Assembly (NCBI RefSeq): GCF_035474595.1
Contig: NZ_DATIND010000154.1
Span: 1 to 32,525, forward strand
DNA length: 32,525 bases
Source of the DNA: Longimicrobium sp.
Lineage (GTDB): Bacteria > Gemmatimonadota > Gemmatimonadetes > Longimicrobiales > Longimicrobiaceae
Direction of reading: 5' to 3'
Part shown: positions 1-32,525 of the stretch, in pieces
Layout of the letters: each line of letters begins with the position of its first letter
Numbering within the stretch: the first letter of the stretch is position 1
Position numbers and translations under genes: made by a program
The notes under the pieces: generated by a model
The model's input: the letters and a program-made list of their open reading frames with translations, nothing else
Database searches by the model: none
What the model was told of the DNA's origin: nothing

Positions 1-58
1 AAAGTCGCAGCAACAACTACGGGAAGCCTCGCAAACTGCGCGAGGCTGTTCGGCTCGG
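1..58 (+). repeat. Dispersed repeat A, copy 1 (cut by window edge)
   Basis: This copy begins inside the first palindrome of the element and contains the full 41-base core shared by all four copies, from CGCAGCAACAACTACGGG to the hairpin AGCCTCGC-N7-GCGAGGCT. Its right flank (GTTCGGCTCGG) matches copy 4 rather than copies 2 and 3, so there are two subtypes. It lies beyond the 3' end of the M13 peptidase gene. Confidence 0.85.
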
Positions 59-89
59 CAGCCGGTTCCGCTCTGGAGGGCGCCTCCCC

Positions 90-141
90 CTTTCATCCAT
101 CGTGGTCGCGCGAAGCGCGGTGTTCGACTCAGGATGACGTC
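90..141 (-). repeat. Diverged partial relative of repeat B
   Basis: On the minus strand this stretch starts with GACGTCATCCTGAG, the same 14 bases that open repeat B, and then diverges. It carries its own small palindrome around GCGCGAAGCGCG. Only the opening bases are shared, so membership of the family is tentative. Confidence 0.4.
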
Positions 142-187
142 CACGGGATGGGGCGAAAAGCCTGCTCTCCCGTAGATTCGGCATGAG

Positions 188-226
188 AATCAGCCCGCCA
201 CCGGGGGTGCCGGTGGCGGGCTGATT
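188..226 (-). terminator. Strong hairpin downstream of the M13 peptidase gene
   Basis: AATCAGCCCGCCACCGG pairs perfectly with its reverse complement across a five-base loop, giving a 17-bp stem. It begins about 25 bases after the peptidase stop codon. There is no clear T-run after the stem on the minus strand, so it may be a transcript-end hairpin rather than a textbook intrinsic terminator. Confidence 0.7.
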
Positions 227-250
227 CGCTTCATCCATCTGCCGAAAACG

Positions 251-2329
251 CTACCAGATCTGCGCGACGGCGCTGGCGGGGCGCACCATGGCATCTCCGG
301 GCTTGCAGCCGAACGCCTGCGCGAACTGCGGCATGTTGGAGAGCGGCCCGTTCACCCGCCACTCCTCGGGCGAGTGCGGGTCGACGGTGACGCGGTTGCG
401 CAGCGACTCGGGGCGGTTGTGCTGGCGGAAGCTCTGCGCGTAGGCCAGGAAGAAGCGCTGCTCCGGCGTGAACCCGTCGATCAGCCCCGGCCGGCCGTGC
501 CGCTCCAGCGCCCGCTGCAGCGCGTCGAAGGCGGTGAGCGCGCCGCCGTAGTCGGCGATGTTCTCGCCCATCGTCAGCCGGCCGTTCACGTGGAAGGTGT
601 CGACCTGGATGTACCCGCCGTACTGCGCCGCCATGAGGTCGGCCTGTTGGGCGAAGTGCGCCGAGTCGGCCGCGGTCCACCAGTCGCGCAGGTTGCCGCG
701 CGCGTCGTAGTGGCGCCCCTCGTCGTCGAAGCCGTGCGTGAGCTCGTGCCCGGCCCAGCTCCCGCCCAGCGAGCCGTAGTTGGCGGCGTCGTCGGCGTTG
801 GGGTCGAAGGTCTGCGGCACCAGCGCACCCGCGGGGAACACCATCTCGTTCTTGGTGGGATCGTAGTAGGCGTTCACCGTGGGCACGGTCATGTCCCACT
901 CGGTCGTGTCCACCGGCATCCCCGGGCGGTTCACGCGGCGCTGCCACTCGAAGCGGTTGGCGGCGAACGAGTTCAGCACGAACGGCCCCTCGGCCACCTG
1001 CAGCCGCGCGTAGTCGCGCCACTGCTCGGGGTAGCCCACCTTCTCGCCCATCTGCGCCAGCTTGGCCAGCGCCTGCGTGCGGGTGGCCTCGCTCATCCAG
1101 CCCAGGTTGCGCAGCCGCGCCGCGAAGGCGTCGCGGATGTCGTCGATCACCTGCCTGGCCTTCGCCCGCGCCTCGGGGGGGAAGGTGCGCTGCACGTAGG
1201 CCTGCCCCAGCGCCTCGCCCATGTCGGCGTCGGTCGCGCGCAGGCAGCGCTTCCAGCGCGGGAGGAGCTGCCTGGCGCCGGTGAAGCGCGAGCTGAACGC
1301 GAAGTTCTCCTGCACGAACGGCGTGCTGAGCCAGGGCGCCGCGTCGGAGAGCACGTGGTAGCGCAGGTACGCACGCCAGTCGCGCACCGGCACCGTGGCC
1401 AGCAGCTCGGAGACGCGGCGCATGAACGCGGGCTCGGCCACGTTCACGTTGGCCACGGGCCGGGTGAGGCCGATCCCCGCGAAGTACGCCGTCCAGTTCA
1501 CGCTGGGGGTGATGGAGCGCAGCTGCGCCAGCGTCATCGGGTGGTCGGTGGCCGACGGCTCACGGCGGGCCACGCGGGTGAGCGACGCCTTCGCCATCTC
1601 CGTCTCCAGCGCCATCACCCGCTGTGCGTCGGCGCGTGCCTCGGCCTCGGGCGTGCCGGCCAGGACGAACAGCCTCGCGACGTGGTCCACGTAGGCGCGG
1701 CGGAGCGAGTCCGCGGATGCGCCCTGGTTGGTGTAGTAGTCGCGGTCGGGAAGGCCCAGCCCGCCGGCGTAGAACTGCGCCAGGTAGTGCGCGGCGTCGT
1801 GCGGGGCCACGTCGGGGGCGTAGCGGAAGAGCATGTTTACCCCCTCGGCCTGCAGCGCCGCCACCTGCGCCAGCACCGCGGCCCGCGTCTGTGCCGCGGC
1901 GATGCGCGCGAGCATGGGGCGCACCGGGTCCAGCCCGGCGCGCTCGGCGGTGGTGGAGTCCATGCAGCTGGCGTAGTACGTCCCCAGCTTGCGCTCCGTG
2001 CTGCCGGCGGGGAGCGTGGCGCGGCGCCGGGCCGCGTCGTCGAGCACCGCGCGCACCACCAGCTCGTTGCGCTCCTGCATGTCGCGCCCCACGCCCGACG
2101 ACGAGTACGCGGCGGGGATGGTGTCGTTCTTCAGCCAGCTGCCGGTGGCGAACTGGAAGAAGTTGGAGCACGCCTTCACGGTGGTGTCGACCATCGCGGG
2201 ATCGACCACCTTCAGCGGCGCCAGCTGCGTCGCGGGCACCTGCGCGCGCGCCGCCTGCGCCGCCAGCGCGGAGGCGGCCACGAGCGCGAGGGCGAGCGCG
2301 CGGCGGCGGGTGGGATTGGGGTTCGGCAT
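251..2329 (-). CDS. M13 family zinc metallopeptidase (neprilysin/PepO-like), secreted
   Basis: This gene encodes a zinc endopeptidase of the M13 family, expected to cut small peptides in the periplasm or outside the cell. Counting from the ATG at 2329 (692 aa, a normal length for the family), the HExxH motif lies at His528-His532 in GHELTHGFDDEG. The third zinc ligand is Glu589 in ENIADYGG, and the family motif NAYYDPTKN is also present. The N-terminus RRRALALALVAASALAAQA reads as a signal peptide. Other in-frame ATGs at 2335 and 2353, and one further upstream at 2437, are possible, and no clear Shine-Dalgarno decides between them. The 2329 start places the arginines right at the front of the signal peptide. 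Bacterial members usually lack the N-terminal membrane anchor of neprilysin, and the same is true here. Confidence 0.93.
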   Translation of the reverse strand: MPNPNPTRRRALALALVAASALAAQAARAQVPATQLAPLKVVDPAMVDTTVKACSNFFQFATGSWLKNDTIPAAYSSSGVGRDMQERNELVVRAVLDDAARRRATLPAGSTERKLGTYYASCMDSTTAERAGLDPVRPMLARIAAAQTRAAVLAQVAALQAEGVNMLFRYAPDVAPHDAAHYLAQFYAGGLGLPDRDYYTNQGASADSLRRAYVDHVARLFVLAGTPEAEARADAQRVMALETEMAKASLTRVARREPSATDHPMTLAQLRSITPSVNWTAYFAGIGLTRPVANVNVAEPAFMRRVSELLATVPVRDWRAYLRYHVLSDAAPWLSTPFVQENFAFSSRFTGARQLLPRWKRCLRATDADMGEALGQAYVQRTFPPEARAKARQVIDDIRDAFAARLRNLGWMSEATRTQALAKLAQMGEKVGYPEQWRDYARLQVAEGPFVLNSFAANRFEWQRRVNRPGMPVDTTEWDMTVPTVNAYYDPTKNEMVFPAGALVPQTFDPNADDAANYGSLGGSWAGHELTHGFDDEGRHYDARGNLRDWWTAADSAHFAQQADLMAAQYGGYIQVDTFHVNGRLTMGENIADYGGALTAFDALQRALERHGRPGLIDGFTPEQRFFLAYAQSFRQHNRPESLRNRVTVDPHSPEEWRVNGPLSNMPQFAQAFGCKPGDAMVRPASAVAQIW

Positions 2330-2445
2330 CGACATGTGCGCGTCTGTGAACATGCGTGTGGGGCGGATGCGCCGAACGTAGCCCGCAAGCGGGAGCGGGT
2401 CAACGGAAATGGGACGAACCGTCGAGCTATCGCTCAAACCAGGAG

Positions 2446-2916
2446 CTATGGTAGACCGAACTGCGCCTTCTGGATCAGTTTCCCATTCTGGAACATCGCA
2501 TTCATGTTCGAACCGTTGGAGTTCGTCCAGGAATACATGACTGTTCGGTATCCAGCTATGCTGCTGGCGCTTAGCTGGTCACCTGGTGCTCCGATGATGC
2601 CGACGACCTGCTGGTAGGTCATGCCATCCTGGATCATGGCGAACTCGGCAGCTGTTACGACGGGTGGAGGAGCACCAAACGACTGAGGAAGCACCGCCCG
2701 TCCGGACTGATCCGCAACTGAGAATAACCCGCTCGTCCACATGATCACGCCGAAGATCACGAGAAATAGCAACGCCTTGACAAGTCCACTGCTATTCTTG
2801 GTTTCACCAGACGACTGTGAACGCGAAGCACTCGTGGCCCCCAACTCTCGCCCGCAATGTTTGCAAACGATCGCTGCATCCTGAATCTGTTCTGCGCAAA
2901 ATGGGCACGTCTTCAT
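2446..2916 (-). CDS. Zinc-ribbon, single-TM protein with SmpA/OmlA-like C-terminal domain
   Basis: This is a 156-aa protein of unknown function. The N-terminus carries a zinc ribbon with two CxxC knuckles (CPFC near residue 4 and CKHC near residue 18). A Ser/Thr-rich linker and one membrane helix around VKALLFLVIFGVIMW follow. The last 70 residues or so (FAMIQDGMTYQQVVGIIGAPG ... FQNGKLIQKAQFGL) look like the SmpA/OmlA (BamE-like) fold that often reports on small lipoproteins. The ATG at 2916 is chosen because the zinc ribbon begins there; the longer open frame upstream runs antisense-like through the neighbouring gene and has no protein-like sequence. Codon use is less GC-biased than in its neighbours, which may reflect transfer or weak expression. 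The topology would put the ribbon in the cytoplasm and the C-terminal domain outside; this is inferred. Confidence 0.8.
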   Translation of the reverse strand: MKTCPFCAEQIQDAAIVCKHCGRELGATSASRSQSSGETKNSSGLVKALLFLVIFGVIMWTSGLFSVADQSGRAVLPQSFGAPPPVVTAAEFAMIQDGMTYQQVVGIIGAPGDQLSASSIAGYRTVMYSWTNSNGSNMNAMFQNGKLIQKAQFGLP

Positions 2917-3020
2917 AGGATTGAAGAGGTTGGGGGTAAGCGGCTGGTGGAGTCTGCGCGAGAAAACGCGGGCGGCGGCTGATCGCCGGGATGAGCAGCC
3001 GCGCCACGAACGCGTGGAGA

Positions 3021-3326
3021 TCACCCCTCGATCGTATAGATCTCGCGGCGGCCGGACTCGACCAGGTCGTGGTAGCCCTCCATGATCCTGGCGAACTCCT
3101 GCGCGTCGGGATCGTCGGCGCCGGGGCCCATCTTCATGAACTCCTCCATGCTCGCGACCTCCATCTCCGACACCAGCGTCCAGTAGCGCTCGCCGCTGAG
3201 GTCGGTCATTACGCGCATCTTCCCCCATCCCTTCTGCTCGCCCAGCTTGGCCATCGCGAGGAACTTCTCGACCAGCGGCCGCACCTTGCCGGGCTTGCAG
3301 TACATGATCTCGCGGATGAGCAGCAT
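3021..3326 (-). CDS. Small dimeric alpha/beta-barrel (NIPSNAP-like) protein
   Basis: This is a 101-aa cytoplasmic protein. The pattern of strand, helix and strand (IREIMYCKPGKVRPLVEKFLAMA, then MRVMTDLSGERYWTLVSEMEVASMEEFMKM) is that of ferredoxin-like dimeric alpha/beta-barrel proteins such as NIPSNAP and related small-ligand or monooxygenase-like families. No catalytic residue can be named. The start at 3326 is well supported by GGAGGT seven bases upstream. The next gene upstream on the same strand (VOC protein, stop at 3383) is only 56 bases away, so the two are probably co-transcribed. The specific substrate is unknown. Confidence 0.8.
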   Translation of the reverse strand: MLLIREIMYCKPGKVRPLVEKFLAMAKLGEQKGWGKMRVMTDLSGERYWTLVSEMEVASMEEFMKMGPGADDPDAQEFARIMEGYHDLVESGRREIYTIEG

Positions 3327-3382
3327 GGCGCACCTCCGGGGGGATGAGGGAGAATGGATGCCGGCTGTAAAGTTTGGAAGAT

Positions 3383-3763
3383 TCAGCCGGCGGCGGGGAT
3401 GGGCTCGCCAAAGGTGATGCGGTGCCCATCGGGGGTGCGGAGGGCGAACTCGCGCAGGCCCCACGGCTTGTCGGCGGGGTCCGAGAGGATCTGCGCCCCG
3501 CGCGCGGACACCTCCTCGTGAAGCTGGTCCACCCCTTCGACCCGCAGGTAGGCGACGTACGAGTGGTCGCCCAGCTCGCTCGCGGGCGGCTCGTCCGGGC
3601 ATTCGCCCAGCATCACCTTGAAGGCGTCGCGCGAGAGGAAGCTCCAGCCGTCGGTGCCGTCACCGAAGTCGCGGCGGAACCCGAGCACGTCCACGTAGAA
3701 CCGCGTGGACTCGCGCAGGTCGCGGACGGCGAGGACGAGCCGCGAATCGACGATCCGGTGCAT
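3383..3763 (-). CDS. VOC superfamily (glyoxalase/bleomycin-resistance/dioxygenase fold) protein
   Basis: This 126-aa protein has the usual single-domain length of the vicinal-oxygen-chelate fold. The typical opening is present (LVLAVRDLRESTRFYVDVLG), with a second half ending in LREFALRTPDGHRITFGEP. The metal-ligand His normally found in the first strand is not visible, while the C-terminal Glu in REFALRTPDGH is kept. It may therefore be a binding protein or resistance-type member rather than a glyoxalase I. It lies just upstream of the NIPSNAP-like gene on the same strand, and the pair forms a likely small operon. Confidence 0.87.
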   Translation of the reverse strand: MHRIVDSRLVLAVRDLRESTRFYVDVLGFRRDFGDGTDGWSFLSRDAFKVMLGECPDEPPASELGDHSYVAYLRVEGVDQLHEEVSARGAQILSDPADKPWGLREFALRTPDGHRITFGEPIPAAG

Positions 3764-3886
3764 CTCACAGCCTTCCGCGATGAAGTGTCCGGCCTGCCGA
3801 CAGTCCGTCTAAGTTGACGTGGCTCGCTCGACCGGCAAGAGTTTCGATTTCACCGCCGTCCCCATCCCCCTTCCCTTCCCATCCCG

Positions 3887-5521
3887 ATGCGGCTCCGCGA
3901 TCGCGTCATCTTCCCCGCGCTCATTCTCGCCCTCGCCGCCTGCGTGGCGGACACGCGCGGGCCGCAGCGCACCGCCGCGGGCGATTCGGCGCGGTACGGG
4001 GGGACGCTGGTGATCGGGTCCACCAGCGACATCTCCGACATCAGCCCGCTGACGTGGCAGGTGCAGAACGCGCTGTACATGCAGCAGTTCGTGCTCTTCA
4101 CGCCGCTCATCACCTACGACGCGAAGCTGCAGCCCGTCCCCCGGCTGGCGAAGAGCTGGGAGATCAACCGCGACACCACGCTGCTGACCTTCCATCTGCG
4201 CGACGACGTCTGGTGGCAGGACGGGGTGCGGACCAGCGCGTACGACGTGAAGTTCAGCTACGACCTCACCCGCAACCCGAAGACCGGGTACATCTACGCC
4301 GGGCTGTGGACCTTCTATGGCGATGCGGAGGCGGTGGACTCGTTCACCTTCCGCGTCCGCCTGCGCCCGCACGCCGAGTACATGGACGTGTGGCGCACCT
4401 TCGCGCCGGTGCCCGAGCACGTGCTGCGCGGCGTGCCGCCGGAGCGGATGGCGGGGCACCCGTTCGGCACGCAGCGGCCGGTCGGCAACGGCCCGTTCCG
4501 CTTCGTCTCCCGCTCGCCCGGGCAGCAGTGGGTGTTCGAGGCCAATCCCCGCTGGCCGCAGGAGCTGGGCGGCCGTCCCTACGCCGACCGCCTGGTCTAC
4601 CGCGTGATCCCCGAGCCTGCGACGCTGCTGACGGAGCTGCTGACCGGCGGGGTCGATATCTATCCCGGCATGCCGCCGCCGTTCGCCGAGCGGGTGAAGG
4701 CGTCGGACCGGGCCACGCTGGTCGATTTCCCCGATCTCAGCTACGAGCAGATCACCTGGAACGAGCGCCGCCCCCCGTTCGGCGACGCGCGCGTGCGCCG
4801 GGCGATGACGATGGCGATCGACCGCGCACGGCTGGTGGACGCGGTGCGCGCCGGCTACGGGTGCGTGGCCAACTCCACCGTCGCGCCGGAGCTGTGGATG
4901 CACGACCCGCGCGCCGGCGCGGGGATGCGCCACGACACCGCCGCCGCGCGAAAGCTGCTCGCGGAGGCCGGGTTCGCCGACCGGGATGGAGACGGCGTGC
5001 TGGAGTCGGCGGACGGGCGGCCGTTCCGCTTCACGCTGAAGGTGCCGCACGGCAACCAGGAGCGCCGCGACATCGCCGAGATCGTGCAGTCCGACCTGAA
5101 GCGGATTGGCGTGGCGGTGGAGGTGCGCGAGGTGGAGTTCAACACGCTGCTGGCCCAGGCCAGCGACGCGCGGAAGCGCGACTTCGACGCGATGGTGCTG
5201 GGGTGGAAGCCCGAGTTCCACCTGGACGACTCGGACGTGTACGCGTGTGCCAAGCGCAGCCAGCCGCTGCAGTTCAGCGGCTACTGCAGCCCCGAGGCGG
5301 ACCGGCTGATGGACTCGGTGCAGCTGGTGGCCGACCGCCGCGCCGCGCTCCCGCTCTGGTGGCGCTACCAGGAGCGCATCTCCGCCGACCAGCCGTCGAC
5401 GCTGCTGTACTTCTCCAACCGCCTGGTCGGCATCGGCCGCCGCGTGCACGGCGTGGCCCTCGACGCCCGCGGCGACTGGGTGGGCGTCGAGCGCTGGTGG
5501 ATGGACCCGCGGGCGCGGTGA
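3887..5521 (+). CDS. Oligopeptide/dipeptide-type ABC substrate-binding lipoprotein (SBP_bac_5)
   Basis: This gene encodes a 544-aa solute-binding protein of the DppA/OppA family (SBP_bac_5), which captures peptides or similar solutes for an ABC importer. A lipobox ends at Cys19 (LALAAC), so the protein should be lipid-anchored. The body shows the family landmarks: YGGTLVIG at the mature N-terminus, PRLAKSWEI, LTFHLRDDVWWQDG and VRRAMTMAIDR. A calcium-loop-like DRDGDGVLESADG lies in the second lobe and is common in this family. No permease or ATPase gene lies next to it, so it must use a transporter encoded elsewhere. No Shine-Dalgarno is visible before the ATG. The gene is divergent from the VOC gene, with a 123-bp shared spacer that should hold both promoters. 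Confidence 0.92.
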   Translation: MRLRDRVIFPALILALAACVADTRGPQRTAAGDSARYGGTLVIGSTSDISDISPLTWQVQNALYMQQFVLFTPLITYDAKLQPVPRLAKSWEINRDTTLLTFHLRDDVWWQDGVRTSAYDVKFSYDLTRNPKTGYIYAGLWTFYGDAEAVDSFTFRVRLRPHAEYMDVWRTFAPVPEHVLRGVPPERMAGHPFGTQRPVGNGPFRFVSRSPGQQWVFEANPRWPQELGGRPYADRLVYRVIPEPATLLTELLTGGVDIYPGMPPPFAERVKASDRATLVDFPDLSYEQITWNERRPPFGDARVRRAMTMAIDRARLVDAVRAGYGCVANSTVAPELWMHDPRAGAGMRHDTAAARKLLAEAGFADRDGDGVLESADGRPFRFTLKVPHGNQERRDIAEIVQSDLKRIGVAVEVREVEFNTLLAQASDARKRDFDAMVLGWKPEFHLDDSDVYACAKRSQPLQFSGYCSPEADRLMDSVQLVADRRAALPLWWRYQERISADQPSTLLYFSNRLVGIGRRVHGVALDARGDWVGVERWWMDPRAR

Positions 5522-5540
5522 TGATTCCGAACCAGAGTGA

Positions 5541-5625
5541 GACGTCATCCTGAGGCCGGCCACACTGTCGTTTCCCTCGCACGAACGGTTGCAGGCCGAA
5601 GGATCTGTGGGCGAGGTCGCACGTG
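5541..5625 (+). repeat. Dispersed repeat B, copy 1
   Basis: This 85-bp unit opens with GACGTCATCCTGAGGCCGG, continues through GCAGGCCGAAGGATC and closes at GCACGTG. The same landmarks, at about the same spacing, occur in the two copies at 18.2-18.4 kb. It starts 20 bases after the stop of the substrate-binding protein gene. Confidence 0.8.
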
Positions 5626-5699
5626 CGCTGCCGATCTCCGCGTTTCACCCGGAGAGAATCCGGAGGACCAGAACGCCCGAGAACTCACCTGGTTAGAAA

Positions 5700-5803
5700 G
5701 TGCGCGGGCTGGCCCCCACACCGGCGACTAAAGTCGCAGCAACAACTACGGGAAGCCTCGCAAACTGCGCGAGGCTGATCCGCTCATTCCGCGGCATCGG
5801 CGC
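5700..5803 (+). repeat. Dispersed repeat A, copy 2
   Basis: This full-length unit runs from GTGCGCGGGCTGGCC to CGGCATCGGCGC. It has a palindrome GCGACT-AA-AGTCGC, a conserved linker, and the hairpin AGCCTCGC-N7-GCGAGGCT. It is nearly identical to copy 3, including the right flank. Together with repeat B copy 1 it fills most of the 335-bp gap between the substrate-binding protein gene and the 3' end of the methyltransferase fusion gene; I see no gene in that gap. Confidence 0.88.
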
Positions 5804-5856
5804 TTACGAATCCATATGATCTGAGATCGCCACCGCCGTGCGTGTGGAGCGGGGAT

Positions 5857-8142
5857 CTACCGGCCCAGGGCGTGGATCAGGCGGTTGGCGGCGATCAGCA
5901 GGTTCGCGCTCTCGATGGCGCCAGGGTTCGCGGCGAGATCGTCCACGTGGACGAAGCGCAGGGGCGATTCGGCGGCCGCGGCGAGATCGACCTCGGCGGC
6001 GAAGGGGTAGAGGGTCTCGGGGGTGACGCCGGGGGTGGCCAGGTACGGACCGCCCAGCTCCCACGAGCGGCGCACGCGCAGGCCGAACTCGCGGGCGACG
6101 GCCTCGGCCACCAGCGGCCCCAGCTCCCACCGGTGCGCCACCGTGGGCGGGAGCCGCCACGCCGGCGGCGCCGCGAGCGCCGAGCTCCCCGTGAAGTGCT
6201 GGACGGCCGGGAGGTCGCGGTGCTCCACGCCCACGAAGACGCCGTCCGCCGTCCTCGCCACCGGGAGCGCGACCAGCGTGTTGACGCTCAGCCGCCGCGG
6301 CACCACGTACTCGAACGGCACCGTGGCCAGCACGTTCCCCGCCCCGTCGCGCTCGGCGAAGATCCCCTCCCGCACCGCGAGGAAGCGGAGCGTGCCGTCG
6401 GTGGACGGCGCGTCGAAGGCGGCCCGGCGCTCCGGGACGAGGGCGGCGGCGCCCGCCGCGAACCCGGGCGGCGGCGTCTGCACCTCCAGATCGAGCGCGG
6501 CGCCGATCCAGGGGCCCAGGCCGCGGCCCCGCTCGCGCAGCAGGCGGTAGACGCTGATCTCCAGGCGCGCGTCGAACATCCCGCCCACGTGGCACGCCCG
6601 CAGCACCTGCGCGGCGTCCAGCTCGCGCACCGTTCCCGCCTCGCAAAAGCTCGTGTAGTTGGAGAACGGCGGGGCGTCCGCCGGACGCGGGCGGACCTGG
6701 ACGAGGCGCGCCGCCACGCGCTCGTTCACCCCGCCCGGCGAGGTGAAGTAGTGGAACGGCTCGCCCAGGCGGACCACGTCCCCGGGAGCGAAGCCGGCCC
6801 GCTCCGCCAGGATGCGCAGCGCGGCGGCGTCGGGCGCCTCGTCCGGCACCACGATCGCGCTCAGGGGCTCGGTGATGTAGCCGGAGATGGACGAGCGGCT
6901 GGGCCGCGGCTGCTCCGCGCGCGCGTTGGCGATGGGGCGCGGGAAGCCTTTCTTGGCGTAGACGAAGAGCTGCCCGTTCTCCTCGAACCAGGGCACCAGG
7001 TCCACCGTCAGGTTGGGGCGCTCGACCAGCTCCATCACGTGCCCGGTTCGCGTCTCCCGGTGCCAGGTGAGCCCCAGGAACCCCGGCGCGGAGCGGTCGC
7101 TTCCGCCCGTCTCCACCAGCTCCACTCCGCCGCCCGGGCGCACCTTCTCGCCCACGATCAGGTAGTTGGTGGGCGGCGGCGGGAGCGGCCGTCCGTCCAG
7201 ATCCGACAGGTGGAAGCGCCCCTCGAAGCGGTTCGCCACGATCCACGGGTTCCAGATGGGCGCGGAAACCACCACGCGCAGCCCGCGGGCGCGGAACGCC
7301 GCCTCGAACTCGGCTTGCGAGAGGTACGTGTACTCCTCCAGCAGCTCCGTGTCCCAGTCCGCGCGGTAGTCCTTGCGCAACACGAACTCGGCCGCCGCGC
7401 GCGAGGCCACCCGGTAGCGCGCGAACCCCTCGCGTGGCGATTCCAGGCGCTCGTGCGGGAGGGGCCCGCCGCGGTTCAGGCTGCTGCGCCAGTCGCGCGC
7501 GAAGCGCTCGAACAGCGCGGCGGTCGACAGCCCGGCCACGTCGCCCTCCTGCATCCCATCGCCCGAAGGCAGGTCGAGGAAAACCTCCTCGGGGCCTTCA
7601 GGCACCACGAAGTCGCGGACGATGATCACGCCGCCCGTCTTCAGCTGCGCCACCTGGTTGTCGAGCGCCGCCAGCACGCGCCCCACGTCGAAGCCGTTGA
7701 AGCTGCTCACGTGGTGGAGGACCGACGAGTCCAGGATGCCGTCCAGCGATTCGTCAGGGAAGACCTGGTCGGCGATGTCGCCCACGGCGTAGGAGAGGTT
7801 CGGCCGGCGGTAGTGCGCTTCCGACATCCGGACCGAGACGGGGTTGATGTCCACCCCCACCAGCTCCAGGCCCCCGTAGAGGCAGGCCAGGTCGTACGTC
7901 CCCCGCCCCGACCCCGACCCCATGTCGGCGATGCGGCCGCGCGCGGGAAAGTGCGCCGTGGTGAGCGCGATCTTCTGCTGCACCGACGCGTCCATCCCCG
8001 CGAAGTACGCCTCGTACGCCGCCGCGCCCCCGCGGTGCTGCTTCCCGTAGCCGCCCGCTCCGGCGCCGCCGTCCCCGCCGGTCTCCAGCTCCGGTCCGGC
8101 GGCCGGTGCCGGAACTTCCACTACCGTTTCGTCGAGACGCAT
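5857..8142 (-). CDS. SAM-dependent methyltransferase fused to two degenerate Nudix-like modules
   Basis: This is a 761-aa multidomain protein. Residues about 40-190 form a class I SAM-dependent methyltransferase, with the glycine-rich loop DMGSGSGRG at 73-81, the acidic strand end GVDIN near 96-100 and LDSSVLHHV near 137-145. The rest does not look like a methyltransferase. Residues about 355-520 (TVDLVPWFEENGQLFVYAKKGFPRPI ... AALRILAERAGF ... YFTSPGGVNERVAARLVQV) follow the strand, helix and loop order of Nudix hydrolases, but two glutamates of the REUXEEXGU box are replaced by Ile and Arg. Residues about 605-720 repeat the theme (NTLVALPVA ... VAEAVAREFGLRV ... GGPYLATPGVTPETLYPF), again degraded. 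I infer that these modules bind rather than hydrolyse nucleotides. The substrate is unknown. The start is the only ATG near the beginning of the protein-like region. Confidence 0.85.
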   Translation of the reverse strand: MRLDETVVEVPAPAAGPELETGGDGGAGAGGYGKQHRGGAAAYEAYFAGMDASVQQKIALTTAHFPARGRIADMGSGSGRGTYDLACLYGGLELVGVDINPVSVRMSEAHYRRPNLSYAVGDIADQVFPDESLDGILDSSVLHHVSSFNGFDVGRVLAALDNQVAQLKTGGVIIVRDFVVPEGPEEVFLDLPSGDGMQEGDVAGLSTAALFERFARDWRSSLNRGGPLPHERLESPREGFARYRVASRAAAEFVLRKDYRADWDTELLEEYTYLSQAEFEAAFRARGLRVVVSAPIWNPWIVANRFEGRFHLSDLDGRPLPPPPTNYLIVGEKVRPGGGVELVETGGSDRSAPGFLGLTWHRETRTGHVMELVERPNLTVDLVPWFEENGQLFVYAKKGFPRPIANARAEQPRPSRSSISGYITEPLSAIVVPDEAPDAAALRILAERAGFAPGDVVRLGEPFHYFTSPGGVNERVAARLVQVRPRPADAPPFSNYTSFCEAGTVRELDAAQVLRACHVGGMFDARLEISVYRLLRERGRGLGPWIGAALDLEVQTPPPGFAAGAAALVPERRAAFDAPSTDGTLRFLAVREGIFAERDGAGNVLATVPFEYVVPRRLSVNTLVALPVARTADGVFVGVEHRDLPAVQHFTGSSALAAPPAWRLPPTVAHRWELGPLVAEAVAREFGLRVRRSWELGGPYLATPGVTPETLYPFAAEVDLAAAAESPLRFVHVDDLAANPGAIESANLLIAANRLIHALGR

Positions 8143-8300
8143 GGGGGATGACGATCGAGGGGAATGGTGGGGAGATGTGAATCATGCCGCTCCACAGGAA
8201 TGGGGCGCGGGAGAAGCGCGGGCAAGCCTTCTCGTCCTTTCCATCGACGCATCTCCCCCGGCATCGCCTGCAGCCTTTCCACTCGCCGGAATGCCGCCTT

Positions 8301-8352
8301 GCAGTCCCGGAGGGACTTTGTGCTTTTGTAGCCCGGGGTTTTCAACCCGGGG
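8301..8352 (+). repeat. Dispersed repeat C, copy 1
   Basis: The unit has a small hairpin AGTCCC-GGA-GGGACT, a TTTGTGCTTTTGT linker and a second hairpin around CCCGGGGTT-TTC-AACCCGGGG with one bulged G. The copy at 22820 has the same order with different bases in the second stem. The 372-bp gap 8143-8514 otherwise contains only the hairpin and the short tandem repeat listed separately; no gene is visible. Confidence 0.65.
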
Positions 8353-8420
8353 CGGTCTCGGCTGCGCCGATGCCCCGGCACCGCGGCGATGCCACGGCCG
8401 AAAGGACGTGGACCGATGCA

Positions 8421-8454
8421 GAAGCCGCGGCGCCCGTCCGGACGCCGCGGCTTT
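8421..8454 (-). terminator. GC-rich hairpin downstream of the TonB receptor gene
   Basis: AAGCCGCGGCG pairs with CGCCGCGGCTT across a ten-base loop, about 60 bases after the receptor stop codon. There is no T-run after the stem on the minus strand, so termination by this hairpin alone is uncertain. Confidence 0.5.
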
Positions 8455-8470
8455 CTCCATCTACCGACGC

Positions 8471-8508
8471 AGTTTCGTACTTCCGTACTCCTCGTACTTT
8501 CGTACTTC
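8471..8508. repeat. Short imperfect tandem repeat (CGTACT motif, four units)
   Basis: CGTACT occurs at 8476, 8484, 8493 and 8501, spaced 8, 9 and 8 bases apart, in a TTCGTACTT-like context. The array sits immediately beyond the stop codon of the TonB receptor gene. A slippage-prone microsatellite is the simplest reading. Confidence 0.6.
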
Positions 8509-8514
8509 CCCGCC

Positions 8515-10854
8515 TCAGATCCCCGTCGCGATGCGCAGGACGATGCTCCGCCCCGGGTCCAGCGCGAACTCCTTGTAGCGGTTCAGGAAGCTGCGGTAGG
8601 CGGTGTCCAGCGCGTTGCGGACCTGCAGGTCCACCCGGAAGCTGCGGGGGCCGAAGCGCCGCTCGAACCCGCCGCCCACGTCCAGCAGCGCGTAGCCGGC
8701 GGGCGCCAGCTCGTCCTCCGCGGCGTGCGTCTGCTTGGCGACCATCTCCACGCCGGCGGAAAGGTAGCCGCTCCCCAGGCCGAACAGGCTGCCGGGGCGG
8801 TACTCGGCCTCGGCGCGGCCGCGCGCGGGCGGGATCAGCGCCAGGTCCTCGCCCGTCCCCCGCTCCGTGCCGCGGACGTAGTCGAACACGCCGCGCAGCG
8901 TGAGCGGGCGCAGCACGCGCACCTCGGCCTGCGCCTCCACGCCGCGCAGCAGCGCGTCGGTCTGCGTGGTGCGGAACACGCGCAGGCCGCCGATGAACAC
9001 GTCGGTCGGCGCGGTGACGATGAAGTCGTCGATGGCGTTGCGGAAGACGGAGACCTCCATGCGCGCCGTGGCGCCCGTCCACCGCACCCCGCCGTCGATC
9101 TCCAGCCCCTGCTCCTGCGTGAGGGTGGAATCGCCCACGTCGAAGCGTGCCTCGCCGATGCGCGGGCCGTTGGCGTACAGCTCGAAGAGCGTGGGCGCGC
9201 GCCACGAGCGGCCCACCCCCGCCGTCAGCGCCAGCCCGCGGGCCACGCCCAGCACCGCGCCCGCGTTCCACGACGCCGCGGTCCAGCTCCGCTCGTCGTC
9301 GCTGGGCAGGCCGAGCGCGGGGACGTCGTTGGCGGTGAGCCAGCGGTGGTCCACGCGCGCGCCGGCCATCAGCCGCAGCGGCCCGAAGTCGTTCTGCCAC
9401 ACCGCGAACGCGCCGCCCGAGGCGATGCTGGCGTCGGGCACCAGCAGCTCGGGGCCGCGCGAGTCGTTGCGCTGCGCCAGCCCCGAGACGCCGAGCGTGG
9501 CCTGGCCGTAGCCGCCGGGGGCCAGGTGCGCCAGCACGTCGGCGGTGAAGGTGTTCAGCAGCAGGTCGAACTGCACGCTCTCGTTCCCCTCCGCCTGCGC
9601 CGCGACGCCGGCGGCGACGGGGACGACCGGCTCGTCGGCCACCTCCTGCAGCACGTGGCGCTGCAGCTGCGCGCGCGTCTCGATGCGCACGCCGGGGAGC
9701 GGGAAGTTGCCGGAAAGCTGCAGCCGGTCATCCGACAGCTTCCGTTCGGGCCCGCCCTCCTCCTCTTCCTCCTCCGCGGCGGAGATGGCGCCGCGCCGGC
9801 TCGCGGCGGCGGCGTCGATGGTCACCGGCCCGTCGGCCTCGAGGAGCTTGAACTCGCCGCCATAGCGCTGGTAGCGCAGCGCCAGCGTCCCCCAGCCGCG
9901 GCTCATCCCCACCGCCGCCTCGCCGTTCACCGCGCCGAAGCCGGTGTTGGGGATCTCGCCGTCGGGCGTGTGCACGTCCTGCCCCATGCGGCCGATCACC
10001 GTCGCGCGCCAGCCGAAGCTCCCCGTCGCTCCCTCGCCGCGGGCCACCAGTCCCCCCTCCAGGTTGCCGCTGGCGAAGTACGTCTCCACGCCGCCGCGCA
10101 TGAACGGGCGCCCGGAGCCGTCCGGAAGCGCCTCGGGGATCACGTTCACCACGCCGCCCACGGCGTCCGATCCGTAGAGAAGGCTGGCGGGGCCGCGGAT
10201 CACCTCCACGCGCTCGGCCAGCCGCGCGTCCACCGACGGCGCGTCCTCGTCGCTCCACGAGTAGTCCTCCAGCCGCAGCCCGTCGGCCAGCACCGCCACG
10301 CGCGCCCCGAAGAGGCCGCGGATCACCGGCTTCCCCACCTGCTCGCCGGTGGTCAGCGCGCGCACGCCAGGGAGGGTGGCCAGGCTGCGCGCGAGGGAGA
10401 CGGAATGCTCGCGGCGCAGGCGCTCCGGCCCCAGCGTGGACGCCGGGAGCGGCGAGCTGGAGATGAGGTCGGGAGACCGCGACGCGGTGACGGCCACCGT
10501 CTCCAGCTCGAACGTCCGCTCCTGCAGCGCCACCGTGAGGTTCGGGATGTCCTCGTGGCCGGTGATGACCCGCGTCTCGGTGGCGAACCCCGGCGCGGTG
10601 ACGCGCAGCGTGTACGCGCCCGCGGGAAGCCCGCCCAGCGCGAAGCTGCCGTCGCGGCCAGTGCGGGTGCCGCGCTGCAGCTCCAGCACGGTGACCTGCG
10701 CCGCGGCAACCGGCCGCCCCAACGCGTCGGTCACGCGCCCGCGCAGCGTGTCCTGGACGGCGGCGAGGGTGGAGTTGGGGATGGAGGCCGCGTGCGGCCT
10801 GGCGGACGGCGCGGCCGCCAGCGCGGCGGCGATCAGCGGAATGGCTGTGATCAT
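8515..10854 (-). CDS. TonB-dependent outer-membrane receptor with carboxypeptidase-regulatory-like domain (ZnuD-like)
   Basis: This gene encodes a 779-aa outer-membrane active transporter. A signal peptide (about residues 1-22) is followed by a carboxypeptidase-regulatory-like beta-sandwich (LRGRVTDALGRPVAAAQVTVLEL ... AGAYTLRVTAPGF). The plug domain comes next (LPGVRALTTGEQVGKPVIRGLFGARVAVLADGLRLED ... VEVIRGPASLLYGSDAVGGVVNVI), then a long barrel ending in the family's typical final strand. From memory, the plug resembles ZnuD-type zinc receptors. Around residue 360, one extracellular loop carries a run of six glutamates (AAEEEEEEGG), which could bind divalent cations in place of the His-rich loop of ZnuD. 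The ligand is not proven; vitamin B12 or siderophore uptake remain alternatives. No zinc-regulator site was recognised upstream. Confidence 0.92.
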   Translation of the reverse strand: MITAIPLIAAALAAAPSARPHAASIPNSTLAAVQDTLRGRVTDALGRPVAAAQVTVLELQRGTRTGRDGSFALGGLPAGAYTLRVTAPGFATETRVITGHEDIPNLTVALQERTFELETVAVTASRSPDLISSSPLPASTLGPERLRREHSVSLARSLATLPGVRALTTGEQVGKPVIRGLFGARVAVLADGLRLEDYSWSDEDAPSVDARLAERVEVIRGPASLLYGSDAVGGVVNVIPEALPDGSGRPFMRGGVETYFASGNLEGGLVARGEGATGSFGWRATVIGRMGQDVHTPDGEIPNTGFGAVNGEAAVGMSRGWGTLALRYQRYGGEFKLLEADGPVTIDAAAASRRGAISAAEEEEEEGGPERKLSDDRLQLSGNFPLPGVRIETRAQLQRHVLQEVADEPVVPVAAGVAAQAEGNESVQFDLLLNTFTADVLAHLAPGGYGQATLGVSGLAQRNDSRGPELLVPDASIASGGAFAVWQNDFGPLRLMAGARVDHRWLTANDVPALGLPSDDERSWTAASWNAGAVLGVARGLALTAGVGRSWRAPTLFELYANGPRIGEARFDVGDSTLTQEQGLEIDGGVRWTGATARMEVSVFRNAIDDFIVTAPTDVFIGGLRVFRTTQTDALLRGVEAQAEVRVLRPLTLRGVFDYVRGTERGTGEDLALIPPARGRAEAEYRPGSLFGLGSGYLSAGVEMVAKQTHAAEDELAPAGYALLDVGGGFERRFGPRSFRVDLQVRNALDTAYRSFLNRYKEFALDPGRSIVLRIATGI

Positions 10855-11175
10855 GGGGATGAAGATGTCGGTGAGCGGCGGACGGTCTGCGGAAGACTAG
10901 ATCCCCGGCCCCGCGCGAGCAACCGGGCCGGCGGAGATGACCGCACCCGCCTCCGATTCTCCTTCCCGCTACGCAAACCTTGCGTTTGTCCCGGCGAGCG
11001 CCCGGATGCGACCGTTGCCGAGGTACGGGGTGTAGCTGAGACGGGGCATGAGCGCATGCTCCGGACGCTCCCTCCGCGCCAGCGCCGTCTCACTCGCTGC
11101 GGCACGCATGGATACCGGGGTGTGCACGGACGCCTTTCGGGAGCATTCCAGGAACTCCAATCTCCGGGAGAACAC

Positions 11176-11346
11176 ATGAAGAAGCTGCAGCTCGACCTCG
11201 ACCAGCTCCACGTGGAGGGCTTCGTCACCGACGCTCCGCTGGATGAGCGGGGCACCGTGGAGGGGGCCCAGACCATCATCGAAGGTACGTGCGGCCCCAG
11301 CTGCCTCCCCAGCGGATGCACCTTCCACTGCACCACCGACTGCTGA
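11176..11346 (+). CDS. RiPP precursor-like peptide with pinensin-type leader, 5 Cys core
   Basis: This 56-aa peptide has a leader of the form MKKLQLDLDQLHVEGF and a short core with Cys39, Cys43, Cys48, Cys52 and Cys56 plus Thr and Ser residues. The leader pattern LxLDxLxVExF is shared with the larger peptide at 30111 and resembles the leaders of pinensin-type class I lanthipeptide precursors of Bacteroidota and Gemmatimonadota (recalled, not searched). GGGAGAAC just upstream of the ATG provides a ribosome site, and a strong terminator follows, so it is a single-gene transcript. No lanthionine dehydratase, cyclase, protease or exporter gene is nearby; any modification enzymes must lie elsewhere. 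The upstream open frame in the same phase is only the antisense shadow of the TonB receptor. The 321-bp gap before this gene shows nothing else recognisable. Confidence 0.75.
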   Translation: MKKLQLDLDQLHVEGFVTDAPLDERGTVEGAQTIIEGTCGPSCLPSGCTFHCTTDC

Positions 11347-11370
11347 GCACCTCGCCACGGGCAGGCCATG

Positions 11371-11415
11371 AAGAAGCAGAGCCGCGGAGAGTCGTCCGCG
11401 GCTCTGCTTCTTTTT
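11371..11415 (+). terminator. Rho-independent terminator of the precursor peptide gene
   Basis: AAGAAGCAGAGCCGCGGA pairs perfectly with its reverse complement (18 bp) across the loop GAGTCG, and a run of five T follows. It begins 25 bases after the peptide stop codon. This is the clearest intrinsic terminator in the window. Confidence 0.95.
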
Positions 11416-11658
11416 CCGGCCGTCAGCCGGCGGTACGGCGGGAAGGATGGCCGCGTGGTCCGGAGAGGGGCGTCGGGAGAGGATCACCGGCACGAGGATG
11501 TCGATCCGGCGCGGCGCCGTTCGTCGTCTGGGTGAGAGCCGCCGCCATGGCCGCGTGAGAGATGCGCGCCCGAAGGGCCGGGACCCCGGCGGGGCGGCCG
11601 AACCGATGACGGAGCGTGGAGATGATGGTGGGGGAAAGCCGGACCCGCCGGGGGCCCG

Positions 11659-11727
11659 GCGCCGTTGGCAACAGTCGTATCGTTGCCTACGGCGCGCGCA
11701 GCCCGGTTTGGCGCCTCGGCGCCAAAC
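11659..11727 (+). other. Two adjacent hairpins in the gap before the radical-SAM gene
   Basis: The 422-bp gap 11416-11837 has no credible gene. It contains two inverted repeats. The first has stems GCGCCG/CGGCGC and GGCAAC/GTTGCC, separated by a 2x2 internal loop, at 11659-11695. The second is a nearly uninterrupted palindrome GTTTGGCGCC-TC-GGCGCCAAAC at 11706-11727. They could be a leader structure or a protein-binding site; no known RNA family was recognised. Confidence 0.5.
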
Positions 11728-11837
11728 ACGCCCGAACCCCGCGGTTCCAGCCGTCGACGACGAGACACTTGCGCCGGGACGGTCTTCGCCTTTTATTCGG
11801 ATACCGAACGGATTCCGAAGCGGAGAGGGAGGCGCAG

Positions 11838-13115
11838 ATGGACGCGGACATGCCGCTGGAGCGGAAGCTGGACATCCTGATGGAGATGGCGGGCGACGAC
11901 CACGAGGGCGCCGGCGGAAAGGCGCGCGTGCTGCCCCCGCGGCTGCGGCACGCGAAGGAGGTGGGCGCGCTGCGGCCGCTGAACATCCGGCAGCTGCGCA
12001 CGCAGGTGGGCAAGGTGTCGCTGATGCGCATCCTGATGACCAACGCCTGCTCGTTCAACTGCCACTACTGCCCCATGCGGCGCGACCGCAGCATGCCCCG
12101 CACGCTGCTGAAGCCCGAGGAGCTGGTCCGCATCTTCCTGGAGGCGCACCGCCGCGGCTGGTGCAGCGGGCTGTTCCTGACCACGGGGATCCCCGGCCGG
12201 CCGACCAAGGTGATGGACGACCTGATCACCGTGCTGGAGCTGCTGCGGGTGAAGCACCGCTTCGCCGGGTACGTGCACGTGAAGATGGTTCCCGGCGCCG
12301 AGCCCGCGCAGATCGAGCGATTGACGGCGCTGGCCAGCCGCGTGTCGCTGAACCTGGAGGCGCCCTGCGGCAGCTCGCTCGCGCGGATCGCGCCGGAGAA
12401 GAGCCTCGACACCGCGCTGGAGTCGCTGGACCGCGCCCGCCGCCAGGTGGTCCGCGAGCGCGAGGAGAAGGCGATGGGGCGCCCGGCCGACCCGCTGCGC
12501 CCCGGCGGGACGAGCGGGATGACGATGCAGTTCGTGGTGGGCGCCACGCCCGACAGCGACCGCACGCTGGTGGGAAAGGTGACGGAGCTGTACGCGAAGG
12601 GCGGCATCCACCACGCGCACTTCAGCGCCTTCCGCCCCATCCGCGAGACGCCGATGGAGGAGGCGCCCGCCGCGCCCGCGCTGCGCGAGGTGCGGCTGTA
12701 CCAGACCGACTACCTGCTGCGCCAGTACGGCTTCGGGGCGGACGAGGTGGTGTTCGACGGCAAGGGGAACCTGCCGCTGGCGAACGACCCCAAGACGACG
12801 TGGGCGCTGGCGCACCCCGAGCGCTTTCCCGTGGAGGTGCGCACCGCGCCGTACGAGGAGCTGGTGCGCGTCCCCGGCATCGGCCCCGGCGCGGCGAAGA
12901 AGCTGGTGGCCGAGCGCGGGCGCACGGTGCTGCGCTCGCTGGCCGACCTGCGCGGGCTGGGCGTGGTCACCACGCGCGCGGCGGGGTTCCTGACGCTGAA
13001 CGGCCGCCGCTTCCAGGACGTGCGCTGGGCGGAGCAGCTGGGCTTCTGGGGCGCGGACGACGACACCGGCCGCCACCACTTCACCTACGACGTCAGCCCG
13101 GGGACCTTTCGATGA
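11838..13115 (+). CDS. Radical SAM protein with helix-hairpin-helix domain (putative DNA modification/repair type)
   Basis: This is a 425-aa radical SAM enzyme. The iron-sulfur cluster motif is Cys71-x3-Cys75-x2-Cys78 (CSFNCHYC), and the sequence continues with GLFLTTGIPG, VHVKMVPG and NLEAPC, typical of the family annotated as putative DNA modification/repair radical SAM protein (recalled as TIGR03916). The C-terminal region carries a helix-hairpin-helix DNA-binding motif near residue 345 (VPGIGPGAAKKLV). The ATG at 11838 is chosen because AGGGAGG lies five bases upstream and the family-like sequence begins there; an in-frame extension back to 11616 has no protein-like character. In many genomes this gene is paired with a UdgX-type uracil-DNA-glycosylase-like gene, and none is visible here. 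Instead, its stop codon overlaps the start of a small unknown gene (ATGA). Confidence 0.9.
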   Translation: MDADMPLERKLDILMEMAGDDHEGAGGKARVLPPRLRHAKEVGALRPLNIRQLRTQVGKVSLMRILMTNACSFNCHYCPMRRDRSMPRTLLKPEELVRIFLEAHRRGWCSGLFLTTGIPGRPTKVMDDLITVLELLRVKHRFAGYVHVKMVPGAEPAQIERLTALASRVSLNLEAPCGSSLARIAPEKSLDTALESLDRARRQVVREREEKAMGRPADPLRPGGTSGMTMQFVVGATPDSDRTLVGKVTELYAKGGIHHAHFSAFRPIRETPMEEAPAAPALREVRLYQTDYLLRQYGFGADEVVFDGKGNLPLANDPKTTWALAHPERFPVEVRTAPYEELVRVPGIGPGAAKKLVAERGRTVLRSLADLRGLGVVTTRAAGFLTLNGRRFQDVRWAEQLGFWGADDDTGRHHFTYDVSPGTFR

Positions 13116-13318
13116 CGCCCGGCCACCCGCTCCTCTGGCGCGACCGCGCCCGCACACAGGACACGCCGCGCGCGAGCCACCGCGCCCCCACGCTCCGCAT
13201 CGTCCCCGCCGACGGCGCGCGCGGAGGCGGCGAGCGCGAGCTCCGCCGCCGCGGCGACGCCGGGCGCGAGCGGGAGTTCCATCCGTACGGGCTGATGGCG
13301 TGGTGGCCGCAGGCGTGA
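13112..13318 (+). CDS. Small basic protein of unknown function, ATGA-coupled to the radical-SAM gene
   Basis: This 68-aa open frame starts at the ATG that overlaps the radical-SAM stop codon (ATGA). Nearly every codon ends in G or C, as in the surrounding real genes. The product is rich in Arg, with RAPTLRIVPADGA in the middle and a distinctive end, FHPYGLMAWWPQA. I do not recognise a family. The overlap suggests translational coupling and a shared role with the radical-SAM enzyme. It could also be the remnant of a larger partner gene. The 281-bp stretch after it holds only the hairpin at 13543. Confidence 0.55.
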   Translation: MTPGHPLLWRDRARTQDTPRASHRAPTLRIVPADGARGGGERELRRRGDAGREREFHPYGLMAWWPQA

Positions 13319-13542
13319 CCGCGGCCGCTCCGGCCTCCGCGAGCGGACGCTAGGAAGAGGACTCCCCACGATAGGAGTCGAGCGCGTCCAGGGTGGCGCG
13401 CTCCGCGGCTTGCGCGTCCGCCTCGATCTCGTCGCGGCTACAACAGCACACAGTCCGCCTTCGCGCCGCCTTCGCGGACTTCATCGGTGTGGGGAGAACG
13501 GTCGTTCCGGCATCAATGTTCTCACCGCACGGAACTGCGCAA

Positions 13543-13575
13543 AGCGGGCCGGCGACATCGTGTCGCCGGCCCGCT
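13543..13575 (-). terminator. Hairpin downstream of the secreted unknown protein gene
   Basis: AGCGGGCCGGCGACA pairs with its full reverse complement across a TCG loop (15 bp). It lies 25 bases past the stop codon of the minus-strand gene. No T-run is seen. It also faces the plus-strand radical-SAM unit and could serve both directions. Confidence 0.65.
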
Positions 13576-13599
13576 ATCGGTCGGTGGTGCCGGGCTCGC

Positions 13600-14148
13600 T
13601 CAGCCGCGAGTCTGCGCGCGGGGGCGGAACTCCTGGAAGCGGCAGCCGTCTAGCGCGACGAACACGGCGCCCGGCCTCGCGGCGCCCACGGCGGCGTAGA
13701 CGGGGACGCCGGCGTAGCGCGCGAAGGGGCCCACGGTGCCCGGCGCCAGCTCGCGCGGGGCGCTGTACTTCACGTACGTGACGCCGTTCAGCTGCATCCG
13801 CTCGCCCTGGGCGAACCAGCGCGCGGCGGCGGCGTTCGGCACGGCGGGATAGGCGGTGCGCAGCGCGACGCGGTTGCCGCGCAGCACGGCCAGGGTGTCG
13901 CCCGTCTCGTCGTCGATCATCCCGAACACCTGCACCGGCCCGCTCTCCTGCGCCAGGCAGGCCGAGAAGAGCCGCTCCGCCCGCGCGCGCGGCGAGGGCG
14001 AGCCAGACGCGGGAACCGGGAGCTGCGGGGCGACGAACCCGTCCGCACGTGCGGAGCCGGCGTACACTCGGGCGGGCGATGCGGCCAGGAATGCGGGAAG
14101 AAGCAGGAGCGCGAACCCGGCCAGGTGCCGGAGATTGGGAGCTCTCAT
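13600..14148 (-). CDS. Secreted protein of unknown function
   Basis: This is a 182-aa protein with a clear signal peptide (LAGFALLLLPAFLAASPARVYA). The mature part begins with a Pro/Ser/Ala-rich segment. It continues as a compact domain containing FSACLAQESGPVQVFGMIDDETGDTLAVLRGNRVALRTAYP, MQLNGVTYVKYSAPREL and YAAVGAARPGAVFVALDGCRFQEF. Two cysteines, one in each half, could form a disulfide outside the cytoplasm. The domain is not one I recognise. The gene stands alone, convergent with the radical-SAM unit. No Shine-Dalgarno of note was found. Confidence 0.75.
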   Translation of the reverse strand: MRAPNLRHLAGFALLLLPAFLAASPARVYAGSARADGFVAPQLPVPASGSPSPRARAERLFSACLAQESGPVQVFGMIDDETGDTLAVLRGNRVALRTAYPAVPNAAAARWFAQGERMQLNGVTYVKYSAPRELAPGTVGPFARYAGVPVYAAVGAARPGAVFVALDGCRFQEFRPRAQTRG

Positions 14149-14592
14149 CGTGGGAAGCCTCGATTCAGGAACGGAAGAGACCTGATTTTTCAGGCCGCGC
14201 GGGAGAGCCAGGGAGCAGCTTCACTCGCACGGCGTAGCAGTGGCAGAGGTCGTGCCCTGCGTGGCTGATAGCGTAAGTGACGGATTCTCAATAAGATGGA
14301 AGATAGATCCGGGTCCGTGGAGCGATGGATCTGCTCCGGATCAATGCCGTCCGGCGCAACGATGCGTTACAGGGATGAGGATGAACGAGGACAGTTCGGG
14401 AGGAGGATGACGAGCGCCGCGATGAGTTGAGATCCCCACGGCCGCACGGATGCCGCGGGGTGGTGGCGGGCGGCTCGGCATGCGATTAGTATCGCGGATT
14501 TTTTCTGAAGAGAGTGTTGTCAGTACGCGGAGAAGCGAGGCATCACCATCCTGATGACGCAGTTGGCTGAGGCCGTTCTCGCGCGGATTCAG
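14149..14592. other. Gene-free stretch between the secreted protein gene and repeat A copy 3
   Basis: No convincing coding sequence was found in these 444 bases on either strand. The sequence is less GC-rich than its surroundings, for example around GCGGATTTTTTCTGAAG near 14492. The minus-strand promoter of the secreted-protein gene probably lies at its left end. I see no repeat or RNA gene here. Confidence 0.5.
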
Positions 14593-14695
14593 CGGTGCGC
14601 GGGCTGGCCCGTCACCGGCGACTGAAGTCGCAGCAACAACTACGGGAAGCCTCGCAAACTGCGCGAGGCTGATCCGCTCATTCCGCGGCATCGGC
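14593..14695 (+). repeat. Dispersed repeat A, copy 3
   Basis: This full unit is nearly identical to copy 2 from GTGCGCGGGCTGGCC to CATCGGCGC. The first palindrome reads GCGACT-GA-AGTCGC and the second hairpin AGCCTCGC-N7-GCGAGGCT. It sits just beyond the aquaporin terminator. The minus-strand open frame that can be drawn through it is not a gene. Confidence 0.88.
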
Positions 14696-14744
14696 GCACA
14701 CTACCTACCTCCTTTCACCCTCCCCGGACGCGCGGAACGACAAC

Positions 14745-14783
14745 AAAAACGACCGGGCGCCGAAAAGATCGGCGCCCGGTCGT
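14745..14783 (-). terminator. Rho-independent terminator of the aquaporin-family gene
   Basis: ACGACCGGGCGCCGA pairs perfectly with its reverse complement across a five-base loop. On the minus strand the stem is followed by TTTTTGTTG. It lies about 22 bases after the stop codon of the channel gene, which fits a textbook intrinsic terminator. Confidence 0.88.
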
Positions 14784-14804
14784 GATTTGCGGAGAGGCTC
14801 AGGC

Positions 14805-15518
14805 TCAGGCCTCGGAAGCGACCGCCGGCTCGTCGGCCGACTGCTTCAGGCCGGCGGGAAACGGAACCGAGACCGGCTCGAACTCCGCGGGGTGCTGCAC
14901 GCGGAAGGCGGCCGCCGCCAGCGCCGCGCCCACGATGGGCCCCGCGACGTAGAACCAGACGTGCGCGACCGGGGCGCTGCCCAGCAGCGCCGTCACGATC
15001 GCCGGGCCGAGCCCGACCGCCGGGTTGAACGCGCCGCCGGAAACCGGCCCGCCCGCGAAGGCGCCCGCCATCACCGTGAGCCCGATCGCCAGGCCGAAGT
15101 ACGAGTTGCCGGCCGTTTCGCGCGTGGTCGCCACGTTCAGCACCACCAGCGCCAGCGCGAAGGTGAACAGCGCCTCGACCCCGAGCACCACCGCGGCGGA
15201 AGCACCGGCCGCCGGCGCGGGAACGAAGGTCTGCCCCACGATGCCGTACACCGCCAGCGCCGCCAGCGTGGCGCCCGCGACCTGTGCCACCATGTACGCA
15301 GCCGCCTCGCCCACGGCGATCTTGCCGCGGAGGAGGACGGCCACCGTGACGGCCGGGTTGTAGTGCGCGCCCGAGATGGCACCGCCCATGTACACCATCA
15401 CCATCAGCGCGGCGCCGATGGCCAGCGGCGCCAGCGGCAGCCCGGCGGTGACGGTGAGCCCGATGGTCAGCACCAGGAAGAAGGTGCCGATGACTTCCGT
15501 CAGCAGCTTGCGAGTCAT
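14805..15518 (-). CDS. MIP/aquaporin-family channel with altered second NPA motif
   Basis: This 237-aa integral membrane channel has six hydrophobic helices and two NPA half-helices. The first is HYNPAV (Asn54-Pro-Ala) and the second is GGAFNPAVGLGP (Asn165-Pro-Ala). Water and glycerol channels normally carry an Arg directly after the second NPA as part of the selectivity filter; here it is Val168. The pore may therefore be wider or pass a different neutral solute. The last 30 residues are a soluble tail rich in Pro, Glu and Ala. GAGG upstream of the ATG supports the start, and an intrinsic terminator closes the gene, so it is a single-gene unit. Calling it a water channel would go beyond the evidence. 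Confidence 0.9.
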   Translation of the reverse strand: MTRKLLTEVIGTFFLVLTIGLTVTAGLPLAPLAIGAALMVMVYMGGAISGAHYNPAVTVAVLLRGKIAVGEAAAYMVAQVAGATLAALAVYGIVGQTFVPAPAAGASAAVVLGVEALFTFALALVVLNVATTRETAGNSYFGLAIGLTVMAGAFAGGPVSGGAFNPAVGLGPAIVTALLGSAPVAHVWFYVAGPIVGAALAAAAFRVQHPAEFEPVSVPFPAGLKQSADEPAVASEA

Positions 15519-15860
15519 GAATCCCTCGGCGGGTGAGGTTGAACGCGGCGGAGTTTATCGGATCTGCCGCTGAACTGGATTGGGGTGAGAGCGCCAAATC
15601 TATATGCGGGAGACGGATACGCCTAGTCCCCCGTACGCCGCGCGTCGCGCGCCCGCCCGGAAGCATTCGGACGGGCGCGGAAAACGTGCGGCCGCCGGGC
15701 GCCGTCCCCTGCAAGGCGGCGCGCCGACGATCGCCCGTGGACGCGAGTCGTGGCGAAAACCGGTCATCCGCCGCACGCCATCCCGCTTGCGCCGAACCGC
15801 GGAAATCCGGTATTCGCCTGCAGGGATTGGCCGACGCCGCAGGGAATCTCCACCCCATTC

Positions 15861-15892
15861 TTGACAGTTCGTCCCACGAACGCCACTGTAAC
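15861..15892 (+). promoter_or_regulatory. Possible promoter with an inverted repeat upstream of the multicopper oxidase
   Basis: TTGACA is followed directly by GTTCGT-CCC-ACGAAC, a perfect inverted repeat placed where a repressor or activator could act. The -10 element is weak (only ACTGTA/CTGTAA-like sequences at a suitable distance). The position, about 140 bases before the oxidase ATG, is reasonable. The assignment is tentative. Confidence 0.35.
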
Positions 15893-15918
15893 GGATTCAC
15901 GTTGCAGTTGTGTTCGAT

Positions 15919-15947
15919 GGCACCATCGGCGCGCCTTCGATGGTGCC
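15919..15947 (+). other. Hairpin in the leader of the multicopper oxidase
   Basis: GGCACCATCG pairs perfectly with CGATGGTGCC across a nine-base loop. It lies between the possible promoter and the oxidase start. It could be an attenuator or a leader structure. The 511-bp gap 15519-16029 has no gene of its own. Confidence 0.45.
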
Positions 15948-16029
15948 GCCGGCCGGTGGAAACGCCGCCGCCGGGCTCGACGGAAAATCACCCGCAGTCC
16001 CGCCGCTCACCCAAGCAAAAGGAACCGCG

Positions 16030-18087
16030 ATGGAAACCCGCACCGCCCCTCCGGCACCCGGCCCGGCCGCGCCGCCCCGGCGCCGGCGCGCGCTTCCGTT
16101 CCTGGCCGCGGCGGGCGCGGCGGCCGCGCTCCTGGCCGCCGCAGCCAGCAGCGGAAGCGCGGGCCCGGCCCCGCGCGGCGTGCCCGGCCCGTCGCCGCGC
16201 GACACCGGCGTGGCCACCGGCGGTTGGCGCGAGCCGGACTCGGTGAAGAGCGTGGGCGGCGTGCTGGACGTGACCATGGCCGTGGTGAAGCGCACGGTGC
16301 ACGTGCCGCTGGACTCGGCCACCACGCAGCAGCTGATGATGTACCGCCTGCTCAGCGCCAACGGCGCGCAGGTGAACCGCCCCGCCAGCTACCCCGGGCC
16401 CACCTTCATCGTGAACCCGGGCGACCGGGTGCGCATCAACCTGATCGACAGCCTGGGCGCGTCGGACAACGACCACTGCATGAGCTACCCCGCCGCAAAC
16501 GCGGGGCGCGACACCATGCAGGACTGCTTCCACGGGCCCACCTACACGAACATGCACTTCCACGGGTTCCACGTGACGCCCGCGGACTCGGGCGACAACG
16601 TGCTGCTGGAGATCGCGCCGGGGCAGAACTTCCAGTACTCGTTCCGCATCCCGCAGAACCAGTCGCCGGGAACGCACTGGTACCACCCGCACAAGCACGG
16701 GTCGGTGGCGCTGCAGGTGAGCAACGCCATGTCGGGCGCCTTCATCGTGCGCCAGCCCGCCTACGGCCTGGACTCGCTAACGGCCGCGAACCACATCCGC
16801 GAGGTGCTGGCGGCGGTGCAGCAGGTGGACACCATGATGAACCTGATCGACGCCGGGCTCTCGGCGAGCACCACGGTGAACGGCCTGGGCGCGGCGCAGA
16901 TCCCCATCCGGCCGGGCGAGGTGATCCGGCTGCGGCTGGTGAACGAGAACATCTCGAACTCGGCCGAGTTCAAGATCTTCTTCTCGTCGTCCACCAACCT
17001 GCCGCAGTTCTACGACATCGCGCGCGACGGGGTGCAGTACGACAACGCGAACTACGACCCGGCGCACCCCGACACGGCGCTCTGGATCTACCCCGGGAAC
17101 CGGCTGGACATGTTCGTGAAGGCGCCGAACGTGTCGCGCGGCACCTTCGAGCTGCGGGTGCAGTCGGTGCGCACCGAGCGCGGCTCGCGGAAGGTGCGCG
17201 TGCTGAGGCAGACGCGAATCCTGCAGGCGCCGGGGCGCATCGCCTCGTTCCGCATCGTGGCGCCGAATCCGGGCGACACGTACGCCACGCAGCTTCCGCA
17301 GCAGCTGCCGCCGCTGCCCGGCTTCCTGGCCAACGTGGGGGCCACGCGCGACACGGCGTACGTGGTGTTCAACGACACCGCCTACGCGAACAGGAGCAAG
17401 CAGACGCCCACGCAGTTCTACCTGGGCACCGTGGCCAACCCCTATATGCGCTTCAACGACACCTCGCTGTACATCCCCGTGAACGCGGGGGGCACGCAGC
17501 TGCCGATGGTGCTGGGCGACAGCCAGACGTGGATCATCCAGAACCGGGGGACGTCGAAGAACCACCCGTTCCACATCCACATCAACCCCTTCCAGATCAT
17601 GCGCGTGGAGTACGGGCCCACCGACCCGTTCGCCCCGTACTACGCGTTCCTGAACACGGCCGCCGCCGGCGGGCACCCCGTGTGGTCCGACGTGGTACCG
17701 CTCCCGCTCCCGTTCACGCCCATCGGCGGGCCCACGCGCCCGGGCGTGGTCACCATCCGGCAGCGCTACGACGACTTCGACGGGTGCCAGGACTGCGGCA
17801 CGCCGTGGGGCAAGTTCGTGATGCACTGCCACATCCTGGGCCACGAGGAGCGGGGGATGATGCAGCTGATCGGCATCTTCCCCTCGCTCACCGAGTCGCG
17901 TTCGTTCCTGCAGGCGCACCCCGCGCCCGTGCTGCGCGGCCTGGCTCCGCCGCCGGCGCGCGGAGGAGCGCGGCCGCGCTCGGGCCCGGGCTCCGGAACC
18001 GGCGGCGGCAACGGCATGGGCCCCGGCACCGGCACGGGCGGCGGCCACGGCGACGGTCCGGGTGGCGGGCACCACCAGCACCCGTAA
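16030..18087 (+). CDS. Multicopper oxidase (three-domain, laccase/bilirubin-oxidase-like), exported
   Basis: This 685-aa enzyme is expected to oxidise metal ions or phenolic compounds with reduction of oxygen to water, outside the cytoplasmic membrane. All copper-ligand motifs are present: HFHGFH at His176-181, HWYHPHKHG from His216, HPFHIH from His512, and HCHILGHEERGM at His599-Met610, including Cys600 and the axial Met610. The N-terminus has RRRR followed by a hydrophobic stretch (ALPFLAAAGAAAALLAAAA), a signal or anchor segment. The C-terminus is a Gly-rich tail ending in HHQHP that might bind metal. The ATG at 16030 is preferred over an upstream GTG because AAGGAA precedes it by five bases and the N-terminal signal then starts correctly. 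It stands alone and is convergent with modC. Confidence 0.94.
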   Translation: METRTAPPAPGPAAPPRRRRALPFLAAAGAAAALLAAAASSGSAGPAPRGVPGPSPRDTGVATGGWREPDSVKSVGGVLDVTMAVVKRTVHVPLDSATTQQLMMYRLLSANGAQVNRPASYPGPTFIVNPGDRVRINLIDSLGASDNDHCMSYPAANAGRDTMQDCFHGPTYTNMHFHGFHVTPADSGDNVLLEIAPGQNFQYSFRIPQNQSPGTHWYHPHKHGSVALQVSNAMSGAFIVRQPAYGLDSLTAANHIREVLAAVQQVDTMMNLIDAGLSASTTVNGLGAAQIPIRPGEVIRLRLVNENISNSAEFKIFFSSSTNLPQFYDIARDGVQYDNANYDPAHPDTALWIYPGNRLDMFVKAPNVSRGTFELRVQSVRTERGSRKVRVLRQTRILQAPGRIASFRIVAPNPGDTYATQLPQQLPPLPGFLANVGATRDTAYVVFNDTAYANRSKQTPTQFYLGTVANPYMRFNDTSLYIPVNAGGTQLPMVLGDSQTWIIQNRGTSKNHPFHIHINPFQIMRVEYGPTDPFAPYYAFLNTAAAGGHPVWSDVVPLPLPFTPIGGPTRPGVVTIRQRYDDFDGCQDCGTPWGKFVMHCHILGHEERGMMQLIGIFPSLTESRSFLQAHPAPVLRGLAPPPARGGARPRSGPGSGTGGGNGMGPGTGTGGGHGDGPGGGHHQHP

Positions 18088-18115
18088 TCCCGTCGACTCC
18101 ATGACGGACGAACGA

Positions 18116-18145
18116 CAGCCCGGAGGCCGCTTGGCCTCCGGGCTG
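18116..18145 (+). terminator. Hairpin terminator after the multicopper oxidase
   Basis: CAGCCCGGAGGCC pairs with its reverse complement across a GCTT loop (13 bp), 28 bases after the stop codon. It is followed by CTTCGTC rather than a clean T-run. Confidence 0.75.
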
Positions 18146-18213
18146 CTTCGTCATCCCAAAGAATGGATTCACCAATCCGGAACCGATTCATGGGTTCCAC
18201 GCCCCACCCGACC

Positions 18214-18299
18214 GACGTCATCCTGAGGCCGGCCACACTGTTCTCATCGACCGTGCAGAAGGTCGCAAAGCCGATGGATCCATAGCCCGGCAGCACGTG
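18214..18299 (+). repeat. Dispersed repeat B, copy 2 (left arm of an inverted pair)
   Basis: The unit opens with GACGTCATCCTGAGGCCGG, passes through GCCGATGGATC and ends at GCACGTG. Copy 3 is the same element in opposite orientation 55 bases away. The 394-bp gap between the multicopper oxidase and modC consists mostly of this pair and holds no gene. Confidence 0.82.
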
Positions 18300-18354
18300 A
18301 CTCGGCGAGATGCACGGATACCGGGTTCGGGATCGATCGTGCGATCCGGCAGCG

Positions 18355-18439
18355 CACGTGCGGCCCCGGCTATCGATCCTTCGGCCTGCAATCCGTTCTG
18401 CGGGGGCAACTACAGCGTGGCCGGCCTCAGGATGACGTC
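18355..18439 (-). repeat. Dispersed repeat B, copy 3 (right arm of an inverted pair)
   Basis: Read on the minus strand, this is the same 85-base unit: GACGTCATCCTGAGGCCGG, GCAGGCCGAAGGATC and GCACGTG. The outer 27 bases of the two arms match with a single difference. It lies just past the modC stop codon and may help end transcription from both sides. Confidence 0.82.
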
Positions 18440-18481
18440 CGGGTGGAGGCGGATCGACACACCCCGTATGAGCCCTCGCTT

Positions 18482-19597
18482 CTATCTATCGTCCTCGTAG
18501 ACGGTGATCGCGCTGGTCTTCAGGAGGAGATACAGTTCGGTTCCGGGGGCGATGTGGAGGTCCGCGAGCGCGTCCGCCGTCACCTCGGCCACGAGCGGCG
18601 GGGCGCCGGGGGCGATGCGGGCGGAGACGAGGTGCAGCGCGCCCGCCGTCTCCACCGACTCGACGCGCGCGGGGATGGCGTTGCGGGCGGAGATGCCGGC
18701 CGGCGGCTCCAGCGCCAGCATCACCTCGTCCGCGGGGATGCCCACCATCAGCCGCCCGCCGATGGCCGTCCCCGCGCGCGGGATGGTGAGCGCGGGGCCG
18801 CCGGTCCCATCCCCCAGCCGCACCCGCGTCGTCTCGCCACGTGTCTCCACCACGACGGCGGGAAGGACGTTCTGAAAGCCCTCGTGCTCGGCGAGCGGGA
18901 AGACGTCCGGCCGCGCCAGCACCGCGCGCGGCTCGCCACGGGCCACGACGCGCCCCTCGCGCAGCACGATGAGATCATCGCACAGCGCCTGCACCTCGAC
19001 GGGGTCGTGCGAGACGAGGAGGATGGGGAGCGCGAACTCGGCCTGCACCCGCGCCAGGAAGGGGAGCACGCGCCGGCGCAGCGCCGCGTCGAGCGAGGCC
19101 AGCGGCTCGTCCAGCAGCAGCAGCCGCGGCCCGGAGCAGAGCGCGCGCCCCAGCGCCACGCGCTGCCTCTCGCCTCCGGAGAGCGTGCGGACGGCGCGGC
19201 CCAGCAGCGGCCCCAGCTCCAGCACGCGGACGACGGAATCCAGCGACACGTCGCCGCGGTGGCCGTTCCGCGCCGCCCTTCCCTCCCCCGCGCGCAGGTT
19301 GCCGCGGACGTCCAGGTGCGGGAAGAGCAGCGAGTCCTGCGGCACGTACCCGATCCCCCTGCGCTCCGGCGGCACCCACGCGCGGCGCCCGCTGTCCTGC
19401 CAGACGTCGTCCCCGAAGCGGACCACGCCGTGCGCGCCGCGGCGCAGCCCCGCCACTGTCTCCAGCAGCGTCGTCTTCCCCGAGCCCGAGACGCCGAAGA
19501 CGCCGGTCACCCGGTGCGTGGTGGTGAAGTCGGCCTCCAGCTCGAAGCGGTCCAGCGGCAGGCGCACCTGCACGGACAGCGGCGGCGCGCCGTTCAT
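18482..19597 (-). CDS. modC: Molybdate ABC transporter ATPase ModC
   Basis: This is the 371-aa ATP-hydrolysing subunit that drives molybdate import by ModABC at the inner face of the membrane. Walker A is GVSGSGKTT (residues 35-43), the Q-loop is in [12 protein letters not shown], the signature is [15 protein letters not shown] (from about 139), Walker B is LLLLDEP (159-165), and the switch His is His197 (SHD). The last part (about 304-370, [15 protein letters not shown] ... [15 protein letters not shown]) is the molybdate-binding Mop/TOBE domain that distinguishes ModC from other importer ATPases. Its ATG overlaps the modB stop as ATGA, so translation is probably coupled. No ModE regulator gene is in the window. 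Confidence 0.95.
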
Positions 19598-20268
19598 CTC
19601 CGCGCCGCCACCCGCGTCTGCGACAGCGCCTCGGTCGCGTACACCGCCGCGAACCCCGCGATCAGGGCCACGGCGAGGAGGAGATTCGCCTCGGATTCGC
19701 GCCCGGCCTGCTGCGCGCTGAAGATGGCCGTCGCCAAGGTCTGCGTGCGCCCGGGGATGTTGCCGGCGAGGATGATGGTCGCCCCGAACTCGCCCAGCGC
19801 GCGGGTGAAGCCCAGGATGAGCGCCGCGAGGAGCCCGCGCGCGGCGAGGGGGAGGGTGAAGCGCAGGAATGTCGCCGCGCGCCCGTGCCCCAGCGTCCGC
19901 GCGATGTCCTCGTAGCGCGGATCGACCCCCTCGAAGCTCACGCGCGCCGTGCGCACGACCAGCGGCATCGCCATCACCGCGCAGGCGACGACGACGGCCT
20001 TCCAGGTGAGGATCACGTCCAGGTCCAGGCCGATCGTCCCCCGCCCCAGCGGCCCGTCGTACGCGAACAGGCGCAGGAGCAGGTAGCCCACGGCGGTGGG
20101 CGGCAGGACGAGGGGAAGGGAGAAGAGGGAGGAGACGACGCGCTTTCCCGGAAACTCGCGCCGGGCAAGGAGATACGCGACGAGCGTCGCCGGCACCATG
20201 ACGATCAGCATCGCCACCCCGGCCCAGACGACGCTGGACTGCAGCGCGCGCAGCGCCGGCTCGCTCAC
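19594..20268 (-). CDS. modB: Molybdate ABC transporter permease ModB
   Basis: This 224-aa inner-membrane permease carries molybdate across the membrane. It has several hydrophobic helices, and the EAA-type loop that contacts ModC is visible ([23 protein letters not shown]), followed by [26 protein letters not shown], which is highly typical of ModB. I chose the GTG at 20268 as start because it overlaps the modA stop codon (GTGA), gives the first helix its full length and fits the usual family size; the ATG further in would remove part of that helix. Both ends overlap with neighbours, which indicates one modABC transcript. Confidence 0.93.
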
Positions 20269-21074
20269 GGCGCGGCGGCCGTCTGGTTGGACATGGGGAT
20301 GAAGCCGCGCTGCGCGAACAGCTGCGCCGCGTCCTGCCCCGACACGAAGGCCAGGAACCCGCGCGCCGCCTCCGCGTTCGCCCCGCCCGCGACGAGTGCC
20401 ACGGCGTAGCGGATCGGCGGCCCGTCCTTCACCTCGAACAGCACCCGCGTGCGGTCCGCGAACGCGAGCTGGTCGGTGCGGTAGACCAGCCCCGCCACGT
20501 CCGGGTCCGCGGCGACGAGCGCGATCGCCGAGCGCACGTCCGGCGTCGGCGCGATGCGAGGCTCGACCGCGTCCCACAGCGGCTTTCCAGCGCACGTCAC
20601 GTTCTGCATCCACTTCTTCGCGTAGATCCCCGCCGGCACCGCCCGCGGGTCGCCCGTCGCCAGGTGCCGGAACGGGAGCGCGGCCAGCGCGCAGGGATCC
20701 GCCATCCGCGCCGTGCTGCGCGCGTTGGCGACGACCACGAGGGTGTTGGAGAGGATGTCGCGCCGGGTGCCGTCCACCAGCCGGCCGCGGTTCTGGACGG
20801 TGTCCATCCACGCCTCGCTGGCGCTCACGAACAGGTCCATCCCCCGCGCCGCGCCGATCTGGTGCGCCAGGTCGTTGGAGCCGGCGAAGTTGAAGGTGAC
20901 GCGCGTTCCCGTCTGCCTGGCGTACGCGTCGCCCAGCTCCTGCAGCGACTCGCGCAGGCTGGCCGCAGCGAACACCACGACCTCGCCGCGCGCCTCCGGC
21001 TCCCGCGCATCGCCGCGCGTGCAGCCGGCAGCGAGCGCGGCCATCGTCATGGCGATGAGGATGCGGCTCTTCAT
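20265..21074 (-). CDS. modA: Periplasmic molybdate-binding lipoprotein ModA
   Basis: This 269-aa protein captures molybdate or tungstate outside the membrane and passes it to ModB. The signal sequence ends in a lipobox at Cys18 (LAAGC), so the protein is a lipoprotein. The oxyanion-binding motifs are visible: [11 protein letters not shown] near the mature N-terminus, [12 protein letters not shown] and DLFVSAS, then [11 protein letters not shown] further on. It is the first gene of modABC. The 398-bp region upstream of it holds no gene; no known molybdenum-cofactor riboswitch or ModE box was recognised there. Confidence 0.94.
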
Positions 21075-21230
21075 GGTCTGTCCGTCAGGAGTGGAGACGG
21101 GAATCTAGCGCCCGCGGAGAGATTGCCAAACGCCGGAGATGCGGGGCGACGAGGATCGCATCCTTCGTGATCGATGATGCCGGTGCGCGATCGCCTGCCT
21201 CGCGCCCTCTCCGGCCGGCTCAGGCCGTCC

Positions 21231-21373
21231 ACCTCTCCCGTACCGGGAGAGGTAGCTCGATAAGATCTGCGTTCGACGCCAGCATCCTGCCCGCCCGTCT
21301 TGGCTGGCCCGCTCCGGCGTTCGGATCACACCGCCGATGCTGGACAGCCACCTCCTCCCGGAACGGGAGGGGG
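21231..21373. repeat. Pair of related small hairpins upstream of modA
   Basis: ACCTCTCCCG-TAC-CGGGAGAGGT at 21231-21253 and CCTCCTCCCG-GAA-CGGGAGGGGG at 21351-21373 have the same layout with different bases; the second has one G-T wobble. They lie in the gene-free stretch 21075-21472 between modA and the porin gene. They look like another small dispersed hairpin element. Confidence 0.55.
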
Positions 21374-21374
21374 T

Positions 21375-21403
21375 CGCGCCCTCCGGCGCGGGGGGAGGGC
21401 GCG
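21375..21403 (-). terminator. Hairpin downstream of the porin gene
   Basis: CGCGCCCTCC pairs with GGAGGGCGCG across a nine-base loop about 70 bases past the porin stop codon. No T-run follows on the minus strand. It may separate the porin from the modABC transcript. Confidence 0.5.
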
Positions 21404-21472
21404 AGGCGGCGGAAACGCTCTGGTGCCAGTCGCCGGTTGTTGCTCCCGATCCGAGCTCGCTCGGGGTTCGAA

Positions 21473-22723
21473 TCAGAAATCCCACTGCCCCTGGATGTAC
21501 GCCGAGAAGCGCGTGCCGCCGCCCAGCCGCGTCTCCAGCAGCTTCCCCGGCGCGAACGCGGACGCGCCGCCGGAGATCTCGAACGGCGGCGCGGCGCGCC
21601 ACGCGGCGGTCAGGTCCGCCTCGCTCCCGAACGCATCGTCGCCGCGCTGCGGGAGGAAGCGGTGGCCCTCCAGCAACAGCCGCACGGCGGGGATCGGCGC
21701 GTGCGCCAGCGTGACGCCCGCATCCACCAGCCCGTGCGTCCCCGACAGCTCGGGAACGATGTCGATCGTCCCGTACAGCCGGTGGTTGGTGCCGAACAGC
21801 GTGCTGAACCGCTCGTCGCGCCCGTCCCCGGGCGAGCCGTCGCCGCTCAGCACGGTGAGCACGCCGCCGAGCCGCGTCTGCGTCCGCGGCAGCAGCGCCA
21901 CGCTCGCCGTCACGCTCCCCATGAACGCCCGGATCTCCTCCCGCGCCACCGAATCGCTCGCCGCGCCGCGCCCCGTCTGCCCCGCGCCCTCCAGTTCCAC
22001 CGCGAGCCGCCCCGCGGTGCCGCGAAGGTTCGCGCCGAGCGTGCTGCGCCCCAGCACGCGCCGCCCCAGGTCGTCGCCGCTGCGGATGCGCGCGGTGTTG
22101 TCGTCGCGCAGCGCGAACACGTCCGCCGCGATCGCGCGCACCGGCTTCCACGTGGCCCACGCGCCGTAGAAGTTCTGCGCACCAATCGCGGCGGCGCTGG
22201 GCGCGGAGAGGCGGTCCGCCCACGCGTCCACGCTCAGCGTCCGTGCGGCGAACCACGTCGCGCGCGCGCCGTCGAACGAGCGGCCGGTGTTGCTCCAGGC
22301 GCTCACGCCGATCAGCCGCTCGTTCGCGAACGTCATCTCCTGCCGCCCGAAGCGCAGCATCAGCGGCAGGTGGAAGGGCGAGTCGACCTGCGCGAACGCC
22401 TGGTGCATGTCCAGCTGCGGCGCCGACGCGTCCGTCGTCCCCCGCCCGTCGTCCGGGTCGCTCTCGCCCAGGAAGCGCGCGTCCTGCACCTCGCCCACCA
22501 CGGTGACCCACGCCACCGGGTGCGCCGTCGCCCGCAGCCGCGAGCGGAGGAGGTGGACGTTCACGCGCTGGTCCGCCAGCACGTGCCGGTCGTCCCACTC
22601 GCTCCGCAGCCGCACCTGCCCCGTCACCGCGATCCGCGGCCCCTCCGCCCGCGCCGAGTCCTGCGCGATCAGGGGAGATGATAGAAGGAAGATGCCGATG
22701 CCCAGCACCGCCAGAAGCCGCAT
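21473..22723 (-). CDS. Outer-membrane beta-barrel, alginate-export-family porin
   Basis: This 416-aa protein is predicted to be an outer-membrane channel. It has a signal peptide (MRLLAVLGIGIFLLSSPLIAQ), and the remainder is a series of amphipathic strands, beginning VTGQVRLRSEWDDRH and ending with an aromatic residue (YIQGQWDF), as expected for barrel insertion. Motifs such as LRFGRQEMTFANERLIG and RSFDGARATW are typical of the Alginate_exp family, whose members include AlgE and many general porins. The ATG at 22723 is the only one that puts the signal peptide at the N-terminus. It sits between modABC and the mos/ABC genes on the same strand. A role in letting molybdate through the outer membrane is possible but only inferred from position. 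Confidence 0.85.
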   Translation of the reverse strand: MRLLAVLGIGIFLLSSPLIAQDSARAEGPRIAVTGQVRLRSEWDDRHVLADQRVNVHLLRSRLRATAHPVAWVTVVGEVQDARFLGESDPDDGRGTTDASAPQLDMHQAFAQVDSPFHLPLMLRFGRQEMTFANERLIGVSAWSNTGRSFDGARATWFAARTLSVDAWADRLSAPSAAAIGAQNFYGAWATWKPVRAIAADVFALRDDNTARIRSGDDLGRRVLGRSTLGANLRGTAGRLAVELEGAGQTGRGAASDSVAREEIRAFMGSVTASVALLPRTQTRLGGVLTVLSGDGSPGDGRDERFSTLFGTNHRLYGTIDIVPELSGTHGLVDAGVTLAHAPIPAVRLLLEGHRFLPQRGDDAFGSEADLTAAWRAAPPFEISGGASAFAPGKLLETRLGGGTRFSAYIQGQWDF

Positions 22724-22819
22724 CAAGTCCAATCTTGGTCCGCGTGTAGATACATGAGCATGGGGGATGATCGAGCCCTCCGCCGAGCCAAACCTTGGTG
22801 ATCGAGCCGATGCCGGAGA

Positions 22820-22869
22820 GCAGTCCCGCAGGGACTTCGTGCCGTTGTTGCCCCCGAATTCATTCGGGG
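22820..22869 (+). repeat. Dispersed repeat C, copy 2
   Basis: The order of copy 1 is kept: GCAGTCCCG, AGGGACTT, a GTGC-TTGT linker and a hairpin. Here the second hairpin is CCCCGAAT-TC-ATTCGGGG, so both sides of the stem differ from copy 1 while pairing is preserved. It lies just after the ABC permease gene. Confidence 0.65.
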
Positions 22870-22884
22870 TACCCGGAGGCGCCC

Positions 22885-23655
22885 CTACTCCTCCCCCGCC
22901 CGCGCCATCGCATGCCGCGCCACCGCGAACAACAGCACCGCGAGCACCAGCAGCGGCACCAGCAGCGCCGCCGCATCCGGCATCCGCGCGAAGAGCAGCG
23001 CCTGCCGCAGCGCGTCGGCCACGCGCGTCAGCGGGTTCCAGCGCGCGGCCTCCGCCAGCCAGCCGGGCATCTGCCGCGTAGGCACCAGCGCCGTGCTGGT
23101 GAAGAGCAGCGGCAGGTTCACCACGTGGACGAACACGGCCATGCTCTCCGGCGCCCCCGTCCTCAGCGCGATCCAGCACGACAGGCTGGCGTACGCCACC
23201 GCGAACGCCGCCAGCCCCAGCGCCGCCACCAGCACTCCCGCGAGCGAGACGTGCAGCCGCGCGCCGAGCGCGATCCCCAGCAGCGCCACCACCGCCGCCT
23301 GCACCAGCAGCCGGGAGACGTCGCCCGCGAGCTTGCCACCCAGCAGCCAGCCGGGGTGCGCCGTCGCGCGCGCCATCCGCTGCGCGAAGCCGGTCTGCAG
23401 GTCGCGCACGAGGTCGATCCCCGCCTGGCTGGCGCCGAACAGCACCGTCATGGCGCAGACGCCGGGGAGAAGGAAGGAGACGTAGGAAAGCCCCGCGTAC
23501 TCGCCGCCCAGCGCGAAGCGGTGGAAGAGGAAGCCGAAGATCAGCATCCAGAACAGCGGCTGCACGAAGCTGAACGAGAGCGGCACCGGCCGCCGCAGCG
23601 CCTTCATCCAGCTCCGCCGCGCCGTCTCGCGCACCAGCTGCACGGCCGCGCTCAT
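22885..23655 (-). CDS. ABC-2 type transporter permease (DrrB/NodJ-like)
   Basis: This 256-aa integral membrane protein is of the ABC-2 family, which usually moves substrates out of the cell. It has the usual six hydrophobic segments: SFVQPLFWMLIFGFLF, YVSFLLPGVCAMTVLFGAS and LLVQAAVVALLGIALG, then LAAFAVAYASLSCWIAL, LFTSTALVPTRQMP and a last helix AALLVPLLVLAVLLFAVA. The motif PLFTSTALVP-x-MP followed by WNPLT is characteristic. Its ATG overlaps the ATPase stop codon (ATGA), so the two form one transporter. The transported substrate is unknown; drug, polysaccharide or lipid export are all possible from family alone. Confidence 0.9.
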   Translation of the reverse strand: MSAAVQLVRETARRSWMKALRRPVPLSFSFVQPLFWMLIFGFLFHRFALGGEYAGLSYVSFLLPGVCAMTVLFGASQAGIDLVRDLQTGFAQRMARATAHPGWLLGGKLAGDVSRLLVQAAVVALLGIALGARLHVSLAGVLVAALGLAAFAVAYASLSCWIALRTGAPESMAVFVHVVNLPLLFTSTALVPTRQMPGWLAEAARWNPLTRVADALRQALLFARMPDAAALLVPLLVLAVLLFAVARHAMARAGEE

Positions 23656-24671
23656 CCGCGCCTCCCGCGTCCGCCGCCGCGCCTCGCGCCGGCGCGCGCC
23701 GGCTCCGCGGGGCGGCTCCCCGTCAGCCGGAAGTACGCCGCGGCCAGGTCCGGCTCCGCGCGGTCGTAGCCGTGGTACCCGAACCCGTGCGCCGCCAGCA
23801 CCTCCAGCGCCGGCTCGTCGTCCGGGTGCCGGTCGCGCCAGAGCGTCACCATCGCCCCGTCGACGTCCACCTCCGGTGACCCCGGCAGCGCGGCGAGCAC
23901 CGCCCGCAGCGAATCGGCCTGCGCGCCCACGGGGTGCGCGAGCGTCACCGTCGCCCGCGCCTTGGCGTGCGCGGAGACGAGCGCGGCGGGCGCATCGTCC
24001 GCGACCAGCCGCCCGCCGTGCATCACCAGCACGCGGTCGCAGCGCGCGGCCGCGTCCGCCAGGTCGTGCGTGGCCACGAACGTCGTCCGCCGCGCGTCCC
24101 GCCAATCCCCCAGCCGCCGCCACAGGTCGCGTCTCCCTTCCGGGTCCAGGCTCGCCGTGGGCTCGTCCAGCAGCATCAGCGCGGGCGCGTGCAGCGCGGC
24201 CAGGGCGAGATGGAGGCGCTGCCGCTGCCCGCCGGACCACGTCGCCACGCGACGAGCGCAGAACGGCGCCAGCCCGTGCTCCTCCACCGCCGCGCCCAGC
24301 CGCCGCTCGCGGTCGCCGCGCGGGAGGGCGGCCAGCGCATGGAAGAGGCGCAGCGTCTCCCACCCCGTCATCTCCGGGTCCAGCGCCGCGTCCTGCCCCG
24401 CGTACCCGGCCGCCGCGCGCAGCCGCGCCCGGTCGCGCCGCGGGTGCATCCCCATCACCTCGGTCGATCCCGCGTCGGGCGCGGCGATGCCGAAGAGCAC
24501 CTTCAGCAGCGTGCTCTTCCCCGATCCGTTCGCCCCGATCAGTGCCACCAGCTCGCCCGCGGGCACGGCGAACGAGACGCCGTCCAGCGCGCGCACGCCG
24601 CCGCGGAAGGTCTTTTCCACCCCCGCGGCGCGGACGGCCAGGTCAGTCGGCGTAGACGATGGTGCCGGCAT
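23652..24671 (-). CDS. ABC transporter ATPase, partner of the ABC-2 permease
   Basis: This 339-aa ATPase energises the permease encoded next. Walker A is GANGSGKST (residues 46-54), the signature is WSGGQRQRLHLALAAL, Walker B is ALMLLDEPTASLD, and the switch His is in VATHD. The C-terminal 100 residues or so resemble the extra domain of DrrA-type export ATPases and end in a basic, Gly/Arg-rich tail. The start at 24671 is supported by GAGGGG five bases upstream and lies 29 bases inside the end of the mosA gene. This overlap makes co-translation with mosA likely and suggests a functional link that is not part of the known storage system. Confidence 0.92.
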   Translation of the reverse strand: MPAPSSTPTDLAVRAAGVEKTFRGGVRALDGVSFAVPAGELVALIGANGSGKSTLLKVLFGIAAPDAGSTEVMGMHPRRDRARLRAAAGYAGQDAALDPEMTGWETLRLFHALAALPRGDRERRLGAAVEEHGLAPFCARRVATWSGGQRQRLHLALAALHAPALMLLDEPTASLDPEGRRDLWRRLGDWRDARRTTFVATHDLADAAARCDRVLVMHGGRLVADDAPAALVSAHAKARATVTLAHPVGAQADSLRAVLAALPGSPEVDVDGAMVTLWRDRHPDDEPALEVLAAHGFGYHGYDRAEPDLAAAYFRLTGSRPAEPARAGARRGGGRGRRG

Positions 24672-25467
24672 GCTCGCCCCTCACGGCGGCCGCGATGCGG
24701 TCCGGGTCGCGCCCGTTCACCACCTGGAACTGCGTCACCAGCCGCGCGGTCAGCAGGATGTCGGGGAGCACCTCGTCGAACGGCAGGCTCTTGAGCGCCC
24801 TGCGCTTCAGCTCCCTGGCGCCGATCGAGTCGATGAACGACGCGTTCGGGTTCTCGCGCGGATCCTCGGTGTAGAGGCCGTCGACGTCCTTCACCAGCGT
24901 CACCGACTTGCACCCGAAGCACTCGCCCAGGATCAGGCACCCCGCGTCGGTGCGGTGCGGGGGGATGCGGCCGACTGCGGGCGGGTGCTCCCAGAGCGAG
25001 TAGGGCGGCACGCCGTTGAAGATCACCCCCGGCGCGGAGTGGATGAAGAGGGGGAGGAGGTGCCCGAAGATCTCGGGGGGGATGGCCACCACGCCGTGCG
25101 GCGCCAGCAGCGTTCCCAGGATGTGCGCGTTCCCCAGCGCGTCGGCCACGGAGATCTGCGCCAGCACGCCGGTCGGCAGGCCGAGATCCAGGCCGATGGA
25201 GAAGACGTGGCGGCTGCGCACCCCGCCGCCCACGCCCAGGATGAGCCGCTCCGTCTTCAGCAGCTCGCCCAGCACGTCCACCACGGGGTACGCCACCGCC
25301 TTCCCCGCGTCCAGGATCGAGCGCCCGCCCACCTTCACCACGTGCACGTGCGGCAGCATCCGCACCACGGGGCTCTCGGTGGATGCCATCACCTGCTTGT
25401 CCAGCAGGCTCTCGCGCATGAGCATCGACTGCACGTGGTGCCGCGCGTCCAGAGGAGATTCGAGCAT
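24643..25467 (-). CDS. mosA: Molybdenum storage protein alpha-type subunit (UMP-kinase fold)
   Basis: This 274-aa protein has the amino-acid-kinase fold of bacterial UMP kinase but matches the molybdenum storage protein of Azotobacter much better (recalled sequences). That protein is a hexameric cage that packs polymolybdate clusters using ATP. Visible motifs are VVKVGGRS (Lys45), the loop GVGGGVRSRH (78-87) followed by VFSIGLDLGLPTGVLA, VPPYSLWEHPPAVGRIPPHRTDAG (143-166) and VKDVDGLYTEDP. GLDLGLP and the GRIPPHR-TD segment are shared with MosA. The N-terminal extension before the first strand is also a storage-protein trait. The ATG at 25467 has no clear ribosome site; an ATG at codon 15 is an alternative. 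It is not the housekeeping pyrH: the length and central insert differ. Confidence 0.87.
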   Translation of the reverse strand: MLESPLDARHHVQSMLMRESLLDKQVMASTESPVVRMLPHVHVVKVGGRSILDAGKAVAYPVVDVLGELLKTERLILGVGGGVRSRHVFSIGLDLGLPTGVLAQISVADALGNAHILGTLLAPHGVVAIPPEIFGHLLPLFIHSAPGVIFNGVPPYSLWEHPPAVGRIPPHRTDAGCLILGECFGCKSVTLVKDVDGLYTEDPRENPNASFIDSIGARELKRRALKSLPFDEVLPDILLTARLVTQFQVVNGRDPDRIAAAVRGEHAGTIVYAD

Positions 25468-25592
25468 CGCGTATGTGTCTGCGAAATGGGGAGATGGAGA
25501 ATTCGCTTGCGAGAACCGTCCTCGGCGACCGGGCGGATCGCGTGCATGGATCGCCGCGAAGCCGGCCGTCCATCGCGAGCCGGCGCCCGATC

Positions 25593-25664
25593 CCGAGCCG
25601 AACAGCCTCGCGCAGTTTGCGAGGCTTCCCGTAGTTGTTGCTGCGGCTTCAGCCGCCGGTGGAT
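25593..25664 (-). repeat. Dispersed repeat A, copy 4, between mosB and mosA
   Basis: On the minus strand the 41-base core is identical to the other copies. The first palindrome reads GCGGCT-GA-AGCCGC, where copies 2 and 3 have GCGACT/AGTCGC: both sides changed together, so pairing is kept. Its right flank GTTCGGCTCGG matches copy 1. It lies in the 209-bp spacer between the two storage-protein genes. Confidence 0.88.
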
Positions 25665-25676
25665 ATCGGCACCCGC

Positions 25677-26492
25677 TCAATCCGCCGTGATCACCGTCCC
25701 CACGTCCTCGCCCTCCAGCGCGCGGGTCAGGTTCCCGCGCACCAGCCCGTTGATCACGCGGATCTCGCGGCGGTTCTCGGCGTGCTCCATCAGCTCCAGC
25801 ACCGCGCGCTCCACCACCACGTCGTCCAGGTCCATCTCCTTCAATTCCGACAGGGAGATGCGGGGGATGAACTTCGCGTTGCGGTCCTTCTTGGGGTCGG
25901 CCGTGTACAGTCCGTCCTCGTCCTTCACGTAGATCATCGAGCGCGTGCCGAACACCTCGCTCACCAGGAAGCACCCGGTGTCGGTGCGGTGCGGCGGAAT
26001 GCGGCCCACGGCGGGGTTCTGCTGCCAGAAGGTGTAGGGCGGCATGCCGAAGAAGATGCACGCGCCGCGCTCCTCCAGATACAGCGGCAGCTGCGGGAAC
26101 TGCGCGGGCTCGATGAACGGGATGCCATGCTTCGCGAGGAGATAGTGCAGCATCCGCGCGTTCTGCATGCTCACGAAGGTCCCCAGCACGCTCAGCACGC
26201 CGGTCGGCATCCCCAGGTCGATCCCCACGCTGTACGCGTGCCGCGCCCGCGTCCCCGCGCCGGTGCCGATGATCATCTGGTGGCGCCCCAGGTTCTCCAC
26301 GATCTCCTCGATCAGCGGGAACACCGCCGCGCGCCCGCGGTCGATGAAGCTCTGGCCGCCCACCTTCACCACGTTGGCCTGGGGAAGGATCTGGACTACG
26401 GGGTGCCCCGTGGTCCGTTCCAGCAGCGTGGCGTCGGTCAGGTTGCCGTCCACCAGCGAGCGGCCCAGCTCGGTCAGCAGTTCGTTCTGCAT
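25677..26492 (-). CDS. mosB: Molybdenum storage protein beta-type subunit (UMP-kinase fold)
   Basis: This 271-aa protein is the likely second subunit of a molybdenum storage cage, very close in length to Azotobacter MosB (about 270 aa, recalled). Shared motifs are VVKVGGQSFIDRGRAAVFPLI (near residue 41), IIGTGAGTRARHAYSVG (from 74), the LLAKHGIP segment, PPYTFWQQNPAVGRIPPHRTDTGCFL (from 151), VKDEDGLYTADP (179-190), FIPRIS and a C-terminus of the form VINGLVRGNLTRALEGEDVGT. This last segment is almost the same as in MosB. Expected partners are MosA subunits and ATP. The start at 26492 lacks a visible ribosome site. The spacer to mosA holds repeat A copy 4; both genes lie on the same strand and read mosB then mosA. 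Confidence 0.9.
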   Translation of the reverse strand: MQNELLTELGRSLVDGNLTDATLLERTTGHPVVQILPQANVVKVGGQSFIDRGRAAVFPLIEEIVENLGRHQMIIGTGAGTRARHAYSVGIDLGMPTGVLSVLGTFVSMQNARMLHYLLAKHGIPFIEPAQFPQLPLYLEERGACIFFGMPPYTFWQQNPAVGRIPPHRTDTGCFLVSEVFGTRSMIYVKDEDGLYTADPKKDRNAKFIPRISLSELKEMDLDDVVVERAVLELMEHAENRREIRVINGLVRGNLTRALEGEDVGTVITAD

Positions 26493-26593
26493 CGTGTTGG
26501 GAGATGGGGATGGGAAGCCCCGGCGTGCGGCCGAGGCGCGTGTCGTGTGGACGGCGGGACCGTGCGCCCGCTGGCGCGTTCCGGCCGGTTTCG

Positions 26594-27412
26594 TCAGTCG
26601 ATGGGGATCTGGATGGCGGCGATCTCGAACGCCTCCTCCTGCGGCAGCGGCGCGTCGATGCTCCCGAACCGCTCCGCCGCCCAGCCGCGCAGCCCGGCGA
26701 GCACGCGGGCCTTCACCTCCGCGGGAACGTCGATCCCCGCCAGCCCGCTTTTCCCCTCCCACGCGGCGATCGAGTCCGCCGGGCGGTGCCGCGTCGTCCA
26801 CCGCGACGCGACCCGCGGCTCGGCGCGGCGCCCGCCCAGCCGCTCCAGCGCGCCGAAGACGGCTTCCGCGCCCGCGTCGCCGCTGCGGCCGCGGTAGCCC
26901 TGCGCCTCCAGCAGCTGCCGCATCCGGCGCCGCATCTCGCTCTTCGGCGAGTCCGGCGGCCTCCGCACGCGCCCGGCGACGAGCCATCCTCCCGGCGCGC
27001 GCAGCACCCGCCGCGTCTCCGCCACCACGTGCGCGGGGTCCAGGTGGTGCAGCGCCCGCGCGCAGAAGATCACCGCGACGCTGCGATCGTCGGCGGGCCA
27101 GCGCTCGTTCCCGTCCGCCACGTGCACCGGGTCGCCGAAGCCCACACCGGACAGCAGCTCGCGGAACACCTCCACCATCGCCGGCGAGCGGTCGAAGCCG
27201 ATGTAGCGCGACGTCCTGCGCACCAGCGGCAGGCTGAGCGAGCCGGTTCCCGTGCCGATATCCAGCAGCAGGTCGCCCTCGCCGAGGCCGGTGATGGACA
27301 CGACCGCGTCCGCCACCGCCTCCGCCACCTGGATGGGGATGCCGGCGCGTTCGTCGAAATGCGTAGCCTGATCGTCGTAGAGCACGCAGGAGGATACGGC
27401 CAACTGCAACAT
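26594..27412 (-). CDS. Class I SAM-dependent methyltransferase
   Basis: This 272-aa cytoplasmic protein carries the SAM-binding loop LLLDIGTGTGSLSLPLV near residue 50, followed by YIGFDRSPAMVEV, DDRSVAVIFCARALHHLDP and the post-methyltransferase-I strand RRVLRAPGGWLVAG. The N-terminal YDDQATHFDERAGI is typical of methyltransferases of the Methyltransf_11/25 type acting on small molecules or quinone-like substrates, but the substrate cannot be told. The start at 27412 is uncertain: no ribosome site is visible and in-frame ATGs lie further upstream. It lies 101 bases upstream of mosB on the same strand and could share its transcript. It is divergent from the next methyltransferase gene. Confidence 0.83.
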   Translation of the reverse strand: MLQLAVSSCVLYDDQATHFDERAGIPIQVAEAVADAVVSITGLGEGDLLLDIGTGTGSLSLPLVRRTSRYIGFDRSPAMVEVFRELLSGVGFGDPVHVADGNERWPADDRSVAVIFCARALHHLDPAHVVAETRRVLRAPGGWLVAGRVRRPPDSPKSEMRRRMRQLLEAQGYRGRSGDAGAEAVFGALERLGGRRAEPRVASRWTTRHRPADSIAAWEGKSGLAGIDVPAEVKARVLAGLRGWAAERFGSIDAPLPQEEAFEIAAIQIPID

Positions 27413-27629
27413 TCTGCAACGTATTCCGGCGCGTTCTGCGAGCACGGAGAAGCGTCCGGGCCGCATCGTCCGGCAACGGGAGATGCCACGCACGCGCGTA
27501 ACTCGCATCCCCGCCACGCCATGGCGGAACCGCCGGGATCGGCTCGCCGCACGGGCGGAACACGAGGAGGGGGATGCGAGGTATGTGGATGCGACACCCG
27601 CCGCGTTTCACCCCACCGTGAGGCCGCCG

Positions 27630-28193
27630 ATGCGCACCCAGCCCGAGCCCGCCGAGCGCTACCGCCCGTTCGCCAGCATCCCGCGCCGGAACCTGATGCA
27701 GGAGTACCTGGAGGTGCCGGCGCTCATCCGCGCGCTCGGCATCCCGCGCGGCAAGCGCATCCTGGAGGTCGGCTGCGGGCGGGGGATGGCGCTCCCGCCG
27801 ATCGCGAAGCTGTGCGCCCCCGCGCGCCTGGTCGGCCTGGACATTGATGCGGAGGCCCTCGCGGACGCCCGCCGCCACGTCGCGGAGCGCCACGTCGCCG
27901 CCGAGCTGGTCGACGGCGACGTCCGCGCGATCCCCTTCCCCGACGCATCGTTCGATGTGGTGGTGGACTTCGGCACCTGCTTCCACATCTCCCACCCGGA
28001 GCAGGCGCTGGCCGAGATCACGCGCGTGCTGGCGCCGGGCGGGTGGTTCGTCTACGAGACGCCGGTGAGCCAGCTTCTGTCGCACCCCGTCCGCTCGTTC
28101 GGCCGGCGTCTGCCGTGGCGCGCCGCCCCGTCGCTCGCGCGCTTCCGCGGCCGCCTCCTCTGGGGTGCCCGCCGCAAGTCGGCGCAGGCATAG
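27630..28193 (+). CDS. Class I SAM-dependent methyltransferase (small)
   Basis: This 187-aa cytoplasmic enzyme has the SAM-binding motif RILEVGCGRGMALPPIA near residue 46, LVGLDIDAEAL, DGDVRAIPFPDASFDVVVDFGTCFHI and ITRVLAPGGWFVYETP, a complete Methyltransf_11 core. The C-terminus after the core is short and basic (RSFGRRLPWRAAPSLARFRGRLLWG), which might contact membranes or nucleic acid. The ATG at 27630 is chosen because GTGAGG lies upstream and the frame beyond it has no protein-like content. A strong hairpin ends the unit. The substrate is unknown. Confidence 0.86.
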   Translation: MRTQPEPAERYRPFASIPRRNLMQEYLEVPALIRALGIPRGKRILEVGCGRGMALPPIAKLCAPARLVGLDIDAEALADARRHVAERHVAAELVDGDVRAIPFPDASFDVVVDFGTCFHISHPEQALAEITRVLAPGGWFVYETPVSQLLSHPVRSFGRRLPWRAAPSLARFRGRLLWGARRKSAQA

Positions 28194-28204
28194 CGAACGA
28201 CAAA

Positions 28205-28231
28205 GGGGCCCGAGCGAAAAGCTCGGGCCCC
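28205..28231. terminator. Bidirectional hairpin terminator between convergent genes
   Basis: GGGGCCCGAGC pairs with GCTCGGGCCCC across a GAAAA loop. It sits 12 bases after the plus-strand methyltransferase gene. It also lies downstream of the minus-strand membrane-protein gene, where a short TTT follows the stem. It probably ends both transcripts. Confidence 0.85.
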
Positions 28232-28254
28232 CGCGATCGCAGATGCGATCAGTA

Positions 28255-28272
28255 TCAGCTCCAGTCGTCCAT
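28255..28272 (-). CDS. Possible five-codon mini-ORF with perfect ribosome site
   Basis: An ATG at 28272 begins the frame Met-Asp-Asp-Trp-Ser-stop. AAGGAG lies six bases upstream, the best Shine-Dalgarno spacing in the window. The mini-ORF is placed 20 bases after the stop of the membrane-protein gene and just before the bidirectional terminator. Most larger genes here lack such a good ribosome site, which is why this stands out. It may be a real tiny peptide, a regulatory element or chance. Confidence 0.3.
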   Translation of the reverse strand: MDDWS

Positions 28273-28292
28273 TTGACGCTCCTTCACTGTGT

Positions 28293-28982
28293 TTACCAGC
28301 TGATCTTATAGTAGCGCCCCGGCACCGGATTGTCAATCGCCACCGTGTACGCGCCCATGATCACGTCCAGTTCCAGCGTGTCGCACTCCAGCTCTTCGCC
28401 CGTGGACGAATGCGCGGAATACCGGGCGACAGCCGGCGGGTGCGAGGCGAAGGCGACCTGCAGGGTAATGTGGTCGCATCGCGTCACCGGCGACCAGCGC
28501 AGGAAGTGCTCCAGTGGCTTCCCGACGACCATGAGCGACTCGACGTGCACGAACTCGATCTCCTGGTTGCGCCGCAGCGGCTGCCCGAACCGCACGTAGC
28601 GCCGCTTCCATCCATCCGCACGATCGACGTTCGGATCGGCCTCCACCAGCGAGGGACGGATGGTCGGATGGCTGGATGACAGACGCTCATCGACCACGAC
28701 GATGTCTCCGAGCGGCCGCGAGCCCCACGGTACGCGGCTCAGGCTCGCGACACGCGAGACGATGCGGGCCTCGCGCCGGTGGATGTACGTATGGTCCGGA
28801 ACCACCACTCGCAGCGCCACGGTCTGCCGGCGATAGTAGAACTCCTGCGGCGTTTCGCGCGTGTCGCGCCGGCGCTTCCGTTCGGCAGCCATGCCGCGCA
28901 CCTTTCTCGCGCCGGGGAGAAGCACGCCTCCCGCGCCGAGTGCCGACAGCGCGATGCTGACCAGCGTCACGGAATCCAACAT
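28293..28982 (-). CDS. Membrane-anchored protein of unknown function
   Basis: This is a 229-aa protein. The first 25 residues form one hydrophobic segment (VTLVSIALSALGAGGVLLPG), followed by a very basic stretch (KVRGMAAERKRRRDTRE), which predicts an N-in or hairpin-type anchor with the bulk of the protein in the cytoplasm. The rest is rich in alternating strands (FYYRRQTVALRVVVPDHTYIHRRE, IEFVHVESLMVVGKPL, HITLQVAFASHPP) and ends with PVPGRYYKISW, like an immunoglobulin-type beta-sandwich. I do not recognise a named family. Codon use is less GC-rich than that of its neighbours, suggesting possible transfer. The intergenic region to its right is AT-richer (TTATTATCTAAAT near 29076) and probably holds divergent promoters. 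Confidence 0.75.
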   Translation of the reverse strand: MLDSVTLVSIALSALGAGGVLLPGARKVRGMAAERKRRRDTRETPQEFYYRRQTVALRVVVPDHTYIHRREARIVSRVASLSRVPWGSRPLGDIVVVDERLSSSHPTIRPSLVEADPNVDRADGWKRRYVRFGQPLRRNQEIEFVHVESLMVVGKPLEHFLRWSPVTRCDHITLQVAFASHPPAVARYSAHSSTGEELECDTLELDVIMGAYTVAIDNPVPGRYYKISW

Positions 28983-29217
28983 GGCGCCGTAGGCTCCTGT
29001 TCGGGGTTGGGGCTGGATTCAGGTGCAGTGAGTCGGCCGTGAAGAGCGGCCAATTTAGCGTGCGACCCTGAACATGAACAGAGTTATTATCTAAATCGGC
29101 TACCGATCGAGGGTTAGGAGGCCTTCTGGCTGGAAGGGAGCGAAAACACCTGCATTTCCGGCTCCGGGCTTGCATTGGAGCGTCGGAGAGCCCCGTCAAC
29201 CGAGGATTGGAGCGGAC

Positions 29218-29949
29218 GTGATCCCCCTTCGCGACGACAACCCCACCGAGCTCACGCCGTTCGTCACGATCGCGCTGATCCTGGCGAACTTCGCCGCGTG
29301 GGTGCTGCTGCAGGGCGCGGGGATGGACCCGGAGCGGCTGCAGGCGTCGGTCTACGCGTTCGGCACCGTGCCGTGCGAGATCACGCACGCCTGCGTCCGC
29401 GAGAACGGCGGGCTGGGGTGGGGCGAGCTGCTCACGTCGATGTTCATGCACGGCGGGTGGGAGCACATCCTGGGCAACATGCTGTTCCTGTGGGTGTTCG
29501 GGAACAACATCGAGGACTCGATGGGGCACGTCCGCTTCATCGTGTTCTACCTGGTCTGCGGCGTGGCGGCGGGGCTGGCGCACGTCCTCCTCTCGCCGGG
29601 GAGCGAGATCCCCGCGGTGGGGGCCAGCGGCGCCATCAGCGGGGTGATGGGCGCCTACGTTGTCCTGTATCCCCAGGCGCGGGTGCAGACCTGGGTGCCG
29701 CCGCTGTTCATCGTGCACATCCGCGCGTGGTTCTTCCTCATCTACTGGTTCGCCTTCCAGCTCCTGTCGGGCGTGGGCAGCCTGGGCGGGCGCGACACCG
29801 GCGGCGTGGCGGTGTGGGCGCACGTGGGCGGGTTCGTGGCCGGGGTGGTGCTGATCAAGATCTTCCAGAACCGCACCCTCGTCGCCGCACGGCAGCACGG
29901 CGTCGTCCTCACGCGCGACCAGGTCGCGCGCGACGAGTGGCGGCTGTGA
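29218..29949 (+). CDS. Rhomboid-family intramembrane serine protease
   Basis: This 243-aa polytopic membrane protein should cut transmembrane segments of other proteins. The catalytic Ser is Ser137 in GASGAISG and the catalytic His is His202 in WAHVGGFVAG. The preceding HGGWEHILGNMLFLWVFGNNIED is the typical rhomboid segment with its Asn-rich helix. The N-terminal IPLRDDNPTELTPFVTIALILAN is highly typical of this subgroup. The GTG at 29218 is chosen because TTGGAG lies six bases upstream and the family-like sequence begins there; a TTG at 29170 would add unrelated residues. The gene is alone on its strand. Substrates are unknown. Confidence 0.94.
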   Translation: MIPLRDDNPTELTPFVTIALILANFAAWVLLQGAGMDPERLQASVYAFGTVPCEITHACVRENGGLGWGELLTSMFMHGGWEHILGNMLFLWVFGNNIEDSMGHVRFIVFYLVCGVAAGLAHVLLSPGSEIPAVGASGAISGVMGAYVVLYPQARVQTWVPPLFIVHIRAWFFLIYWFAFQLLSGVGSLGGRDTGGVAVWAHVGGFVAGVVLIKIFQNRTLVAARQHGVVLTRDQVARDEWRL

Positions 29950-30026
29950 CCGGCCGCTGATCGCCCCTGCGGCGCGCGGATCCCCAAGCCGCATCGCCGG
30001 GCGGAATAGAGGTTTGTCGCTCCGGC

Positions 30027-30053
30027 TTGAGCGGTTCCCGGCAGAAATATACC
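30027..30053 (+). promoter_or_regulatory. Possible promoter of the cysteine-rich precursor gene
   Basis: TTGAGC and TATACC are separated by 15 bases, shorter than the usual 17. The pair lies about 60 bases before the ATG of the precursor at 30111. It is the only AT-richer site in this spacer, which makes it a reasonable but weak candidate. Confidence 0.35.
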
Positions 30054-30110
30054 TTCCGGTTCCATCCTTTCGGCCCGGTTCCGCCCATCCCCACCCGATC
30101 CGGTACCCCC

Positions 30111-30473
30111 ATGCCAAAGCACAAGCTCACGCTCGACTCGCTGCAGGTGGAAACGTTCGACACGGTCGCGGGCGCGCGTCCGCCCAAGGGAACGGTGTAC
30201 GGCAACGACTACACCGACACCATCTGGTGCGCGACCTGCGGCCAGACGTGCAACGCCTTCAACCAGGTGTGCACCTTCAACCAGGCGTACACCTGCGGCT
30301 GCCCCACCAACGCCGGCTGCGCCACGCAGGCCGTATCGTGCCAGGGGACGTGCGATCCGTGCACCGACGGCTACACCTGCGTGAACACCTGCGGCGCGCA
30401 CACCTGCATCTGCAGCGCGTTCTGCAACACCATCGACGTGTGCGAGACGGCGCCGGAAACGGGGTGCGTGTGA
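30111..30473 (+). CDS. Large Cys-rich RiPP precursor-like peptide with pinensin-type leader
   Basis: This 120-aa peptide begins with a leader of the form KLTLDSLQVETF, matching the LxLDxLxVExF pattern of the peptide at 11176. From residue 40 on, the core has 17 cysteines (40, 43, 47, 54, 62, 64, 70, 77, 81, 84, 90, 94, 99, 101, 105, 111, 119) together with many Thr and several Ser residues. This is the make-up expected for thioether or disulfide cross-linking. No modification, cleavage or export gene is adjacent, so it is an orphan. The ATG at 30111 is chosen because the leader starts there; the 28 in-frame codons upstream look non-coding. A metal-binding or disulfide-rich secreted peptide is the alternative. 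Confidence 0.75.
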   Translation: MPKHKLTLDSLQVETFDTVAGARPPKGTVYGNDYTDTIWCATCGQTCNAFNQVCTFNQAYTCGCPTNAGCATQAVSCQGTCDPCTDGYTCVNTCGAHTCICSAFCNTIDVCETAPETGCV

Positions 30474-30537
30474 GGCGAAGGACTGCGGCATCGCCGTTCG
30501 CCATCGCCCCGGCCGATCCCTTCGGCGACCCGGTGGA

Positions 30538-30566
30538 CGCCGCGCGCGGTCCGGTTGCGCGCGGCG
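30538..30566 (+). terminator. Hairpin downstream of the Cys-rich precursor gene
   Basis: CGCCGCGCGC pairs with GCGCGCGGCG across a nine-base loop, about 65 bases past the precursor stop codon. It has no T-run. It is followed closely by the longer nested hairpin upstream of the adenosine deaminase gene. Confidence 0.5.
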
Positions 30567-30604
30567 AACCGGGACTGTAGAATCCCACACCGGGTCGGTA
30601 ATCT

Positions 30605-30664
30605 GACCTCCGACGCGGGTGGCGCCCCTCCTGGGGACGCCACCCGTTCGCGTATCCGGAGGTC
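30605..30664 (+). promoter_or_regulatory. Long nested hairpin upstream of adenosine deaminase
   Basis: Four stem segments stack in one 60-base structure: GACCTCCG/CGGAGGTC, ACGC/GCGT, GGGTGGCG/CGCCACCC and CCCC/GGGG, 24 pairs in total. Three short bulges (3, 4 and 1 bases) all lie on the right side, and the loop is TCCT. It ends 56 bases before the add start codon. It could be an attenuator, a processed leader or the terminator of the preceding transcript. I do not recognise a known riboswitch class. Confidence 0.5.
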
Positions 30665-30720
30665 CCGAGCCGGTGCCGCGCAGGCCGCGCGGCCCCGAAG
30701 CCCAAAGCGGAAGAGGCGAG

Positions 30721-31761
30721 ATGGAAGTAACGCGAGAGCTGCTGCACCGGCTGCCCAAGGCCGAGCTGCACGTGCACCTGGACGGGTCGCTGCGGCCCGA
30801 GACCATGCTGGAGCTGGCGGCCGAGTACGGGAAGAAGATGCCCGCGCACGACCCCGGGCACCTTGCCGACTACATGCACGTGAAGGACGCGCGCAACCTG
30901 GTGGAGTACCTGGAGCGCTTCGACATCACCCTGTCGGTGATGCAGACGGCCGAGTCGCTGGAGCGCATCGCCTACGAGCTGGCCGAGGACCTGGCCGGCG
31001 AGAACGTGCGCTACGCCGAGATCCGCTACTCGCCCATCCTGAACACGCGCGAGGGGCTGCCGCTGACCGAGGCGGTGGACGCGCCGCTGCGCGGCCTGCG
31101 CCGCGCGCAGCAGGACTTCGGGATCGAGACGGCCATCATCATCTGCGGGATCCGCAACATGGAGCCCGCCACCTCGCGCGACCTGGCCGACCTCACGGTG
31201 GCGTACAAGGACCGCGGCGTGGTGGCCTTCGACCTGGCGGGCGCGGAGTACAACTACCCCGCGAAGAAGCACAAGGACGCGTTCTACACCGTCATCAACA
31301 AGAACATGGCGGCCACCATCCACGCCGGCGAGGCGTACGGGGCCGAGAGCATTCACCAGGCGCTGCACTACTGCCGCGCCAACCGCATCGGGCACGGCAC
31401 GCGGCTGTACGAGGACCCGGACCTCATGCGCTTCATGAACGACTTTCGCGTGCCCATCGAGATCTGCCTGACGAGCAACGTGCAGACGCGGGCCGTGGAA
31501 TCGTTCGAGAAGCACCCCGTGCGGATGTACTACGACGAGGGGCTGATCCTGAGCCTGAACACCGACAACCGGCTCATGAGCGCCACCACGGTGACGGAAG
31601 AGTACTGGCGCGCGCACCAGTACCTGGGCTTCAGCTGGGACGAGCTGGTGGACCTTGCGCTGATGAGCTTCGACAGCTCGTTCATGCACCGCACCGAGAA
31701 GCTGAAGATGCTGGAGGCGGTGAAGCAGGAGATTGCATCGCTCACGCCCGCAACGGCATAG
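30721..31761 (+). CDS. add: Adenosine deaminase
   Basis: This 346-aa zinc enzyme converts adenosine (and deoxyadenosine) to inosine in purine salvage in the cytoplasm. The amidohydrolase-fold ligands are visible: His17 and His19 in ELHVHLDGS, His201 and the catalytic Glu204 in HAGE, His225 in GHGT, and the zinc-binding Asp282 in NTDNR. The last motif differs from the classical NTDDP, as in a known subgroup of bacterial adenosine deaminases (recalled from actinobacterial enzymes). The ATG at 30721 is chosen because GGAAGAGG lies just upstream and the family N-terminus begins there; an ATG at 30619 would add 34 codons that look like leader sequence. It is a single-gene unit with its own terminator. 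Confidence 0.95.
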   Translation: MEVTRELLHRLPKAELHVHLDGSLRPETMLELAAEYGKKMPAHDPGHLADYMHVKDARNLVEYLERFDITLSVMQTAESLERIAYELAEDLAGENVRYAEIRYSPILNTREGLPLTEAVDAPLRGLRRAQQDFGIETAIIICGIRNMEPATSRDLADLTVAYKDRGVVAFDLAGAEYNYPAKKHKDAFYTVINKNMAATIHAGEAYGAESIHQALHYCRANRIGHGTRLYEDPDLMRFMNDFRVPIEICLTSNVQTRAVESFEKHPVRMYYDEGLILSLNTDNRLMSATTVTEEYWRAHQYLGFSWDELVDLALMSFDSSFMHRTEKLKMLEAVKQEIASLTPATA

Positions 31762-31795
31762 GTACGATTAGCTAACGTAGATTGCAGATGGAGAA

Positions 31796-31827
31796 AGGGC
31801 CGGCTCCCCGGGTGGGGAGCCGGCCCT
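31796..31827. terminator. Hairpin terminator after adenosine deaminase
   Basis: AGGGCCGGCTCCCC pairs with GGGGAGCCGGCCCT across a GGGT loop (14 bp), 34 bases after the add stop codon. It may also serve the convergent protease gene. There is no strong T-run on either side. Confidence 0.8.
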
Positions 31828-31996
31828 CGGTCTTTCGCCCTGCCGCCGTCAGGGTGTGGCCGTCACGGCGGAGATGAGGATGGAGGCGGGCGGAGCCGGT
31901 CGCCGCCGTCCCCGTCCGCCGCCGTTACGCGGAATGGTCACTTCGTCCGGCTCTGGATGAAGAGCGGCGGCGCCGGGCGATCACCACCAGGGCCAA

Positions 31997-32525
31997 TCAC
32001 GAGAAGCCGGAGCCGCCGCACTGGACCGCCTCCCAATGGGTCACTCCCGATCCACCACTGTCGATGACGGTCACGTACACATCCACCGGCCAGCCGTAGG
32101 AACATTGCACCATCGTGGTCTGCGCGTTGCTCCTGAACCCCGTTGTACCGGGCCAGGTGTAGCCATATCCGCCCCCCGTACCACCCGACGCAGAAGCGCT
32201 GCAGCTGAGGGAGCCGGTACGGAAGGATTGGCAGTTGATCTGAACGCTGGGCGGCGTGGACGACGACGGCCACGCCGGCGGAGGCGAGTACCCGGCGAGC
32301 GTAGAGTTCACCAGGCGGTTGTTGGGTGCGCCTGTACCCGCGCCCGCCACCTTGTCCGCGAACGCGGAGTTCAGGATGGCCGCCGACACCGTCGCGGGCG
32401 TGGCAGTGGCATCGGTTTCGAGGTACAGGGCGGCCACGCCGGCCACGTGCGGCGCCGCCATCGAGGTACCGTCCAGGGTATTCGTCGCCGTGTTGCCGGT
32501 GTGCCAGGCCGAAGGGATGGCCGAA
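31997..32525 (-). CDS. Subtilisin-like serine protease (S8), C-terminal part, runs off the window
   Basis: This partial gene continues beyond the right edge; only the last 176 codons or so are in the window. The catalytic Ser box GTSMAAPHVAGVAAL identifies the S8 subtilase family. It is preceded by an open frame with no stop to the window edge (IPSAWHTGNTATNTLDG), so the Met in the box is not the start. After the catalytic domain comes a Pro/Ser linker (YSPPPAWPSSSTPPS) and an Ig-like or PKD-like C-terminal domain with several cysteines (CQSFRTGSLSCSAS, MVQCSYGW, AVQCGGSGFS). A secreted protease with a C-terminal binding domain is likely. The Asp and His of the triad and any propeptide are outside the window. 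Confidence 0.9.
   Translation of the reverse strand, partial: SAIPSAWHTGNTATNTLDGTSMAAPHVAGVAALYLETDATATPATVSAAILNSAFADKVAGAGTGAPNNRLVNSTLAGYSPPPAWPSSSTPPSVQINCQSFRTGSLSCSASASGGTGGGYGYTWPGTTGFRSNAQTTMVQCSYGWPVDVYVTVIDSGGSGVTHWEAVQCGGSGFS

Follow-up and report, generated by a model that had tools for sequence, protein, structure and literature searches.

A molybdenum storage-like gene pair linked to modABC and a conserved methyltransferase in a nifD-free Longimicrobium genome

The best-studied cage protein that builds metal-oxide clusters, the molybdenum storage protein (MoSto), comes from a nitrogen fixer, and its role has been rationalised by the demand of nitrogenase. The MoSto of Azotobacter also accepts tungsten. 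Deletion of mosAB in Azotobacter severely impairs molybdenum accumulation (PMC6448029), and in its MosA subunit Glu129 and His156 bind octamolybdate covalently (PMC4504029). In this study a locus of Longimicrobium sp. is compared with this system; the window referred to throughout is the whole stretch of DNA that was analysed, 32,525 nucleotides in length. In the open-access literature we found a single paper devoted mainly to MoSto, and nothing that combines 'molybdenum storage protein' with Gemmatimonad-, or 'molybdenum storage' with multicopper oxidase.

A sequence-only reading had placed modABC, an outer-membrane barrel, an ABC-2 transporter and mosA/mosB-like genes on one strand, and all of these genes are indeed found on the minus strand. 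The boundaries of the unit, however, were wrongly drawn, as a conserved methyltransferase upstream and a multicopper oxidase were missed. The features, all in window coordinates, are as follows.

25677-26492, minus strand: MosB-type storage subunit, the first cage gene (MoSto match, tree clade)
24643-25467, minus strand: divergent MosA-like storage subunit, the second cage gene (MoSto match, own clade, AlphaFold model)
26594-27412, minus strand: class I SAM-methyltransferase directly upstream of the cage genes (conserved neighbour, GxGxG SAM motif)
23652-24671, minus strand: ABC-2 exporter ATPase (PF00005; DrrA-like, below cut-off)
22885-23655, minus strand: ABC-2 exporter permease (PF01061, DrrB-like)
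21473-22723, minus strand: outer-membrane barrel of the Alginate_exp family (PF13372, E 1.2e-29)
20265-21074, minus strand: modA, molybdate-binding protein with a lipoprotein-like N-terminus (TIGR01256, 143.2 bits, cut-off 62.5)
19594-20268, minus strand: modB, molybdate permease (TIGR02141, 194.6 bits, cut-off 182.6)
18482-19597, minus strand: modC, molybdate ATPase with a TOBE domain, PF03459 (TIGR02142, 326.8 bits, cut-off 285)
15910-18087, plus strand: multicopper oxidase, secreted-type, convergent with modC (PF07732, PF07731)

By transcription, the minus-strand order over 18482-26492 is the mosB-type gene, the MosA-like gene, the ABC-2 ATPase and permease, the barrel, and modA-modB-modC. 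The ABC-2 ATPase and MosA-like genes have 29 bp in common and the modA, modB and modC reading frames overlap by a few bases, while 398 bp separate the barrel from modA. The window also carries a second methyltransferase (27483-28193, Methyltransf_11), which is divergent from the conserved one and for which none was seen beside the cage genes of relatives, as well as a TonB-dependent receptor (8518-10854) and an aquaporin-family (MIP) gene (14805-15518).

Both cage proteins belong to the MoSto family, an assignment backed by sequence, tree and predicted fold. In PDB searches the first cage protein matched Azotobacter vinelandii MoSto beta at 8e-91 and its best UMP kinase at only 9e-8; the second matched MoSto beta at 1.8e-67, MoSto alpha at 7.7e-56 and its best UMP kinase at 6e-7. 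The locus therefore encodes two paralogous subunits of the AA-kinase fold that are nearer to MoSto than to kinases. In the main tree, built from 178 proteins of storage type with five PyrH sequences as outgroup, the first protein, 56% identical to MosB, falls into one clade with the MosB of Azotobacter and Azospirillum (86 rows, SH-aLRT 97). A separate clade of 70 rows (support 99), distinct from true MosA, contains the second, and in a smaller tree all second subunits and MosA fall into one group with a support of 38. Given these placements and support values, the name mosB is firm and the name mosA is loose. For the second protein an AlphaFold model (mean pLDDT 81.9) was compared with the PDB, and its first fifteen matches are all MoSto chains, with TM values of 0.78-0.83.

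Comparison of individual residues suggests which parts of the cage have been kept. The catalytic lysine, equivalent to Lys-beta42, the residue exchanged in the Kb42S variant of known structure (6ris), is invariant in 69/69 first and 69/69 second subunits and is present in both window proteins. Where Azotobacter has Glu129 and His156, however, all 69 second subunits carry Pro and Ser/Ala (Pro and Ser in the window), and we therefore class the cage as a variant of the MoSto family and not as an ordinary member. All first subunits hold Glu at the Glu129-equivalent position. Residues that are new and invariant, or nearly so, are E128 in the first subunits and the histidines H136 and H161 in the second. 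Since the lysine is invariant, the anchors are replaced and new histidines have appeared, the cage seems to have retained its ATP machinery while its cluster site was rebuilt. With the octamolybdate anchors replaced in 69/69 sequences, the stored species or the metal may differ from those of Azotobacter.

The neighbourhood of the cage genes was surveyed in the best 80 of 382 relatives, mostly metagenome bins; the resulting frequencies lean to window-like members, and some phylum labels are possibly binning errors. Among these 80, the gene immediately preceding mosB, in the same orientation, is the methyltransferase in 51 of the 74 loci with room for it, an adjacency that spans at least 10 named phyla and one further lineage. 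In 38 of the 80 loci the distance from the cage genes to ModA or ModB is at most 4.5 kb, so that the linkage of mod and mos genes first proposed from gene order holds, and the two sets are not always far apart in related genomes. A multicopper oxidase lies within 4 kb in 28 loci, and an ABC-2 permease of the same kind within 4 kb in 19. The chance of finding an oxidase that close to a random gene is below 1%, an approximate value from about 80 PF07732 matches in 20 genomes (about 111 Mb) that were partly selected for oxidases. Distances between MosB proteins are correlated with the distances between second subunits (Mantel r 0.90) and between methyltransferases (0.75), values that no permutation reached, and with ModA/ModB distances (0.58-0.59; 0/999 permutations as high). 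In a further class of this phylum, too, ModA and ModB adjoin Mos copies, which there are quite dissimilar. In that class, L126, L127 and L128 have three storage-type genes close together beside modABC, their sequences being only about 50% identical to those of the window, and in L126 a 401-aa protein, weakly like the ECF transporter T component CbiQ, is located between the storage genes.

The barrel does not share this conservation, as no clear homologue was found near the cage genes of the same 80 of 382 relatives, and its family, PF13372, serves alginate export. The outer-membrane entry step of the sequence-only reading was accordingly abandoned, together with the barrel as a molybdate entry pore, and the barrel probably lies outside the functional unit. 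In L010/L131 a repeat-rich frame of BNR/WD40-looking type (7662-9466) takes the position that the barrel has in the window, with the ABC-2 permease on one side and modA on the other, so this slot is variable.

Analysis of the phylum proved informative about how the cluster was acquired. Full storage genes occur in 7 of 395 genomes of the phylum, and in the window's family in 5 of 21, counts which, as the family genomes are related, represent non-independent events. The methyltransferase is present in exactly these five family genomes (above 320 bits; next best 62), in which the cage-linked ModB (190-198 bits) is the sole one; a different, canonical ModB (212-244 bits) is encoded by 14 of the 16 cage-free genomes. 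The two ModB types occur together in none of the 21, and the window's modB is the only ModB over the cut-off in its genome. In G379, ModB and the cage genes are on different contigs, the cage contig being just 6 kb. The usual molybdate importer thus seems to have been replaced in the cage-bearing genomes, and the simplest reading of this distribution is that the cluster was gained as a block whose ModABC took over molybdate import. This apparent replacement is the strongest indication that molybdate is the cargo.

The published work that we found concerns the diazotroph Azotobacter, in agreement with the sequence-only reading, and the absence of nif genes noted there extends, for nifD, to the whole genome: no nifD match was found in its 6.57 Mb (96.9% complete), and its NifH-family matches are weak, at 31 bits or less. 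This absence is nevertheless no peculiarity of the locus. In 50 genomes with close cage relatives nifD exceeded its cut-off in seven, six cyanobacteria and Bradyrhizobium agreste, and the 43 without it are an upper bound on true absence since some genomes are incomplete bins. Pterin molybdoenzymes are present elsewhere in the window's genome, namely an oxidoreductase of the FdhF/YdeP type over its cut-off and four proteins of the xanthine-dehydrogenase family. The idea that storage is tied to a larger number of xanthine-dehydrogenase-type enzymes was dropped, as the counts in cage-bearing and cage-free relatives overlap.

The methyltransferase has a conserved GxGxG SAM motif and a predicted structure of pLDDT 89.4, of which the nearest solved structure is 2yqz (TTHA0223, function unknown). 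An arsenite methylase was considered and rejected, since none of the columns conserved across 53 sequences is a cysteine. The window's oxidase has all four copper-ligand motifs (HxH, HxH, HxxHxH and HCHxxxH), and in L010 and L011 an oxidase convergent with modC follows it at the same place. In the Gammaproteobacteria L020, L031, L032, L033, L038, L058 and L061 the second cage gene is immediately followed by a multicopper oxidase, and there is no methyltransferase; the L031 oxidase, the one scanned from these loci, is CueO-like. The oxidases differ widely, and a single orthologous oxidase subunit was for this reason rejected.

Taken as a whole, we consider it rather probable that the locus encodes a MoSto-like, ATP-driven store of molybdate or tungstate which supplies pterin molybdoenzymes and in which nitrogenase has no part. 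With Azotobacter as the model, ModA would capture molybdate and ModBC would bring it into the cell, where an alpha/beta cage of the MosB and MosA-like subunits, presumably assembled as a hexamer, would load and condense it with the use of ATP; tungstate could be handled in the same way. Once supply drops, the stored metal would be released for cofactor synthesis, and the molybdopterin enzymes would be buffered. The substrate of the methyltransferase is probably a small ligand or the cage, and in loci with an ABC-2 pair this exporter might carry the ligand out. More speculatively, the multicopper oxidase could oxidise phenolic ligands of the catechol or humic kind in the periplasm and so free bound molybdate for ModA. 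The simple linear import path that had been proposed is not supported, because the ABC-2 pair is an exporter-type system and what accompanies the cage genes most constantly is a methyltransferase, often together with a multicopper oxidase.

Other explanations of the locus have to be considered. We regard it as highly improbable that the pair belongs to some other pathway, as kinases of nucleotides or amino acids: neither gene clusters with UMP kinases in the tree, where very long branches (5.5 and 3.1 changes per site) set PyrH apart, the PDB scores prefer MoSto by at least 60 orders of magnitude, and separate weak PyrH-like matches exist in genomes of the phylum. The retention of the AA_kinase fold with its Lys and Asp, and the naming of the first gene as 'uridine kinase' in public records, are what such a reading has in its favour; on the sequence evidence it is already ruled out. 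On the Azospirillum plasmid, too, mosB is labelled 'uridine kinase' or 'uridine monophosphate kinase' (L132, L133) beside a gene called storage protein alpha. Labels of this kind in the public records make the system easy to overlook. It is also unlikely, though less so, that the linkage is loose and a matter of general genomic clustering, with methyltransferase-mosB-mosA as the only true unit. The partial frequencies of modABC, oxidase and ABC-2 genes, their varied orders and orientations, and the gap between barrel and modA would fit this well enough, but the neighbour rates far exceed the expectation for a single gene, gene order is shared across the window's genus, its family, Methylomonas and several other phyla, and neither the correlation of MosB with ModA/ModB distances nor the mutual exclusion of the two ModB types would be expected from it.

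The nature of the cargo is the point on which an alternative carries more weight. A cage whose cargo is a ligand complex or an oxyanion other than molybdate (tungstate, vanadate or a further one), and to whose chemistry the methyltransferase and oxidase contribute, is doubtful but has to be taken seriously, given that the octamolybdate anchors are replaced in every clade member, that the second subunit has the new residues H136 and H161 and the first the new E128, and that the constant methyltransferase and frequent oxidase are both missing beside the Azospirillum pair. The linked transporter, on the other hand, scores as molybdate-type over curated cut-offs, the linked ModB substitutes for the canonical ModB in the family, and the Azotobacter protein itself takes up tungsten as well. 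A broader possibility, which we offer as tentative, is that the clade represents a cross-phylum store or processor of oxyanions, in which a rebuilt MoSto cage without the known molybdate anchors acts together with a dedicated methyltransferase and a periplasmic oxidase, and whose acquisition displaces the usual importer, with cargo or chemistry unlike those of Azotobacter.

Kin of the cage in many phyla, and a carrier free of nitrogenase, indicate that metal storage of the MoSto kind is much wider than nitrogen fixation; the family mostly occurs without nitrogenase, across phyla, and with a fixed partner methyltransferase. The purpose of cellular molybdenum or tungsten stores thereby becomes testable outside nitrogen fixation, and the clade offers natural cages with different cluster-binding residues.

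Among described systems, MosA/MosB of Azotobacter vinelandii shares with the window two adjacent paralogous genes of the AA-kinase fold and the catalytic lysine. The window's genome, however, is without nitrogenase, its second subunit is only distantly MosA-like and lacks Glu129 and His156, and the window-type cage is spread over many phyla and adjoins modABC, a methyltransferase and often an oxidase or ABC-2 exporter (for Azotobacter the comparison is one of proteins only). The mosAB of the Azospirillum plasmid is likewise a two-gene unit, but there a true MosA (470 bits) takes the second position, and neither mod genes nor the conserved methyltransferase nor an oxidase adjoin the pair, so the latter two enzymes must be dispensable for some stores of the family. 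The window's A, B and C components all exceed the curated cut-offs for the molybdate ABC importer ModABC, and its ModB belongs to another lineage than the ModB of the family's cage-free members. The Tub/Mop TOBE-domain tungstate/molybdate stores provide oxyanion storage for pterin enzymes (PMC11980592), as would the system proposed here, but do so with an unrelated 7-kDa TOBE fold in place of the AA-kinase-fold cage found in the window.
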